Below are positions 1 to 64,000 of a stretch of DNA of 64,000 bases, piece by piece. Each line of letters begins with the position of its first letter. The first letter of the stretch is position 1. The notes beneath the pieces are model-generated. The model was not told where the DNA came from, did not search any database, and saw only the letters and a program-made list of their open reading frames with translations. Both the position numbers and the translations under genes were made by a program. The stretch is from Rhodobium orientis (GTDB taxonomy: Bacteria > Pseudomonadota > Alphaproteobacteria > Rhizobiales > Rhodobiaceae): the NCBI RefSeq assembly GCF_003258835.1, contig NZ_NPEV01000005.1, positions 62,001 through 126,000 of the forward strand, written 5' to 3'.

Positions 1-380
1 CGACGACGGCATTCCTTGAGCACGTCTACGAAAGCTTTCCGGTGCTGCGCGAACGCCGCCAGTCGCTTGCGGCCGGCCTGTCCGGCGGCCAGCAGCAGAT
101 GCTGGCGATCGGCCGCGCGCTGATGAGCGATCCCAAGCTCCTTCTCCTCGACGAACCGTCGATGGGTCTTGCGCCGATCCTGGTCGACAAGATCTTCGAG
201 GCGATCACACGGCTGCGCGATGCCGGCACGACCGTGTTCCTCGTCGAACAGAACGCCTTTGCCGCGCTCAACATCGCCGACCGCGGCTATGTCATCGAGA
301 CCGGGGACATCACGCTTTCCGGTCCGGCCGGCGACCTGATGCGCGACGAGCGCGTCCGCGAGGCCTATCTCGGCGTCTGA
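1..380 (+). CDS. livF: LivF-type branched-chain amino acid ABC transporter ATPase (3' part only)
   Basis: The gene enters from the left edge, is open from base 3, and stops at TGA 378-380. The visible C-terminal half has the ABC signature LSGGQQQML, the Walker B block [13 protein letters not shown], and the H-loop region replaced by the LivF-typical FLVEQNAF. The ending REAYLGV is typical of LivF. LivF is one of the two cytoplasmic ATPases of high-affinity branched-chain amino acid or amide uptake systems. The Walker A part and any partner genes lie outside the window. A second, separate LivF is encoded at 40382-41095. A short GC-rich stem followed by a T-run near 383-418 could end this transcript, but the stem is weak. 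Confidence 0.93.
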
Positions 381-591
381 CCGGCCTTGCGGGCCGCCCG
401 TTTGCACCTGTTTTTTTCGGGCTGACCGGCTTGTTGCCGCCCGCGACGGTGGACGGGCGGGCGGGTAATGTTGTAATCCTTTCTTTGGGTTCTCGTGGTT
501 AGGTGAGGTGGCGGCTGCCATCGTAAGGTCATGATCGTCTGGCGAATATGCGATCGGCATCACCTACAAATCGTACTCCGAGGGGGCATTA

Positions 592-1419
592 TTGGCCGAC
601 GCGATCGTTGAAAGCGCCAGGAATCATGCGACGCGCCTGCTTCAGAGCGGCGTCGAACGGTTTGCGCCAATTGTCGAAAAGCGCGCTGCCATCGGGGAAA
701 AGGTGGGCGCGTTCGCCGGCAAGATCGGCTACCTGTCGCCGGTCCGCAGACGCGAGAAGCGGAACGATTACATCGTCGAATTCGACGGGGTGACGAAGAC
801 CTATCGGACCAAGAAGGGCACGAAGACCATCCTTCGCGACGCCACCTTCAAGGTCAACCGCGGCCGCAGCCTCGCCGTCCTCGGCCAGAACGGTACCGGC
901 AAGTCGACATTGCTGCGCCTGCTGGCCGGCGTCGAGCATCCGACCGAAGGCTCGATCCGGCGCGGCGGCCGTGTGTCGTGGCCGCTCGGCTTCGGCGGCG
1001 GCTTCGCCAGCGACATCTCGGCCCGGGAAAACTGCATCTTCATCAGCCGCATCTACAATGCGGATCCGGAGGAAGTGATCGACTTCGTTGAGAGTTTCGC
1101 CGAACTCGGCAACTATTTCGACATGCCGGTAAAGACCTATTCATCGGGCATGAAGGCGCGTCTGGCCTTCGGCATGAGCATGGCGATCGAGTTCGACTGC
1201 TATCTGATCGACGAGCTCACCGCGGTCGGCGACAAGCGCTTCAGGGACAAATGTCATGCGGAGTTCTCCGCCCGGCGCGAGACGGCCGACGTCATCATGA
1301 TTTCGCACTCGGTGCAGACGATCATTTCCTACTGCGATACCGCGGCTGTCTTGAACAACGGCCGGCTGGAGTTCTATGACGATCTCCACGAGGCGATCGA
1401 AATCTACAAGGCCCTTTAG
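592..1419 (+). CDS. kpsT: KpsT-like polysaccharide export ABC ATPase
   Basis: This is the ATP-binding subunit of an ABC-2 type exporter for capsular or related surface polysaccharide, acting at the inner membrane. Of 275 residues, Walker A GQNGTGKST is at about 98-106, the signature SSGMKAR at about 184-190, and Walker B YLIDEL at about 204-209. The DELTAVGDKRF block is characteristic of the KpsT/CtrD family. A TTG start is chosen because a GAGGGGG ribosome site lies just upstream at 580-586. Residues 1-60 form an N-terminal extension, partly helical and basic, that usual KpsT proteins of about 220 residues lack. The KpsE-like gene follows after 3 bases, so the two form an operon. The KpsM permease partner is not in this window. 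Confidence 0.9.
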   Translation: MADAIVESARNHATRLLQSGVERFAPIVEKRAAIGEKVGAFAGKIGYLSPVRRREKRNDYIVEFDGVTKTYRTKKGTKTILRDATFKVNRGRSLAVLGQNGTGKSTLLRLLAGVEHPTEGSIRRGGRVSWPLGFGGGFASDISARENCIFISRIYNADPEEVIDFVESFAELGNYFDMPVKTYSSGMKARLAFGMSMAIEFDCYLIDELTAVGDKRFRDKCHAEFSARRETADVIMISHSVQTIISYCDTAAVLNNGRLEFYDDLHEAIEIYKAL

Positions 1420-1422
1420 CTC

Positions 1423-2670
1423 ATGCTGGAAATCCCCAATTCTGCCGACAGGCTGAAACGGCTGGCACTGGACCCGTCGGTCTTCACCACCGACGCCAAG
1501 AAGAACGACGACGCGCGGATGAAGCCGGAACGCAAGCGCGCCGGCAGAAAGACCCAGCGCAAGAAAAAGCCGCGCCTTTCGGTCAGCAAGTCGCTGGCGC
1601 TGTTCGTCGTGGTACCGGGGTTGCTCGCCGCGATCTATTTTTTCTTCATCGCCTCGGACCAGTACGCGGCTGAAGCGCGGTTCGCGATCCGCAGCGCAGA
1701 ATCCGGCGGTAGCCCGGACCTCATCGGCGGTCTCCTCGCCGGCGTCGGCAGCACGTCGTCGACTGCATCCGACGCCTATATCGTGACGGAGTACATCTAT
1801 TCGCGCGAACTCGTCGACGAGCTCGAAAAGGCGATCAACCTGCGCCAGATCTACAATCGCGACGAGGCCGACTTCCTCGCCCGGGCCGGCGACAACCGGT
1901 CGGTCGAGTCGTTCATGGACTACTGGAAGAGCATGGTCAGCGTCTATTTCGACTCGACCGAAGGGATCATCCTCCTGGAAGTGCGGGCGTTCACGCCGGC
2001 CGATGCCAAGCTGGTCGCCGAGAACGTGATCGGTCGCAGCGAACGGCTGATCAACGAGCTCTCCCGCAAGATACGGGACGATGCGGTCAACGAAGCACGC
2101 TCCGAAGTGGCCAGAGCCGAAAACCGGCTGCGCCTGGCGCGCGTCGCGATCGCCCGTTTCCGCGAGGTCAGCAAGATCATCGACCCGTCGATGACGGCCA
2201 AGACCGAGCACGCCATCGTTTCCTCGCTCGAGGGCCAGCTGGCCAAGCGTGAAACGGAATTGGGCACGGCGCTGATGTCGATGGGCGACACGGCGCCGCG
2301 CGTCATCCACATGCGGACCCAGATTGAGGCGTTGAAGAAGCAGATTCTCGACGAGCGGACGAAACTGGCGCTTCGCGATTCTGCCGGCGGCGAATCCCTG
2401 AACGAGAACCTGAAGCGCTACGAGGAGCTGGTTACCGAACAGGAGTTCGCCCAGAAGGCCTATGTGTCGACGCTGGGATCGCTGGAGCGCGCGCGAATCG
2501 AGGCCGACCGGCAACAGCGCTATCTGGCCGTGTTCGTCAATCCGCGGCTGCCGCAGGACGCCCTCTATCCGGAACGCCTGCGCTGGACGTTGATCATTTT
2601 CGGCGGCGCCTTCCTGATCTGGGGTGTCGGCTCGCTGGCGATCGCCAGTGTCCGCGATCACATGATTTGA
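1423..2670 (+). CDS. kpsE: KpsE/CtrB-like capsule export inner-membrane protein
   Basis: This is an inner-membrane periplasmic adaptor of the polysaccharide co-polymerase/KpsE family, thought to bridge the ABC exporter and the outer-membrane channel. The 415-residue protein has a basic cytoplasmic N-terminus (KRKRAGRKTQRKKKPR region). A membrane helix lies at about 57-77, followed by a long periplasmic part rich in coiled coil (about 210-360). A second membrane helix near the C-terminus (about 387-408) precedes a short tail. This two-helix topology with a large periplasmic domain is that of KpsE, CtrB and BexC. It starts at ATG three bases after the KpsT-like ATPase stop, so it is probably translated from the same mRNA. 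Confidence 0.9.
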   Translation: MLEIPNSADRLKRLALDPSVFTTDAKKNDDARMKPERKRAGRKTQRKKKPRLSVSKSLALFVVVPGLLAAIYFFFIASDQYAAEARFAIRSAESGGSPDLIGGLLAGVGSTSSTASDAYIVTEYIYSRELVDELEKAINLRQIYNRDEADFLARAGDNRSVESFMDYWKSMVSVYFDSTEGIILLEVRAFTPADAKLVAENVIGRSERLINELSRKIRDDAVNEARSEVARAENRLRLARVAIARFREVSKIIDPSMTAKTEHAIVSSLEGQLAKRETELGTALMSMGDTAPRVIHMRTQIEALKKQILDERTKLALRDSAGGESLNENLKRYEELVTEQEFAQKAYVSTLGSLERARIEADRQQRYLAVFVNPRLPQDALYPERLRWTLIIFGGAFLIWGVGSLAIASVRDHMI

Positions 2671-2987
2671 CGGTTCGCCGTCCGGCGTTCCTGGACAGGC
2701 GGTTCATATGGCATTTACCTTTTCCCTTCACCGCATGCTAACCAGGATGCGGTGACACTGGGCGTGGGGATCATCGGCGGCGCATCGCCTTTTTTGGAAA
2801 AAACGCCTTGCGCCGATCCGAAAATAACCGTCTCTTGCGACCTGCGGGGACGACGGCAAAGAGGGTGGGCGCGATAGTGTGGCGCCGCTGCAACGGGGAT
2901 CTCGGAAACCCGTCCGACTAAATTCGCGGATATGGCGGATGCGCCATGACGGTGGTAAGCAACGGCGTGCAATAACGATATAAACCC
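2671..2987. other. Intergenic region between kpsE-like gene and export lipoprotein gene
   Basis: This 317-base gap contains no convincing gene. It includes an inverted repeat at 2729-2754 with 8-base arms (CACCGCAT and ATGCGGTG) and a 10-base loop, and an A/T-tract stretch near 2799-2815. Its length suggests that the downstream lipoprotein gene has its own promoter instead of relying only on read-through. No clear -35/-10 pair was identified. Confidence 0.5.
2729..2754. repeat. Inverted repeat upstream of export lipoprotein gene
   Basis: The arms CACCGCAT (2729-2736) and ATGCGGTG (2747-2754) are perfectly complementary across a 10-base loop. There is no following T-run, so it is not an obvious terminator. 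It could be an operator or a transcript hairpin. Confidence 0.4.
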
Positions 2988-4118
2988 ATGCATCACAAAC
3001 TCCTTTTCGCGCTTGCCATTGTCGGGATTCTGGGCGGCTGTTCGGGGCTTCCGAGCGAAGGGCCGTCGGCGATGGACATCAGCGCGGCAGACATCGAGTC
3101 GCTGCCGCAGACCGAGTACATCTTCGTCCCGATTGACGCCAACAGCGCGAACGTGGCCGGCCAATACCGGCTGACGGAGTTCTCCCGCAATTTCAAGGTC
3201 GGCGCGCCAGGCAACGGCCAGCGTCTCGGCGTCGGTGACCGGATCGCCGTGACGATCTGGGAAGCGGGCGAGAACGGCCTGTTCTCCACGGTCAACGGCA
3301 AGAACACGAATGTCGAATCCGTCGTCGACGAGAACGGCATGATTTTCATTCCCTATGCTGGGCGGATGCGCGTGGCGGGACGGACCGTGGAAACGGTGCG
3401 CCAGAACATCGAGGCCAATCTGGTCGACAAGGCGATCCAGCCGCAGGTTCTGGTGAACGTGAAGGGCAATGTCAGCAACAGCGCGGTCATCGTCGGAGAC
3501 ATCTCCAAGCCAGGCCGCTATCCGATCTCGCTGCGCGGCACGCGGATTCTCGATCTGATCGCCGGTGCGGGCGGATCGAAATATCCGACCTACGAGACGG
3601 TGGTGACGCTGAAGCGCAAGGACCGCACCGCGACCACCGTGCTTGAGAACCTTTTCGACTATCCGGGAAACAATATCTTCCTGTCGCCGAACGACAACAT
3701 CCTCCTGGCCCACGCGCCGCGCAGCTTCACGGCCTTTGGCGCGGTCGATTCCACCAAGGAGTACAGGTTCGAATCGCGCACCATCACGCTGGCGGAGGCC
3801 CTGGCACGAGCCGGCGGCCTGGACGACAAGCGGGCCGATGCGGGCGGCGTGTTCCTGTTCCGCTTCGAGGACGTGGAAGTTGCGCGTCAACTCAGCGACA
3901 AGGTCGATCTGCAGGCCGTGTCCGGCTACAAAGTTCCTGTCGTCTACCGGCTTAACTTCAAAGATCCGAAAGCGTTCTTCTACGCGCGCTATTTCGAACT
4001 GCGCGACAAGGACATCCTCTACGTCGCCAATCATCCGACGGCCGAATTCGGCAAGTTCCTGAACATCATCCAGCCGGGTATTACCTCGGCCCGTTCGGTC
4101 GACCTGATCACCCGCTAA
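2988..4118 (+). CDS. Polysaccharide export outer-membrane lipoprotein (Wza/CtrA/BexD type)
   Basis: This is the outer-membrane component of capsule or exopolysaccharide export, expected to form the exit channel for the polymer handled by the upstream ATPase and KpsE-like protein. The 376-residue product has a lipoprotein signal peptide ending in LGGC, with the cysteine at about residue 19. A Poly_export domain follows (LGVGDRIAVTIWEAGENGLF, then a GMIFIPYAGRMRVAG segment), with SLBB-like repeats after it (VIVGDISKPGRYPI and FGAVDSTKEYRF). Its length fits CtrA/BexD (about 390) better than the longer KpsD. It is separated from the kpsE-like gene by 317 bases and may have its own promoter. Confidence 0.92.
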   Translation: MHHKLLFALAIVGILGGCSGLPSEGPSAMDISAADIESLPQTEYIFVPIDANSANVAGQYRLTEFSRNFKVGAPGNGQRLGVGDRIAVTIWEAGENGLFSTVNGKNTNVESVVDENGMIFIPYAGRMRVAGRTVETVRQNIEANLVDKAIQPQVLVNVKGNVSNSAVIVGDISKPGRYPISLRGTRILDLIAGAGGSKYPTYETVVTLKRKDRTATTVLENLFDYPGNNIFLSPNDNILLAHAPRSFTAFGAVDSTKEYRFESRTITLAEALARAGGLDDKRADAGGVFLFRFEDVEVARQLSDKVDLQAVSGYKVPVVYRLNFKDPKAFFYARYFELRDKDILYVANHPTAEFGKFLNIIQPGITSARSVDLITR

Positions 4119-4279
4119 GCCACGCCGCATCGGATACCGCCGTCGAGCGTTGTCCGATCTCCGGTCCAGATGTGCGCCGGCAATGCCTTGCGATGACGGC
4201 AGCCATCTTCGCACGAAGGCGGCGACTGCCCGCCTTCGGCTACTCCATGTCGCAGAGCTGTGGGAAAGTCCGGGACGGC

Positions 4280-4687
4280 TTACTTGTTGCCGACGCGCAC
4301 GACGATATCCACCGAGCGGATGGTCTCGCCGTCTCCCAGGGGCGGGAGCTTGTCGGTATCGATCGCCATCATCGGCAGGTCGACCAGGTGATGGTCGTCT
4401 TCGTTGTAGATGTGGTGGTGATCGTCCGTATTGGTGTCGAAAAAGGTGCTGGAGTTGTCGATGACGATGCGCTTCAGGAGGCCGGCGGCGCAGAACTGGT
4501 TGAGGGTGTTGTAGACGGTCGCCTGGGAGACGCGCACGCGGGCGCGTCGCGCCGTTTCCATGACGTCATCGGCTGTCACGTGTTTGGTCGTCGGCCCGTC
4601 GAAAAGAAGGCCGGCAATGGCGATGCGCTTCTCGGTCGGCTTGAGGCCGGCCTTGCGCAACAGGCGCTCAAGGGCGAGGCGCTGCAT
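4280..4687 (-). CDS. irr: Irr, Fur-family iron response regulator
   Basis: Irr is the haem-responsive iron regulator of alphaproteobacteria, a Fur homologue that represses or activates iron and haem genes when iron is low. The 135-residue product has the Fur winged-helix DNA-binding domain (LKPTEKRIAIAGLLF, then SQATVYNTLNQF). It also has the histidine-rich segment DDHHHIYNEDDHH; the HHH motif is the Irr hallmark for haem binding. ATG at 4685-4687 is preferred to the upstream TTG at 4714 because a GGGAG site sits at the right distance. A palindromic Irr-box-like site at 4721-4735 suggests autoregulation. Confidence 0.92.
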   Translation of the reverse strand: MQRLALERLLRKAGLKPTEKRIAIAGLLFDGPTTKHVTADDVMETARRARVRVSQATVYNTLNQFCAAGLLKRIVIDNSSTFFDTNTDDHHHIYNEDDHHLVDLPMMAIDTDKLPPLGDGETIRSVDIVVRVGNK

Positions 4688-4720
4688 GGGAGGCTCCCGA
4701 TTTATACCTAGCAAATAATT

Positions 4721-4735
4721 TTAGAAGCATTCTTG
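4721..4735. promoter_or_regulatory. Irr-box (iron control element)-like palindrome
   Basis: The sequence TTAGAAGCATTCTTG contains perfect inverted arms AGAA and TTCT around GCA. It resembles the published alphaproteobacterial Irr-box, which I recall as TTAGAA-N3-TTCTAA. It lies about 34 bases upstream of the irr start, in an AT-rich stretch that stands out from the surrounding GC-rich DNA. Autoregulation of irr is inferred from the position. Confidence 0.6.
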
Positions 4736-4917
4736 TTTATTACAAGGGCAAAGTTAGTCGATGCCCATTTCACGGGCGCTGCAATGTTTTCTGACCGGAT
4801 TCGGACGGCTTATCAAAGAAGCTTCTTGACCGCTGCTCGCCAGAGCCGATACCGGCGGTGGCAGAGACCTGCGCCGGGTGACCCTTCGTTCCCGCCGCCA
4901 CACAAAAGGGACCCGGC

Positions 4918-6222
4918 ATGAAGGACGGCGGCCGCCTGATGGCGGCGATTGAAATCATCGACGACATCCTCTCGCGGCGCCGGCCGGCGGCCGATGCGCT
5001 GAAGGACTGGGGCCTTGCCCACCGGTTTGCCGGCTCCGGCGACCGGGCGGCGATCGGCAATCTCGTCTTCGACGCGCTGCGCCGGCGCCTGTCGCTCGCC
5101 TGGCGCATGGGTGACGACAATGGGCGCGCGCTGGTGCTCGGTGCCTATGTGACGATGTGGGGTAAGGACCTTGCCGACCTCGATGCGGTGCTCGGCGACG
5201 ACCGTCACGCGCCGGAGCCGCTCGGCGATGCGGAACGGGCGGCGCTTGCCGGCGAGGTCCGGGACGGCGCGCCGGACCATGTGCTGGCGGACGTGCCGGA
5301 CTGGCTGTGGCCGGAATTCGTCGCCGCCTTCGGGGAGCGCGCCGTCGACGAGGGCAGGGCGCTTGCCGACCGGGCGCCGCTGGATCTGCGCGTCAACACG
5401 CTGAAGGCCGACCGTGAGAAGGTGATGAAGGCGCTTTCCCGGTTCGGCGCCGTTGAGACGCCGCTGTCGCCGGTGGGGCTGCGTATCGCCGCGCCCGACG
5501 GGCCGAAGCGGCTGCCGCATGTGCAGTCGGAAGACGCCTTCAGGAAGGGCTGGTTCGAGATCCAGGACGAGGCGAGCCAGCTCGCCGCGCTGCTTGCCGG
5601 AGGGCTCGGCGGCGGCCAGACGGTGGACTATTGCGCCGGTGCCGGCGGCAAGACCCTGGCGCTCGCCGCGCAATCCCGCAACGCCGGCCAGATCTACGCC
5701 CACGACGCGGACCAGCGACGCTTCGGCGATATCCGCGAGCGGCTGAAGCGGGCGGGCGTGCGCAACGTCCAGCTTCGCGGTCCGGACGGCGACACGCTCT
5801 CAGACCTGGAGGGCCGCGCCGACACGGTGCTGGTCGATGCGCCCTGCACCGGCACCGGCACCTGGCGCCGGCGGCCGGACGCCAAATGGCGGGTCGCGCC
5901 GGGAGCCCTGGAGCTGAGGATTGCCGAGCAGGAGGCGGTGCTTGCCGAGGCGGCGCGGCTGGTCAAGCCCGGCGGTCACCTCGTCTATGCCACCTGCTCG
6001 CTGCTTGCCGCGGAAAACGAGGGCCGCATCGCTGCCTTTCTCGATGCCAATCCCGGCTTCCGGCTGGCGGCGCCCGGCGATGCCTGGCTGGCGGCGACCG
6101 GAGAGGCGATGCCCGAGGGTCTGCGGGCCGCCGTCGGCGACCGTGGCGATTGCGCGCGACTCACCCCGGCAACGAGCGGAACCGACGGCTTTTTCGTTGC
6201 CCTCATGCAGCGAGCGGAATGA
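4918..6222 (+). CDS. rsmB: RsmB-type 16S rRNA (cytosine-C5) methyltransferase
   Basis: This is a SAM-dependent RNA m5C methyltransferase of the RsmB/NOP2/Sun family. Of its 434 residues, the first about 130 form a NusB-like RNA-binding domain. The catalytic domain follows, with the SAM-binding motif VDYCAGAGGKTLAL. Motif IV, DAPCTGTGTWRRRPD, carries one catalytic cysteine, and YATCSLLAAENE carries the second. Length and domain order match alphaproteobacterial RsmB. ATG 4918 begins the typical N-terminus, with GGRLMAAIEI close behind. It stands between irr, which is divergent, and guaA, which is co-directional 90 bases downstream. Confidence 0.92.
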   Translation: MKDGGRLMAAIEIIDDILSRRRPAADALKDWGLAHRFAGSGDRAAIGNLVFDALRRRLSLAWRMGDDNGRALVLGAYVTMWGKDLADLDAVLGDDRHAPEPLGDAERAALAGEVRDGAPDHVLADVPDWLWPEFVAAFGERAVDEGRALADRAPLDLRVNTLKADREKVMKALSRFGAVETPLSPVGLRIAAPDGPKRLPHVQSEDAFRKGWFEIQDEASQLAALLAGGLGGGQTVDYCAGAGGKTLALAAQSRNAGQIYAHDADQRRFGDIRERLKRAGVRNVQLRGPDGDTLSDLEGRADTVLVDAPCTGTGTWRRRPDAKWRVAPGALELRIAEQEAVLAEAARLVKPGGHLVYATCSLLAAENEGRIAAFLDANPGFRLAAPGDAWLAATGEAMPEGLRAAVGDRGDCARLTPATSGTDGFFVALMQRAE

Positions 6223-6312
6223 CCGGCCGCTCCACCAATACCGCACTGCGAAAACAAAACGCGTGACAGCCGGCCCCTCGGTCTTGCGGACGGGCCGAAG
6301 CTCGCTTATGCG

Positions 6313-7866
6313 ATGTCCATGACAGACACCGTTCTTGTGATCGACTTCGGCTCCCAGGTGACGCAGCTCATTGCGCGGCGCGTGCGCGAGGCCGGGGTCT
6401 ACTCCGAAATCGTTCCGTTCCAGAGCGCTGGCGAGGCTTTCGAGCGGCTGAAGCCGAAGGGCGTCATCCTGTCGGGGGGGCCTGCCTCGGTGCTGGACGA
6501 GAACGCGCCTTCGGCGCCTCCCATCGTCTTTGAGGCCGGTCTTCCCATCCTCGGCATCTGCTACGGCCAGCAGACCACCTGCCTGCAGCTCGGCGGCATG
6601 GTGGAGGGCGGCCACGCGGCGGAGTTCGGCCGCGCCTTCGTGGAAATCCACGAGCCGTCGACCCTTTACGAGGGGATCTGGTCGGTCGGCGAGCGGCACC
6701 AGGTGTGGATGAGCCATGGCGACCGGGTGACAAGGTTGCCGGAGGGCTTTGCCGTGCGCGCCACGTCGCCGAACGCGCCCTTTGCGGTGGCCACCGACGA
6801 GGACCGCAGGATCTACACCACCATGTTCCATCCGGAGGTCTACCACACCCCGGACGGCGCGGCGCTGCTGAAGCGCTTCGTGGTCGATATCTGCGGCTGC
6901 ACGGCCGACTGGACGATGGCCGCGTTCCGGGACGAGGCGATTGCCAAGGTCCGCGCCCAGGTCGGCGACGGCCGGGTGATCTGCGGGCTTTCCGGCGGCG
7001 TCGATTCCTCCGTCGTCGCGGTGCTCCTGCACGAGGCGATCGGCGAGCAGCTCACCTGCATCTTCGTCGACCACGGCCTGATGCGTCTCAACGAGGCCGA
7101 GGAAGTCGTCGGCCTGTTCCGGGATCACTACAACATCCCGCTCGTCCATGTGGACGCGGCGGACACCTTCATCGACGCGCTCACGGGCGAGAGCGACCCG
7201 GAGACCAAGCGCAAGACCATCGGCCGGCTCTTCATCGAGGTCTTCGAGGAAGAGGCCAAGAAGATCGGCGGCGCCGATTTCCTGGCGCAGGGGACGCTCT
7301 ATCCCGATGTCATCGAGAGCGTTTCGTTCACCGGCGGACCGTCGGTGACGATCAAGTCGCACCACAATGTGGGCGGCCTGCCGGAACGCATGAACATGAA
7401 GCTGGTGGAGCCGCTCCGCGAACTCTTCAAGGACGAGGTGCGCGCGCTCGGGCGCGAGCTCGGCCTGCCCGAGGCCTTCGTCGGCCGCCATCCGTTCCCG
7501 GGGCCGGGGCTCGCCATCCGCTGCCCGGGCGGGGTCTCACGCGAAAAGCTCGACATCCTGCGCCAGGCCGACGCCATCTATCTGGACGAGATCCGCAAGG
7601 CCGGGCTCTACGACGCCATCTGGCAGGCATTTGCCGTGCTTTTGCCGGTGCAGACCGTCGGCGTCATGGGCGACGGGCGGACCTACGAGTTCGTCTGCGG
7701 CCTTAGGGCCGTCACCTCTGTCGACGGCATGACCGCGGATTTCTTCCATTTCGACATGGAATTCCTCGGCCGGGTGTCGGCGCGCATCGTCAACGAGGTC
7801 CGCGGCATCAACCGCGTCGTCTACGACGTCACGTCGAAACCGCCAGGGACGATCGAGTGGGAATGA
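6313..7866 (+). CDS. guaA: GMP synthase (glutamine-hydrolysing)
   Basis: This enzyme converts XMP to GMP with glutamine as the nitrogen donor, the last step of GMP synthesis, in the cytoplasm. The 517-residue protein has a class I glutamine amidotransferase domain with the nucleophile in GICYGQQ and the His/Glu pair in [12 protein letters not shown]. The ATP-pyrophosphatase domain follows with the P-loop SGGVDSSV, and the C-terminal dimerisation domain ends in KPPGTIEWE. All key residues are present and the length is standard. Two in-frame ATGs (6313 and 6319) could start it; the difference is two residues. Confidence 0.98.
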
Positions 7867-7873
7867 TCTCGGC

Positions 7874-7895
7874 CCGCACCGTCTCCGAGGTGCGG
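7874..7895 (+). terminator. Possible hairpin after guaA
   Basis: The arms CCGCACC (7874-7880) and GGTGCGG (7889-7895) pair perfectly across an 8-base loop, a few bases after the guaA stop and before the convergent LysR gene. There is no T-run, so intrinsic termination is uncertain. Confidence 0.3.
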
Positions 7896-7945
7896 ATGAA
7901 GTGAGAATGGCCGCAAAACTTGGCCTCTGCCGGTAACTCCCGTTT

Positions 7946-8923
7946 TCAGACGTCGGCTGCCGTTCTTGCCGCCATTGAACTCTGCGGGCACTCTTCGCTC
8001 GGCGGACTTTCCCCTGCGCTCACGATGCCGTCGACCGAACGCAGCTCCGGAACCGCGAAGTCGGTGAACGCGCGCACGACCGGCCGCATGAAACGCACGG
8101 ATGGATAGGCAAGGAACGCCTCCGTTGGCCTGACCTCATAGTCCGGCAGGATGCGCACGAGACGGCCCTCTGCGAGCTCGTCGTTGACGAGGAGCTGCTG
8201 CACGGGACCTGCGGCATGGCCCTCGATCAGCGTCGCGGCGATGACCTCGGCATTATTGGTGCGCAGAACGGCGCGAACCGGAACGTCGACCAGCCGGCCG
8301 TCGCGATGCCGGAGCGGGAGGACATCGCGCGAGGCGAGGAGGGCGGCGTTGGTGATGATGCCGACCTCCGACAGCCGCTGCACGGTGTCGATCGGGCCGG
8401 ACCGGTCGAGAAAGTCCGGCGAGGCGACGAGGATGCGGCGGACCGCGCCAAGACGGCGGATGATGAGTTCCTGATCGACCGGACGGCCGTATTTGATCGC
8501 GAGATCGAAATTCTCGTAGACGAGGTCGACGTCGCGATTGTCGAGAACGAGATCGGCCGTGACATCCGGATGGCGCCGCTGGAAGGCCATGACGATGCCA
8601 TGGAGATGCTTCGCCCCAAGGCACGACGGAGCGTGAACGCGTAGATTTCCTTCGACCGCGCCCATGTCGCGACGAACGCCCTCAAGCGCGGCCTCGATGG
8701 TGGCCAGCGCCTCGCGGCTGGTGTCGTAAAGGGCCTGGCCCTCGGGGGTGGTCCGCACGATCCGTGCCGAGCGCTCAAGCAGACGTGCGCCGACATGGCG
8801 TTCGAGATTGCGCAGGTGCTTGGTAACGCCGGGCTGGGAGACCCCGAGGTCGCGGGCGGCGGCGGTCACGGAGCCGCGCTCGACGGTGCGGACGAAAGCT
8901 CTCAGTGCCGCGGCGATATCCAT
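7946..8923 (-). CDS. LysR-family transcriptional regulator
   Basis: This is a 325-residue LysR-type regulator with an N-terminal winged HTH (residues about 1-60: SVTAAARDLGVSQPGVTKHL, then GARLLERSARIVRTT) and a C-terminal effector-binding domain. ATG at 8921-8923 is chosen because it starts the domain at MDIAAALRAF. An open frame continues upstream, but that part has no LysR similarity. It is divergent from the L,D-transpeptidase gene with a 211-base, partly AT-rich gap (around 9028-9070) that could hold its operator. No effector can be assigned. It ends 79 bases from guaA on the opposite strand. Confidence 0.88.
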   Translation of the reverse strand: MDIAAALRAFVRTVERGSVTAAARDLGVSQPGVTKHLRNLERHVGARLLERSARIVRTTPEGQALYDTSREALATIEAALEGVRRDMGAVEGNLRVHAPSCLGAKHLHGIVMAFQRRHPDVTADLVLDNRDVDLVYENFDLAIKYGRPVDQELIIRRLGAVRRILVASPDFLDRSGPIDTVQRLSEVGIITNAALLASRDVLPLRHRDGRLVDVPVRAVLRTNNAEVIAATLIEGHAAGPVQQLLVNDELAEGRLVRILPDYEVRPTEAFLAYPSVRFMRPVVRAFTDFAVPELRSVDGIVSAGESPPSEECPQSSMAARTAADV

Positions 8924-9134
8924 CGGTTCTGACCTCGATGTCCCGGCTTGCAGGCGATGCGCGACGGCGCCCGGAACATCCGCCCGGCGCGTTGGGTCGC
9001 ACCGCCCGCCCCATCGTACTGCTCTATCATAGCCATTGGTTATGAATGCAATTACCTCATAACGTATAGACGCGCCTTGCGCCATCTGTTTCTGATCGCC
9101 GGGATTTTTGGCTCTCATGAGGTGCAGACGCGGC

Positions 9135-9797
9135 ATGACTATCAGCAGACGTGGCTTTGTGGCCGCAATTCCCTTCGTCCTGGCCGGCTGCACCACGGGT
9201 CGGCAGTCCCTGGCAGAACCGGCCATCGGGTCCTCCTACGTTTCCATGTACGCGGCGGTCGACACGGAGCCGTTCCCCGTGCCCGCGATCGATCTGAGAA
9301 AAGTCAAACCGAAGTTCCTACGCCGCGAGGTGGCGTATCGGACAAACGAATGGCCGGGTACGATCGTCGTCGATCCCGCCGCGCGCTACGCCTATCTGGT
9401 GCTGGAGAACGGCCGTGCGCTTCGCTACGGCGTCGGTGTCGGCAAGGAGGAAGCGCTCAATTTCCGGGGTGAGGCGACGATTGCCCGAAAGGCCGAATGG
9501 CCGGGCTGGCGCCCGACGCCGGACATGATCAAGCGCGATCCCAAGAGGTACGGCCCCTTGAAGGACGGCCTTGCGGGGGGTGCTGGCAATCCGCTCGGCC
9601 CGCGTGCGCTCTATCTCTACCGGGATGGCCGCGACACCTACTACCGGCTGCATGGCACGGTGGAGCCATGGACGATCGGCACGACCGTGTCGTCGGGCTG
9701 CATCCGGCTGCTCAATCAGGACATCATGGATCTCTATCGGCGTGTGCCGGTCGGCACGAAGGTTGTCGTGTTGCCCGCCACGCCGGCAACGAGCTGA
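9135..9797 (+). CDS. L,D-transpeptidase (YkuD domain) lipoprotein
   Basis: This envelope enzyme is predicted to cross-link peptidoglycan or to attach proteins to it through an L,D-transpeptidase active site. The 220-residue product begins with a lipoprotein signal (FVLAGC, cysteine near residue 17) that also contains an SRRGF twin-arginine-like motif. The YkuD domain shows the His and Cys signature: LHGTVEPWTIG followed by SSGCIRLLNQD. ATG 9135 is preferred to the TTG at 9108 because it starts directly at the signal peptide. The next gene starts 32 bases downstream, in the same direction. Confidence 0.9.
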   Translation: MTISRRGFVAAIPFVLAGCTTGRQSLAEPAIGSSYVSMYAAVDTEPFPVPAIDLRKVKPKFLRREVAYRTNEWPGTIVVDPAARYAYLVLENGRALRYGVGVGKEEALNFRGEATIARKAEWPGWRPTPDMIKRDPKRYGPLKDGLAGGAGNPLGPRALYLYRDGRDTYYRLHGTVEPWTIGTTVSSGCIRLLNQDIMDLYRRVPVGTKVVVLPATPATS

Positions 9798-9829
9798 ATC
9801 CGGCGGAACCGCGCGAAAGGAGAACGGCG

Positions 9830-10810
9830 ATGCCGGCAACGGGCAAACGCATGACGACCCGCCGATCGGTGCTCGCGGCAGCCGCGAGCGCCCTGTGCGC
9901 GGGCGTCCTGACCGGGGTCCATGGGACGGGCTGGGCGCTGGCGGGCAGGGCGGATCGCATCCCCTCCCACCGGCGACCGATGTGCATCGATCGTGCCGGT
10001 TTGCGGGTGCGCAATCTGGACGGCATGATCCTCTTCTACCGACAGGTCATCGGGCTGGAGGTCCTCAGTCGGACCGAGCAGGGTGCCGTCCTCGGCACCG
10101 GCGGTGTGGGGCTCCTCGAGCTGGTGCGGGACCCCGGGGGGACGCCGGTGCCGGCGGGGGCGGCGGGCCTTTACCATCTCGCCTTGGAGATGCCGACACG
10201 GCCGGATCTGGCGCGCTGGATCGTCCATGCCGCCAGGCATCGCTTTCCGGTGTCGGGCCTGGCCGATCATCGGGTGACCGAATCCGTCTATCTCGACGAT
10301 CCGGAGGGCAATGGCATCGAGGTCTACGCCTCGCGGCCGGAGGCGGAATGGAGGTGGGCGGGCGGGCAGGTCGCCATGGGCGTCTTCGACCTCGACCTCG
10401 ATCCGCTCTTAGAGTTGGTCGACCGGAGTGAGGACGCGTATTCGGGTGCGCCGGCGGCGATGCGCATCGGCCATATCCATTTGCGGGTCGGCGAGCTTGC
10501 GGCGGCCGAGCGGTTCTATTCCGGCCTGATCGGCTTCGAGGCGACCCGGCGCGCGCCCGGCGTCGTCTTCATGTCGTCCGGCAAATACCATCACCATGTG
10601 GCGGTGAATATCTGGGAGAGCCAGGGTGCGGGCCAACGCGGCGAGGCCGAACTCGGACTGTCGTGGTTTTCGGTCGCAATTGCGGGCCGCTCGGCGCTGG
10701 AGGATCGGAAAGCGCGCCTGCGCGCGGCGGGCGTCTCGTTCAAGCCCATCGCCGGAGGGATAGAGGTCGAGGACCCCTGGGGAAACAGGGTTCGGTTGCG
10801 GGCGATCTAG
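9830..10810 (+). CDS. VOC-superfamily (CatE-like) protein with Tat-type signal peptide
   Basis: This 326-residue protein has two vicinal-oxygen-chelate modules, as in Bacillus CatE-like catechol 2,3-dioxygenase/glyoxalase proteins. The first module (about 50-155) shows GLYHLALEMP and LDDPEGNGIEVY. The second (about 205-325) shows IGHIHLRVGEL and KYHHHVAVNIW. His and Glu residues expected for metal binding are present. The N-terminus TTRRSVLAAAASALCAG resembles a Tat signal with a hydrophobic stretch to about residue 40. Export is odd for this family. AAAGGAG at 9816-9822 fixes ATG 9830 as the start. The substrate is unknown. Confidence 0.8.
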   Translation: MPATGKRMTTRRSVLAAAASALCAGVLTGVHGTGWALAGRADRIPSHRRPMCIDRAGLRVRNLDGMILFYRQVIGLEVLSRTEQGAVLGTGGVGLLELVRDPGGTPVPAGAAGLYHLALEMPTRPDLARWIVHAARHRFPVSGLADHRVTESVYLDDPEGNGIEVYASRPEAEWRWAGGQVAMGVFDLDLDPLLELVDRSEDAYSGAPAAMRIGHIHLRVGELAAAERFYSGLIGFEATRRAPGVVFMSSGKYHHHVAVNIWESQGAGQRGEAELGLSWFSVAIAGRSALEDRKARLRAAGVSFKPIAGGIEVEDPWGNRVRLRAI

Positions 10811-11026
10811 GCGCTTTCCCAAAAAGCTGACAGACCTTTTGGAGAAGAAATCGCCTCCAAACAAAAACCTAAGGCATGTTGCGTGTTTGAGAAAAAACGC
10901 AATGTGCCTGAGGCGCTGCTGCCGACGGATGGCAGACAGAATTTGCGCATTGCGGCGGCGAACCACAAGCAGCCGCGATTGGCGTCGGGCAGGGTCCGCT
11001 AAGCCGCGGCGCCGGCTCCGCCGCGA

Positions 11027-11794
11027 TCAAGCCGGATAGACGTTCAGCCCTTGCAGGGTCTTCAGCATCTCGTTCTTGTCCTGGCTGACGAAGTCCTTGT
11101 CCGTCGCGCCGGGGTCGGCGGCGATGGCCGCCGTGACCAGTCCGACTTCCTCGTTCGAGACCCAGTCCGGCTGGTAGCGCTTGCGCGCCCAGGTGATCAC
11201 CGGACCCAGCACCTGTGCGGCGATGCGGGGCCCGTCGCCGGCTTCCACGGAAAGGACCTGGCGCATCATCAGGAGCGCTGCCTGCTGCATGCTGATGATC
11301 GATGCGTCCTTCACGGGCGTCACCGCGCTGCCGCCGAGGATCACCTGGTAGCTGCCGGCGCGGGGCAGGCGCGGGACCCAGGCCCGGGCCGTCGCCATAT
11401 GGGCCGTGGTCATGGCGACGAAATACCGTTGCCACTCGTCCTGCGAGACCTCCCACAAGGGCTTGCCCTGCCACCAGCCGCCGATCGAGGCGACGACGTC
11501 CGTGACGGCGCCGAAGTCGGTCGTTATCCGCTCGGCCGCCGCGTCGGCCGCCTCGAACCCGGTGTAGTCGCCGACCACGAAATCGAGCCGTTCCGGCCGG
11601 CCGAGGTCGGACAGCACCTGCCGGAAGCGCTCCACCTTGCTCTCGGTGCGCGACGGTACGACAACGTGCGCACCGGTCTTCAGCCAGGCGCGGACGATGC
11701 CTTCGCCGACATCGCCCGTGCCCCCGGCGATGACGACGCGCCGGTCGCCAAGGTCGGGATAACGGGCCTTTGCAAGGTCGATGATCTCCGCCAT
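11027..11794 (-). CDS. SDR-family NAD(P)-binding protein lacking the catalytic Tyr/Lys
   Basis: This 255-residue protein has a short-chain dehydrogenase fold. The nucleotide-binding motif is GGTGDVGEG (residues about 24-32), and a conserved ILGGSA serine strand is present. Thirteen positions after that serine, where SDR enzymes have Tyr and four residues later Lys, the sequence reads SMQQAALLM. Met and Ala therefore stand in for the catalytic pair. It may be an atypical reductase, an NmrA-like redox sensor or a non-catalytic partner. It starts two bases before the stop of the upstream NmrA-like gene's mRNA end (1-base gap), so the two are an operon. Confidence 0.82.
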   Translation of the reverse strand: MAEIIDLAKARYPDLGDRRVVIAGGTGDVGEGIVRAWLKTGAHVVVPSRTESKVERFRQVLSDLGRPERLDFVVGDYTGFEAADAAAERITTDFGAVTDVVASIGGWWQGKPLWEVSQDEWQRYFVAMTTAHMATARAWVPRLPRAGSYQVILGGSAVTPVKDASIISMQQAALLMMRQVLSVEAGDGPRIAAQVLGPVITWARKRYQPDWVSNEEVGLVTAAIAADPGATDKDFVSQDKNEMLKTLQGLNVYPA

Positions 11795-11795
11795 C

Positions 11796-12716
11796 TCACA
11801 GGCCTTCGCTGCGCACGTACTCCGCGACGCCGGTCGGCTGGATGTGCGGATAGCGGTCGTTGGCGATCGACTGCAGCTTGGCCTTTCCCGACAGCATCGC
11901 GCGCCAGTACATCAGCGGCAGCCAGGCGTACATGTTTGCCGGCTCCGCCTGCCGGCGCCGTTCCAGTTCGGCGTCGAGATCGGCGAGGCTGCCCATCTTT
12001 TCGACGGTGATGGATTTGCCCGAGCCCTCTTCATAGGCCTTGACCAGCCCATGGAAATCCAGCGTTTCGCCGGCGACCGACAGGACGCCCGGCAGCGGCG
12101 CGTCGTCGACGGCGGCCTCGGCGGTGAAGCGCGCGGCGTCGGCGTAGGTGGTGAAGTCCATTTCCTTGTCGCCGTCGCCCCAGAGGAAGGCGCGGCCTTC
12201 GCCGAGATCGAAGGCGCCGAGGAAGCCGAAGGTGACCTTCTTGTCGTTGAAGGCACCGATCTGGATCTGGACGACTTCGACGTCGCCGCGCGCGTCTTCT
12301 GCAGCGCGGGCAAAGGCGCGGCGATCGTCGGAATTGATGTTGTCGCCCTCGTCGAGGCCGAAGATGTTGTAGGAGAAGTTGGACGGGATGAACCGGCGCA
12401 CGCCCGCCTTTCGTGCCGCCTCCAGCAGGCGGAGCTGGGCGTCGACGATGATGTCGGGACCGCCCTGGACGGCCGAGATCACCGTGAAGGCGCCGCCCAC
12501 GGCCTCTTCCAGCGCGGCGCCCTGGTCCGCGGTCGCCAGGTCGAGTTCGACGACCTCGACACCGCGCTCGCGAAGGGCCGCGACCTTGGCGACGCTTTCG
12601 GGCCTGACGAGGACGCGCAGCTTCACCTCCGGCTTTGCCAGAAGCTGCTCTGCGATCAGGGAGCCCAGGTCACCGGTTGCCCCCGCGAGTACCACTGTCT
12701 TGCTCGTTTCGGTCAT
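11796..12716 (-). CDS. NmrA-like / isoflavone-reductase-like NAD(P)-binding protein
   Basis: This 306-residue atypical SDR of the NmrA family has an N-terminal GATGDLGSLIAEQLL Rossmann motif (residues about 11-25). The conserved FIPSNFSYNIFGLDEGDN region and a C-terminal NmrA half follow. Proteins of this family are NAD(P)H-dependent reductases or redox sensors. ATG 12716 is chosen as the beginning of the Rossmann domain; an open frame continues upstream without similarity. It forms a two-gene operon with the SDR downstream and is divergent from an HxlR regulator, a layout often seen for quinone or electrophile response genes. The substrate is unknown. Confidence 0.85.
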   Translation of the reverse strand: MTETSKTVVLAGATGDLGSLIAEQLLAKPEVKLRVLVRPESVAKVAALRERGVEVVELDLATADQGAALEEAVGGAFTVISAVQGGPDIIVDAQLRLLEAARKAGVRRFIPSNFSYNIFGLDEGDNINSDDRRAFARAAEDARGDVEVVQIQIGAFNDKKVTFGFLGAFDLGEGRAFLWGDGDKEMDFTTYADAARFTAEAAVDDAPLPGVLSVAGETLDFHGLVKAYEEGSGKSITVEKMGSLADLDAELERRRQAEPANMYAWLPLMYWRAMLSGKAKLQSIANDRYPHIQPTGVAEYVRSEGL

Positions 12717-12872
12717 GTCTTGCCTCGTCCTGACGTTTTCCTGGAAGTGCGGTGAACGGGGAACGGCATGCGTTCGTTCCGGATCAGCACTTGGTTCTTC
12801 TTTGTAACTCGGTATAGATATTAGGCTCTGATCAGGCGCCGCAAGACGGCACAGAGGTGATACCGGGGTCAC

Positions 12873-13244
12873 ATGCACGGAACCGAAATGCCCATCCGCC
12901 ACACGGCCGACTGCATGAAGGCCTCGCAGGTGCTGTCGCGCATTGCGGGAAAGTGGAGCGTGCTCGTCATCATGCTGCTCAGGACGCACCCGCTCCGGTT
13001 CAGCGAACTGAAGCGGGGCATCGAGGGCATTTCCCAGCGCATGCTGACCCTGACGCTACGCAATCTGGAGCGCGACGGCCTGGTGACGCGGACGGTGACG
13101 CCGTCGATCCCGCCGCGGGTCGACTACGAACTGACGGAACTCGGCCATTCGCTCGCCGGACCGATCGAGGCCGTCGGCACCTGGGCGTTCCGCAACATGG
13201 CCCGGATCGAGGCCGCGCAGGCCCGCTACGACGCCAAGAAATAG
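12873..13244 (+). CDS. HxlR-family transcriptional regulator
   Basis: This 123-residue winged-helix regulator has the HxlR hallmark DCMKASQVLSRIAGKWSVLV near the N-terminus and then FSELKRGIEGISQRMLTLTL. The single cysteine at residue 14 is the position used for thiol or aldehyde/quinone sensing in YodB- and HypR-type members; its use here is inferred. It is divergent from the NmrA/SDR pair across a 156-base gap with an AT-richer core near 12790-12835, so it probably controls that pair. Another in-frame ATG at 12888 would remove five residues. Confidence 0.88.
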   Translation: MHGTEMPIRHTADCMKASQVLSRIAGKWSVLVIMLLRTHPLRFSELKRGIEGISQRMLTLTLRNLERDGLVTRTVTPSIPPRVDYELTELGHSLAGPIEAVGTWAFRNMARIEAAQARYDAKK

Positions 13245-13307
13245 GCGCCGAGCGAAAGCGCTCGCAGGGGCCGAGCGGAAGATGTCTGGAGGGTCTGGGA
13301 GATAAGG

Positions 13308-13383
13308 TGGCTCCCCGGGCCGGACTCGAACCAGCGACCCAGCGGTTAACAGCCGCTTGCTCTACCAACTGAGCTACCGGGGA
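13308..13383 (-). tRNA. tRNA-Asn (GTT)
   Basis: Read on the minus strand, it folds into a 76-base cloverleaf with acceptor stem TCCCCGG/CCGGGGA, discriminator G and an encoded CCA. The D-loop is AGCTCAGTTGGTAGAGCA, the anticodon stem-loop has GTT in CTGTTAA, and the T-loop is GGTTCGAGTCC. A possible promoter (TTGGCA and TATAGG on the minus strand) lies upstream near 13400-13430. Confidence 0.97.
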
Positions 13384-13553
13384 ACAGACGGTCGCGAACG
13401 ACCGAGGCCCGTCCTATATCAAATCCCCGTCGCAATTGCCAAGGCCCAAATCGCCATGTTTTTTCACAGCGAAACGTTTTCCACCTGCAAGGACGGCGGA
13501 CGTCCCTTCCGCCGGTTTTCTGGCCGGGCGGGCTGCTGTCGAAAGGTCAATGC

Positions 13554-13832
13554 ATGACGAAGGTCCGCCTCGGCAATCGCAGCATCTCGCTGCCGGGATC
13601 GCGCATTGCCCGCATCGTCATCGGCGTGCTCCTCGTCATCGGCGGCGTGCTCGGCTTCCTGCCCGTCGTCGGGTTCTGGATGTTGCCGCTTGGCATCCTG
13701 GTGCTTTCCATCGATCTGGCGCCGGTCCGCCGGCTCCGGCGGCGCGTCGAGGTGTGGTGGGAAAAGCGTCGCCGGCGCCGCAACGGCGAGACCGAGAAGG
13801 GCCGCTGGACCGCGCGCGAAAACGGCTCTTGA
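13554..13832 (+). CDS. Small inner-membrane protein, PGPGW-family-like
   Basis: This 92-residue protein has one or two hydrophobic segments (about 19-53: IVIGVLLVIGGVLGFLPVVG, then FWMLPLGILVLSIDL) followed by a very basic tail (RRLRRRVEV, then EKRRRRRNGE). The pattern resembles the putative transmembrane PGPGW family of alphaproteobacteria; its function is not known. ATG 13554 is the first start after the tRNA. It ends 14 bases from the convergent cobD gene. Confidence 0.72.
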   Translation: MTKVRLGNRSISLPGSRIARIVIGVLLVIGGVLGFLPVVGFWMLPLGILVLSIDLAPVRRLRRRVEVWWEKRRRRRNGETEKGRWTARENGS

Positions 13833-13845
13833 GCGAAATGTCGCC

Positions 13846-14847
13846 TCAGGGCGCGATGAGCACCGTCGCGCCGAGGGCAAGGGCGCCGATCATCAGCACC
13901 GCATAGATGCCGGCGTGGAAGACGCTGGCGGCGGCAAAAAGCCCCAGGGCCCGGTTGAGGTCGCCATCCGCCAGTTCCTTCTTGCCGCTGTCGTTGACGA
14001 AGTCGTCGTCGATGACGACGCCGGCATAGACGCGCGGGCCGGCAAGCGCGATGTCGAGGGCGCCGGCAAAGGCGGCCTCCGGCCATCCGGCGTTCGGCGA
14101 GCGGTGTTTCCTGGCATCGCGGAGCGCGGTGCGGAGCGCCTTTTTCGCGGCCGCGCGGTCGGCGAGCAAGGCTGCACCGGCGATGACGAGGGCGGAGAGC
14201 CGGGCCGGCACGAGGTTGGCGGTATCGTCGAGCCGGGCCGCGGCCCAGCCGAACTCCGAATAGCGGGCGTTGCGGTGGCCGATCATGGAATCGGCCGTGT
14301 TGAGCGCCTTATAGGCAAGGAGGCCGGGCAGGCCGAAAATCGCGAACCAGAAGGCCGGCGCCACCACGGCGTCGGAGAAATTTTCCGCCAGCGATTCGGT
14401 CGCCGCACGCACGATGCCCGATTCGTTCAGCCGGTCGGGATCGCGGCCGACCACCTTGGCGACCGCCTCGCGGCCGCCCTTGAGCCCGTCGGCCAACAGC
14501 GCGTCGCGGACAATGGCGACGTGCTCGTAGAGCCCGCGCTGGGCGATCAGGATCGAGGCGAGGAGGCCGATGGCGAAATCGCCGAAAGGCAGGCGGGACA
14601 ACCCCATCTGCAGGGCGATGCCGATGCCTGCGGCGACGCAGAGGAGAACGAGGACGGCAAGGACGCCGCCGCCGCGCCGGCGGCCGTCGGCGGCGTCTTC
14701 CAGATTGAGCTTGCGGTCGAGGACGTCGATCAGGTGTCCGAACAGCACCACGGGGTGGGGCAGGCGGCGCCACACCGGATCCGGATCGCCAACAAGCGCA
14801 TCGACAATGAGGGCGAGAAGAAGGGCTGCGAGCGTTTCGGGAAACAT
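13846..14847 (-). CDS. cobD: Adenosylcobinamide-phosphate synthase CobD/CbiB
   Basis: This is an integral membrane enzyme of cobalamin synthesis that attaches the aminopropanol (phosphate) arm to adenosylcobyric acid. The 333-residue protein has the family start LLLALIVDALVGDPDPVWRR and the conserved HPVVLFGHLIDVLDRKLN region. RAATESLAENFSDAVVAPAF and the end of the conserved NAGWPEAAFAGAL block follow, with several membrane helices. Length and motifs are standard. No other cob genes are in the window. It sits between two tRNA genes on the same strand. Confidence 0.93.
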   Translation of the reverse strand: MFPETLAALLLALIVDALVGDPDPVWRRLPHPVVLFGHLIDVLDRKLNLEDAADGRRRGGGVLAVLVLLCVAAGIGIALQMGLSRLPFGDFAIGLLASILIAQRGLYEHVAIVRDALLADGLKGGREAVAKVVGRDPDRLNESGIVRAATESLAENFSDAVVAPAFWFAIFGLPGLLAYKALNTADSMIGHRNARYSEFGWAAARLDDTANLVPARLSALVIAGAALLADRAAAKKALRTALRDARKHRSPNAGWPEAAFAGALDIALAGPRVYAGVVIDDDFVNDSGKKELADGDLNRALGLFAAASVFHAGIYAVLMIGALALGATVLIAP

Positions 14848-14993
14848 GGAGGTCCTGGGGCCGGCTTTGCAGGATTTCGCCCTTCGTTAGTGCATCGGCG
14901 CGCCTGGCAAAAGCGGAAAAACCCGCAGTCCGGACGCGCGCCGCGACGGCGCCGGACAATCGGCAAAGGCTTTGGAAAACCGGAAAGGAAAAT

Positions 14994-15067
14994 TGGAGGC
15001 CACGCCCGGAATCGAACCGGGGTATACGGATTTGCAGTCCGCTGCGTCACCACTCCGCCACGTGGCC
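14994..15067 (-). tRNA. tRNA-Cys (GCA)
   Basis: Read on the minus strand, it folds into a 74-base cloverleaf with acceptor GGCCACG/CGTGGCC, U73 as discriminator (typical of tRNA-Cys) and an encoded CCA. The anticodon GCA sits in CTGCAAA, and the T-loop is GGTTCGATTCC. It lies upstream of cobD in the same orientation. Confidence 0.97.
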
Positions 15068-15389
15068 GTCGCGTTCACACGTTCGTGAAACAGCAATGGT
15101 AGCAGCGTCATTATCAAAGCTTGTGTCCGACCTCAATCGCAAAAACTCACAAGGTGAAGAAACGGACCCTTCGCGGCCGATGCGGCAAATGGCCGGGCGG
15201 CATCGAGGCCGGCGGGATTGCGGCTTCTTCTTGCCAGCGGCCGTTGGCGGGGCTAATCAATCGGGCACGGCCGGCGACGGCCGGATCGCCGGAACGGGGC
15301 GCTGCGGCATCTTTTCCTCCGGACGATCGGTTGAGGCGAGGGACGTCACCGGCACCGCCGGCGGCTCCGGCAAGCGGCGGAGACCCCAG
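15068..15389. other. Intergenic region upstream of pcm
   Basis: This 322-base gap starts with an AT-richer part (15068-15170) that must contain the tRNA-Cys promoter on the minus strand and probably the pcm promoter on the plus strand. The rest is GC-rich. An open frame runs through to pcm, but it has no protein-like features and no ribosome site of its own. No gene is called. Confidence 0.5.
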
Positions 15390-16061
15390 ATGGTCGATTT
15401 CACCACAGCGCGCAGGAAGATGGTCGACAGCCAGCTTCGCACCAGCAACGTCACCCATTACGGGGTGCTGGCGGCGATGGGCGAGGTGCCGCGCGAGGAT
15501 TTCGTGCCGGCGGCCCAGCGCTCGCTCGCCTATATCGACGAAGACCTGCTTTTGAAGGACGCCGATGCCGGCGAGCCGGCGCGCTACCTGACGCGGCCGG
15601 CGCCGTTCGCCCGGCTGGTGCAGCTCGTTGCGCCCGAGGCCGACGACGTCGCGCTTCTGGTCGGCGCCGGCGGCGGCTATGGCGCTGCCGTTCTGGCGAA
15701 GATGGTCAGTGCCGTGGTGGCGCTGGAATGCGACGAGGAACTGGCCAAGGAAGCCGGCAAGACGCTGGACGAACTCGGCATCGACAATGCGGCCGTCGTC
15801 GTCGGGCCGCTCCAGGCCGGGTGGCCGGGCGAGGGACCCTATGACGTTATCCTGGTCGACGGCGCCGTGGACAAGCTGCCCGACGGATTGCTCGACCAGT
15901 TGAAGGACGACGGGCGCCTTGTTGCCGTGGAGGGCCACGGCCTTGCCGGCAAGGCGATCGTCTACACCCGCTCCGACGACGAGGTCAGCGGACGGCTCGG
16001 GTTCAATCTGGCGTTGCGGTCGCTGCCGGGCTTCGAGAAAGAGCCGGAATTCACGTTCTAG
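15390..16061 (+). CDS. pcm: Protein-L-isoaspartate O-methyltransferase-like protein
   Basis: This 223-residue SAM-dependent methyltransferase of the PCMT family is expected to repair isoaspartyl residues in proteins. The N-terminal block reads MVDFTTARRKMVDSQLRT, with VPREDFVPAAQRSLAY behind it. The SAM-binding loop LLVGAGGGYGAAVLAKM is followed by an acidic strand, VVALECDEEL. This shorter alphaproteobacterial type regularly sits directly before tolC, as here. ATG 15390 is chosen because the family N-terminus begins there; the upstream extension of the frame has no similarity. Whether it really acts on isoaspartate has not been shown for this subgroup, to my knowledge. Confidence 0.85.
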   Translation: MVDFTTARRKMVDSQLRTSNVTHYGVLAAMGEVPREDFVPAAQRSLAYIDEDLLLKDADAGEPARYLTRPAPFARLVQLVAPEADDVALLVGAGGGYGAAVLAKMVSAVVALECDEELAKEAGKTLDELGIDNAAVVVGPLQAGWPGEGPYDVILVDGAVDKLPDGLLDQLKDDGRLVAVEGHGLAGKAIVYTRSDDEVSGRLGFNLALRSLPGFEKEPEFTF

Positions 16062-16302
16062 TACGGTGTAATCGCGATTTCTTGCGGTTGTCCCGGACAC
16101 TCGGCCTATCGATATCGGGGGCGGGGCGCCCGGTTGCGGTCTGTGGCGAATCGACCTGTTGCGCTTTAGCCGCACACCTGACGATTTCTTAAGATGCCCT
16201 TAAGGTGCCTGTTTCGGGTACTGCGGCTTTTCATTATTGTATCCCCCAGTGACAGACGAAGGGGCAGGAGGCGGTGCTTTTGCCCCGGCTGAATGAGTCT
16301 GC

Positions 16303-17709
16303 GTGAGGTTCGCTTCCGTGTTGCGCGTAAAAACGGCCACCCTGACATTGCTTCTCGCCCTTGCCGTCGCCCTTTCCGTCGGCCAGGGCGCGCGCGCCCA
16401 GACCTTGATGCAGGCGCTGGCAGAGGCCTACAACAATAACCCGACATTGAACCAGGCAAGGGCCCAGCTCCGGGTCACCGACGAGGGCGTGCCGATCGCC
16501 AAGTCGACGGGTCGGCCGACGGCGACCGCATCGCTGGAACACGGCCATGTGTCGAGCTGGTCGACGTCGCCGGGCAACGGCCTGCCGCACTATTCCTCGC
16601 ACTACAATCCCTCGACCGTGGCGCTGCAGATCGTGCAGCCGATCTTCCAGGGCTTCCGGACCCGCAACAGCATCAAGCAGGCCGAGGCGTCGGTTCTCGC
16701 CCAGCGCGAGTCCCTGAAGAACACCGAGCAGCAGGTGCTGCTCGACGCGGTCACCGCCTATATGGACGTTATCCGCGACGGCGCCATCGTGCAGCTTCGC
16801 GAGCGCGACCTGGAATTCCTCGACGAGCAGGTCGGCGCCTCGCGCGACCGCTTCGAGGTTGGCGAGGGCACCCGCACCGACGTCTCCCAGGCACAGGCCC
16901 GCGCCGCCAGCGCCCGTTCGGAGCTGAACCTTGCGCGCGCCAATTTGACGACCAGCCGGGCGGTGTTCCAGCAGATCATCGGCATCAAGCCGCAGCGGCT
17001 CGTCGGCCGCACCAAGGTCTACGGCACGCTGCCGAAATCGGTCGACGGCGCGCTGCAGATCGGCCGCGCGGAACACCCGGCGATCCGCGCCAGCGAGATG
17101 AACATCGACGCCGCGCTCTATGCGGTGAAGGTGGTCGAGGCGGAAATGCTGCCGACGATGACGCTGGAAGGCAATCTCAGCCGCCAGTGGCAGCCGTCGT
17201 CGAGCTTCGACGGCCGCGTCGATACCGCCTCCATCTACGGCCGCATCCGGGTGCCGCTCTACCAGGGCGGCGGCGTCTCGGCGCGGGTGCGCCAGGCCAA
17301 GGAAGAGCTCGGCGTTGCCCGCATCCAGCTCGACGTCAACCGCGATCTGGTGCAGGCCAACATCGTCGCCTCCTGGGGCCAGTTGCAGGCCGCCATGGCC
17401 TCCATCGTCGCCGGGCGGGCAGCGGTCGCCGCCAACCAGCTCGCCCTTGACGGCGTCATCGAGGAGCAGAAGGTCGGCCAGCGCACGACGCTCGACGTGC
17501 TCGACGCCCAGCGCGAGCTGATCAACGCCCGCGTGTCGCTGGTCACGGCGGAGCGCAACAAGGTGGTCGCCGCCTATGCGCTGCTGTCCACGGTCGGCCG
17601 CCTCAAGGCGGAAAGCCTCGGGCTTCAGGTCACGGCCTACAACCCCGAGGCGCACTTCGAAAAGGTCGAGGACAAGTGGTTCGGCCTGCGCACTCCGGAC
17701 GGTCGCTGA
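16303..17709 (+). CDS. tolC: TolC-family outer-membrane efflux/secretion channel
   Basis: This is an outer-membrane trimeric channel used by RND and ABC efflux pumps and by type I secretion. The 468-residue protein has a signal peptide (LTLLLALAVALSVGQGARAQ, cleaved near residue 33) and then the first OEP repeat, TLMQALAEAYNNNPTLNQAR. The second OEP repeat starts near residue 245. Long alpha-helical parts rich in Ala, Gln and Arg are typical. The start may be GTG 16303 or GTG 16318; both leave the signal peptide complete. A CTTAAG/CCTTAAG inverted pair lies upstream near 16188-16204. The pcm - tolC - popZ - valS order is a conserved alphaproteobacterial neighbourhood. Confidence 0.93.
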   Translation: MRFASVLRVKTATLTLLLALAVALSVGQGARAQTLMQALAEAYNNNPTLNQARAQLRVTDEGVPIAKSTGRPTATASLEHGHVSSWSTSPGNGLPHYSSHYNPSTVALQIVQPIFQGFRTRNSIKQAEASVLAQRESLKNTEQQVLLDAVTAYMDVIRDGAIVQLRERDLEFLDEQVGASRDRFEVGEGTRTDVSQAQARAASARSELNLARANLTTSRAVFQQIIGIKPQRLVGRTKVYGTLPKSVDGALQIGRAEHPAIRASEMNIDAALYAVKVVEAEMLPTMTLEGNLSRQWQPSSSFDGRVDTASIYGRIRVPLYQGGGVSARVRQAKEELGVARIQLDVNRDLVQANIVASWGQLQAAMASIVAGRAAVAANQLALDGVIEEQKVGQRTTLDVLDAQRELINARVSLVTAERNKVVAAYALLSTVGRLKAESLGLQVTAYNPEAHFEKVEDKWFGLRTPDGR

Positions 17710-17888
17710 GCCTGTCGCGGGGCCCGCAAAGCGCGCTTTTCCACAACAAAGAATTCCGGTGAATACATGTGGGCCGTCCGGCCGGCGGGATTCCTTACCG
17801 CCGGTGCGGCGTCTATAGTGTGGGTTGACCGAATCGCCGAAAGCATCGGTGGGTAAGTGGAAAGAGTAGCGCGGGAGCAAGCGGGCAA

Positions 17889-18656
17889 ATGGCCAAAGTC
17901 AATCAGGACCAAGAGCCGTCGATGGAGGAGATCCTGGCGTCGATACGCCGGATCATTTCCGACGACGAGAGCGCTCCTGCGCCCGGCGATGCTGCCGTTG
18001 CCGAGGCATCGCCGCCGGAGCCCGATCTGGAGCCTGATGCCGACCTGTCCCAGGACGACCTGGACGCCCTGTTCGATACGCCTGCTCCGGAACCGGAGCC
18101 TGAGCCGGAACCCGAGCCGGAGCCGGACACCGAGCTTTCCCAGGACGATCTCGATGCCCTGTTCGACGCGCCGACAGCACCCGAACCGGAGCCTGAGCCC
18201 GAACCGGAGCCTGAGCCTGAGCCGGAACCCGAGCCGGAGCCGGAGACCGATGTCCTCGACCTGACCGAGGACCTGGTGGAGACGGACGACGGCGGCTTCG
18301 ATGTGGAATTCGCCGAGTTCGAGGCAGCGGAAGAGCCGGAGGCAGAAGCCGAGCCGGAACCTGAGCCCGAACCTGAACCGGAGCCGCAACCGCAGCCGGA
18401 TCTCGCGGCTCTTGCCTCGGCCGCGCGCGCCGAGGCGCCGGACGAGCCGCTGCTGTCGCCGACCTCCGATGCGGCGGTTTCAGCCGCCTTCGGCAATCTC
18501 GCCCACACGATCCTGTCCAACAACGCCCGCACGCTGGAGGATCTCGTCGGCGAGATGCTGCGGCCGATGCTGAAGACCTGGCTCGACGACAATTTGCCGG
18601 CGCTGGTCGAACGCCTCGTGCGCCAGGAGATCGAACGAGTCTCGCGCGGCCGCTGA
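17889..18656 (+). CDS. popZ: PopZ-like polar organizing protein (DUF2497)
   Basis: This 255-residue protein has the conserved N-terminal helix [18 protein letters not shown] (residues about 10-27). A long acidic, proline-rich linker of Glu-Pro repeats follows (about 45-175), and then the C-terminal oligomerisation region from [20 protein letters not shown] to [14 protein letters not shown]. In Caulobacter and Agrobacterium, PopZ forms a polar matrix that anchors chromosome origins and organises the cell pole. The linker here contains two similar blocks with the core [12 protein letters not shown] / [12 protein letters not shown], an internal repeat. The repeats are coding, not a CRISPR or satellite. 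Confidence 0.88.
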
Positions 18657-18866
18657 TCCGAGGCATTCGCCGCCGGCGGACGGTCGCGTCCGTCGGGGAT
18701 TTGCCGTCCGTTTCGCCGCGCCGGGGCCTGCCGCGACGCGAACGCATGGGTGGGGCGGTTGACTTCGCCCCGCCCATTCGCTTTACCAGCGCCGTGCAGC
18801 AATGCCAGTGCCTTGCGGCGCTGTCAGGGCCTTGCGGCAAGGGACCTTCTTCGCGGACCGGATTTC

Positions 18867-21782
18867 ATGCTCGACAAAACTTATGACGCGGCCTCGATCG
18901 AGTCGCGCATCTACGACCTCTGGGAAGACACCGGCGCCTTTCGCGCCGGCGCCGGACCGCGGGGCGGCGACGACACCTATTGCATCGTCATCCCGCCGCC
19001 GAACGTCACCGGCTCGCTGCATATGGGCCACGCCCTCAACAACACCCTGCAGGACGTGCTGATCCGCTTCGAGCGCATGCGCGGCAAGGACGTGCTGTGG
19101 CAGCCGGGCACCGACCATGCCGGCATCGCCACCCAGATGGTCGTCGAGCGCCAGCTCGCCGAGCGCCAGGAGCCGGACCGACGCACTCTCGGGCGCGAAA
19201 CGTTCGTGGAGCGGATCTGGGAGTGGAAGGCCCATTCCGGCGGCACCATCATCAACCAGCTCAAGCGCCTCGGCGCCTCCTGCGACTGGAGCCGCGAGCG
19301 CTTCACCATGGACGAGGGCCTGTCGAAGGCCGTCCTCAAGGTGTTCGTGGCGCTCCACAAGGACGACCTCATCTACAAGGACAAGCGGCTGGTCAACTGG
19401 GACCCGAAGCTGCACACGGCGATCTCGGACCTGGAAGTCCAGCAGGTCGAGATGAAGGGCCATCTCTGGCACCTGCGCTATCCGCTGGAGGGCGGCGCGA
19501 CCTACGAGGCGCCGGTCGCCTGGGACGAGGAAGGAACGCCGACCGCGTTCGAGACCCGCGACTACATCGTCGTCGCGACGACGCGTCCGGAGACCATGCT
19601 CGGCGACACGGCCGTTGCGGTCCATCCGGAAGATCCGCGCTACAAGGACCTGATCGGCAAGAACGTCGTCCTGCCGCTCACCGGCCGGCGCATCCCGATC
19701 GTTGGCGACCACCATGCCGACCCGGAGGCCGGTTCCGGCGCGGTCAAGATCACGCCCGCCCACGACTTCAACGACTTCGAGGTCGGCAAGCGCCACGACC
19801 TGCCGCAGATCAACATTCTCGACATCGAGGCCAACCTGGTGCTCGACGGCAATGGCGATTTCCTTGCCAGCCTGGAAGAGAGCGCCGAGCTTGCCGAGAC
19901 GCTGAAGCTTCATGGCGTCGACCGCTTCGAGGCGCGCAAGGTCATCGTGGAGCGCATGGATGCTGCCGGGCTGCTCGACCACATCGAGGACCACACGCAC
20001 ATGGTCCCGCATGGCGACCGCGGCGGCGTGCCGATCGAGCCGTATCTGACGGACCAGTGGTATGTGGATGCGGCGACGCTGGCCAAGCCCGCCATCGCCT
20101 CGGTCCGCGAAGGGCGCACGGCGTTCGTCCCAAAGACCTGGGAAAAGACCTATTTCGAGTGGATGGAGAACATCCAGCCCTGGTGCATCTCGCGCCAGCT
20201 CTGGTGGGGGCACCAGATCCCGGCCTGGTACGCTCCTGCGCCCCGCATTGATAACGGGAAGCTGTTATTTTTCCCGCACGATCCCGTTTTTTTTGTGGAA
20301 CAAACCGAAGCGGATGCGCTGTCGACTGCGGACAAAATGTTTGCTCAGACTTTCGGTGATCGGAAGATCGAATGGATAGAGGTTTCGTCTCCATCTGAAG
20401 CAGAACAGGTCTTGCGGGAGACTGCAAAAAAATATGTGCCGGGCAGTACGGATCCGATCTCATATCCATATTGGAGAGATCCCGATGTCCTCGACACCTG
20501 GTTCTCCTCTGCGCTCTGGCCGTTCTCCACGCTCGGCTGGCCGGACCAGACGCCGGAGCTGCAGCGCTACTACCAGACGGACGTTCTGATCACTGCCTTC
20601 GACATCATTTTCTTCTGGGTTGCCAGGATGATGATGATGGGTCTTCACTTTATGGATGAAGAACCCTTCCACACCGTCTACATCCACGCCCTGGTCCGCG
20701 ACGAGAAGGGCCAGAAGATGTCGAAGTCGAAGGGCAACGTCATCGATCCCCTGGAGCTGATCGACGAATACGGCGCCGACGCCCTGCGCTTCACGCTGGC
20801 CGCGATGGCCGCGCAGGGCCGCGACATCAAGCTGGCGCCGACACGGGTCGCCGGCTATCGCAACTTCGCGACCAAGCTGTGGAACGCCACCCGCTTTGCC
20901 GAGATGAACGGCTGCGTCCGGGTTGCCGGCTTCGATCCGGCGACGGCCAAGGAGCCGGTCAATCGCTGGATCGCGACGGAGACGGCGCGCTGCGCCGCCG
21001 CCGTCCGCGACGGGCTTGAGACCTACAAGTTCAACGAGGCGGCCGGCTCGCTCTACCGCTTCGTCTGGAACACCTTCTGCGACTGGTACCTGGAACTGGC
21101 CAAGCCGATCCTGACCGGCCCCGACGGGGCGGCCAAGGACGAGGTGCGGGCAACCGCTGCCTGGGCGATCGACCGCATCCTCCAACTCCTGCACCCGTTC
21201 ATGCCGTTCGTGACGGAAGAGCTGTGGCAGCGCACCGGCGAGGACGGTCCGGCCCGCGAGGGCATGTTGATCCACACGGCCTGGCCGGAGCTCGACTTTG
21301 CCGACACCGATGCGGCAGACGAACTCAACTGGCTGGTCGAGGTGATCTCGGCCGTGCGCTCGGTCCGTGCGGAGATGAACGTGCCGGCCGGTGCCCGCAC
21401 GCCGCTCGTGGTGCTCGGGGCGGATGAGGCGCTCAAGGCCCGGTTCGACACCCAACTGCCGGCGATCGAGCGGCTTGCCCGGGTCGACGACCTGGCATTT
21501 GCCGACACGGCGCCGGCGGAATCCGCCCAGATCGTCATCGGGGCTGCGACGATCTGTCTGCCGCTTGCCGGCGTCGTCGATCTCGATGCGGAGCGGGCCC
21601 GGCTGGACAAGGAACTGAAGAAGATCGACGGCGACATCACCCGCATCGACAAGAAGCTCGGCAACGAGCAGTTCCTGGCCAAGGCGCCGGAAGAGGTGGT
21701 CGAGGGCGAGCGCGAAAAGCGCGAGGAGTTCGTCCAGCTTCGCGCCAAGATGGTCGAGGCGCGGGGCCGTCTCGGGGCTTAG
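18867..21782 (+). CDS. valS: Valyl-tRNA synthetase
   Basis: This 971-residue class I aminoacyl-tRNA synthetase charges tRNA-Val. It shows the HIGH-type motif [16 protein letters not shown] near residue 45, the editing domain with [20 protein letters not shown], and the [20 protein letters not shown] block. The KMSKS motif is in [15 protein letters not shown]-terminal coiled coil ([16 protein letters not shown]) is present. ATG 18867 begins the usual [12 protein letters not shown] start; the frame is open further upstream without similarity. Bases about 20240-20490, just before DVLDTWFSS, are markedly AT-richer than the rest (88 of 180 bases G+C over 20281-20460, against 42 of 60 over 19981-20040), with no frame break. 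Confidence 0.97.
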
Positions 21783-22369
21783 TCCAGGTCAATGCCATTC
21801 TTCAAAATGCGCGGGCAAGCCAGATAATCCATCTCGCCAAACACCCTGATCCGTTGTAGAAATCGGCGATACTCTGCGGAACAGTCTTCAGTGAAGTCGG
21901 TCCCATTCGAGCGCGCCTGCTTCCTGCTCTTGGCCGTTTTCTGGCTAGGGGTGGATGCCTGCTACTCTCCGCCGAATATATCGGCCCTCGACGAAGCCAA
22001 TCTTGCCCAGCAAGGATCGCATGACGTTTCTGCGATCCTCCGGGAGGCCGTCACTCATGTCGGCTCACTGTCCCGCGACAAGGATGCGGCAAGCGAAAAC
22101 GGCTTGGGAAGCGCGGTAGCGCTTCCCGTCGGATCCTTCCTTCGGTCGACTCAGGTGTCGAAACCGAGGCGTGCGCCCGCACGTCCCGAAAAGCCCCGCT
22201 TTTCCGCCACTTCCTCCGTTCACCGGGCGAGAGCGCCGCCGCTGTTCGCCTGAAGATCCGACATCATCGGAAAGACAAATGGCGCGCCGAATGCGCTGCG
22301 CGCCTGCCTGGTCGGCCGTCTGTATGGCTGCCGTTCTCATCGCGCCCGCGTGGGTGCAGGGGATTTCCA
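21783..22369. other. Intergenic region after valS, possible gene remnants
   Basis: This 587-base gap has no confident gene. On the minus strand, an open stretch of about 57 codons ending at TAA 21779-21781 (running from about 21955) reads like protein (for example YRRFLQRIRVFGEMDYLACP) but has no start or ribosome site. It may be a decayed gene end. On the plus strand, a GTG-initiated frame of 120 codons (21891-22253) has a hydrophobic N-terminus but low-complexity Arg/Pro-rich later parts and no good ribosome site, so it is not called. GC content is lower than in the flanking genes. Confidence 0.4.
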
Positions 22370-22606
22370 ATGAAACGTGTCATTAATTTCTGGAGCCTGT
22401 TGGGCTTCATCTCCGTCGCTGTCTTCCTGGCCTCCGAGATCGCCGCTGCCGGTGCGGCCGTGGTTTGGTCGATCTCTAGCCTCTTCGGGCTGGGGATGGT
22501 GCCGACGATCGTTCTGGGTACCCTGGTCGGTGTTCCGAGCCTTTACGGCCTCGTCAAAGCCACCGTTATGGCTTTTCAAGCCGAGACCGATCCGGAGAAC
22601 AACTGA
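22370..22606 (+). CDS. Small hypothetical membrane protein
   Basis: This 78-residue protein has two predicted membrane helices (about 8-33 and 37-67: ISVAVFLASEIAAAGAAVV and MVPTIVLGTLVGVPSLYGLV) and a polar tail. AGGGGA at 22358-22363 lies 6 bases before ATG 22370, which supports translation. I do not recognise a family. It is isolated between valS and glnB and co-directional with both. Confidence 0.55.
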   Translation: MKRVINFWSLLGFISVAVFLASEIAAAGAAVVWSISSLFGLGMVPTIVLGTLVGVPSLYGLVKATVMAFQAETDPENN

Positions 22607-23496
<890 letters not shown>

Positions 23497-23602
23497 GATA
23501 CCGCTCGCGCACCCCGCCTGCTTTCTCAACTGACCGGTCCCGGCCGACAATTTTCGCACGGGACCAGACAAGACCAATCCAACACGTGAAGGAATGTAGC
23601 AG

Positions 23603-25012
23603 ATGAGCACTGCCAGCGACGTCCTTAAGAAGATCAAGGACGAAGACATTAAATTTGTTGACCTGCGGTTCTCCGATCCGCGCGGCAAGATGCAGCACCT
23701 GACCATGGACGTCGGCATCGTCGACGAGGACATGTTCGCCGACGGTACCATGTTCGACGGGTCGTCGATCGCCGGCTGGAAGGCCATCAACGAGTCCGAC
23801 ATGTGCCTGATGCCGGATCCGACGACCGCGCACATGGATCCGTTCTTCGGCCAGTCGACGCTCGCCATCTTCTGCGACATTCTGGAGCCGTCCACCGGCG
23901 AGGACTACAATCGCGATCCGCGCTCCACGGCCAAGAAGGCCGAGGCCTACCTGAAGTCGACCGGCATCGGCGATACCGTCTTCTTCGGTCCGGAAGCCGA
24001 GTTCTTCGTCTTCGACGACGTCCGCTTCTCCCGCGATCCCTACGACACCGGCTTCATCATCGATTCCGGCGAGCTGCCGATCAATTCCGGCACCGAATAC
24101 GACGCCGGCAACCTCGGCCACCGTCCGCGCACCAAGGGTGGCTACTTCCCGGTGCCGCCGGTCGACTCGGCCCAGGACATGCGCTCCGAGATGATCTCGG
24201 TGATGGCCGACATGGGCATCAAGACCGAAAAGCACCATCACGAGGTCGGCGCCGCCCAGCACGAGCTCGGCATCATGTTCGATACCCTGACCATGAACGC
24301 CGACAAGATGCAGATGTACAAATACGTCGTGCATCAGGTCGCCCATGCCTACGGCAAGACCGCGACCTTCATGCCGAAGCCGGTGTTCGGCGACAACGGC
24401 ACGGGCATGCACTGCCACCAGTCGATCTGGAAGGACGGCGCCCCGGTGTTCGCCGGCAACCAGTATGCCGACCTGTCCGAGGAATGCCTGTTCTACATCG
24501 GCGGCATCCTGAAGCATGCCAAGGCCCTGAACGGCTTCACCAACCCGTCGACCAACTCCTACAAGCGTCTGGTCCCGGGCTATGAGGCGCCGGTGCTTCT
24601 GGCTTATTCGGCCCGCAACCGCTCGGCCTCCTGCCGGATTCCGTTTGCGACCTCGCCGAAGGCCAAGCGCGTCGAGGTTCGCTTCCCGGATCCGGCCGCC
24701 AACCCGTATCTCGCCTTTGCCGCCATGCTGATGGCCGGCCTCGATGGCATCAAGAACAAGATCCATCCGGGCGATGCCATGGACAAGAACCTCTACGACC
24801 TGCCGCCGGAGGAGCTGAAGAACATTCCGACCGTCTGCGGCAGCCTGCGCGAAGCCATCGAGTGCCTCGATGCCGACCGCGAGTTCCTGAAGGCCGGCGG
24901 CGTCTTCGACGACGACCAGATCGATGCCTATGTCGAACTGAAGATGGAAGAGGTCCTCGCCTACGAGATGACCCCGCATCCGATCGAGTTCGACCTCTAC
25001 TACTCGGTCTAA
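23603..25012 (+). CDS. glnA: Glutamine synthetase type I
   Basis: This enzyme makes glutamine from glutamate, ammonia and ATP in the cytoplasm as a dodecamer and is the main ammonium assimilation enzyme. The 469-residue protein has the latch region [14 protein letters not shown] and the glutamate-binding [26 protein letters not shown] and the loop NRSASCRIP follow. The adenylylation tyrosine is in NLYDLPPEE (about residue 398), so it is expected to be controlled by GlnE. A strong intrinsic terminator follows. It is far more conserved and better expressed-looking than the GS-like gene at 45242-46555. Confidence 0.98.
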
Positions 25013-25063
25013 GCATCGCATTTCCGGCGACAGCAACGACTGTCGCCGTCAGAGGGGAAAGCC

Positions 25064-25103
25064 GGGCCGGAGCGCAAGCGCTCCGGCCCATTTTTTTGTT
25101 TTT
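25064..25103 (+). terminator. Intrinsic terminator of glnBA
   Basis: A perfect 12-base inverted repeat (25064-25075 and 25078-25089, arms GGGCCGGAGCGC and GCGCTCCGGCCC) is followed directly by a T-rich run at 25091-25106. It sits 51 bases after the glnA stop. Confidence 0.92.
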
Positions 25104-25197
25104 TTGTCCGACCAGTCCGGCTGGCACCTGCCTTGACAGTCAGGCGGTGCCTCCGACAATGGCGGCGCTTGTTTTTGGGTGAGGGAAGGGCCGTGCC

Positions 25198-26703
25198 GTG
25201 ATCGAGCTGTTGACGCCGGAGGAGATGGGACGGGCCGATGCGGCGGCGATCGACGCCGGAACGCCCGGCATCGCGCTGATGGAGGCGGCGGGACAGGCGA
25301 TCGCAGAGACCGTCAGCAACCGCTTCGCGGACGCCCGCCGCGTCCTCGTCCTTGCAGGTCCCGGCAACAATGGCGGCGACGGTTATGTCGTGGCGCGGCT
25401 GCTGGCCGGGCGCGGCTGCGCCGTCACTGTCTGCCAGCTCGGCGATGCGGCCAAACTCAAGGGCGATGCGGCGCTTGCCGCGGCGGCCTGGGGCGGCGCG
25501 GTCGGTGCGGCGACGCCGGCTTGCGTCACCGGCCACGACCTCGTCATCGACGCCCTGTTCGGGGCCGGGCTCGCCCGGCCGGTGACGGGGGCCGCCGGCG
25601 TGTTGATCGAAGCCGTCAATGCCGATCCGGCCGCCGTCCTTGCCGTCGACCTGCCGAGCGGGGTCTCCGGCGAGACCGGGCTGGCCGAGGGCGCCGCCAT
25701 CCGCGCCGACGCCACCGTCACCTTCTTCCGCAAGAAGCCCGGGCATCTGCTCTATCCCGGACGCGGGCTTTGCGGACCCGTCGACGTCCACGACATCGGC
25801 ATTCCTTCTAGCGTCCTCGGTGAGATCGGCCCAAAAACCTTTGCCAACGAGCCGGCGCTGTGGCGCGATCGCTGGCATCCGCCGGTCGCCGAGGGCCACA
25901 AATATGCGCGCGGCCATGCCGTCGTCGTCTCCGGGCCGGCATCCGCCACGGGGGCCGCACGGCTTGCGGCGATGGCGGCGCTGAGGGCAGGGGCGGGGCT
26001 CGTCTCGCTCGCCTCGCCGCCGAGCGCCGTGCTCGTCAACGCCGCGCACCTGACGGCCGTGATGGTCAAATCCTTCCGCGGCGCGCAGGGGCTCGCGGAG
26101 CTGCTGTCCGACGCCCGGCTTAACGCCGTTGCCATCGGTCCGGGCATCGGGACAGGGTCCGGGACCAAAGACCTCGTTGGCGCCTGCCTCGTCGGTACGC
26201 GGGCCGTGGTGCTCGATGCCGACGCGCTGACGGCATACCGGAATGAGCCACAAGGCCTCTTCGGTGCCATTGCGGGACACTCCGGGCCGGGCGTGGCGAT
26301 GACGCCGCACGAGGGCGAGTTTTCCCGGCTTTTTCCGGACCTGGGAGGCGGCGACCGAGGTGCTTGCGGTGTCTCGAAACCGGACAGGGCGCGCGTCGCG
26401 GCGGCCAGGAGCGGCGCCGTTGTCGTCCTCAAAGGTCCCGATACGGTCATTGCCGCGCCGGACGGGCGTGTCGCGATCAACGCCAACGCGCCGCCGTGGC
26501 TGGCGACTGCCGGCTCCGGGGACGTGCTCACCGGCATCGTTGCCGGGCTTCTTGCCCAGAAGATGCCGCCCTTCGAGGCGGCGGCCATGGCGGTCTGGAT
26601 GCACGGAAAAGCGGCCTCGCGCTTCGGTCCCGGCATGATCGCGGAGGACCTTGCCCCGGCGCTTCCGGCGGTGTTCGCCGACCTTCTCGGCCTCGCCGAT
26701 TAA
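25198..26703 (+). CDS. nnr: Bifunctional NAD(P)H-hydrate epimerase / ADP-dependent dehydratase
   Basis: This is a repair enzyme for hydrated NAD(P)H. The N-terminal YjeF_N epimerase domain (about 1-210) has VLAGPGNNGGDGYVVARLL and AVDLPSGVSGETG. The C-terminal carbohydrate-kinase-like dehydratase domain (about 225-500) has AIGPGIGTGSG, MTPHEGEFSRLF and the ATP/ADP-binding WLATAGSGDVLTGIVAGLLA. The fusion and the 501-residue length are normal for the bacterial protein. It starts with GTG 25198 behind AGGGAAGG, downstream of the glnA terminator, so it is probably expressed independently. Confidence 0.95.
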   Translation: MIELLTPEEMGRADAAAIDAGTPGIALMEAAGQAIAETVSNRFADARRVLVLAGPGNNGGDGYVVARLLAGRGCAVTVCQLGDAAKLKGDAALAAAAWGGAVGAATPACVTGHDLVIDALFGAGLARPVTGAAGVLIEAVNADPAAVLAVDLPSGVSGETGLAEGAAIRADATVTFFRKKPGHLLYPGRGLCGPVDVHDIGIPSSVLGEIGPKTFANEPALWRDRWHPPVAEGHKYARGHAVVVSGPASATGAARLAAMAALRAGAGLVSLASPPSAVLVNAAHLTAVMVKSFRGAQGLAELLSDARLNAVAIGPGIGTGSGTKDLVGACLVGTRAVVLDADALTAYRNEPQGLFGAIAGHSGPGVAMTPHEGEFSRLFPDLGGGDRGACGVSKPDRARVAAARSGAVVVLKGPDTVIAAPDGRVAINANAPPWLATAGSGDVLTGIVAGLLAQKMPPFEAAAMAVWMHGKAASRFGPGMIAEDLAPALPAVFADLLGLAD

Positions 26704-26854
26704 GCGGCTACCGCACCTTTCGAAAATCCCGTCAACGCTTCGTTTGTCCTTTGGTGAAGCCGGCCGCGACCAGCGCCGTCGATGGCGCGGGCATTGCAGC
26801 TTCTGGCCCATCATCAACGGAGTGTTCCGTTTTCGAACGGGAGGCGCGAGGACC

Positions 26855-26998
26855 ATGAAATTCTTTGCAGCGATCGCCGTCGCCATCGGCGCGGTGCTGT
26901 TCTACGAGGCGGGTTTCGACGTCGACCGGCTGCCGATGACCCTTGTCTGGTTCGCGGTTGCCACCACAGGTGTCATCTGGGCGCTGGCCAAGATCTGA
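26855..26998 (+). CDS. Very small membrane protein (47 residues)
   Basis: The product has two hydrophobic segments (AAIAVAIGAVLFYEAG and MTLVWFAVATTGVIWALA) separated by a short polar loop (FDVDRLP). A GGGAGGCG site (26840-26847) lies at a suitable distance from ATG 26855. The family is unknown; two-helix micro-proteins like this are common in alphaproteobacteria. It lies in the same direction after nnr. Confidence 0.55.
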   Translation: MKFFAAIAVAIGAVLFYEAGFDVDRLPMTLVWFAVATTGVIWALAKI

Positions 26999-27186
26999 AC
27001 CGCGGTATTTTTTGGATCTCACGCGGGTTCGCTTCGCTCACCGCTCCGACAAGGGCGGCCGGCCGGCCGGCGCCCGTTCGGGCTTGCGAACGCTTTGCGT
27101 TCGAACTGGCGCCCCAGGAGCCCCGCTGCCGTGCGCCGCGCGGCTGCCCTGCGGCCCTTTTCTGATGGAAAAGCGCCGTTTTTCCT

Positions 27187-27214
27187 TTGATGGCCGAACA
27201 TCGGGTGATATAGA
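27187..27214 (+). promoter_or_regulatory. Likely sigma-70 promoter of tRNA-Leu
   Basis: TTGATG (27187-27192) and TATAGA (27209-27214) are separated by 16 bases, placing transcription start roughly 30 bases before the mature tRNA-Leu 5' end at 27252. Confidence 0.55.
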
Positions 27215-27251
27215 GGCGGCGCCTCGGCTTCGGTCGGTTCGGGCGCCCGTT

Positions 27252-27336
27252 GCGGGCGTGGTGGAATTGGTAGACACGCCAGGTTTAGGTCCTGGTGGCG
27301 CAAGCCGTGGGGGTTCAAATCCCTCCGCCCGCACCA
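27252..27336 (+). tRNA. tRNA-Leu (TAG)
   Basis: This is an 85-base class II tRNA with a long variable arm. The acceptor is GCGGGCG/CGCCCGC, discriminator A, and CCA is encoded. The anticodon TAG is in CCAGGTTTAGGTCCTGG, the variable arm is TGGCGCAAGCCGT, and the T-loop is GGTTCAAATCC. Confidence 0.97.
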
Positions 27337-27448
27337 AGCTGTCCGCCGGTACCCCCAAGCTGCTCCCGAGCGAACCCCACGGCCCCATGGGCCGGTCGGG
27401 CGGTTCGGCGAACATTCAGACGCGCGATACGCAAGGATAGAGCACGTA

Positions 27449-28801
27449 ATGCAGATCAACGAGACCCTGAACGAGGGGCTGAAGCGGGAGCTTTCCGTCG
27501 TCGTTCCCGCCGACGAACTGGACAGCCGTCTTGTCAAATACCTGGACGACCTGAAGGACCGCGTCCGGCTGCCGGGATTTCGGCCCGGCAAGGTTCCGCT
27601 CGCCCATCTGAAGCGCGTCTATGGCACCGAGGCCATGAAGGAGATCGTCAACGAGACGATCACCGAAACCATTCGCTCCTCCATCGACGGCAAGGACGAG
27701 AAGCCGGCCTTCCAGCCGGATGTCGACGTGGAGAACGAGACCCTCGACAACGTCCTGAAGGGCGACGGCGACCTGACCTTCAAGATCAAGTACGAGGTGC
27801 TGCCGGAGTTCGAACTCGGCGACTTCAAGTCGATCAACATCGAGCGCCCGGTGGCCGAGGTCACCGACGAGGAGGTCGAGGCCCGGGTCCGCCAGATCGC
27901 GGAAGGCAACCAGACCTTCGCGCCGCGCGAAGAGGGTGCCAGCGCGGAGGACGGCGACCGGGTCACCATGTCCTATGTCGGCAAGCTCGACGGCGAGGCC
28001 TTCGAGGGCGGCAGCGACGAGAACGGGCAGATCGTGCTCGGCTCCGGCCGCTTCATTCCGGGCTTCGAGGAGCAGATCGTCGGCGCCAAGGTGGGCGACG
28101 AAAAGACCATCAAGGTGACCTTCCCCGAGGAATATCCGGCCGAGCATCTGGCCGGCAAGGAAACCGAATTCGACATCGTCATCAAGGAAGTGGCGGCGCC
28201 GGAAGAGGTCGTGCTCGACGATGCCTTCGCCTCGCGCTTCGGCATTGAGTCGATGGACAAGCTCAACGAGACCGTCAAGCAGCAGATCGAGAACGAGTTC
28301 GCCGGCGAAAGCCGCCAGAAGGTCAAGCGCCAGCTCCTCGACAAGCTCGACGCGCTGCACAAGTTCGAGCTGCCGCCGACGCTGCTCGAGAGCGAGTTCG
28401 AGCAGATCTGGAACCAGCTCACCGACAACATGGCCCAGGCCAAGCACAGCTTCGAGGACGAGGACACCACCGAGGAAAAGGCGCGCGAGGAGTATATGAC
28501 CATCGCGGAACGCCGCGTCCGCCTCGGTCTGGTGCTGTCGGAAATCGGCGAGCGCAACGAGATCAAGGTCACCGAAGAGGAAATGCAGCGGGCCCTCTAC
28601 GAGAAGGTCAGCCAGTTTCCGGGCCAGGAAAAGCAGGTCGTGGAGTACTACCAGCAGAACCCGACCGCGATGGCCAGCCTCAGGGCGCCGATCTACGAGG
28701 ACAAGGTCATCGACTATCTGCTGGAGCTCGCCGAGGTCGAGGAAAAGACCGTCACCAAGGACGAGCTCTTTGCCGAGGACGAGGACGACGCCAAGAAGTG
28801 A
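27449..28801 (+). CDS. tig: Trigger factor (ribosome-bound chaperone / PPIase)
   Basis: This is the first chaperone to meet nascent chains at the ribosome exit. The 450-residue protein has the N-terminal ribosome-binding domain with the signature FRPGKVP (GFRPGKVPLAHLKRVYG, near residue 45). The FKBP-type PPIase domain (about 160-245: EDGDRVTMSYVGKLDGEAF, then RFIPGFEEQIVG) and the helical C-terminal chaperone domain with an acidic tail (FAEDEDDAKK) follow. It heads the conserved series tig - clpP - clpX - lon, all co-directional. A hairpin after the stop may limit read-through. Confidence 0.97.
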   Translation: MQINETLNEGLKRELSVVVPADELDSRLVKYLDDLKDRVRLPGFRPGKVPLAHLKRVYGTEAMKEIVNETITETIRSSIDGKDEKPAFQPDVDVENETLDNVLKGDGDLTFKIKYEVLPEFELGDFKSINIERPVAEVTDEEVEARVRQIAEGNQTFAPREEGASAEDGDRVTMSYVGKLDGEAFEGGSDENGQIVLGSGRFIPGFEEQIVGAKVGDEKTIKVTFPEEYPAEHLAGKETEFDIVIKEVAAPEEVVLDDAFASRFGIESMDKLNETVKQQIENEFAGESRQKVKRQLLDKLDALHKFELPPTLLESEFEQIWNQLTDNMAQAKHSFEDEDTTEEKAREEYMTIAERRVRLGLVLSEIGERNEIKVTEEEMQRALYEKVSQFPGQEKQVVEYYQQNPTAMASLRAPIYEDKVIDYLLELAEVEEKTVTKDELFAEDEDDAKK

Positions 28802-28815
28802 CCGCCATCGGCAGG

Positions 28816-28847
28816 GCGCCCGAACGGCTTTCGCCCGGGCGCTCTTT
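28816..28847 (+). terminator. Probable weak terminator after tig
   Basis: The arms GCGCCCG (28816-28822) and CGGGCGC (28836-28842) form a perfect stem followed by TCTTT. The T-run is short, so partial read-through to clpP is possible. Confidence 0.5.
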
Positions 28848-29021
28848 GCGGGCGTTCCCGGTGCCGCGCGGCCGGGCCGCTAACCACGGCGGTCGAATGA
28901 CGCTTTTTTATCGGACGGGGTTTGACTAAATAGGACCAGACACCGATCCGAATCGGGGCATCCCCGATCGCACCGCGCAAGGCGGGGGACCGCCCCGCCG
29001 CGACGACGACAAGGACTGTTT

Positions 29022-29663
29022 ATGGCCGACCGCGACCCCGTCGATTACACCGTCAATTCCCTGGTCCCCATGGTGGTCGAGCAGACCAACCGCGGCGAGC
29101 GGGCCTACGACATTTTCTCGCGCCTTTTGAAGGAGCGCATCATTTTCATCACCGGTCCGATCGAGGACACGGTGGCGACGCTGGTTTGCGCCCAGCTCCT
29201 GTTCCTGGAATCGGAAAACCCGAAAAAGGAAATCGCGCTCTACATCAATTCGCCCGGCGGCATCGTCTCGTCCGGCCTTGCCATCTACGACACCATGCAG
29301 TTCATCCGCCCGGCGGTCTCGACCCTGTGCTTCGGCCAGGCCGCCTCGATGGGTTCGCTCCTGCTGGCGGCCGGCGAGAAGGACATGCGCTTTGCGCTGC
29401 CCAACGCCCGCATCATGGTGCACCAGCCGTCCGGCGGCTTCCGCGGCCAGGCCAGCGATATCATGCTGCACGCCCAGGAGATCCTGGCGCTGAAGAAGCG
29501 CCTCAACGAGATCTACGGCAAGCACACCGGCCAGGAGCTCGACAAGATCGAGGCGGCGCTGGAGCGCGACAATTTCATGACGGCGGAGAAGGCGCAGGAG
29601 TTCGGCATCGTCGACCAGGTGATTTCCGACCGCGATATGATATCCGGCGGTGCGGAAAGCTGA
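29022..29663 (+). CDS. clpP: ATP-dependent Clp protease proteolytic subunit
   Basis: This is the serine protease barrel that works with ClpX or ClpA. The 213-residue protein has the catalytic Ser in [15 protein letters not shown], the His in [11 protein letters not shown] and the downstream Asp-containing helix. It starts at ATG 29022 ([19 protein letters not shown]), including the short propeptide region usual for ClpP. clpX follows after 330 bases. Confidence 0.97.
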
Positions 29664-29993
29664 TCGCCCGGCGGCCGGCCGGGACGGCGTTGCAGGGGCC
29701 CGGAAATGGCGGCGTACCGGGCCGGGATTGCCGAAAGCGGGTGTGCCCTTGCGGGCGCACCTTACGGAAAATCTCGGATGTTGTGCCGCAGGCCTCTATT
29801 CTTTAGCGTAAGGGCCATTAAGTTTCTCTTGAGTGTTGGCCGTCTAACATGATGTCATCGCATCATGCGTTCGACGACGGCGGACGTTCGAAGACGTGTG
29901 GGATGGCACGAAAGGAGCAGGATCGCCTCCCGGTCCGGCCCTCCATTCCGACAAGGAAGGCGCATTGCCTTCCCACGACGTGAGGATGATTGA
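29664..29993. other. clpP-clpX intergenic region with hairpins
   Basis: This 330-base gap has no gene. A hairpin with arms GGTGTGCCC (29740-29748) and GGGCGCACC (29753-29761) lacks a T-run. A second inverted repeat, CATGATG-N6-CATCATG, is at 29848-29867. An AT-richer stretch at 29795-29850 containing CTTGAG is the likely clpX promoter area; assignment to sigma-32 or sigma-70 is not possible by eye. Confidence 0.5.
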
Positions 29994-31256
29994 ATGAGCA
30001 AGGTCAGCGGCGACAACAAGAACACGCTCTACTGTTCTTTCTGCGGAAAGAGCCAGCATGAGGTGCGCAAGCTGATCGCGGGTCCGACGGTTTTCATCTG
30101 CGATGAATGCGTGGAGCTGTGCATGGACATCATTCGCGAGGAGAACAAGACCTCGCTGGTGAAGTCGCGCGACGGCATCCCGAGTCCGGACGAGATCGCG
30201 ACGGTCCTGAACGATTATGTGATCGGCCAGAGCCATGCCAAGAAGGTGCTGTCGGTTGCCGTGCACAATCACTACAAGCGCCTCAACCACGCGTCCAAGA
30301 ACAACGACGTGGAGCTGGCGAAGTCCAACATCCTGCTGATCGGCCCGACCGGCTGCGGCAAGACGCTGCTCGCCCAGACGCTGGCGCGCATCCTCGACGT
30401 GCCGTTCACCATGGCCGATGCGACGACCCTGACCGAGGCCGGCTATGTCGGCGAGGATGTCGAGAACATCATCCTGAAGCTGCTGCAGTCGGCCGACTAC
30501 AATGTCGAGCGGGCCCAGCGCGGCATCGTCTATATCGACGAGGTCGACAAGATCAGCCGCAAGTCCGACAACCCCTCGATCACCCGCGACGTGTCGGGCG
30601 AGGGCGTGCAGCAGGCGCTTCTGAAAATCATGGAAGGCACGGTGGCCAGCGTTCCCCCGCAGGGCGGCCGCAAGCACCCGCAGCAGGAATTCCTGCAGGT
30701 CGACACCACCAATATCCTGTTCATCGTCGGCGGTGCCTTCGCCGGCCTTGAAAAGATCATCTCCGACCGCGGCCGGTCCACCTCCATCGGCTTCAAGGCC
30801 CAGGTGCTGGCGCCGGAAGACCGCAGGACGGGCGAGCTGTTCCGCGGCGTGGAGCCGGAAGACCTTCTGAAGTTCGGCCTCATTCCGGAATTCGTCGGCC
30901 GCCTGCCGGTCATCGCCACGCTGGAGGACCTCGACGAGGCCGCCCTGGTGGAGATCCTTTCGGAGCCGAAGAACGCGCTGGTCAAGCAGTACCAGCGGCT
31001 GTTCGAGATGGAGTCGGTCGAGCTGACCTTCCAGGAAGAGGCGCTTCGCGCGATCGCCCGCAAGGCGATCGAGCGCAAGACCGGCGCCCGCGGCCTGCGC
31101 TCCATCATGGAGACGATTCTCCTCGACACCATGTTCGAGCTGCCGAGCCTTGAGGGCGTCAAGGAAGTCGTGATTGCCGCCGAGGTCGTCGACGGCAAGG
31201 CGCGCCCGCTCTACATTTACGAGGATCGTGCGGAGAATTCCGCCACGTCCGCGTAA
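29994..31256 (+). CDS. clpX: ATP-dependent Clp protease ATPase subunit ClpX
   Basis: This AAA+ unfoldase delivers substrates to ClpP. The 420-residue protein has the N-terminal zinc-binding domain ([19 protein letters not shown], then [10 protein letters not shown]). Walker A GPTGCGKT lies near residue 117, Walker [11 protein letters not shown] near 180, and the sensor/pore parts follow, including the R-G-R pore loop. The C-terminal D2 small domain is present. Length and motifs are standard. Confidence 0.98.
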
Positions 31257-31482
31257 CTTTCGGGGATAGGTCGAGGCATCGCCGTTCACGTGCCTTGACA
31301 CCCATAGGGCCGAGCGCCACCTAATACGAACAAGCGGCAGTGCCGGAGACGCCGGATGCGCCCGTACCGGGGCATCTGGTGCCTGCCGATTTCCTCCCGA
31401 CACCGCTTACATTGCCGCGGGTGCGCGGACTGTTGGCACGTCTCGTGCAACGTTCGTCACCGTTCAGGAAAAGGATGATCCG

Positions 31483-33909
31483 ATGTCCGCCATTGATTCG
31501 AGCTCTCCGGAAAAGAAGCAAGACGAGAACGTGTTCCCGGTTCTGCCGCTGCGCGACATCGTCGTATTCCCGCACATGATCGTCCCGCTCTTCGTTGGCC
31601 GCGAGAAATCGATCCGCGCCCTTGAGGAAGTGATGCAGGGCGACACCCAGATTCTCCTTGCCACGCAGAAGAATAGCTCCGACGACGACCCGTCGACCGA
31701 CCAGATCTACGAGGTCGGCACGCTGGCCACCGTGTTGCAGCTCCTGAAGCTGCCGGACGGTACCGTGAAGGTGCTGGTGGAAGGCGGCGACCGGGCAGAG
31801 ATCGTCGAATTCAGCGACCGCGACGACCTGTTCGAGGCGCGCATCCAGGTGCTGCCGGAGGACGAGGGCGACGAGGTGGAGGCCGAGGCGCTTGCCCGTT
31901 CCGTGGTCAACGAGTTCGAAAACTACGTCAAACTGAACAAAAAGGTGTCACCGGAGGTGCTCGGCGCCATCGGCCAGATCGACGACTATTCCAAGCTCGC
32001 CGACACCGTCGCCTCGCACCTGGCCATCAAGATCCCGGAGAAGCAGGAAATCCTGTCGATCGTCTCCGTCGGCGGCCGGCTGGAGCGTATCCTCGGCCTG
32101 ATGGAGAGCGAGATCTCCGTGCTGCAGGTCGAAAAGCGCATCCGCAGCCGGGTCAAGCGCCAGATGGAGAAGACCCAGCGCGAGTATTACCTCAACGAGC
32201 AGATGAAGGCGATCCAGAAGGAACTCGGCGACTCGGAGGACGGGCGCGACGAGATCCAGGAACTGGAAGACAAGATCGCCAAGACCAAGCTGACCAAGGA
32301 AGCCAAGGAAAAGGCCCTCGGCGAGATCAAGAAGCTGCGCCAGATGAGCCCGATGTCGGCCGAGGCGACGGTAGTGCGCAACTACCTCGACTGGCTGCTC
32401 GGCATTCCGTGGTCGCGCAGCTCCAAGGTCAAGAACGACCTCGGCTATGCCGAGGAGGTCCTCGACACCGACCACTACGGCCTGGAAAAGGTCAAGGAGC
32501 GGATCATCGAGTACCTGGCGGTGCAGAGCCGGGCCAACAAGCTGAAGGGGCCGATCCTGTGCCTGGTCGGTCCTCCGGGCGTCGGCAAGACCTCGCTCGG
32601 CAAGTCGATCGCGCGGGCCACGGGCCGCGAGTTCGTGCGCATGTCGCTTGGCGGCGTGCGCGACGAGGCGGAAATCCGCGGCCACCGGCGGACCTATATC
32701 GGCTCGATGCCCGGCAAGGTCATCCAGTCGATGAAAAAGGCCAAGAAGTCCAACCCGCTGTTCCTCTTGGACGAGATCGACAAGATGGGCATGGACTTCC
32801 GCGGCGATCCGTCGTCGGCGCTGCTTGAGGTGCTCGATCCGGAGCAGAACTCCTCGTTCATGGACCACTATCTGGAGGTCGAATACGACCTCTCAAACGT
32901 GATGTTCGTGACCACGGCCAACACCCTCAACATCCCGGCGCCGCTGATGGACCGCATGGAGATCATCCGCATCGCCGGCTACACCGAGGACGAGAAGGTC
33001 GAGATCGCCAAGCGCCACCTGATGCCGAAGACGCAGAAGGATCATGGCCTTGCCGACGACGAGTTCTCCATCACGGAAGCCGCGCTGAAGACCCTGATCC
33101 GGCGTTACACCCGCGAGGCCGGCGTGCGGAACCTGGAACGCGAGATCGCGACCCTGTCGCGCAAGGCGATCAAGGAGCTGCTGACGTCGAGGAAGAAGAG
33201 CATCAAGGTGACGCCGAAGAAACTCGAGGAGTATCTCGGTGCGCCGCGCTACCGCTACGGCGAGGCCGAGGACGAGGATCGGGTCGGTGTCGTCACCGGC
33301 CTTGCCTGGACCGAGGTCGGCGGCGAGCTCCTGACGATCGAAGGCGTCGACATGCCCGGCAAGGGCAAGATGACCGTGACCGGCAATTTGCGCGACGTGA
33401 TGAAGGAATCGATCTCGGCGGCGGCGTCCTATGTGCGCTCGCGTTCGGTCGATTTCGGCATCAAGCCGAGCCTCTTCGACCGGCGCGACATCCACGTCCA
33501 CGTGCCGGAAGGCGCGACACCGAAGGACGGCCCGTCGGCCGGCGTTGCCATGGTCACCGCGATCGTCTCGGTGATGACCGGGGTTCCGGTCAAGAAGAGC
33601 GTTGCCATGACCGGCGAGATCACCCTGCGCGGCCGGGTGCTGCCGATCGGCGGCCTGAAGGAGAAGCTCCTTGCGGCCCTGCGCGGCGGCATCAAGACAG
33701 TGCTGATCCCGGATGAGAACGCCAAGGACCTGACCGAGATCCCGGACAACGTGAAGAACGCGCTGGAGATCATCCCGGTCGGTCGCATGGACGAGGTGCT
33801 GGCCAACGCCCTTGCCGGCGAGCTCGAACCGATCGAATGGGACGCGGCGGACGAGGAGCAGAATCCTGCCGTTTCCGACGACGACAGCGCCGCTTTAACC
33901 GCCCATTAA
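31483..33909 (+). CDS. lon: ATP-dependent Lon protease
   Basis: This 808-residue AAA+ serine protease degrades damaged and regulatory proteins. It has an N-terminal substrate-binding LON domain ([20 protein letters not shown]), then the ATPase domain with Walker [15 protein letters not shown] and Walker [12 protein letters not shown]. The protease domain carries the Ser-Lys dyad ([11 protein letters not shown] and the downstream [11 protein letters not shown] region). Its 226-base upstream gap contains TTGACA at 31295-31300; a matching -10 at normal distance is not obvious. A strong terminator follows the stop. Confidence 0.98.
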
Positions 33910-33934
33910 GCGACAAAGCTGCAACACCCACGTG

Positions 33935-33963
33935 CCCCCGGCCGTCCGGCCGGGGGTTTTTTA
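33935..33963 (+). terminator. Intrinsic terminator of lon
   Basis: A perfect stem, CCCCCGGCCG (33935-33944) and CGGCCGGGGG (33947-33956), is followed at once by a T-run (33957-33962). Confidence 0.93.
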
Positions 33964-34093
33964 TCGAAAATGGTGAAAAACCGCAGATTTCTGCGAGAAA
34001 CAGCCTTGCTTTCGTCGGCTTTTCCCCAGAAGTATGAACCTTGGCGGGCAAGCGGCGAATCAGGCACGCCCGCAAGACACGAAAGGATTTCTG

Positions 34094-34369
34094 ATGAACA
34101 AGAACGAACTCATCGCCGACGTTGCCGAGCGCACGGGGCTGACGAAGGCCGCTGCCGGCGAAGCCGTCGATGCGACCTTTGCTGCGGTGACCGATGCCCT
34201 GAAGAAGGGCGACGAGGTCCGCATCATCGGTTTCGGCAATTTCTCCGTGACCCAGCGTGCCGCCACCGAAGGCCGCAACCCGCGCACGGGCGAGACCATC
34301 AAGATTCCGGCGTCCAAGACGCCGAAGTTCAAGGCCGGCAAGGGCCTCAAGGATTCCGTCAACGGCTGA
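34094..34369 (+). CDS. hup: HU-family DNA-binding protein
   Basis: This 91-residue nucleoid protein bends and compacts DNA. It has the standard start MNKNELIADVAERTGLTKAA, the conserved FGNFSV strand, and the DNA-contacting beta-arm RNPRTGETIKIPASKTPKFK with its conserved proline. ATG 34094 lies behind AAAGGA. The position directly after lon is conserved in many proteobacteria. It is followed by its own terminator, so it is a single-gene transcript. Confidence 0.97.
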   Translation: MNKNELIADVAERTGLTKAAAGEAVDATFAAVTDALKKGDEVRIIGFGNFSVTQRAATEGRNPRTGETIKIPASKTPKFKAGKGLKDSVNG

Positions 34370-34431
34370 ACCGTTGGCGCCCGATCCGCGCGGCCCTGAG
34401 GGCCGCTGCGGAGCCGGGTCCTTGCACCGGG

Positions 34432-34470
34432 AAAACGGGCCGTTCCGATCGGGGCGGCCCGTTTTCTTTT
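34432..34470 (+). terminator. Intrinsic terminator of the HU gene
   Basis: The arms AAAACGGGCCG (34432-34442) and CGGCCCGTTTT (34455-34465) pair fully, and the T-rich run CTTTT follows. The hairpin is about 62 bases after the stop. Confidence 0.9.
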
Positions 34471-34574
34471 GGGGGGCGTGGCGCAGTCTCTGCTCAGCCG
34501 GTTGCGTTGTGTTGCGGGCCTCGGCACAGTGGCGGCCGATTGCCGTTGACTGATCGATTTGAGGAGACGCGCCG

Positions 34575-35780
34575 GTGACAGCGCTCGCGGAAATTCCCTA
34601 CGGCCTTTACTGGTCGACGCCGTTCGCCAAGTGGCAGGGAGCGTTCGCGTCCCTCAACAGCGTCGAATTCGGCGCCCATGTGACGCGGCAGGAGCTGGCG
34701 CGGCGCGAGATCGATCCCGGCGTCTTCGACCATGCGGTGCTGGGCATCAGCGTGCCGCAGCACCATTCCTTCTACGGCGCGCCCTGGTTCATGGGGCTGA
34801 TCGGCGCCGGCCATGTGGGCGGCCCGACCGTCATGCAGGCCTGCGCCACCGGCGCACGGGCACTGCTTGCCGGCGCCCTGGAGATCGGTTCAGGCATGGC
34901 CGGCGTCAGCCTCATCGCCACCTGCGATCGGACCTCCAACGGCCCACACCTTTACTATCCCAACCCGCGGGGGCCCGGCGGCACCGGGGCCTCGGAAGAC
35001 TGGGTCATGGACAATTTCGGCTGCGATCCGCTCGGTGGCCACGCCATGGTGACGACCGCAGAGAACGTTGCGAAAAAGCACGGGATTTCAACGGAGGAGC
35101 AGCATGAAGTCGTGCTCCGCCGCCACGAGCAATACGCGATGGCGACCGCCGACGACCGGGCCTTCCAGCGCCGTTACATGACGCTGCCGTTCGAGGTGCC
35201 GGCACCGAACTTCAAGAAAATCGCCACGACCATCGCCGGCGACGAGGGGATCGCGGCGACGACGGCCGAAGGCCTTGCGCGCCTCAAGCCCGTGGTTCCC
35301 GGCGGCACCGTTACCTTCGGCGGCCAGACCCATCCGGCCGACGGCTCCGTTGCCGTGGTCGTTGCCGGTGCGGAGAGGGCGCGGGAGCTGTCCCGCGATC
35401 CGTCCATCCGGATTTCGCTTCTCGGTTTCGGCCAGGCGCGCACGGAGCTTGCCCATATGCCCGAGGCGACCATTCCGGCCGCACGGCGCGCGCTCGACCA
35501 GGCAGGGTTGGGTATCTCCGAAATGGCGGCCATCAAGTCTCACAACCCCTTTGCCGTCAACGACATCGTCTTTGCCCGCGAGACCGGCTGCGACCTTTCG
35601 ACCATGAACAATTACGGCTCGTCGCTGATCTGGGGCCATCCCCAGGCGCCGACGGGGCTCCGCTCCATCGTCGAGCTGATTGAGGAACTGGTGATCCGGG
35701 GCGGCGGCTACGGGCTCTTTGAGGGCTGCGCGGCCGGCGATACGGCGATGGCCGTCGTCCTCAAGGTCGAGAGCCGCTGA
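34575..35780 (+). CDS. Thiolase-family protein
   Basis: This 401-residue thiolase superfamily protein of the acetyl-CoA acetyltransferase/SCP2-thiolase-like type cleaves or forms beta-ketoacyl-CoA. The nucleophilic Cys is in QACATGARALLAG (about residue 90). The His is in KSHNPFAVND, the second His in GHPQAPTGLR, and the C-terminal Cys in FEGCAAGDTAMAVV. GTG 34575 sits behind GAGGAG (34561-34566). The adjacent feruloyl-CoA synthetase gene suggests a role in shortening an aromatic acyl-CoA side chain, which is inference. A terminator after the stop makes co-transcription with that gene only partial. Confidence 0.87.
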   Translation: MTALAEIPYGLYWSTPFAKWQGAFASLNSVEFGAHVTRQELARREIDPGVFDHAVLGISVPQHHSFYGAPWFMGLIGAGHVGGPTVMQACATGARALLAGALEIGSGMAGVSLIATCDRTSNGPHLYYPNPRGPGGTGASEDWVMDNFGCDPLGGHAMVTTAENVAKKHGISTEEQHEVVLRRHEQYAMATADDRAFQRRYMTLPFEVPAPNFKKIATTIAGDEGIAATTAEGLARLKPVVPGGTVTFGGQTHPADGSVAVVVAGAERARELSRDPSIRISLLGFGQARTELAHMPEATIPAARRALDQAGLGISEMAAIKSHNPFAVNDIVFARETGCDLSTMNNYGSSLIWGHPQAPTGLRSIVELIEELVIRGGGYGLFEGCAAGDTAMAVVLKVESR

Positions 35781-35813
35781 CTGGCCGGTCCGGCCAGCCT
35801 TTTCGGCCTTTTT
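35781..35813 (+). terminator. Probable terminator after the thiolase gene
   Basis: CTGGCCGG (35781-35788) and CCGGCCAG (35790-35797) pair around a single base, so the real loop is about 5 bases. T-runs follow at 35800-35803 and 35809-35813. It begins directly after the TGA stop. Confidence 0.7.
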
Positions 35814-35950
35814 GAACGGGCGGCGAGTCGTGCACTGGCGATTGTATCCAGCCCCTTCACAGGGCCGGTTCGGCTTGCCATAGTTGCCCGCAACGCTGAT
35901 CGGGGCGGCCGCCGAAGGTTGCGCCGATCGGGCATTCGAGGGGACCAAGA

Positions 35951-37780
35951 ATGGCAATCGTTGAGCGCGGCAGCCTGGAATTCGCGCCCGCCCGTGTGGA
36001 GCGCACCGAGCTTGCCGATGGCGGCTTCGTGTTGTCCTCGCCGATGCCGCTCGCCTCCTATCCCGACCACGTCTGCGCCTGCCTGCACCACTGGGCGGAA
36101 AGGGTTCCGGACCGCACCTTCCTTGCCGAACGGGACGGCGAGGGCGCCTGGCGGCGGGTGAGTTATGCCGAGGCGCTGCACAGCGTCAGGGCGATTGCGG
36201 CCGCGCTCCTTGCCCGCGGCATCACGGCCGACACGCCGGTGATGCTGCTTTCCGACAATTCCATCGAGAACGGGCTCTTACAGCTCGGATCGATCTATGC
36301 CGGCATTCCGGCAACGCCGGTCTCGCCGGCCTATTCGCTGATGTCGGAGGACCACGAAAAGCTCAACTATATCTATGACCTGGTCGGGCCGAAGCTGATC
36401 TTTGCCGCCGACGGCGCGCGCTTTGAAAAGGCGCTGTCGAGCCTCGACCTGACCGGTGTGGAACTGGTCATCGCCGCCAACGAGGCGCGGCCGGCAACGC
36501 ACTTCTCGGAGCTTCTGGAGGCCGTGCCCGGCGCTGCCGTCGATTCCGCCTACCGGTCCGCCGGGCCGGACGCGCCAACAAAAATCCTCTTTACGTCGGG
36601 CTCGACCGGCCAGCCGAAGGGCGTCATCAACACCCACCGGATGATGGTCTCCAACCAGCAGATGATGCTGCAGGTCTGGCCGTTCCTGGAGCGGCGCCCG
36701 CCGGTCATCCTCGACTGGCTGCCCTGGCACCATACCTTCGGCGGCAATCACAACTTCAACATGATGCTCTATAATGGCGGCACGCTGTTCATCGACCACG
36801 GCAAGCCGGTGCCGGGCCTCATCGACCGCACCATCGCCAATCTCAGCGACGTCGCCCCGACGCTCTATTTCAACGTGCCGCGCGGCTTCGACATGGTGCT
36901 GCCGTACCTGGAAGAGGACGAGCGGCTGCGCGACTATTTCTTCTCCGAGCTCGATCTCATCTTCTATGCGGCGGCCGCCCTGCCGCAGAATCTTTGGGAG
37001 CGGCTGGAACAGCTCTCCGTCGCCGCGCGCGGCTCGAAAATCCCGATGACCTCGTCCTGGGGCGCGACCGAAACGGCGCCGGCCGTCACCAACGCCCATT
37101 TTCCGATCGAGCGGGCCGGGGTGATCGGTCTGCCGCTGCCGGGGGTCGACCTCAAATTCACCCCGAACGGCGACAAGCTGGAAATGCGTGTGCGCGGGCC
37201 GCTGGTGACGCCCGGCTACTATTTGCGCGACGACCTGACCAAGGCGGCCTTCGACGACGACGGGTTTTATCGCATCGGCGATGCGGGCCGGCTGGCCGAT
37301 CCGGATAATCCGGAAGCAGGCGTCGTCTTCGACGGGCGGGTCGCGGAGGACTTCAAGCTGATGTCGGGCTCCTGGGTCAGCGTCGGCAACATCCGCGTTG
37401 CCGCCATTGCCGCCGGTGCGCCGGTGATCCAGGACTGCGTCGTCACCGGCCACGACCGGGACGAGGTCGGCATCCTCGTCTTTCCCAACGTTGCCGGCTG
37501 TGCCAAGCTTTCTGGCCGGGAGCCGAGCACCCCGCTCGACGAACTGGTCGTCGCCGAAGCGGTGCGCGACAAGCTGCGGCGCGGGATCGGCCATTACAAC
37601 CAGACCCATGCCGGCTCCAGCCTGCGCATCGCCCGGGTGCTGATCATGACGACGCCGCCGTCGATCGACAAAAACGAGATCACCGACAAGGGCTACATCA
37701 ACCAGCGCGCGGCCATCGACAACCGCGCCGACCTCGTGGAGTTGCTCTATTCGGATGATCCGCGGGTGATGCGGCTCTAG
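35951..37780 (+). CDS. Feruloyl-CoA synthetase-like AMP-binding enzyme
   Basis: This enzyme is predicted to activate ferulate or related hydroxycinnamates to the CoA ester with ATP. The 609-residue adenylate-forming enzyme has the P-loop LFTSGSTGQPKGVINTHRMM (near residue 215). It also has the LPWHHTFGGNHNFNMMLYNG and YFNVPRGFDM blocks typical of feruloyl-CoA synthases, the SSWGATETAP adenine-binding motif, and YRIGDAGRLAD. No enoyl-CoA hydratase/aldolase (ech) or vanillin dehydrogenase lies nearby, so the next step is not encoded here. The upstream thiolase may point to a beta-oxidative variant. Confidence 0.88.
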   Translation: MAIVERGSLEFAPARVERTELADGGFVLSSPMPLASYPDHVCACLHHWAERVPDRTFLAERDGEGAWRRVSYAEALHSVRAIAAALLARGITADTPVMLLSDNSIENGLLQLGSIYAGIPATPVSPAYSLMSEDHEKLNYIYDLVGPKLIFAADGARFEKALSSLDLTGVELVIAANEARPATHFSELLEAVPGAAVDSAYRSAGPDAPTKILFTSGSTGQPKGVINTHRMMVSNQQMMLQVWPFLERRPPVILDWLPWHHTFGGNHNFNMMLYNGGTLFIDHGKPVPGLIDRTIANLSDVAPTLYFNVPRGFDMVLPYLEEDERLRDYFFSELDLIFYAAAALPQNLWERLEQLSVAARGSKIPMTSSWGATETAPAVTNAHFPIERAGVIGLPLPGVDLKFTPNGDKLEMRVRGPLVTPGYYLRDDLTKAAFDDDGFYRIGDAGRLADPDNPEAGVVFDGRVAEDFKLMSGSWVSVGNIRVAAIAAGAPVIQDCVVTGHDRDEVGILVFPNVAGCAKLSGREPSTPLDELVVAEAVRDKLRRGIGHYNQTHAGSSLRIARVLIMTTPPSIDKNEITDKGYINQRAAIDNRADLVELLYSDDPRVMRL

Positions 37781-37874
37781 GGCGGGTGAGTGGGGGCGCT
37801 CGGCCCTCCGACGCCGTTCACGGCTTGGGCCGAGTGTTCGCACTATCTAAAGTATTGGTCTGCAAAGCCGAACT

Positions 37875-37965
37875 GGATTGCTTCGCTGCGCTCGCAATGA
37901 CGGCGGAGATTCCTGAGGCCTATCAACGTCATTGCGAGGAGGCCGTCAGGCCGACGCGGCAATCC
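37875..37965. repeat. REP-like dispersed palindromic element
   Basis: This 91-base inverted structure starts with GGATTGCTTCGCTGCGCTCG and ends with GCGGCAATCC. The inner arms GCAATGACG and CGTCATTGC are also complementary. It closely resembles the GGATTGCTTCGC...GCAATGACG / CGTCATTGCGAGGAG elements scattered through many alphaproteobacterial and some other genomes. It lies between two convergent genes, the usual place for such elements. Confidence 0.75.
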
Positions 37966-38017
37966 ATGGGGCGGTTTCGCAGAGGACCGCCTTTCGAACC
38001 CCGGCGACAGCGCCGTC

Positions 38018-38665
38018 TCACGAAATCTCCGCAATCAACTCCTCGGTCGTCACCTGGCGGCAATAGCCCTTGATGGCGCGCAGCGAGAAGTCGTGGCGTT
38101 CCTGGGTGTAGGTGGCGCAGGCGTCGGTCACCTCCGTCACCAGATAGCCGAGGTCGCAGGCGTCGCGGATCGCGCTTTCCACGCACTGATCGGTCACTAG
38201 GCCGGCGATGACGAGCTGCTTCACGCCGAGATTGCGCAGGATGTAGTCGATGTGGGTGGAGACGAAGACGGAGGACGAGCTCTTCGGCAGCCAGATCTCG
38301 TCGTCGGTCGGTTCGAGCTCGTCGATGACCTTGCCGTCCCAGGAACCCTTGGGGACGTTGAAGCCGGAGATCTTGTAGTCGAGGCTGCGGTCGCGGCCGT
38401 CCTTGGTCAGGCTCTCGATGGTCGTATAGAGGACCTCGATGCCGGCCTGGCGGAACGCTGCCTGGAGCTTCTGCATGTTGGGGATGGCGAGCGACTTCAG
38501 GCGCTCGAAATAATAGGCGTATTTGGTCGCGATCTCCGCGTCGGGGATGTCCTTGAACTCCGCGCCGTCGCGTTTCACCGCGAAGTTCTGGACGTCGATG
38601 AAGAGGAGCGCCGCCTCTGCGGCAACGAGCGGGACCTCGCGGGTCAGGCCTTCGGCAGCGGTCAT
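38018..38665 (-). CDS. Isochorismatase-family cysteine hydrolase
   Basis: This 215-residue amide hydrolase of the isochorismatase-like superfamily has the catalytic triad visible as Asp in LLFIDVQNF, Lys in IWLPKSSSSVF and Cys in GLVTDQCVESAIRDA. Members hydrolyse ureido, carbamoyl or amide groups; the substrate here is unknown. ATG 38665 overlaps the stop of the N-formylglutamate-amidohydrolase-like gene by four bases (ATGA), showing translational coupling. It is the last gene of the six-gene operon that starts at 44148. An upstream extension of the frame reads into the previous gene and is not real. Confidence 0.9.
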   Translation of the reverse strand: MTAAEGLTREVPLVAAEAALLFIDVQNFAVKRDGAEFKDIPDAEIATKYAYYFERLKSLAIPNMQKLQAAFRQAGIEVLYTTIESLTKDGRDRSLDYKISGFNVPKGSWDGKVIDELEPTDDEIWLPKSSSSVFVSTHIDYILRNLGVKQLVIAGLVTDQCVESAIRDACDLGYLVTEVTDACATYTQERHDFSLRAIKGYCRQVTTEELIAEIS

Positions 38666-39480
38666 AGGAGTCCCTTCTGGTTGGCAAGCACGTGGTCGAT
38701 GACGGCGGCAAGGACCTCCGTCCAGGTCTCGCGGCCCTTCGGTGTTGCGATCTCGTCGTTGCGCACTTCCAGGAGGACGTGCGGGATGCCGCGCTTCTCG
38801 CCATGGACGGGGATCGTGAAGTCGCTGTCGTCCTCGACCGTATAGGGCTCGTTGAAGGTGGAAAGGTACGCCGAGGCGTGGACGTCGAGCCCCGCCATCA
38901 GGTGCCGCGCCAGCCGGTCGTCGCGATTGTAGAGAAGGCCGACATGCCAGGGCCGCGGCTCGGGCTTGGCGGCAAGCTCGGCAGTGAAGGAATGGACGGC
39001 GACGAGGAGGGCCGGCTGTCCGGCGGCCCGCCGTTCGTCGAGGAGGCTCGCGACCGTGCCGTGGAAGGGCGTATGGACCTCCTCCACGCGCCGGCGGTGG
39101 GCGAGGGGCGAGATGCCCCGGTTGGCCGGGATGGCCGTTCCGTCGCTCACCTCCGGCACGCATTGCGGGCTTTCCGGCGGGCGGTTGCAGTCGACGACGA
39201 GGCGGCTGTAGGGCTGCAGGACGAGCGGGGCATCGAGCCGGGCCGAGAGCCGCCGCGCCAGGTCCTCCGCGCCGATGTCGTAGGCGATGTGCCGGTCCAT
39301 CTCTTGGCGCGCGATGCCGAGATCGCCGAGGGCGCGCGGGATACGGCGCCCGGCGTGCTCGCAGGTCAGGAACACCGGCGAAGCGCCGGTCGGATTGGCC
39401 ACCTCGAAGGGCCTCGGCTCGTCAGGGCCGAGAAGGGGCGCGGTGGCGACCGCGCCGGCATTGCGCGAAGCTTCTCCCAT
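38662..39480 (-). CDS. N-formylglutamate amidohydrolase-like protein
   Basis: This 272-residue FGase/HutG-type metallohydrolase has the core LTCEHAGRRIPRALGDLG, DRHIAYDIGAEDLA, LVVDCNRPPES and VAVHSFTAEL. The classical enzyme removes formyl or formimino-derived groups from N-formylglutamate in histidine breakdown. There are no hut genes here, and the operon partners are a Liv transporter and an isochorismatase-like hydrolase, so another N-acyl amino acid is more likely (inference). It starts three bases after the LivH stop. Confidence 0.87.
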   Translation of the reverse strand: MGEASRNAGAVATAPLLGPDEPRPFEVANPTGASPVFLTCEHAGRRIPRALGDLGIARQEMDRHIAYDIGAEDLARRLSARLDAPLVLQPYSRLVVDCNRPPESPQCVPEVSDGTAIPANRGISPLAHRRRVEEVHTPFHGTVASLLDERRAAGQPALLVAVHSFTAELAAKPEPRPWHVGLLYNRDDRLARHLMAGLDVHASAYLSTFNEPYTVEDDSDFTIPVHGEKRGIPHVLLEVRNDEIATPKGRETWTEVLAAVIDHVLANQKGLL

Positions 39481-39483
39481 CGG

Positions 39484-40377
39484 TCAGACCTTTTCCGTGC
39501 CGAAATTGGCCGAGGGAATGAGGCCGTTCGGCCGCCACAGCAGCACCAGCACGACAACGGCAAGGCCGATCGGCTCCTTGAACTCCTGCAGGCTCTCCGG
39601 GAGGAAGGCCGTGGAATAGATCTCGATGAAGCCGAGCAGGAAGCCGCCGGCAACGGCGCCGGTGAGCGATCCGAGGCCGCCGAGGATGGAGGCGATGAAG
39701 GCCTTCAGCACCGGCACGAAGCCCATCAGCGGGTCGACCGAGGCGCGTTGGGAGACCCACAGCACGGAGGCGACACCTGCAAGCAGCCCGGAGAGCGCGA
39801 AGGCGCCGGCGATGACGGCGTTGGCCCTCACGCCCATCAGGCGGGCGACGGGAAAGTCCTCGGCGGCGGCGCGCATGGCGATGCCCACCGACGTGCGCTT
39901 CAGGAACCAGTTGAGGAAGATCAGCATGACGATGGTCGCGCCGATCGCCGCCAGCTTGTTGACGCCGATGAGGAAGTCGCCGAAGGCGACGCTCTGGGCA
40001 AGGCCTTCCGGCAGCGCCACCGGCTTGGAGCGGGTGGCGATGAGGTTCTGGAACAGGATCTGCAGGATGGTGGCGACGGCAAAGCTGGTGACCAGCATGG
40101 TCGCGCCGGAGGCATTGCGCACGGGCCGGAAGGCGATGCGCTCCATCAGCACGGCGGCAAGGATGGCGGCCAGGATCGCCAGCGGCACGGAGATGACGAA
40201 GGGCACGCCCGCAATGCCGCAATACATCAGCGTGTAGCCGGAAATGGTCATCAGCTCGCCATGGGCGAAGTTGATCATCCCCATGACGGAAAAGACGATG
40301 GCAAGGCCGAGGGCGAGAAGCGCGTATGTGCCGCCGAGCGCCACCGCGTTGACCGTCTGCTGCAGGAACAGTTCCAT
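39484..40377 (-). CDS. livH: LivH-type ABC transporter permease
   Basis: This 297-residue inner-membrane permease of the branched-chain amino acid family starts FLQQTVNAVALGGTYALLAL. It has the motif NFAHGELMTISGY and about eight membrane helices, including VIAGAFALSGLLAGVASVLW, and the GLGSLTGAVAGGF loop that contacts the ATPases. The LivF gene ends four bases upstream. It is part of the locus with the fused LivM-LivG. Confidence 0.94.
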   Translation of the reverse strand: MELFLQQTVNAVALGGTYALLALGLAIVFSVMGMINFAHGELMTISGYTLMYCGIAGVPFVISVPLAILAAILAAVLMERIAFRPVRNASGATMLVTSFAVATILQILFQNLIATRSKPVALPEGLAQSVAFGDFLIGVNKLAAIGATIVMLIFLNWFLKRTSVGIAMRAAAEDFPVARLMGVRANAVIAGAFALSGLLAGVASVLWVSQRASVDPLMGFVPVLKAFIASILGGLGSLTGAVAGGFLLGFIEIYSTAFLPESLQEFKEPIGLAVVVLVLLWRPNGLIPSANFGTEKV

Positions 40378-40381
40378 GGGG

Positions 40382-41095
40382 TCAGTGGGCTCCCAGATAG
40401 GCTTCTTCGACGATGTTGGAGGATTTCAGCTCCTCCGCGGTGCCGGAGGCGACGACGGCGCCGCCGGCGACCAGGTAGCCCCGGTCGATGATGTCCAGCG
40501 ACATGGCGACGTTCTGTTCCACCAAGAGGATGGTGATGCCTTGGGCCCTGAGCTTGGCGATCAGCTCGAAGATCGATTCCACGATCTGCGGCGCAAGGCC
40601 GAGCGAGGGCTCGTCGAGGAGCAGGAGCTTGGGATCGATCATCAGCGCGCGGGCGATCGCCAGCATCTGCTGCTGGCCGCCGGAAAGGGTGCCGGCGAAC
40701 TGGTGCTCGCGCTCCTTCAGGATCGGGAACAGCTCGAAGACCTGGTCGTAGCTGTCGGACAAGGTCGAGGTGTCGGCGCGGCCGTAGGAGCCGAGGCGCA
40801 GGTTCTCCGCGACCGTCAGGCCGGAGAAGACGCGCCGGCCTTCCGGGCAGAGCGTGATGCCGCGGCGCACCAGCATTTCCGTCGGCAGCTTGGTGACGTC
40901 CTTGCCGCGAAAGGAAATCGATCCTTCCGCCGCCGGCACCAGGCTGACGATGGCGTTCAGCGTCGACGACTTGCCGGCGCCGTTGGCGCCGAGGAGGGCG
41001 ACGAGTTCGCCTTCCTCGACGTTGAGCGATACGCCCCTGACCGCTTCGACGGGGCCGTAGCGGACTTTCAGATCGGAGACGGTCAGGAGCGGCAT
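40382..41095 (-). CDS. livF: LivF-type ABC transporter ATPase
   Basis: This 237-residue ATPase has Walker A LLGANGAGKSS, the signature [15 protein letters not shown], Walker [14 protein letters not shown] and the ending EEAYLGA. ATG 41095 (MPLLTVSDLKVRYGPVEAV) is chosen; a GTG-type extension of 19 residues upstream has no similarity. It probably pairs with the LivG half of the fused gene at 42331-44148. Confidence 0.94.
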   Translation of the reverse strand: MPLLTVSDLKVRYGPVEAVRGVSLNVEEGELVALLGANGAGKSSTLNAIVSLVPAAEGSISFRGKDVTKLPTEMLVRRGITLCPEGRRVFSGLTVAENLRLGSYGRADTSTLSDSYDQVFELFPILKEREHQFAGTLSGGQQQMLAIARALMIDPKLLLLDEPSLGLAPQIVESIFELIAKLRAQGITILLVEQNVAMSLDIIDRGYLVAGGAVVASGTAEELKSSNIVEEAYLGAH

Positions 41096-41117
41096 GCCGG
41101 GGACTTTCCGTTGTCGC

Positions 41118-42287
41118 TTATTGCATCCGGGGGGCGGGGATGAGGTCCGCATCCGGCGAGGGCTGGCCGACGAGTTCGCGCTTGCCGTCCTTGACGCGCA
41201 CGAGCGAGACTTCCCGCACCGGCATGCCCATGGTGCCCTTGTAGGTGATCAGGCTGGTCGCGCCCTGGACGTTCTCAAGGTTGGCGATGGCATCGCGCAG
41301 CGCGACGGAATCGGTGGTGCCGGCTTCCTTGACGGCGGCGGCGATGACCTTCACGAGGTCGTAGCCGATGGCGTTGAAGACGGTCTCGGACTTCTTGCCC
41401 ATCTTCTCCTCGTAGAGCTTGTTGAACTTCTCCAGCGGGCTGCCTGCCGTCGGGTGGCCGGCGGTGGAGAAGACGACGCCCTCGGCCGCTTCGCCGAGCG
41501 AGAAGGTGGTGGGCGAATCGATGCCGTCGGAGCCGATCACCTGGGATCTCACGCCGGCGGCGCGGAGCTGCTTGATGAAAGCCGGGAAGTTCGGCTCATA
41601 GGCCGACGTCATGATGACGTCCGGCTGGGGATCGAGCGCCTTGATCTTGGTGACCTCGGCGGAGAAGTCCTGCTGGTCGAGCTTGTAGGTGGCCTTGCCG
41701 AGGATTTTTCCGCCAAGCGCTTCGAAGACGTCGCCGAAATAGAGCGGCAGGGTGGTGTACTGGGTGTCCGGCGAATAGAGCAGGTAGGCGGAGCGGTGGC
41801 CCTGGTCGAAGGCCCATTTGGCCGAGACGGTCGCCTGGACGTTGTCGCCGGGGAAGTTGGCGAACATGTAGTCGCCGCCCATTACCGGCAGCGTCGGCGA
41901 GGAGGCGCAGGTGGAGAAGGCCGGGATCTGGGCGGCACCGGAGATCGAGGCGGCGGCAAATGCCGGATCGGCGTCGCAGGGCAGCACCAGCACGTCGACG
42001 CCGGCATCGACCAGTTCCTGGGTGGCGATCGAGGTCTGGGCGGCGTCGGACCGCACGTCCTTGTCGATGGTCTCGATCTTGATCTTGCCGTCGATGCCGC
42101 CGGCCTCGTTGATCTCGTCGACGGCGATCTTGAAGCCCTCGATGACCGGGCCGTCGAACGGGGCGAGGCTGCCGGTCTGGGCGGTGGCGACGCCGATGGT
42201 CAGCGTGTCATCGGCAGCCGAAGCGGCACCGAACGCGGGCAATGCCAGCGCCGTGCCGAGGATGAGCGGTGTCAGAAACTTCTTCAT
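41118..42287 (-). CDS. Periplasmic binding protein of the Liv-type transporter
   Basis: This 389-residue solute-binding protein of the Leu/Ile/Val (peripla_BP_6) family has a clear Sec signal peptide (KKFLTPLILGTALALPAFGA, cleaved after ASA near residue 24). The mature part starts DDTLTIGVATAQTGSLAPFD. It determines what the transporter takes up. The family also binds amides, urea and aromatic acids, so leucine should not be assumed. It stands between the fused LivM-LivG gene and LivF. Confidence 0.93.
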   Translation of the reverse strand: MKKFLTPLILGTALALPAFGAASAADDTLTIGVATAQTGSLAPFDGPVIEGFKIAVDEINEAGGIDGKIKIETIDKDVRSDAAQTSIATQELVDAGVDVLVLPCDADPAFAAASISGAAQIPAFSTCASSPTLPVMGGDYMFANFPGDNVQATVSAKWAFDQGHRSAYLLYSPDTQYTTLPLYFGDVFEALGGKILGKATYKLDQQDFSAEVTKIKALDPQPDVIMTSAYEPNFPAFIKQLRAAGVRSQVIGSDGIDSPTTFSLGEAAEGVVFSTAGHPTAGSPLEKFNKLYEEKMGKKSETVFNAIGYDLVKVIAAAVKEAGTTDSVALRDAIANLENVQGATSLITYKGTMGMPVREVSLVRVKDGKRELVGQPSPDADLIPAPRMQ

Positions 42288-42330
42288 GTCGGTTCCCTTC
42301 TTTTGGGCGGAGGTGGTGTCTCTTTTCCGG

Positions 42331-44148
42331 TCAGGCCGCGATGTCGTCCTGGCGTTTGCGGCCCAGATAGGCGGTGATCACATCGGGGTTCTTCTGCACG
42401 TCGCCGGGAGCGCCCTCGGCGATGAGCTTGCCCTCGTTGAGGACGACGACGCGGTCGCACAGCCGCACGATCAGCGGCAGGTCGTGGTCGACGACGAGAA
42501 GGCCGAGGCCGAGCGTGTCGCGGAGCTTGCGCAGGGTCTCCATCAGCGCATCGGTCTCTTCGCGGTTCATGCCGGCGGCCGGCTCGTCGAGGAACAGGAA
42601 GTCGGGTTCCAGCGCCAGGGCGCGGGCGATCTCCACCCGGCGCTGGTCGCCATAGGAAAGGGTGTTGGCCTTCGATTCCGCCTTGTCGGCGATGCCCATC
42701 CAGTCGAGGGCGGCGGCGCTTGCGGCTTCCGCCTCGGCGACGCTGCGCTTCGGCCAGGCGTTGAGGGCGGCGGCCAGCACGTTCTGGCGCACGCTCAGGG
42801 TCCGGAACAGGCGGATATTCTGGAAGGTGCGGGCGATGCCGAGGCCGGCGATCCTGTGCGCCGGCATGTCGGTGATGACGGTGTCGCCCTTTGTGACGAC
42901 GCCGCTGGTTGCCGGAAGGACGCCGGAGATGAGGTTGAGGAGCGTCGTCTTGCCGGAGCCGTTCGGACCGATCAGGCCGACGATCTCGCCGGGCGCGAGG
43001 GACAGGGAGACCTTGTCGACGGCGATGAGGCCGGCGAAGCGCTTGGTCACGGTGTCTGCGACAAGGGTGTCCTCGTTCTTCGTCGCCGCCAGTTTTGGCG
43101 CGTCGTCGCCTTCCGGCATCTTTCGTCGGAACAGCCACGGCAGCAGCCGTTCGTCCCATTCGTCGAGGCCGGCAAGGCCGTCAGAGCGGCGGAACATGAC
43201 GAGGAGGATGATGAGGCCGATGCCGATCTGGGTGGTGCCGAAGACCTCCGGGAGCTGGTAGCCGAAGAGGTCGATGCCGCCTTCCAGTCGCCGCAGGATC
43301 TCCGAGACCAGCGTAATGGAGACGGCGCCAACGACGGCTCCGGTCATCGTCGTCATGCCGCCGACGATGAGCATGGCGAGCAGCGCGAAGGTGTCGTGGA
43401 AATAGAATTTCTTCGGCGAGAAGGCGCCGAGGAAGTGCCCGAGCGCGACGCCGGCGAGCGCGACGAGGCCGGCGCTGAGCACCCAGGCGAGCATCCGCTC
43501 GTGCTTGACGCCGATGCCGTTTGCCTTGGCCGCGATCAGGTCCTCGCGGGCGGCCCTCAGCTTCAGGCCGGGTACGGAATCCCGGAACAGGCGGACGATG
43601 ACGAGGGCGACGGCGCAGACGGCGGCGGCGACCCAGATGTCGGTCTCGCGCGGCACGCCGAAGAAGGACTGGCTGCCGCGGGTGATGTCGCGGGCGCCGA
43701 TGATGACGCCGTGGACGATGATGAGGAGAGCAAGCGTCGCGATGGTTGCCGCCGCGCCTTCGAGCCGGGCGATGACCAGGCCGGCGACATAAGCGACGAG
43801 CATGGAGAAGGCGATGGCGACGAGTAGGGCCAGCACGAAATCGAGGTGGATGGCGGCGAGGACCGGCGGCAGGTTCGGCAGCGTCATGTTCTTCATGGCC
43901 ACCGGCAGCGACAGGATCGCCGAGGTGTAGGCCGCAATGCCCATGAAGGAGAGGTGACCGAAGCTGAGAATGCCGGAATTGCCGCAGTAGAGCCCCATGC
44001 CGGCAACAGCGGCCAGGTTGATGAAGAAGACGATCAGGGTGCGCTCGACGCCGCCGCCGACATTGGCGCCGACCATTGCGGCCGCGATCACCAGGAGGAC
44101 CGGCACGAGAACGGCGATCGCCAGAAAGCGCCAGGGGAGTACCGTCAT
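42331..44148 (-). CDS. Fused LivM permease - LivG ATPase
   Basis: This single 605-residue polypeptide combines two subunits that are usually separate. Residues 1 to about 340 are a LivM-type permease with about nine membrane helices and the motif SFGHLSFMGIAAYTSAI. A linker with EWDERLLPWLFRRKMPEG follows. Residues about 365-605 are a LivG-type ATPase with Walker A LIGPNGSGKTTLLNLISG, the signature LSYGDQRRVEIARALA, Walker B LFLDEPAAGMN and the end ITAYLGRKR. It is the first gene of the operon and is divergent from rpiR across 212 bases. The fusion fixes permease and ATPase in equal amounts. Confidence 0.94.
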   Translation of the reverse strand: MTVLPWRFLAIAVLVPVLLVIAAAMVGANVGGGVERTLIVFFINLAAVAGMGLYCGNSGILSFGHLSFMGIAAYTSAILSLPVAMKNMTLPNLPPVLAAIHLDFVLALLVAIAFSMLVAYVAGLVIARLEGAAATIATLALLIIVHGVIIGARDITRGSQSFFGVPRETDIWVAAAVCAVALVIVRLFRDSVPGLKLRAAREDLIAAKANGIGVKHERMLAWVLSAGLVALAGVALGHFLGAFSPKKFYFHDTFALLAMLIVGGMTTMTGAVVGAVSITLVSEILRRLEGGIDLFGYQLPEVFGTTQIGIGLIILLVMFRRSDGLAGLDEWDERLLPWLFRRKMPEGDDAPKLAATKNEDTLVADTVTKRFAGLIAVDKVSLSLAPGEIVGLIGPNGSGKTTLLNLISGVLPATSGVVTKGDTVITDMPAHRIAGLGIARTFQNIRLFRTLSVRQNVLAAALNAWPKRSVAEAEAASAAALDWMGIADKAESKANTLSYGDQRRVEIARALALEPDFLFLDEPAAGMNREETDALMETLRKLRDTLGLGLLVVDHDLPLIVRLCDRVVVLNEGKLIAEGAPGDVQKNPDVITAYLGRKRQDDIAA

Positions 44149-44241
44149 GCCACCATCTCGTTGGCCATCATCTCTTGGGCTCGCCGTTTCGCCTGGGAGG
44201 GGGCGTCAGACCGCCGGAATTACCGTCACATTTCAGCAAAA

Positions 44242-44291
44242 GGAAAATTTCAAAGTCAATAGTTTAGTGCGCATTGACAAAAAATTTTCAT
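44242..44291. promoter_or_regulatory. AT-rich inverted half-sites between livMG and rpiR (possible operator)
   Basis: GGAAAATTT (44242-44250) and AAATTTTC (44282-44289) are inverted copies about 30 bases apart, in a strongly AT-rich stretch within GC-rich DNA. RpiR-family regulators bind such palindromes near their own gene. The assignment is inference from position. Confidence 0.4.
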
Positions 44292-44301
44292 TTTCAATAA
44301 T
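44274..44301 (+). promoter_or_regulatory. Strong sigma-70 promoter for rpiR
   Basis: A perfect TTGACA (44274-44279) and AATAAT (44296-44301, 5 of 6 to TATAAT) are separated by 16 bases. They lie about 60 bases before the rpiR ATG and overlap the putative operator half-site AAATTTTC, which would suit repression. Confidence 0.65.
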
Positions 44302-44360
44302 GCAATGCGGCGGTGCGAAACGCTTAAAAACACGATGAAAAACGGCATCGGGGAGGGTAG

Positions 44361-45245
44361 ATGTTGGTGAGTGTGCGCGGCAGGATCGAGGAAATGGTCC
44401 CCGAATTGACCTCCAGCGAGCGGAAGGTGGCAACCGTCATTCTGGCGGATTATCCGTTCGCCGGGCTGCAGACCATCCAGGAACTCGCCGACCGCGCAAA
44501 GGTCTCCGCGCCGTCGATCACGCGCTTCGTCGCCAAGCTCGGCTACCATGGCTACCAGGCGTTCCAGCGCGGGCTGATCGCGGAGCTGAAGGAAAGCCAC
44601 CGCTCGCCGGTCGATCTGAAACCGGAGGAAAACCCGGCGACGCCGGACCGGTTCCTCGCCGACTATGCCGATCGCCTGGCAACTCTCATCAAGGACATGG
44701 CGGCCGCGATCCCGCAGCAGCAGTTCGACGCCGTCTGCGACCTCATCGCCGACCCGTCCCGCAACATCTTCCTCATCGGCGGGCGCATCTCCGACACCAT
44801 CGCGCGGATGCTCTCCATGCATCTCAGGCAGATCCGCGGGCGCATCCACCACCTGCCGCTCGACCCGGAAATCTGGCCCGACTACGTCCTGCGCATCCGA
44901 CGCCAGGACGTCTTCATCCTTTTCGACTTCCGCCGCTACCAGCCGAGCCTGACCGAGCTTGCCCGGCTCGTCTCGGAGCGCCGCCAGGCGCAGGTTGTCG
45001 TCGTCACCGACAAATGGCTGGCGCCGGCCTCGCGCCATGCCGGCCATGTGCTCGTCGTGCCGACGGAGACCGGCACCGCCTGGGACGGCCAGGCCGCCGC
45101 CGTCACGCTGATCGAGGCGATGATCGTCGCGATCTCGGAGCGCGACTGGGAGGCGACGCGCAAACGCATCGAACAATGGGACGACGCCCGCATCACGCTC
45201 GGGCCGCCCGGACCGGACATGGACATTGAGGAGATTGATCCGTGA
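44361..45245 (+). CDS. RpiR-family transcriptional regulator (HTH + SIS domain)
   Basis: This 294-residue regulator has an N-terminal HTH_6 domain (about 1-75: LTSSERKVATVILADYPFAG, then VSAPSITRFVAKLGYHGYQAF) and a C-terminal SIS sugar-phosphate-isomerase fold (about 115-250, FLIGGRISDTIARML). RpiR proteins usually sense phosphorylated sugars or other metabolites; this one sits in an amine/amino acid locus. ATG 44361 lies behind GGGAGGG. Its stop overlaps the start of the GS-like gene by four bases (GTGA), so regulator and enzymes are co-translated. It probably controls the divergent Liv operon as well. Confidence 0.92.
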   Translation: MLVSVRGRIEEMVPELTSSERKVATVILADYPFAGLQTIQELADRAKVSAPSITRFVAKLGYHGYQAFQRGLIAELKESHRSPVDLKPEENPATPDRFLADYADRLATLIKDMAAAIPQQQFDAVCDLIADPSRNIFLIGGRISDTIARMLSMHLRQIRGRIHHLPLDPEIWPDYVLRIRRQDVFILFDFRRYQPSLTELARLVSERRQAQVVVVTDKWLAPASRHAGHVLVVPTETGTAWDGQAAAVTLIEAMIVAISERDWEATRKRIEQWDDARITLGPPGPDMDIEEIDP

Positions 45246-46555
45246 AGCAGGAATCCCTGGTTTTTCTGTGCACCAGCGACATCGCCGGCAAGGTGCGCGG
45301 CAAGGCGTTTCCCGAAAGCGATTTCGAAAAGCGCCTGAAGCGCGGCATCGGCTGGACGCCGACCAATGTGCAGATCACCTGCTTCGATGCGATCGCCGAC
45401 AGCCCCTATGGCGCGCTCGGCGACCTCGTCATGATCCCGGATCCCGACACCATGGTGGTCGCCGACTATATGGACGAGCGCCCTCCGGAGCGGTTCGTCC
45501 TCGGCGATATCCGCGAGACGACCGGCGATGCCTGGGAGTGCTGCACCCGCTCGATCCTGAAGGGGGCGCTGGAGCGGCTGGAGCGGGTCGCCGGCGTCTC
45601 GCTGGTCTCGGCCTTCGAGCACGAGTTCCACTTCAAGGGCGGCAACTGCCCGCTCGGCTCCGCCTACAGCGCCTCCGGCTTTCGCGCCGAACGGGACTTT
45701 GCCGAGGCGTTGACGGCGGCGATGCGCACGGCGCATCTGGGGCCGGACACCATCATGAAGGAATATGGCGTCGACCAGTATGAGGTGACCATGAAGCCGG
45801 CGGCCGGCATCTCCGGGGCCGACCATGCCGTGATCCTGCGCGAACTGGTGCGGATCACCGCCGACCGCGTCGGCCGGCAGGCGAGCTTCACGCCGCTGCG
45901 CGATCCGGCCGGCGTCGGCAACGGCGTGCACATCCATATGAGCATGCGCCACGCGGACGGCACACCCGCCACCTACGATCCCGACGGCCCGCACGGGCTG
46001 TCCAAGGTCGCCGGCCAGTTCGTCGCCGGCGTGCTCGCCTATCTCGACCGCATCGTCGCCATCACCGCGCCGAGCGTCATCTCCTACACGCGGCTGACGC
46101 CGCACCGCTGGAGCGCGGCCTTCAACAATCTCGGCTATCGCGACCGCGAGGCCTCGGTGCGCATCTGCCCGGTCTCCGGCATGAGCGATATCGCGGTTGC
46201 CGAGCAGTTCAATTTCGAGTTCCGGGCGGGCGACGCGGCGGCAAGCCCCTATCTGGCGCTGGCCGCCATCGTCCATGCCGGCGTCCAGGGCATCGAGGAG
46301 GGGCTGACGCCCCCGGCGGCCACCGAAGAGGACCTCTCTCTGCTGTCGACGGAAGAGCTCAACAAGCGTGGATTCATACGCTTGCCGCAATCTCTTGAAG
46401 AAGCACTTGAGCGTTTTTCCGGCGATGAGACAGTGACCGGCTGGTTCCCGGGTCGGTTCGCCGAGGTCTACGCCAAGCACAAGAAGGGCGAAATCGACTA
46501 CCTCAAGGGCCGCAAGGAGGGCGACGTCTGCGCCGCCTATGAGGAAGTCTACTGA
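45242..46555 (+). CDS. Glutamine-synthetase-family ligase (probable gamma-glutamyl-amide synthetase)
   Basis: This 437-residue protein has the GS fold with the conserved positions FEHEFHF, VDQYEVTMKPA, GNGVHIHMSM, RLTPHRWSAAF and EFRAGDAAASPYLALAAI. It lacks the adenylylation loop of true GlnA and has DREASVRIC where GlnA has NRSASCRIP. Such GS-like enzymes (PuuA, IpuC, GlnA3 types) link glutamate to amines. The N-terminus DIAGKVRGKAFP has the RGK motif of that group. GTG 45242 overlaps the rpiR stop. The acceptor substrate is unknown. The aminotransferase gene follows after one base. Confidence 0.88.
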   Translation: MKQESLVFLCTSDIAGKVRGKAFPESDFEKRLKRGIGWTPTNVQITCFDAIADSPYGALGDLVMIPDPDTMVVADYMDERPPERFVLGDIRETTGDAWECCTRSILKGALERLERVAGVSLVSAFEHEFHFKGGNCPLGSAYSASGFRAERDFAEALTAAMRTAHLGPDTIMKEYGVDQYEVTMKPAAGISGADHAVILRELVRITADRVGRQASFTPLRDPAGVGNGVHIHMSMRHADGTPATYDPDGPHGLSKVAGQFVAGVLAYLDRIVAITAPSVISYTRLTPHRWSAAFNNLGYRDREASVRICPVSGMSDIAVAEQFNFEFRAGDAAASPYLALAAIVHAGVQGIEEGLTPPAATEEDLSLLSTEELNKRGFIRLPQSLEEALERFSGDETVTGWFPGRFAEVYAKHKKGEIDYLKGRKEGDVCAAYEEVY

Positions 46556-46556
46556 T

Positions 46557-47876
46557 ATGTCTTTTCCGCTCTACGAAAAAGACCAGAAAACGCTCTCCAA
46601 GCTGCAGAACCTGCGTTTCTTTCCGCTTGCCGTGACCGGCGGCAAGGGGTCTTACGTGACGGCCGAGGACGGCCGCAAGCTGCTCGACCTTTCCGCCTCC
46701 TGGGGCGCGGCGAGCCTGGGGCACGGCCATCCGGCCTATGTGGCAGCCATCACCGCGGCGGCGTCCAACCCGGCCGGCGCCAGCATCCTGTCGGCGGCGA
46801 GCGCGCCGGCGATCCGGCTCGGCGAGCGCCTGCTTGCCCTGACGGCGGGTGCGGGCGAGCGCCGGGTCTGGCTCGGCCATTCCGGGTCCGACGCCAACGA
46901 GACCGTGGCGCGCGCCGTCGTCGCCGCCACCGGCCGCAGGCGACTGATGTCGTTCACGGGGGCCTATCACGGCGGCACGGCCGGCTCCATGGCGGTCTCC
47001 GGCCATTCGGCGCAGGAAGGGTCCGACAAGGCGGATGGCCTGACGCTGGTGCCGTTTCCCGATCCCTACCGGCCATTCGCCGACGATCCGAGCGGTGCGG
47101 CGCTCCTCGACCAGATCGAGGAGTTGCTAGCCGGCCCCTGTCCCGGTGAGGAGACGGCGGCCTTCTTCATCGAGCCGATCCAGTCGGACGGCGGGCTGAT
47201 CGTGCCGCCGCCGGGCTTCTTCAAGCGGCTCGCGGAGATCTGTGCGCGCTACGGCATCCTGACCGTCAGCGACGAGGTCAAGGTCGGCATGGGCCGGACC
47301 GGGCGGCTGCACTGCTACATGCATGAAGACTTCACGCCCGACATCGTCGTCTGCGGCAAGGGTCTCGGCGGCGGCGTGCCGATTTCCGCGGTCATCGGGC
47401 CCGCAAGAATCCTCGACTTCGCCGTCTGCTTTTCCATGCAGACCCTGCACGGCAACGCCATTTGCTGCGGCGCGGCCCATGCGGTGCTCGACACCATCGA
47501 GAACGAGAAGCTGATCGACAACGCCGCCACCATTGGCGCGCGTCTCTTGTCCTCGCTGGAAGCCTTGAAAGAAAAACACGCCGAGATCGGCGAGGTGCGG
47601 GGACGGGGGCTTGCTATCGGCGTCGAACTCGTCACCGACCGGGCGACCAAGGAACCGGCGAAAGAGCTTGCCGCCAAGGTCGTCTACCGCGCCTTCGAGC
47701 TCGGCCTCGTCGTCTACTATGTGGGCATGAACTCCAACGTCCTGGAGCTGACGCCGCCGCTGACGCTGTCGGCGGCGGAGGCCGACGAGGCGGTCGCAAT
47801 CATTTCGCAAGCCATTTCGGATGCCGCGGCCGGACGGGTAGACGACGCCAAGCTGAAAGGCTTCGAAGGCTGGTAA
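46557..47876 (+). CDS. Class III PLP-dependent aminotransferase
   Basis: This 439-residue omega-amino-acid:pyruvate/GABA-type aminotransferase has GSDANETVARAV, GAYHGGTAGSMA, the Asp in TVSDEVKVGMGRTG and the PLP lysine in VVCGKGLGGGVPIS. ATG 46557 directly follows the GS-like stop (one base between). The frame extends six codons further upstream, but that would overlap. It most likely transaminates the amine or omega-amino acid handled by the GS-like ligase. The substrate is not determinable from sequence. The convergent AraC gene ends nine bases further on. Confidence 0.92.
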   Translation: MSFPLYEKDQKTLSKLQNLRFFPLAVTGGKGSYVTAEDGRKLLDLSASWGAASLGHGHPAYVAAITAAASNPAGASILSAASAPAIRLGERLLALTAGAGERRVWLGHSGSDANETVARAVVAATGRRRLMSFTGAYHGGTAGSMAVSGHSAQEGSDKADGLTLVPFPDPYRPFADDPSGAALLDQIEELLAGPCPGEETAAFFIEPIQSDGGLIVPPPGFFKRLAEICARYGILTVSDEVKVGMGRTGRLHCYMHEDFTPDIVVCGKGLGGGVPISAVIGPARILDFAVCFSMQTLHGNAICCGAAHAVLDTIENEKLIDNAATIGARLLSSLEALKEKHAEIGEVRGRGLAIGVELVTDRATKEPAKELAAKVVYRAFELGLVVYYVGMNSNVLELTPPLTLSAAEADEAVAIISQAISDAAAGRVDDAKLKGFEGW

Positions 47877-47885
47877 GCCGGTCCT

Positions 47886-48800
47886 TCAGTGCGGGAAGGG
47901 CTCGGCCATCTTTTCCTCGCGGAACCGGCCGGGGGCGAGCCCGGTGCGCCGCTTGAACAGCCTCGAAAAGTAAGCCGGGTCCTGGAAGCCGAGTTCGTAG
48001 GCGATCATGGAGGCTGTTGCCGAGGTGTAGATCAGGTGCCTCTGGGCCTCCAGCACCAGCCGGTCCTGGATCAGATCGCTCGGTCCTTTGCCGGCGAAGG
48101 ACCGGCACATCCGGTTGAGACGGGCCTGGCTGACGCCGAGGGAAGAGGCGTAGTCGGCGACCGGCCAGTGGTGCTTGTAGTTGTCCTCAAGCAGGTGGCG
48201 GAAGCGGGTGAAGAGCTCGCGCCGCTCCTCCACCGGCTGGCGCAGCGGCTGCTGGCGATCGTGCTCGCGCCGGATCGCCATCAGCACGATGCGGACCATC
48301 CATTCGAACATGGAGCCGCGGCCGAGCTGCGGCCACTGGAACTCGCGCAGCATCTCGTCGAGGGTCGCCGAGATCAGCCTTGCGCCGTCCTCGTTGTCGG
48401 CGAAGGACAGGATCGTCGGCTCGCCGAACAGCGGCTCGAAGAGCTTGCGGCTGCGTCGGTAGCGGGCATCGATCAGGAGGAGCTCCGACATCGTCAGCAC
48501 CCAGCCGACCGTTTCGGGCTCGAAGGAAAAGCCGTGGACGACGCCTGCGGGGACGCAGACGACGGCGGGCGCGTCGGCCGTCTCCATGCGGTCGTCGATC
48601 CAGACGCCCGCCGATCCGGTAGTCAGAAAGACGATCTGGAACATCCGCCGGTGGGTGTGCGGCGTGATCTGCCACTCATAGAGCCGCGAGCGGGTACGGA
48701 TGTCCTCGATATGGATGAACTGGGGATCGTCGTCCGGCTGCTCGTCGCCGAAAAGCACATAATGGGAAATGGTCGCTAGCGCCGGATCGTGTCGGGCCAT
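47886..48800 (-). CDS. AraC-family regulator, PobR-like
   Basis: This 304-residue regulator has an N-terminal cupin sensor domain (ITPHTHRRMFQIVFLTTG, then VCVPAGVVHGFSFEPE) and a C-terminal AraC double HTH (about 200-295: VADYASSLGVSQARLNRMCR and IAYELGFQDPAYFSRLFKRR). The layout and the AraC-type HTH resemble the PobR/PobC activators of 4-hydroxybenzoate hydroxylase genes. It is divergent from the P450 gene over 137 bases that contain two direct repeats. It therefore probably activates P450 and ferredoxin in response to an aromatic acid (inference). Confidence 0.87.
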   Translation of the reverse strand: MARHDPALATISHYVLFGDEQPDDDPQFIHIEDIRTRSRLYEWQITPHTHRRMFQIVFLTTGSAGVWIDDRMETADAPAVVCVPAGVVHGFSFEPETVGWVLTMSELLLIDARYRRSRKLFEPLFGEPTILSFADNEDGARLISATLDEMLREFQWPQLGRGSMFEWMVRIVLMAIRREHDRQQPLRQPVEERRELFTRFRHLLEDNYKHHWPVADYASSLGVSQARLNRMCRSFAGKGPSDLIQDRLVLEAQRHLIYTSATASMIAYELGFQDPAYFSRLFKRRTGLAPGRFREEKMAEPFPH

Positions 48801-48820
48801 GGCGGATCGCCTTTTGCTAA

Positions 48821-48903
48821 AACGTTCGAAAAGTACAAGACATATTCCATTTCGTCCATTCCACGGCGGCCCGTTCGTCCATAACGTTCAAAGTGGAACA
48901 AGA
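48821..48903. promoter_or_regulatory. Direct repeats, candidate AraC/PobR binding sites
   Basis: AACGTTCGAAAAGTACAAGA (48821-48840) and AACGTTCAAAGTGGAACAAG (48883-48902) are similar direct repeats about 62 bases apart in the AraC-P450 divergent region. AraC-family activators bind repeated half-sites of this kind. Confidence 0.5.
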
Positions 48904-48937
48904 AGAAATTGCACAACGATCCCGGGAGGAAACACGC

Positions 48938-50101
48938 GTGTTCCGCTTCGATCCCTATTCTCCGGCAAACGATGCCGATCCGTTCGATGCCTACAAGACG
49001 CTGCGCGACGAATATCCCGCCTTCTGGTGCGAGGAGGCCGGCATGTGGGTCTATTCGCGCTATGACGACATCATCGCGGCGTTGAACGACTGGCAGACCT
49101 ATTCCTCGGCCAAGGGCAATCTCGTCGACGAATTGCCGAACCGCGCTGGCGCGACGCTCGGCACCACCGATCCGCCGCGCCACGACCGGCTGCGCGCGCT
49201 GATCCAGAAGGCGATGACCAAGCGTGCCCTCGACGTCATCGTCGAGCCGACGCGCGGCATGTGCAAGAAGCACCTCGATGCGCTGGACGGCAGGAAGAGC
49301 TTCGACTTCGTTGCCGAATATTCCTCCAAGGTGACGGTCGATCTCCTGTTCGACCTCTTCGCGATGCCGGAATCCGGCCGCCAGACCGTGCGCGACAACG
49401 CCGTACTGATGGTGCAGACCGATCCGGTGACCCGCCAGAAGGGGCCGGAGCACATCGGTGCCTATGAGTGGATGGCGAAATACGCCAACGAGCTGATTGC
49501 CGAGCGCAAGAAGGCGCCGGGCGAGGATCTCCTGTCCAACTTCATCACCGCGGAAATCGACGGCGAGAGCCTTGCCGACCGGGAAATCCAGATGACGGTG
49601 ACGACGCTGATCATGGCCGGCGTGGAGTCGCTCTCCGGCTTCCTCAGCATGATGGCCTACAATCTGGCGGAACAGCACGATGCGCGCCGGGCGCTGGTCG
49701 CCGACCCGTCGCTGATCCCCGATGCCATCGAGGAGTCGCTGCGCTTCAACACCTCGGCCCAGCGCTTCCGCCGCTGCCTGACGCGAGACGTGGAAAACCA
49801 CGGCCAGATCATGAAAGAGGGCGACTTCATCATGCTGGTCTACGGTTCTGGAAACCGGGACGAGCGGCGCTTTGCGAACCCGGACGTCTTCGATATCGCC
49901 CGCAAGCCGCGTGGCCATCTCGGCTTCGGCGGCGGGGTGCATGCCTGCCTCGGTGGGGCCTTGGCGCGGGTGGCGACGAAGATCGCGTTCGAGGAGTTCC
50001 TCGGCCGCTATCCGGAGTTCGAGCGCGTCGGCGAGACCACCAAGTGGGTGCCGTCCTCCAACTTCCGCAGCCCGATGAAGCTGGATCTTGCCGCCGCCTG
50101 A
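48938..50101 (+). CDS. Cytochrome P450
   Basis: This 387-residue soluble bacterial P450 (class I, ferredoxin-dependent) has the I-helix motif LIMAGVESLSGFL, where the usual Thr of AG-x-(D/E)-T is Ser. The K-helix EESLR (ExxR) and the heme-cysteine loop FGGGVHACLGGALARV are present. GTG 48938 is chosen because GGGAGGA (48924-48930) lies 7 bases upstream; an earlier GTG at 48893 has no such site. The 2Fe-2S ferredoxin gene follows, so the pair likely forms a monooxygenase, but no reductase gene is present. The PobR-like regulator and the protocatechuate genes nearby suggest hydroxylation or O-demethylation of an aromatic acid (inference). Confidence 0.93.
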   Translation: MFRFDPYSPANDADPFDAYKTLRDEYPAFWCEEAGMWVYSRYDDIIAALNDWQTYSSAKGNLVDELPNRAGATLGTTDPPRHDRLRALIQKAMTKRALDVIVEPTRGMCKKHLDALDGRKSFDFVAEYSSKVTVDLLFDLFAMPESGRQTVRDNAVLMVQTDPVTRQKGPEHIGAYEWMAKYANELIAERKKAPGEDLLSNFITAEIDGESLADREIQMTVTTLIMAGVESLSGFLSMMAYNLAEQHDARRALVADPSLIPDAIEESLRFNTSAQRFRRCLTRDVENHGQIMKEGDFIMLVYGSGNRDERRFANPDVFDIARKPRGHLGFGGGVHACLGGALARVATKIAFEEFLGRYPEFERVGETTKWVPSSNFRSPMKLDLAAA

Positions 50102-50178
50102 GGCAGCGACGGCGGATCGATGCGCCGGGCGGCGGTCGCCGTCGCCCGGAGCGATCCGCTTATTTCGGAGACCGATCG

Positions 50179-50502
50179 ATGCCGAAGGTAACCTATATCG
50201 AACATGACGGCCGCCGGTTCGAGGTCGACCTGCCGGAGGGCTGGAGCCTGATGCAGGGGGCGCTGCTGAACGGCGTCACCGGCATCGAGGGCGAGTGCGG
50301 CGGCTCCTGCGGCTGCGCCACCTGCCATCTCTATGTCGACGAGGCGTTCGTCGACCGGCTGCCGGAGATTGCCGAGGCGGAAGACGAGATGCTCGATTGC
50401 ACCGTGGCCCAGCGCGAGGCGAATTCCCGCCTCGGCTGCCAGATCAAGATGACGCCGGACCTCGACGGCCTCGTCGTGCGCCTGCCGGAAGAGCAGAGCT
50501 GA
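50179..50502 (+). CDS. 2Fe-2S ferredoxin (putidaredoxin/adrenodoxin type)
   Basis: This 107-residue electron carrier has the cluster cysteines in GECGGSCGCATC and the fourth in MLDCT. This is the ISC/vertebrate-type spacing used by P450-coupled ferredoxins. CGGAG lies ahead of ATG 50179. It is 77 bases after the P450 gene in the same direction and should reduce it. Its last 32 bases are echoed at 51465-51496, about 1 kb downstream. Confidence 0.94.
   Translation: MPKVTYIEHDGRRFEVDLPEGWSLMQGALLNGVTGIEGECGGSCGCATCHLYVDEAFVDRLPEIAEAEDEMLDCTVAQREANSRLGCQIKMTPDLDGLVVRLPEEQS
50471..50502 (+). repeat. Ferredoxin 3' end, copy 1 of a 32-base imperfect direct repeat
   Basis: These are the last codons of the ferredoxin (VVRLPEEQS and TGA). 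They match 51465-51496 at 28 of 32 positions, and the reading frame is also preserved in the second copy. Confidence 0.65.
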
Positions 50503-50867
50503 TTTGCGACGGATCCGGGTGAGATCCCGTGCGAGGGGTGTCAACTGGAACCGGTATTATTACAATTCCACTTGTGAAAAGCTTCCAGTGCCCATAGGCT
50601 TTTGTGGTCTGGTTGTGGCGGTCGAAATTTCCGGCCGATCCGCTCCGCGATGACTCGAAGATTTCAACGATGACCATCCACATTCCGCTGTCCTCTTGTG
50701 CCTGCCACGGCAGATCATCCGAACGCGGTCTCATCAAGACGCGGTCCCAATAAAACTCATCCCGTTTCTTCGGCCCGGTCGGAGAAATGCGGACATGTTT
50801 CATCTGCGCCGTCTCCAATCGGTCCGCGATTGTTTCGCAAGGAGATGCGCTGAAGGGGGGAATATCG
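50503..50867. other. Intergenic region with possible antisense gene remnant
   Basis: This 365-base gap is AT-richer than its surroundings, especially 50550-50620. On the minus strand an open frame from ATG at about 50803 to about 50560 reads like a real protein (for example KRDEFYWDRVLMRPRSDDLP and AQEDSGMWMVIVEIFESS). It then runs antisense into the ferredoxin 3' end without a natural stop. It may be the remnant of a gene cut off at the 50503 junction. No plus-strand gene is supported before 50868. Confidence 0.35.
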
Positions 50868-51386
50868 ATGTTGAAAAAATGCGTCGTGCTACTCGGCTGT
50901 CTCGCAACCACGCTTGCTGCCACGACGGCGAGCGCCCAGGTCGGCCACCTCTACTACAAGTCCTTCGGCCCCTTTAAGGTCAACAAGGACTATTTGGGAA
51001 ATGGCTTCACCGGGTGCAGCGCAACGATCCGCTCAAAGTCCGGGCAATTGCGCTTCCAATTGCAGAAAGGGGGCAGCAAGAGCTTCCATTTCAAGAGCCC
51101 GAGGGGAACGGGGAACGCGTCTTTTACCGGCGTGGCACCCTTTCCGGTCACCGTGATCCTCGATGGCAAGCAGCGCCTGGTCTTTCGCAAGCACTCCGTG
51201 CCGATGCTGTTCAATGACGAGAAGTTAACGATGGTCGTCTTCGACAAGGAGACCTCGGCCTTTCTGAACACCAAGAGGGCGATCCGGATCAAGCAGGGCA
51301 AGCGGACGATGACCTGGAAGTTTCCCAATGGCGCCATGAAGAATGCGCTGCTGGGCGTCTGGGATTGCGTTCAGAAAAACAACTAG
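50868..51386 (+). CDS. Secreted protein of unknown function
   Basis: This 172-residue protein has a clean Sec signal peptide (KKCVVLLGCLATTLAATTAS, cleaved after ASA, mature start QVGHLYYKSF). The mature part is basic, beta-rich in appearance, and contains two cysteines (FTGCSATI and VWDCVQKNN) that could form a disulfide. I do not recognise a family. AGGGGGG at 50854-50860 supports ATG 50868. Base composition is lower in GC than the neighbouring genes, and the segment is bracketed by the ferredoxin-tail repeats, which suggests insertion or local transfer. Confidence 0.75.
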   Translation: MLKKCVVLLGCLATTLAATTASAQVGHLYYKSFGPFKVNKDYLGNGFTGCSATIRSKSGQLRFQLQKGGSKSFHFKSPRGTGNASFTGVAPFPVTVILDGKQRLVFRKHSVPMLFNDEKLTMVVFDKETSAFLNTKRAIRIKQGKRTMTWKFPNGAMKNALLGVWDCVQKNN

Positions 51387-51464
51387 CGGGAACACGTCTT
51401 GGGCAACGTATCGCGCTAGCGGCGTGATGCCGCCCTTGTCCGACGGCTCTTCAGGCGACAGTCT

Positions 51465-51496
51465 TCGTCGTCTGCCTTCCGGAAGAGCTGAGCTGA
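51465..51496 (+). repeat. Ferredoxin-tail echo, copy 2 of a 32-base direct repeat
   Basis: 28 of 32 bases are identical to 50471-50502. In the matching frame it reads FVVCLPEELS followed by TGA, against LVVRLPEEQS and TGA in the ferredoxin. There is no start codon or other ferredoxin sequence upstream, so it is a remnant, not a gene. Confidence 0.6.
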
Positions 51497-51517
51497 GAGG
51501 GCGGCCGCCGGCCGGGA

Positions 51518-52975
51518 TCAGGCGTCTTCCGGCGCCGATGTCGCGCGGCGATCCACACCCCGGCTGCGGAGCATGAGCACCAAGGCGATAGCCATCAGAC
51601 CTGCCGCGACCAGGAACGTCAGCCGCAAGCCCGCGGCGACAGCCTCGCCCGAGGCCGAGGCGACCGGTGCTGCCGCCCCGAAGGCGAAGACGGCGCCGAG
51701 AACCGAGGCGCCGGTGATGAAGCCCAGATTGCGCGACAGGCTGAGCATTCCCGAGACGACGCCGCGGCGATCCTCCGCACCGCCGGTCATGACGGCTGTG
51801 TTGTTGGCGGCCAGGAAGAGCTGGTAGCCCGGCGTCAGGACGGCAAGCGCCGTGACGTAGCCGGCAACGCCGGCGATCCCCGGCAACAGGGCCAGCAACA
51901 GGGCGCCGGTTGCCATCTCGACAAGCCCGAAGACGACCACCCGCGGCGCGCCGAAGCGGTCGACGATGCGTCCGGCGGGAATGCCGGTCAGCGCCGAGAC
52001 CGTCGGGCCGACCGACATGACGAGGCCGACCGTGGCCTCGCCCAGCCCGAGGCTGCGCGACAGGTAGAACGGGCCGACCAGGAACGTTGCCATCATGACG
52101 GCGGACACCAGCAGATTGGCCGCAAGGCCGGACCGGAGCGCCGGGTCGGCAAAGGTCTTCGGATCGATCAGCGGCGAGGCCGCGCGCGCTTCGATGCGCA
52201 GGAACAGGATGGCACCGGCGATGGAGGCGGCGACAAGCACGGTCGTGCCGCCGCCGATGTCGATCCCCGTCGTGGTCGACAGGGCATAGGCGACGAGGGT
52301 CAGCGTCAGAACGAGGGTGCCGGTTGCGTCAAAGGCCTTCCGGTCCGGCCGGCCCGCCTGCCGGTCGCGCGGCAGATGTCTGAGGCAAAGGACGGCCGCG
52401 AGACATCCCATCGGCACCATGACGAGGAAGATGGACCGCCATCCGGCACCGGCGATGAGGGCGCCGCCGAGGGAGGGGCCGAGCGCCGTGCCGACCGCCG
52501 ACATCGTTCCGAGCAGGCCCATGGCACTACCGGTTCGCTGCCGCGGGACCGTTGCGCGGACCATTGCGACGGTCAGCGCCAGAAGGACGGCGCCGCCGAG
52601 GCCTTGGAGCCCGCGGGCGACGACGAGGACAGCGAGGGTGGGGGCGGCCGCGCAAGCGGCCGAGGCCGCCGTGAAGACCAGGATGCCGGCAAGGAGCACC
52701 CGCCGCGGGCCGACGATGTCGGCGAGCCGTCCGGCGCCGACGCTGAAGACGGTGACCGCCAGGAGATAGGCCAGGACCACCCATTGCACGGTGCCGAAGG
52801 AGGCGGCGAAGGCCTGGGCGATGGTCGGCAGGGCGACATTGGCGCTGCTGATGCTGAGCGAGGACATCAGCATGGCAAGCGCCAGGCTGGCGAGCGCCCA
52901 TCGGGTCGGGACGGACGTGTCGCCGTCCGTCGCCATGGTCTGTTCGGCGGGTATCGGCTTCAAGGAGGTCTCCAT
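51518..52975 (-). CDS. MFS drug/solute exporter, DHA2 (EmrB/QacA) type
   Basis: This 485-residue major facilitator has about 14 hydrophobic segments. The family motifs are GRLADIVGPRRVLLAG (motif A between helices 2 and 3) and LLGTMSAVGTALGPSLGGAL (motif C of exporters). It likely exports a toxic or aromatic compound by proton antiport. ATG 52975 is used; a second ATG at 52936 is possible. It is divergent from a LysR regulator across 125 bases, the usual arrangement for an inducible exporter. Confidence 0.9.
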   Translation of the reverse strand: METSLKPIPAEQTMATDGDTSVPTRWALASLALAMLMSSLSISSANVALPTIAQAFAASFGTVQWVVLAYLLAVTVFSVGAGRLADIVGPRRVLLAGILVFTAASAACAAAPTLAVLVVARGLQGLGGAVLLALTVAMVRATVPRQRTGSAMGLLGTMSAVGTALGPSLGGALIAGAGWRSIFLVMVPMGCLAAVLCLRHLPRDRQAGRPDRKAFDATGTLVLTLTLVAYALSTTTGIDIGGGTTVLVAASIAGAILFLRIEARAASPLIDPKTFADPALRSGLAANLLVSAVMMATFLVGPFYLSRSLGLGEATVGLVMSVGPTVSALTGIPAGRIVDRFGAPRVVVFGLVEMATGALLLALLPGIAGVAGYVTALAVLTPGYQLFLAANNTAVMTGGAEDRRGVVSGMLSLSRNLGFITGASVLGAVFAFGAAAPVASASGEAVAAGLRLTFLVAAGLMAIALVLMLRSRGVDRRATSAPEDA

Positions 52976-53100
52976 CTTGGAAAGGATCAGGACTCCTGGA
53001 AGCTATGGACACATCCTCAATTGCGGAAGGCGCATCGTTTGCATTCAATCAGTGCATGGAGCGCCATGTCATTTGCGGCCTGCCGTGGTAGTCTGGTCCC

Positions 53101-54030
53101 ATGGACCATCCCGATCTCAACCTCCTCGTCACCCTTGACGCGCTCCTTGCCGAGGGCAGCGTTGCCGGCGCCGCGCGGCGGCTGCGGCTCAGCCCGTCGG
53201 CGATGAGCCGCTCGCTCGCCCGGCTTCGCGCCGCGACCGGCGATCCGCTTCTGGTGCGGGCGGGGCGCGGCCTGGTGCCGACGCCGCGGGCGCTGGAGCT
53301 GAAGGAACGGGTCGGGCCGCTGGTCGACAGCGCCCTGGCCGCGCTGCGGCCGGCAGAAAGGCTCGACCCGGCGCGGCTGGAGCGCACCTTCAGCATGCGC
53401 AGCCGGGAGGGGTTCGCCGAGACCTTCGGGCCGGCACTGATCGCGCGCATCGGCCTTGAGGCGCCGGGCGTGCGCCTGTGGCTGCAGCCGAAGCCGGACA
53501 AGGACAGTTCGCTCTTGCGCGATGGCATCATCGATCTGGAAATCGGCGTCATCGGCTCCGACATGGGGCCGGAGCTGCGCGCAAGGGCGTTGTTCCGAGA
53601 CCGTTTCATCGGGGTCGTCAGAAGCGGCCATCCGCTCTCTTCAGGCGTCGTCACGGCGGAGCGTTTCGCCGCCGCCGGCCACATCCTGGTCGCCCGGCGC
53701 CGGCGCAAGACAGACGACATCGACACGGCGCTGGAGCCCCTCGGCCTTGCCCGCAAGGCCGCGATCGTCGTCGGCGGCTTTGCCACCGCCCTCAGCCTTG
53801 CCCGTGCCACCGACCTTGTCGCCTGTGTTCCGGAACGCCACACCGAGACGCTCCGCGCCGGGATGGCGAGTTTCCCGCTTCCCGTAGCGTCAAGGGAGTT
53901 CACGATCTCCATGCTCTGGCATCCGCGGCTCGATGCCGATCCGGCCCATCGCTGGTTTCGCGACGTGGTGCGGGCGGTCTGCGCCGGCGATCCTGCACCG
54001 GTGACGGGCGAGATCGGTCAGGTCTCGTGA
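53101..54030 (+). CDS. LysR-family transcriptional regulator
   Basis: This 309-residue regulator has the N-terminal HTH SVAGAARRLRLSPSAMSRSL with GDPLLVRAGRGLVPTPRA, and a C-terminal substrate-binding domain. It is divergent from the MFS exporter, which it probably controls. Its last 13 bases overlap, in antisense, the end of the HbpS/GlcG-like gene. The effector is unknown. Confidence 0.9.
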   Translation: MDHPDLNLLVTLDALLAEGSVAGAARRLRLSPSAMSRSLARLRAATGDPLLVRAGRGLVPTPRALELKERVGPLVDSALAALRPAERLDPARLERTFSMRSREGFAETFGPALIARIGLEAPGVRLWLQPKPDKDSSLLRDGIIDLEIGVIGSDMGPELRARALFRDRFIGVVRSGHPLSSGVVTAERFAAAGHILVARRRRKTDDIDTALEPLGLARKAAIVVGGFATALSLARATDLVACVPERHTETLRAGMASFPLPVASREFTISMLWHPRLDADPAHRWFRDVVRAVCAGDPAPVTGEIGQVS

Positions 54031-54449
54031 CCGGTGCGCTTCAGCGTTTCCTTGACGACCTCGATGTCGTCGCCTTCAAGGCCTCCGGCGATGCCGACGG
54101 CGCCGATGCACTCGTCGCCGTAGAACACCGGGGCGCCGCCGCCGATCATTGCCACCTTCGGGTGCTGGGAAAGGCCGGCGGCCAGATGCGGGTTGTCGTT
54201 GAGGCGGTCTTTCCAGGCCGAGGTCGGCTTCTTGAAGCTGACGGCGGTGTAGGCCTTCTTCTCTGAAAACTCCCGGGCCGGGAACGGCGCGCCGACCATG
54301 CGCTGGTAGACCAGCACGTGGCCGGCCGCATCGACCACCGTGACGTGGATCTTGAGGCCCTTTTCAAGGGCGACGTCGACGGCGGTGTCGGCAAACATCT
54401 GGGCAGCCTCAAGCGTCATGCTCTCGATCATGTGGCTGCGAGTGACCAT
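54018..54449 (-). CDS. GlcG/HbpS-family protein
   Basis: This 143-residue heme-degrading/heme-binding fold protein (DUF336/GlcG/HbpS) has MTLEAAQMFADTAVDVALEK, VVDAAGHVLVYQRMVGAPFP and the glycine-rich IGGGAPVFYGDECIGAVGIA. Members accompany many oxidative catabolic operons, but their biochemical role there is not settled. It lies 90 bases after ligB1 on the same strand and is the last gene of the leftward lig/gal operon. Its end overlaps a convergent LysR gene by 13 bases. Confidence 0.87.
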   Translation of the reverse strand: MVTRSHMIESMTLEAAQMFADTAVDVALEKGLKIHVTVVDAAGHVLVYQRMVGAPFPAREFSEKKAYTAVSFKKPTSAWKDRLNDNPHLAAGLSQHPKVAMIGGGAPVFYGDECIGAVGIAGGLEGDDIEVVKETLKRTGHET

Positions 54450-54539
54450 GGCGGCGTCTCCATCGGTTTTTTCAAAACAAAAACGCCGGGCGCGCCCGTT
54501 ACGGACCGCCCGGCGGAAAAATGTGCGGCAACGGTCCGC

Positions 54540-55382
54540 TCAGGCGGCGTTTTCCAGGCAGAGGAGGCCGGACGCCGTATTGGAGATCGGGATGTGGTAG
54601 TTGCTGTGCCGGGCCGTGACCTTGCCGGTCAGCGCGCCGCGCATGGCCAGCCAGAGGATAAACTCGGCGCCTTGCGCGCCGGCTTCCACGACCAGGTCCC
54701 GGATCGACATGTCGAGGAAGTGCTCCGGATCGTCGACGATCTTTTCCATGCACATCCGGTCGAAGGTCTTGTTGATGAAGCCGGCCCGCTGGCCGTCGAG
54801 CTGGTGCGACAGCCCGCCGGTGCCGAGGATCACGACCTTCAGGTCCTCAGGATAGGACTCGATCGCCTTGCCGAGCGACTTGCCGAGATTGTAGCAGCGG
54901 CGCGGCGAGGGCAGGGGGTGCTGCACGGTGTTGATGACCAGCGGCACGGTCTTGATGCCGATGTCGGCATAGTTCGGCCAGAAAAGCTGCATCGGCACGG
55001 TGAAGCCGTGGTCGACCAGCATTTCCTGGCAGGTCACCAGGTCGAAATCGTCATGGACGAGATTGTCGATCAGGTGCCAGGAGAATGCCGGGTCGCCCTT
55101 GAAGGGGGCGATCGTCGGGATGCCCCAGCCCTCGTCGTCGTTGCGGTATTCGGGCGCCGCACCGATCGCGAAGGTCGGCTGCTTGTCGAGGAAGAAGTTG
55201 AGGCCGTGGTCGTTGTAGATGACGACGGCGACGTCCGGCTTGACCTCGTCGAGCCATTCGCGCACCGGCGGGTAGCCGTCGAAGAACGGCTTCCAGTACG
55301 GGTCTTCGAACATCTTGCGGGCAATGGCGTTGCCGATTGCCGGGATGTGGGAGGTGGTCAGTCCACCGACGATACGTGCCAT
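54540..55382 (-). CDS. ligB: LigB-like class III extradiol dioxygenase, catalytic subunit (copy 1)
   Basis: This 280-residue catalytic subunit of a two-component extradiol dioxygenase of the protocatechuate 4,5-dioxygenase family is iron-dependent and cytoplasmic. Expected ligands and base are visible: His in TTSHIPAIG, His in YNDHGLNFF, His in GTGGLSHQL and Glu in AQGAEFILW. It is more divergent from Sphingobium LigB than copy 2 at 62035. It may therefore prefer gallate or a methylated gallate, which fits the neighbouring GalB/GalC/GalD-type genes (inference). The small subunit gene ends five bases upstream. Confidence 0.9.
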   Translation of the reverse strand: MARIVGGLTTSHIPAIGNAIARKMFEDPYWKPFFDGYPPVREWLDEVKPDVAVVIYNDHGLNFFLDKQPTFAIGAAPEYRNDDEGWGIPTIAPFKGDPAFSWHLIDNLVHDDFDLVTCQEMLVDHGFTVPMQLFWPNYADIGIKTVPLVINTVQHPLPSPRRCYNLGKSLGKAIESYPEDLKVVILGTGGLSHQLDGQRAGFINKTFDRMCMEKIVDDPEHFLDMSIRDLVVEAGAQGAEFILWLAMRGALTGKVTARHSNYHIPISNTASGLLCLENAA

Positions 55383-55387
55383 GGTCG

Positions 55388-55735
55388 TTACTCCCCTGCG
55401 CGCCGCAGTTTTTCCTTGAAATCCTCGACCGACATGCCGGTCTGCTGGGCTCCGACGTCCTGGACGTTGAGGCCGTACATGCCGGCGAATTTGGCGAGGT
55501 AGTAGATGTTACCGCCGGCGGCGATCAGGTCGAGCACGACCTTGTCGCGGACGGCCTGCTTCTGCTCATCGTTGAGGCCGTACTTGTCCATGTAGGCCTC
55601 CTCGTCGGCGAGGAATTCCTCACGGTTCTGCTTGTTGTTGAACGAGTAGCACATCTTGTTGAGGGCATAGCCCTTCATGGCCTGGGTTCCGTCGAACATG
55701 ACGGTGCCCGGGATCGGCTCCTTGTTGTGGGTCAT
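55388..55735 (-). CDS. ligA: LigA-like extradiol dioxygenase small subunit (copy 1)
   Basis: This 115-residue protein has IPGTVMFDGTQAMKGYALNK, NREEFLADEEAYMDKYGL and GGNIYYLAKFAGMYG, the conserved blocks of the protocatechuate 4,5-dioxygenase alpha chain. That chain forms the lid over the LigB active site. ATG 55735 lies behind GGAGAGGAA. It is followed directly by ligB copy 1, with which it must assemble. The frame's upstream extension is not LigA-like. Confidence 0.9.
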   Translation of the reverse strand: MTHNKEPIPGTVMFDGTQAMKGYALNKMCYSFNNKQNREEFLADEEAYMDKYGLNDEQKQAVRDKVVLDLIAAGGNIYYLAKFAGMYGLNVQDVGAQQTGMSVEDFKEKLRRAGE

Positions 55736-55761
55736 GGCGGTTCCTCTCCGTTTGATCCTCA

Positions 55762-56628
55762 TCAGCTCCAGTAAAGGCGCATCGGGTTGTCGACGAGCAG
55801 CGCCTGTTGTTGGTCTTTTTCCGGCGCAATGTTCGGGATGACGTCGACCAGCTTGCCGTCGTCCGGCATGTGGCTCTTCATGTTGGGGTGCGGCCAGTCG
55901 GTGCCCCAAAGCACCCGGTCGGTGAAGCGTCCGACCAGGAGCCGCGAGAACGGCACGACGTCGCTGTAGTCGGGCGGGCCCTCGACGCTGAGACGCTCCG
56001 GGCAGCTCACCTTGGTCCAGATTTTTTGCTCATCGGCCATCAGGTCGACGAAGCGCTGGAAATCGGGATGGTCGACGCCCTTTGCGACGTCCGGCCGGCC
56101 CATGTGATCCACGACGATGGTCGTCGGGATTTCCTTGAGGAACGGGATCAACTCTTCCAGATTCTCGGCCTCGAAATAGACCACCACGTGCCAGCCGAGC
56201 TCGGCGATCCGCGAGGCGATCCCAAGGAACACTTCCTTCGGGGTGGCATCGACCAGGCGCTTGACGAAATTGAAGCGCACGCCGCGCACGCCCGCGCGGT
56301 GCATAGCCTGCAATTCAGCGTCTGTGACGTCCGGTCCGACCGAGGCAACGCCGCGGGCAAGTTCGCCGGCGCTCTTCAGGGCATCGACGAGGGCGCGGTT
56401 GTCCTTGCCGTGGCAGGTCGCCTGGACGATGACGTTGCGCGAAAAGCCGAGATGGTCGCGGAGTGCAAAAAGCTGGTCCTTGGATGCATCGCAGGGCGTG
56501 TATTTGCGCTCCGGCGCGAACGGGAATTTGTCCGCCGGCCCGAAGACGTGGCAGTGGGCATCGACCGCGCCGACGGGCGGCGTGAAGGCCGGTTTCGACG
56601 GGTTCGGGTGAAAGGGCATGTAGCTCAT
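55762..56628 (-). CDS. ligI: 2-pyrone-4,6-dicarboxylate hydrolase LigI
   Basis: This 288-residue amidohydrolase-superfamily enzyme opens the lactone 2-pyrone-4,6-dicarboxylate to 4-oxalomesaconate. Motifs include GAVDAHCHVFGP, GVRGVRFNFVKRLVD, VDHMGRPDV and RVLWGTDWPHPN, as in known LigI proteins. ATG 56628 is preferred to the TTG one codon before because GGAG sits at the right distance. It lies 26 bases upstream of ligA copy 1 in the operon. Confidence 0.92.
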   Translation of the reverse strand: MSYMPFHPNPSKPAFTPPVGAVDAHCHVFGPADKFPFAPERKYTPCDASKDQLFALRDHLGFSRNVIVQATCHGKDNRALVDALKSAGELARGVASVGPDVTDAELQAMHRAGVRGVRFNFVKRLVDATPKEVFLGIASRIAELGWHVVVYFEAENLEELIPFLKEIPTTIVVDHMGRPDVAKGVDHPDFQRFVDLMADEQKIWTKVSCPERLSVEGPPDYSDVVPFSRLLVGRFTDRVLWGTDWPHPNMKSHMPDDGKLVDVIPNIAPEKDQQQALLVDNPMRLYWS

Positions 56629-56646
56629 CAAGAAACTCCGTCGCGC

Positions 56647-57705
56647 TCAGGGCGCAAAAACTTCGCCGTCGAACAATTTTCGCGCCGTGCGCAGGATCGC
56701 GGCATCGAGGATGGCACCGTCGCCGTCGACCTCGACGACGACGGACATCGCGCCGATGGGGTGCTCTATCTCGAGCGTCTTGCGTGTGCCCTCCGGGATC
56801 TCGGCGATCTCTGCCGCCGGGCTTCCCGGCAGCATGCAGGCGGTGGCGACGCTGACCGCGCCGAGGACGCCGATGGAGGCGTGGCAACGATGGGGGATGA
56901 AGGTCCGGGTGGAGAGAACCCCGCCCTTGGTCGCCTTGGAGACCATGGTCATCTTCGGCACCGACTTTTCCGTCACGTCGCCGAGATTCATCAGGTGCCC
57001 GGCGGCAAGGCGGATTTTCTCCAGCCGCGCCTTCAGGGCCTCGTCGTCGTCGAGCTTGGCCCGGCTTTCCGTGCCGGTGATGCCGAGGTCGGCGGCGCGC
57101 ATGACGACGACGGGCATGCCGTTGTCGATCATGGTGACCTCGACGCCCTCGACCACATCGACCGCATTGCCGGTCGGCAGCAGCGCGCCGCAGGTGGAGC
57201 CGGCGGTGTCCCGGAAGGAGACCGGAACGGGGGCTGCCGTTCCCGGCACGCCGTCGATGCAGGCATCGCCCTTGTAGGTGACAGTGCCGCCGGGGGTCTG
57301 GACCCTGGCGACGGCGATCTGGCCGGTGTTTTCCATATAGATGGTGACCGGCGTCTCGCCGTCCTCGGCGTCAACGAGGCCGCGCTCGATGGCGAAGGGG
57401 GCGATGCCGGCAAGGATGTTGCCGCAGTTCTGGGTGTCGGTGACGATGGCCTGGTCGACAAAAACCTGCAGGAACAGATAGTCGACATCAACGCCGTCGC
57501 GCGTCGATTTCCTGACCACGCCGACCTTGGAGGTGAGGGGATCGGCGCCGCCCATGCCGTCGATCTGGCGCGGGTCGGGCGAGCCCATGACGCCGAGCAG
57601 GAACGCATCGCGGGCGGCAAGGTCGGCGGGTAGTTCGTCGGCCAGGAAGTAGCCACCCTTGGACGTGCCGCCGCGCATCCACATGCAGCGAATGCCATCA
57701 GACAT
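56647..57705 (-). CDS. ligU: 4-oxalomesaconate tautomerase (GalD/LigU, PrpF family)
   Basis: This 352-residue PrpF-fold isomerase moves the double bond of 4-oxalomesaconate so that the hydratase can act. The start [19 protein letters not shown] carries the conserved MRGGTSKG. The paired cysteines are in [15 protein letters not shown] and in the C-terminal [13 protein letters not shown] block. Its start overlaps the ligK stop by eight bases, showing tight coupling. Confidence 0.92.
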
Positions 57706-58372
57706 ATTTGAGGCCCTTTTCGGCGAGCCGCTCGCGCATGCCGTAGATGTCGAGGCCGAGTTCGCCGGCCGCCAGCCGCTTTCTCTTGTCCTCTTCCTTG
57801 GCCTCACGGTCCTGGGCCTTCTTCAGGACCTCTTCGGCCTCGGCAAGGGCAACGACGCAGACGCCGTCGTCGTCGGCGACGACGATGTCGCCGGGATTGA
57901 CCAGCGCACCGGCGCACACGACCGGAATGTTAACCGAACCGACGGTCTCCTTGACCGTGCCCTGTGCATGGACCGCCTTCGACCAGACCGGAAAGCCCAT
58001 CTCGGTGAGGTCGCGCACATCGCGCACGCCGGCATCGATGACGAGGCCGAGGCCGCCGCGGGCGCGCATGGAGGTGGCGAGCAGATCGCCGAAATAGCCG
58101 TCCTCGCAGGGCGAGGTCGGGGCAAGGACGAGGATGTCGCCGTCCTTGACCTGCTCGATGGCCACATGGACCATCCAGTTGTCGCCCGGGGGCGCGGAGA
58201 TGGTGACGGCCGAGGCGCCGAGCCGGGCACCGGCATAGATCGGCGTCATGTAGGGGGCGAGGAGGCCCTTGCGGCCCTGCGCCTCATGGACGGTGGCGAC
58301 ACCGCATTTGCCGAGCGCCTCAACGATCTCGCGGGGCGCACGGGGCACGTTCTGAACGACGACGCCACCCAT
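57698..58372 (-). CDS. ligK: 4-carboxy-4-hydroxy-2-oxoadipate aldolase (LigK/GalC, RraA-like)
   Basis: This 224-residue class II pyruvate aldolase of the RraA/HMG-CHA aldolase family splits 4-carboxy-4-hydroxy-2-oxoadipate into pyruvate and oxaloacetate, the last step of the pathway. Visible motifs are [33 protein letters not shown] and the metal/substrate-binding [15 protein letters not shown] 58372 overlaps the galB stop by one base (TGATG). The longer open frame upstream runs antisense-free through galB and is a shadow. Confidence 0.92.
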
Positions 58373-59106
58373 CACAGCTCGTCCACGGTGCGCGGATAGA
58401 TCGACTGGAAGCCTTCGGCGTATTTCGCCGCGCGCCCGCCCGCCTGGCCGCCGGAATTGCGACGGAAGTGGTTGCCGCGATTTTCGGCGACGTTCGTGTA
58501 GTAGGTCCACAGGTGCTCCTGGCCCTGCATGCATTCGATGGCCGCGCGCTTCTTGTCCCAGACCGGGGTGATGTCGAGGAAGACGTCGGGCTTCCAGCCC
58601 ATCTGCTCGGTCTGGTGCGGCTCGAACAGGTAGAGCTGCGGCGCGCCCAGCACCTTCTCGCCCGGATTGTGGCCCCAGGCCTGGGCGATCATCCGGCACT
58701 CCATGGCGACGTTGGTCGCGTACATGTGGTCGGTGTTGTAGGGATCGTAGAGCGAGTGGCTCATCATGAAGCTCGGTTGGACCTTGCGGATCAGGTCGAC
58801 GAGCTTGAACTTCTGGTCGCGATCAAGGTCCAGCGGATAGTCGCCGGCATCGAGGAACTGGATGTCGTGGGCGCCGAGGGCGGCGGCGGCGGCTTCGGCC
58901 TCGCCCTTGCGGGCGACCTTCACCTGATCCAGCGTCATGCCGTCCTGCTTCCACAGCTTTGCCGACTCGCCGCGCTCGCCGAAGGAGAGGCACGCAATGG
59001 TGACCTCGTAGCCTTTTTCCTGGTGGAGCGCGATTGCGCCGCCGCAGCGCCAGACGAAGTCGGCGGCGTGGGCACTGATTACGAGGGCGGTTTTTTTGTC
59101 GGTCAT
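58372..59106 (-). CDS. galB: 4-oxalomesaconate hydratase GalB (PIG-L family)
   Basis: This 244-residue PIG-L/LmbE-fold zinc protein is related to Pseudomonas putida GalB, which hydrates 4-oxalomesaconate to 4-carboxy-4-hydroxy-2-oxoadipate. The metal-binding start [20 protein letters not shown] and [14 protein letters not shown] are present. [15 protein letters not shown] and [13 protein letters not shown] are also GalB-typical. It replaces the unrelated LigJ hydratase of Sphingobium. It is the first gene of the leftward operon, 199 bases from the divergent tandem-HTH LysR gene. Confidence 0.92.
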
Positions 59107-59241
59107 CGACGCCTCTTCTGTTTTGCGGGGCAGGGTCCGGATCGTCCCTGCATTTATCCCCGGCGGTTGCGGCCGGCGGGGTTTTTGCGATCGCTATCAT
59201 CCGCAATCGGGGCGGAAAAGCTATTTGATTGTTTTTCATCC

Positions 59242-59260
59242 GCTATAAGAAACTGCTATA
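59242..59260. promoter_or_regulatory. GCTATA direct repeat in galB-lysR divergent region
   Basis: GCTATA occurs at 59242-59247 and 59255-59260, 13 bases apart, inside an AT-rich stretch (59220-59275) between galB and the LysR gene. It is a plausible LysR contact region by position only. Confidence 0.35.
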
Positions 59261-59305
59261 TACGAGTGAATACGGAGTTGGCACTTTTTAGGCACTCAAG
59301 AAAAA

Positions 59306-60535
59306 ATGAATATGAGGGTTCCCAATTTCCGGCACCTGCGCGCGTTTCGCGAGGTTGCCGCCACAAGAAGCGTCAGCGGCGCGGCCGGCCGCGTGCACCT
59401 GTCGCAGCCGGCGATCACCCAGGCGATCGCCAAGCTTGAGGAACAGCTCGGTACGGCCCTGTTCGAGCGGCGTAGCGACGGCATGATCCCGACCGAGACG
59501 GGTGAGATGTTTCTGGGACGTTCGGAACGGGCGCTCGGACTTATTCGCACCGGCGCGCGCGAAGCGGTCAGGATCGGCGCCAAGAAGGGCGGGCGCGGCT
59601 TTGCCAATTTCGACCAGTTGCTGACGACGGCGCAGCTTCGCGCACTCGTCGCCGTCTCGCGGGCCGGCAATTTCAGCCTTGCCGCGCGCAATGTGGGCAT
59701 CTCCCAGCCGACGCTGCACCGCGCCGCGCGGGACCTGGAGCGGCTCTCCGGCCTGACGCTGTTCTCAAAGACCAGCCAGGGCATCGAGCTGACGCCGGCC
59801 GCCGTGGCGCTCTCCCAGGCCGTCAAGCTCGCCTTTGCCGAGCTGGAGCAGGGTTTCTCGGAAATCGAGGAAACGCTCGGCATCGATGCTGCGACCATCG
59901 TCGTCGGCGCGCTGCCGCTGCCGCGTGCCTATGTGCTGCCGGCGGCGATCAACCTTCTGACGCAGGAACGGCCAGAGGTGCGGGTAAGTGTCGTCGACGG
60001 GCCCTACAATGACCTCCTGCACGATCTCCGGCATGGCGAGATCGACCTTCTCGTCGGGGCCCTGCGCGATCCCGTGCCAATCGACGACGTCTCGCAGGAG
60101 GCGCTGTTCTCCGATCCGCTGCTGGTGGTCGCGCGCACTGACCATCCGCTGGCCGGCAAGGCGAAGATCACGCTCGACGATCTCGCCGCCTACCCCTGGG
60201 CCGTGCCGCGGGAAAACACGCCGACCAGAGCCTATTTCGACCGGCTCTTTTCCGGCCGGCCGATGCCGGCATCGATCGTGGAATCGAGCTCCATGGTGCT
60301 GATCCGTGAGCTCCTGTTGAAAAGCGACCGGCTGACCCTGACCTCCGCCCACCAGATCCGCCACGAGCGCAGCATGGGGCTCTTATCCCCGCTCAATGTC
60401 GACCTACCGGCGGGGATGTGGCGGCCGATCGGCGTCACGCTGAGGCGCGGCTGGCGGCCGACGGTGACCCAGAGCCGGTTCCTCGACTGCCTGCGCGAGG
60501 CGGGGCGTCTCAGCGGCGGAGCGGAGGTCGCGTGA
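59306..60535 (+). CDS. LysR-type regulator with two tandem N-terminal HTH domains
   Basis: This 409-residue protein is about 100 residues longer than a normal LysR regulator. Residues about 8-70 form one complete LysR HTH (SVSGAAGRVHLSQPAITQAI, then GTALFERRSDGMIPTETG). Residues about 106-165 form a second (LTTAQLRALVAVSRAGNFSL, then GISQPTLHRAARDLERLSGL and TLFSKTSQGIELTP). The effector-binding domain is at about 197-400. Both HTH units keep the LysR core and the following linker-helix pattern. It is divergent from the galB-ligB1 operon and precedes the ligA2-ligC operon, so it likely controls one or both. Two in-frame ATGs (59306, 59312) could start it. Confidence 0.92.
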   Translation: MNMRVPNFRHLRAFREVAATRSVSGAAGRVHLSQPAITQAIAKLEEQLGTALFERRSDGMIPTETGEMFLGRSERALGLIRTGAREAVRIGAKKGGRGFANFDQLLTTAQLRALVAVSRAGNFSLAARNVGISQPTLHRAARDLERLSGLTLFSKTSQGIELTPAAVALSQAVKLAFAELEQGFSEIEETLGIDAATIVVGALPLPRAYVLPAAINLLTQERPEVRVSVVDGPYNDLLHDLRHGEIDLLVGALRDPVPIDDVSQEALFSDPLLVVARTDHPLAGKAKITLDDLAAYPWAVPRENTPTRAYFDRLFSGRPMPASIVESSSMVLIRELLLKSDRLTLTSAHQIRHERSMGLLSPLNVDLPAGMWRPIGVTLRRGWRPTVTQSRFLDCLREAGRLSGGAEVA

Positions 60536-60589
60536 GGGTTGCCAAAGCCTGCAAAGGGCTGCAAAAAGATACGGCAGATAACATTTTCT

Positions 60590-60608
60590 CTATTCAAAAT
60601 TTGAATAG
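60590..60608. promoter_or_regulatory. Perfect 19-base palindrome upstream of the DUF1932-lig operon
   Basis: CTATTCAAAATTTGAATAG has two perfect 9-base arms around one A. A further half-site, TTTGAAT, occurs at 60641-60647. The stretch is AT-rich and lies about 120 bases before the operon start, a good position for an operator of the dehydrogenase-ligA-ligB-ligC operon. The binding protein is unknown. Confidence 0.6.
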
Positions 60609-60726
60609 CGAGGAAACCTAATCAATTTCGATCTTGAAAGTTTGAATGCTAAAAGACTGATAGGAACGTCCCGGAAAGTCCTAAAAGTTTTTTGGCGGAT
60701 CGCGTTCCACAACCAGAGAGACAGCG

Positions 60727-61649
60727 GTGCGACAGGCCCCGACGACGACACATCCAGCGGCATTCATAGGGTTCGGCGAAGCGGGCGAGGCCTTCGCTTC
60801 CGGCTGGCTGTCGGACGAGGGCGTCGATGCGGGCGCCGTTCGCGCCTATGACATCAAGACCGACAGCAGCGAGGCGGCCGTTGCCGAGGGCAAGCGCGCC
60901 GACTATGCCCGCGTCGGCATCGTCGGATGCGACAGCGCCGCAGAAGCGCTCTCCGGCGCGGCGCTCGTCTTTTCCACCGTGACCGCCGACCAGGCGCTGA
61001 TCGTCGCGGAGGGCGCCGCGGCGCATATCGCCGGGGGCGCTCTTTATTTCGACTGCAATTCCTGCTCGCCGGGCGCCAAGAGGAAGGCGGCGGAGGCGAT
61101 CGAGGCGGCCGGCGGTCGCTATGTGGACACGGCTGTGGTGGCACCGGTCTATCCGAAGCGCCACAAGGCACCGATGCTGATCAGCGGCCCGCATGCCGAG
61201 GCCGGACTTGCCGTGCTTTCCGATCTCGGCATGGCGGCGACCGTCGTCGACGGCGATGTCGGGGCGGCCTCGTCGATCAAGATGATCCGTTCCGTCATGA
61301 TGAAGGGGCTGGAGGCGCTGTTTCTGGAGTGCGTCCTGTCCGGACGGCGTGCAGGCGTCGACGAGGTGGTTCTGGCCTCGCTCGATGACACGTTCCCCGA
61401 TTTCGGGTTCGCGCGCCGCGCGGCCTACATGCTGGAGCGGTCGGCGACGCACGGGCTTCGCCGGGCTGCCGAAATGCGCGAGGTGGCGCTGACCGTCGAC
61501 GAGCTGGGGCTGACCGGCCGGATGGCCCGGGCGACCGTCGACTGGCAACAGCAGGTCGGCGAGCTCGGAATAAAAGCCGACGGGCAGGGGGACTACCAGG
61601 CGCTCGCCGATGCGCTGATCGCCAAGCTGATATCCAGGGAGGACGCGGC

Positions 61650-61653
<4 letters not shown>
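60727..61653 (+). CDS. NAD(P)-binding dehydrogenase with DUF1932 domain
   Basis: This 308-residue protein has an N-terminal Rossmann domain of the 6-phosphogluconate/beta-hydroxyacid dehydrogenase type (AAFIGFGEAGEAFASGWL). A C-terminal DUF1932 helical domain includes SSIKMIRSVMMKGLEALFLE, which has the Lys typical of beta-hydroxyacid dehydrogenases. The reaction is unknown. Its stop overlaps the ligA2 start by four bases (ATGA), so it is translationally coupled to the dioxygenase, and a role in the same pathway is likely. It starts at GTG 60727. Confidence 0.85.
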
Positions 61654-62874
<1,221 letters not shown>

Positions 62875-62902
62875 GTCAAAGAATTCAAGTGGAGTCTTTT
62901 CG

Positions 62903-63850
62903 ATGAAAATCTGTGTTGCAGGCGCCGCCGGAGCCTTCGGGCGAAAGCATCTGGATGCGCTGGCCAAGATCGACGAGGTCGAGGTCGTCTCCGTCGTCGG
63001 CGGCGGACCGGACGACATCGACGCCTTCGCGGCCGAGCGCGGCATTCCGCACGCCACCAAGGATCTCGCCGATAGCCTTGCGCGCGACGACGTCGAGGCC
63101 GTGATCCTCGCCACCCCGACCCAGATCCACGCCGCCCAGGCGATCCAGTGCATGAAGGCCGGCAAGCATGTGCTGGTCGAGATCCCGATGGCCGACAACC
63201 TGGCGGACTCCCGGGAAGTCGTGAAGGTCCAGCAGGAAACGGGCCTGACCGCCATGGCCGGCCATGTGCGGCGCTTCAATCCGAGCCACCAGTGGATCCA
63301 CAACAAGATCGAGGCCGGCGAGATCAAGGTGCTGCAAATGGACGTGCAGACCTTCTTCTTCCGCCGCTCCAACCTCAATGCGCTCGGCGAGCCGCGCACC
63401 TGGACCGACCACCTGCTGTGGCACCACGCCTGCCACACGGTCGACCTCTTCCAGTACCAGACCGGCGAGACGGCTTCCGAGGCCATGGGCGTGCAGGGGC
63501 CGGTGCATCCGGAGCTCGGCATCACCATGGACATGGGCATCGTCATGAAGGTGCCGTCGGGGGCGCTCTGCACCCTGTCGCTGTCCTTCAACAATGACGG
63601 CCCGCTCGGCACCTATTTCCGCTATATCTGCAACAACGGCACCTACATCGCCCGCTACGACGACCTCTTCAACGGCAAGGAAGAACAGATCGACCTTTCC
63701 GGCGTCGCCGTCTCCAACAACGGCATCGAGCTGATCGACCGGGAATTCGTCTCCGCCATCGCCGAGGGGTGTGAGCCGAATGGCTCGGTTGCCCAGTGCC
63801 TGCCGGCGATGGAAACTCTGGACAAGATCGAGAAGTCGTTCCAGTCCTAG
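62903..63850 (+). CDS. ligC: 4-carboxy-2-hydroxymuconate-6-semialdehyde dehydrogenase LigC
   Basis: This 315-residue Gfo/Idh/MocA-family enzyme oxidises the hemiacetal of the LigAB product to 2-pyrone-4,6-dicarboxylate with NADP. The nucleotide-binding start is CVAGAAGAFGRKHLDALAKI. Very conserved LigC blocks include MDVQTFFFRRSNLNALGEP, TWTDHLLWHHACHTVDLFQY and LSLSFNNDGPLGTYFRYICN. It follows ligB2 after 28 bases. The next enzyme, LigI, is in the divergent operon, so both operons are needed together. Confidence 0.94.
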   Translation: MKICVAGAAGAFGRKHLDALAKIDEVEVVSVVGGGPDDIDAFAAERGIPHATKDLADSLARDDVEAVILATPTQIHAAQAIQCMKAGKHVLVEIPMADNLADSREVVKVQQETGLTAMAGHVRRFNPSHQWIHNKIEAGEIKVLQMDVQTFFFRRSNLNALGEPRTWTDHLLWHHACHTVDLFQYQTGETASEAMGVQGPVHPELGITMDMGIVMKVPSGALCTLSLSFNNDGPLGTYFRYICNNGTYIARYDDLFNGKEEQIDLSGVAVSNNGIELIDREFVSAIAEGCEPNGSVAQCLPAMETLDKIEKSFQS

Positions 63851-63884
63851 GCGAGCCAGTCGCAGCGAAACAGCGGAGACAGCC

Positions 63885-64000
63885 TTGCAACAGCGCAAAC
63901 TCGGCCCCTTCGACAGTTCCGCGGTCGCCGTCGGCTGCATGAACCTGTCCCACGCCTACGGCACGCCGCCGGGCGAGGAGGCGGGGTCCGAGCTGCTGCT
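63885..64000 (+). CDS. Aldo/keto reductase, 5' part
   Basis: Only 38 codons are visible before the window ends. The start MQQRKLGPFDSSAVAVGCMN (TTG 63885 behind GCGGAGA) and the following LSHAYGTPP match the N-terminus of aldo/keto reductases. It follows ligC after 34 bases in the same direction and may belong to the operon. The substrate cannot be inferred. Confidence 0.75.
   Translation, partial: MQQRKLGPFDSSAVAVGCMNLSHAYGTPPGEEAGSELL

What the first reader, a model, noticed from the sequence alone, without database searches (positions are those of the whole stretch)
47886..50502. PobR-like regulator divergent from a P450-ferredoxin pair without reductase
P450 and ferredoxin genes are adjacent and preceded by a regulator of the type that controls 4-hydroxybenzoate hydroxylase. 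Together with downstream protocatechuate genes this suggests an aromatic acid hydroxylase or O-demethylase that feeds ring cleavage. The ferredoxin reductase must be encoded elsewhere. The I-helix has Ser in place of the usual Thr.
Basis: inference. Interest (0 to 1): 0.6.

Follow-up and report, generated by a model that had tools for sequence, protein, structure and literature searches.

The report
P450 linked to 4-hydroxybenzoate use
A bacterial P450 enzyme with its own ferredoxin sits beside genes that break down a plant-derived ring acid, behind a DNA control site also found in front of some genes for the usual 4-hydroxybenzoate enzyme; this genome appears to lack that usual enzyme, so the P450 may do its job.

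Summary
An AraC-type regulator (47886-48800, -) is divergent from a P450 (better start GTG 48938) and a putidaredoxin-like ferredoxin (50179-50502). The P450 is a CYP203A, 63.8% identical to P450-T2/8FBC. Its I-helix Ser is not odd: Glu-Ser is invariant in 86/86 aligned CYP203A sequences. A reductase candidate is encoded elsewhere in the genome (C106:33005-34219).

New here: an operator-like site, AAAAGTAC-N17-GTCCATT, lies before the P450 (48829-48860) and before CYP203A in other proteobacteria. A matrix trained only on CYP203A sites also scores 5 of 15 pobA upstream regions above all 2649 control windows. No PobA (over cut-off) or PcaH was found in this genome, but it has two LigAB sets. PobA-less Azospirillum brasilense (one LigAB type) and Pinisolibacter (PcaH, no LigB match) also keep the P450.

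Best reading: CYP203A makes protocatechuate from 4-hydroxybenzoate or a close relative (0.5). Against it: PobA coexists in 52/80 CYP203A genomes, and in Novosphingobium the P450 tracks a second LigAB type, reported gallate-preferring, rather than PobA absence. O-demethylation and gallate formation remain open. No activity was tested.

The parts
47886..48800 (-). AraC-type regulator, PobR/HpaA-like (304 aa), divergent from the P450
   Evidence: Pfam HTH_18 7e-20, AraC_binding 7.2e-6; best NCBIfam HpaA 193.6 bits, below its cut-off 274.65; 33-41% to AraC proteins near pobA
48829..48860 (+). Predicted operator AAAAGTAC-N17-GTCCATT, 77 bases before GTG 48938
   Evidence: Seen in the 19 intergenic regions chosen for alignment, some with 1-2 mismatches; with up to 3 of 15 mismatches in 39 of 88 CYP203A loci; only strong matrix site in the window, 47.6, next non-overlapping 10.7
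48938..50101 (+). Cytochrome P450 of the CYP203A kind (387 aa; longest ORF starts 48893)
   Evidence: 245 of 384 aligned residues (63.8%) identical to 8FBC/P450-T2; Glu245-Ser246 (402-aa numbering) in 86 of 86; start as in relatives
50179..50502 (+). Putidaredoxin-type [2Fe-2S] ferredoxin (107 aa)
   Evidence: Fer2 7e-9; putidaredoxin 1gpx E 1.9e-36; Cys at 40, 44, 46, 49, 74, 87, of which 40/46/49/87 fit the putidaredoxin ligands (recalled); directly after the P450 in 39 of 80 relatives
54018..54449 (-). HbpS-like protein beside LigB1
   Evidence: Pfam HbpS-like 7.8e-30; also beside LigB1 in L026, L106, L107
54540..55382 (-). LigB1: class III extradiol dioxygenase beta subunit, the type that travels with CYP203A
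   Evidence: NF009901 483.3 bits over cut-off 290; 1b4u_B E 2.6e-81, DesB 3wku E 9.3e-76; apart from the LigB/LigB2 group in the tree
55388..55735 (-). LigA1: alpha subunit
   Evidence: NF009918 191.6 bits over cut-off 161
55765..56631 (-). Amidohydrolase, probable 2-pyrone-4,6-dicarboxylate hydrolase (name inferred)
   Evidence: Same protein cluster as L088:18122-19033, which is Amidohydro_2; best NCBIfam SlmHylase 224.1 bits, below its cut-off 500
56650..57807 (-). 4-oxalomesaconate tautomerase (open frame without stop; true start probably near 57680)
   Evidence: NF033377 542.5 bits over cut-off 440, matched from residue 44
57701..58399 (-). 4-carboxy-4-hydroxy-2-oxoadipate aldolase LigK
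   Evidence: TIGR02798 389.8 bits over cut-off 304.5
58372..59106 (-). PIG-L/LmbE-like protein, possibly the 4-oxalomesaconate hydratase (GalB-like, recalled)
   Evidence: Pfam PIG-L 3.4e-22; no NCBIfam match at 1e-30
61650..62042 (+). LigA2: protocatechuate 4,5-dioxygenase alpha subunit
   Evidence: TIGR02792 169.6 bits over cut-off 108.6
62035..62874 (+). LigB2: protocatechuate 4,5-dioxygenase beta subunit of the SYK-6 LigB type
   Evidence: 1b4u_B E 6.6e-124 (run from 62020); NF009903 509.1 bits over cut-off 317; in one group with SYK-6 LigB
62903..63850 (+). Gfo/Idh/MocA dehydrogenase, probable LigC (name recalled)
   Evidence: GFO_IDH_MocA 8.7e-21, OxRdtase_C 4e-89 (run from 62906); no NCBIfam match at 1e-30

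Best explanation
A three-part P450 monooxygenase under a PobR-type switch. An aromatic acid, most likely 4-hydroxybenzoate, activates the AraC regulator at the site 48829-48860, which switches on the P450 and its ferredoxin. Electrons pass from NAD(P)H through an unlinked reductase (candidate C106:33005-34219) and the ferredoxin to the P450, which hydroxylates 4-hydroxybenzoate (or a close relative) at C3 to protocatechuate; LigAB enzymes then open the ring. In this genome, where no PobA was found, it would stand in for that flavoenzyme. Shown by computation: the genes, the family, the conserved site and its presence before some pobA genes, no PobA match over cut-off, a reductase candidate. 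Inferred: effector, regulator binding, substrate, product, redox pairing.
For: Own genome (98.54% complete): no PobA over cut-off (best 43.7 bits), no PcaH at E<=1e-40, two LigAB sets. The matrix trained on 31 CYP203A sites scores 5 of 15 pobA upstream regions above all 2649 control windows and a sixth at p 0.0011; 5 of the 6 pobA loci with an AraC homologue have the site, against 1 of 9 without (p 0.011). pobA and the P450 sit together in L009, L039, L045, L088, L095. CYP203A1 is reported to bind 4-hydroxybenzoic acid (PMC7780096, passages). Three A. brasilense genomes (G074, G075, G082 = L050, L051, L066) have no PobA (E<=1e-50) and no PcaH, one LigB match at E<=1e-30, of LigB1 type, and a LigC homologue near the P450; strains Sp7 and Cd carry regulator, P450, ferredoxin, reductase and LigBA in a row on plasmid p3. 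Pinisolibacter (L096 = G095; G028 looks the same) has the P450 unit and PcaH, but no PobA and no LigB match. Ferredoxin beside the P450: 21 of 28 PobA-less against 18 of 52 PobA-bearing relatives, p 0.0009; outside sphingomonads 21/22 against 18/28, p 0.014. 16 of 17 P450-T2 mutation sites are identical here.
Against: PobA (E<=1e-50) is in 52 of 80 CYP203A genomes (34/50; 18/30), and in the sister genome G002. Among LigB2-bearing Novosphingobium, PobA is equally common with and without the P450 (24/28, 52/61). The P450 instead tracks LigB1 (28/28 against 34/61, p 4e-6); N. aromaticivorans LigAB2, apparently of this type, prefers gallate in vitro (PMC8091115, passages). 9 of 15 pobA upstream regions have no convincing site and 49 of 88 CYP203A loci lack the strict site. 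In the regulator tree the three pobA-only regulators do not fall in the window's group, and deep forks are weak. A shared site does not prove a shared effector; binding is not turnover. G105 and G106 have neither LigB nor PcaH nor PobA matches. Many PobA-less genomes are metagenome assemblies; of 39 isolates 7 lack PobA.
Confidence: 0.5

Rival explanations
1. The P450 is an O-demethylase: it converts a methoxybenzoate (vanillate, isovanillate, 4-methoxybenzoate or the like) to protocatechuate or 4-hydroxybenzoate.
For: Known bacterial P450s with benzoates do this (CYP199A4, recalled); CYP199A4 is among the solved relatives, though distant (154.7 bits against 535). It would explain a P450 next to pobA.
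Against: CYP203A is far from CYP199A. The conserved site is shared with pobA, a gene for 4-hydroxybenzoate. A demethylase that ends at 4-hydroxybenzoate would be a dead end where PobA is missing. Vanillate demethylases were not searched for in these genomes.
Confidence: 0.17
2. The P450 hydroxylates protocatechuate to gallate (or frees gallate from 3-O-methylgallate), and LigA1B1 is a gallate dioxygenase.
For: In 149 genomes of the Novosphingobium genus draw all 28 with the P450 have LigB1, against 35 of 121 without. LigA1-LigB1-P450 runs in one direction in L009, L039, L041, L045 and L084. N. aromaticivorans LigAB2 was more active on gallate than on protocatechuate (PMC8091115, passages) and its deletion primer encodes EVSRNYHI, as in LigB1 of L123 and L125.
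Against: In three A. brasilense genomes LigB1 is the only LigB type and a LigC homologue lies in the cluster (LigC serves the protocatechuate product, not gallate: recalled). Pinisolibacter has the P450 without any LigB match; in L089/G110 the neighbouring LigB is LigB2 and no LigB1 match was found. The same paper reports that LigAB2 also opens protocatechuate and partly replaced LigAB in cells.
Confidence: 0.13
3. The P450 is an accessory enzyme for unusual relatives of 4-hydroxybenzoate (halogenated or bulkier phenolic acids), co-regulated with PobA.
For: PMC7780096 says CYP203A1 binds chlorinated aromatics and P450-T2 binds mimosine and emodin (passages). PobA is present in 52 of 80 CYP203A genomes.
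Against: 15 of 17 pocket or loop positions are at least 98% invariant across 86 sequences, which fits one fixed substrate. The P450 occurs without a PobA match in 28 of 80 genomes.
Confidence: 0.15

Closest known systems
CYP203A subfamily (CYP203A1 R. palustris, CYP203A2 N. aromaticivorans, P450-T2/PDB 8FBC)
   Same: 63.8% identity to P450-T2; same Glu-Ser pair; 16 of 17 listed pocket or loop sites identical
   Different: No native reaction is given in the passages I saw; here regulator, site, ferredoxin and pathway context are added
PobA with an AraC-type PobR (4-hydroxybenzoate 3-hydroxylase; names recalled)
   Same: Homologous AraC regulator, shared upstream site in some loci, same supposed product
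   Different: PobA is a flavoprotein; this is a haem P450 with a ferredoxin chain
CYP199A4 system of R. palustris (4-methoxybenzoate O-demethylase; function recalled)
   Same: Bacterial P450 for benzoates with a [2Fe-2S] ferredoxin
   Different: Another P450 family, 154.7 against 535 bits
P450cam/putidaredoxin/putidaredoxin reductase
   Same: Same class of electron chain; ferredoxin closest to putidaredoxin
   Different: Other P450 family and pathway; reductase unlinked here

Membership tests
CYP203A | At least about 55% identity to a named member (nomenclature rule recalled) | tested here: met
   245 of 384 aligned residues, 63.8%, to P450-T2, which PMC7780096 places in CYP203A
CYP203A | Binding of substituted aromatic acids or phenols | not testable with these tools
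   Reported for relatives only
Class I bacterial P450 system | P450 plus [2Fe-2S] ferredoxin plus FAD reductase | tested here: inconclusive
   P450 and ferredoxin adjacent; reductase candidate unlinked; pairing not shown
PobA (TIGR02360) | Flavoprotein over 538.7 bits | tested here: not met
   The gene is a P450; best PobA match in the genome 43.7 bits
PobR-type AraC regulator | Sequence kinship with AraC regulators beside pobA | tested here: inconclusive
   33-41% identity to AraC proteins near pobA in 6 of 15 pobA loci, but the pobA-only regulators do not fall inside the window's group of the tree; the shared regulators of L088 and L095 sit in the larger group of 43 that holds the window's
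PobR-type AraC regulator | Binds an operator shared with pobA | tested here: inconclusive
   Site shared by 5 (or 6) of 15 pobA upstream regions; binding not shown
PobR-type AraC regulator | Responds to 4-hydroxybenzoate | not testable with these tools
   Needs an experiment
HpaA (TIGR02297) | Score over 274.65 bits | tested here: not met
   193.6 bits
4-hydroxybenzoate 3-hydroxylase (function) | Forms protocatechuate from 4-hydroxybenzoate | not testable with these tools
   Context only
Gallate dioxygenase (for LigB1; NF009904) | Score over 412 bits | tested here: not met
   286.3 bits; the model is 426 positions long, so a separate beta subunit cannot fill it and the activity is not excluded

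The most novel reading that the evidence does not exclude
CYP203A with its ferredoxin and reductase is a P450-type 4-hydroxybenzoate 3-hydroxylase, an unrelated second solution to the textbook flavoenzyme reaction. It is switched through the same kind of site as pobA, backs up PobA in many proteobacteria and replaces it in some, among them this genome, Azospirillum brasilense and Pinisolibacter.
Probability: 0.42. Interest if true: 0.7.

Novelty: new variant of a known kind. Interest (0 to 1): 0.52.

Why it matters
CYP203A enzymes have a solved structure and an engineering use but no native reaction in the passages I saw. Tying them to a pobA-type upstream site and to protocatechuate cleavage gives a direct test. 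If right, genomes judged unable to use 4-hydroxybenzoate for want of pobA may be misjudged, and lignin-acid pathways gain a second entry enzyme.

Tried and rejected
Simple replacement of PobA everywhere: rejected, PobA coexists in 52 of 80 and is independent of the P450 in the Novosphingobium draw. Gallate formation, for a while my leading idea because of the LigB1 coupling: lowered after A. brasilense and Pinisolibacter. Benzoate 4-hydroxylation: set aside as a general role, since its product would be a dead end without PobA (reasoning). A remnant reductase in the gap after the ferredoxin: none (best E 0.83, outside the gap). The amine-type cluster upstream (RpiR, glutamine-synthetase-like, aminotransferase) as partner: found beside the P450 only in sister genome L106 among the 88 loci plus window scanned. 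Other recurrent neighbours (10 representatives) gave no single clue: cytochrome bd, LysE and MFS transporters, but also a catechol-dioxygenase-like gene (L070/L073) and FAD monooxygenase plus FAA hydrolase (L089/L102), which point to aromatic catabolism in general. One search (8fbc) returned mostly unrelated papers and one relevant one. Not opened: the four papers, two, one. No structure was predicted: a model without ligand would not separate the rivals. Limits: the loci are the best 80 of 275 relatives; many are metagenome assemblies, so absences may be gaps; counts are not corrected for kinship; the 88 loci include the window and two that repeat others (L110/L095, L118/L039); the 15 pobA genes come from 13 CYP203A genomes of my choosing; the sphingomonad and isolate lists were drawn up by me from record titles; LigB rows under 230 residues were dropped, and row L095_LigB2 there is a bad frame (branch 10) that I disregard.
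Full report
What is there. The regulator, P450 and ferredoxin are real and intact. Relatives of the P450 start at MFRFDPYSP, which puts its start at GTG 48938, behind GGGAGGA. It is identical to P450-T2, PDB 8FBC, at 245 of 384 aligned residues, 63.8%; P450-T2 is described as CYP203A (PMC7780096, passages; PMC11334723, passages). Of 17 P450-T2 sites screened for directed evolution, 16 are identical in the window protein and 15 are at least 98% invariant across the 86.

Reductase. No reductase homologue lies beside the pair in the window or in sister genome G001 (L106), but the third genome of the genus, G002 (L107), has P450, ferredoxin and reductase in a row. A protein on contig C106 (33005-34219) is 66% identical to the G002 reductase and 61-63% to the next best operon copies, with Pyr_redox_2 and Reductase_C domains. 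A second candidate on C163 is at 42-45%. Which one serves the P450 is not shown.

Context across genomes. The scan found 275 relatives and kept the best 80. A divergent AraC gene is found in 60 of 77 with enough flank, ferredoxin next in 39 of 80, reductase after in 33 of 76, a protocatechuate 4,5-cleavage gene within 10 kb in 31 of 80, LigB1 in 22, LigB2 in 17 and pobA in 6 of 80 (detection by tblastn with the window's proteins). Azospirillum sp. TSH58 and A. brasilense Sp7 and Cd have AraC, P450, ferredoxin, reductase and cleavage genes in one stretch. In Novosphingobium mathurense (L039) and PP1Y (L009) the order is AraC, then PobA, LigA1, LigB1, P450 in one direction; in two Bradyrhizobium (L088, L095) pobA, AraC and P450 are neighbours.

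The upstream site. Aligning 19 chosen intergenic regions showed one conserved block, AAAAGTAC-N17-GTCCATT. With up to 3 of 15 mismatches it precedes the P450 in 39 of 88 loci (23 exact), with 21 sites elsewhere in 4.4 million bases of both strands, overlapping loci counted twice; five of those 21 lie 50-136 bases before pobA, in L108, L113, L116, L120 and L121. Many of 18 sphingomonad P450 upstream regions show a related AAAAGTGCAA half only. A matrix from 31 non-redundant CYP203A sites, scored on the 200 bases before 15 pobA genes, put those five above all 2649 control windows and L110 at p 0.0011; the other nine were not convincing. Controls were random windows of the same loci, not only intergenic ones. 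An AraC homologue was found in six of the 15 pobA loci; five of these six have the site, against one of the other nine, p 0.011. In the window only the site before the P450 is strong.

Regulator tree. Of 76 regulators, the window's falls with CYP203A-side regulators of alphaproteobacteria; the regulators shared with pobA in L088 and L095 are in the same larger group of 43; the sphingomonad P450-side and pobA-side regulators are neighbouring groups (89/91); two of three pobA-only regulators are long branches near the base, and deep forks are weak. So kinship with pobA regulators is by homology and by the shared site, not by close grouping.

PobA. The own genome has no PobA over cut-off. G001, G015 and G028 have no match, G002 has one. 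Of the 80 CYP203A genomes 52 have a match at E<=1e-50: 34 of 50 and 18 of 30. Of 39 isolate genomes seven lack it. Genomes without it more often keep the ferredoxin beside the P450: 21/28 against 18/52.

LigB1. The window has two LigAB sets. LigB2 is of the SYK-6 protocatechuate 4,5-dioxygenase type; LigB1 is apart from it. A LigB1 match at E<=1e-95 is in 49 of 55 CYP203A genomes by my count; without it are G028, G095, G100 (just short), G105, G106 and G110. In 149 genomes drawn from the genus of G080 (Novosphingobium subterraneum) it is in 28 of 28 with the P450 and 35 of 121 without; given LigB2, 28/28 against 34/61, p 4e-6, while PobA is 24/28 against 52/61, p 1. N. aromaticivorans LigAB2 converted about 31% of gallate but 14% of protocatechuate in 2 h, and partly replaced LigAB on protocatechuate in cells (PMC8091115, passages); its primer-encoded EVSRNYHI matches LigB1 of L123 and L125.

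Weighing. LigB1 coupling alone suggests gallate. Against that, three A. brasilense genomes have one LigB match, of LigB1 type, a LigC homologue near the P450, no PobA and no PcaH match. PMC3899980 (passages) found only meta-cleavage of protocatechuate in A. brasilense, named enzymes from 4-hydroxybenzoate to protocatechuate for other Azospirillum, and reports growth on protocatechuate for all its strains but CBG497; I did not check those strains for these genes. PMC9143718 (passages) cites chemotaxis of Sp7 and Cd to aromatic acids including 4-hydroxybenzoate. Pinisolibacter has PcaH and no LigB match (G028 and G095 give identical PcaH coordinates and are probably one genome). Both cases are simplest if the P450 makes protocatechuate. 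The site shared with pobA and the reported 4-hydroxybenzoate binding of CYP203A1 then point to 4-hydroxybenzoate.

Literature. Searches for CYP203A (six papers, two of them opened), P450 with protocatechuate 5-hydroxylase (none), P450 with gallate dioxygenase and 4-hydroxybenzoate (four, not opened), P450 with pobA and ferredoxin reductase (two, not opened) and PobR with AraC, pobA and P450 (one review, not opened) showed no stated link between CYP203A and PobR or pobA in what I saw; only an open-access library was searched. Passages of PMC12710314 and PMC10807440 mention LigAB2 and no P450.

Noticed in passing
window 59306-60535: PcaQ-like LysR regulator with two Pfam HTH_1 stretches; L051's relative likewise, and there the PcaQ model matches only from residue 117. 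A tandem-HTH LysR seems unusual.
   Followed up: no
window 38662-47876: N-formylglutamate amidohydrolase, Liv-type ABC transporter, RpiR regulator, glutamine-synthetase-like and class III aminotransferase genes: an amine or amino-acid catabolic cluster next to the P450 unit.
   Followed up: partly
window 58372-59106: The PIG-L/LmbE-like protein in the cleavage cluster may be the 4-oxalomesaconate hydratase (EC 4.2.1.83) that PMC3899980 could not identify in A. brasilense; Sp7 has a PIG-L gene there too.
   Followed up: no
window 50787-54030: An ORF without Pfam match, an MFS transporter and a LysR gene sit where sister genome G002 has the ferredoxin reductase, as if the reductase gene had been displaced.
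   Followed up: partly
window 60727-61653: DUF1932/NAD-binding protein repeatedly beside the PcaQ-like gene; role unknown.
   Followed up: no
L128 11199-11230: In Marinobacterium lacunae the site (2 mismatches) lies before LigA1B1 beside an AraC gene, although its P450 (L069) lacks the strict site.
   Followed up: no
L025: Contig labelled Stygiobacter (Ignavibacteriota) whose AraC and LigB proteins group with Magnetospirillum L023: probably misbinned.
   Followed up: no
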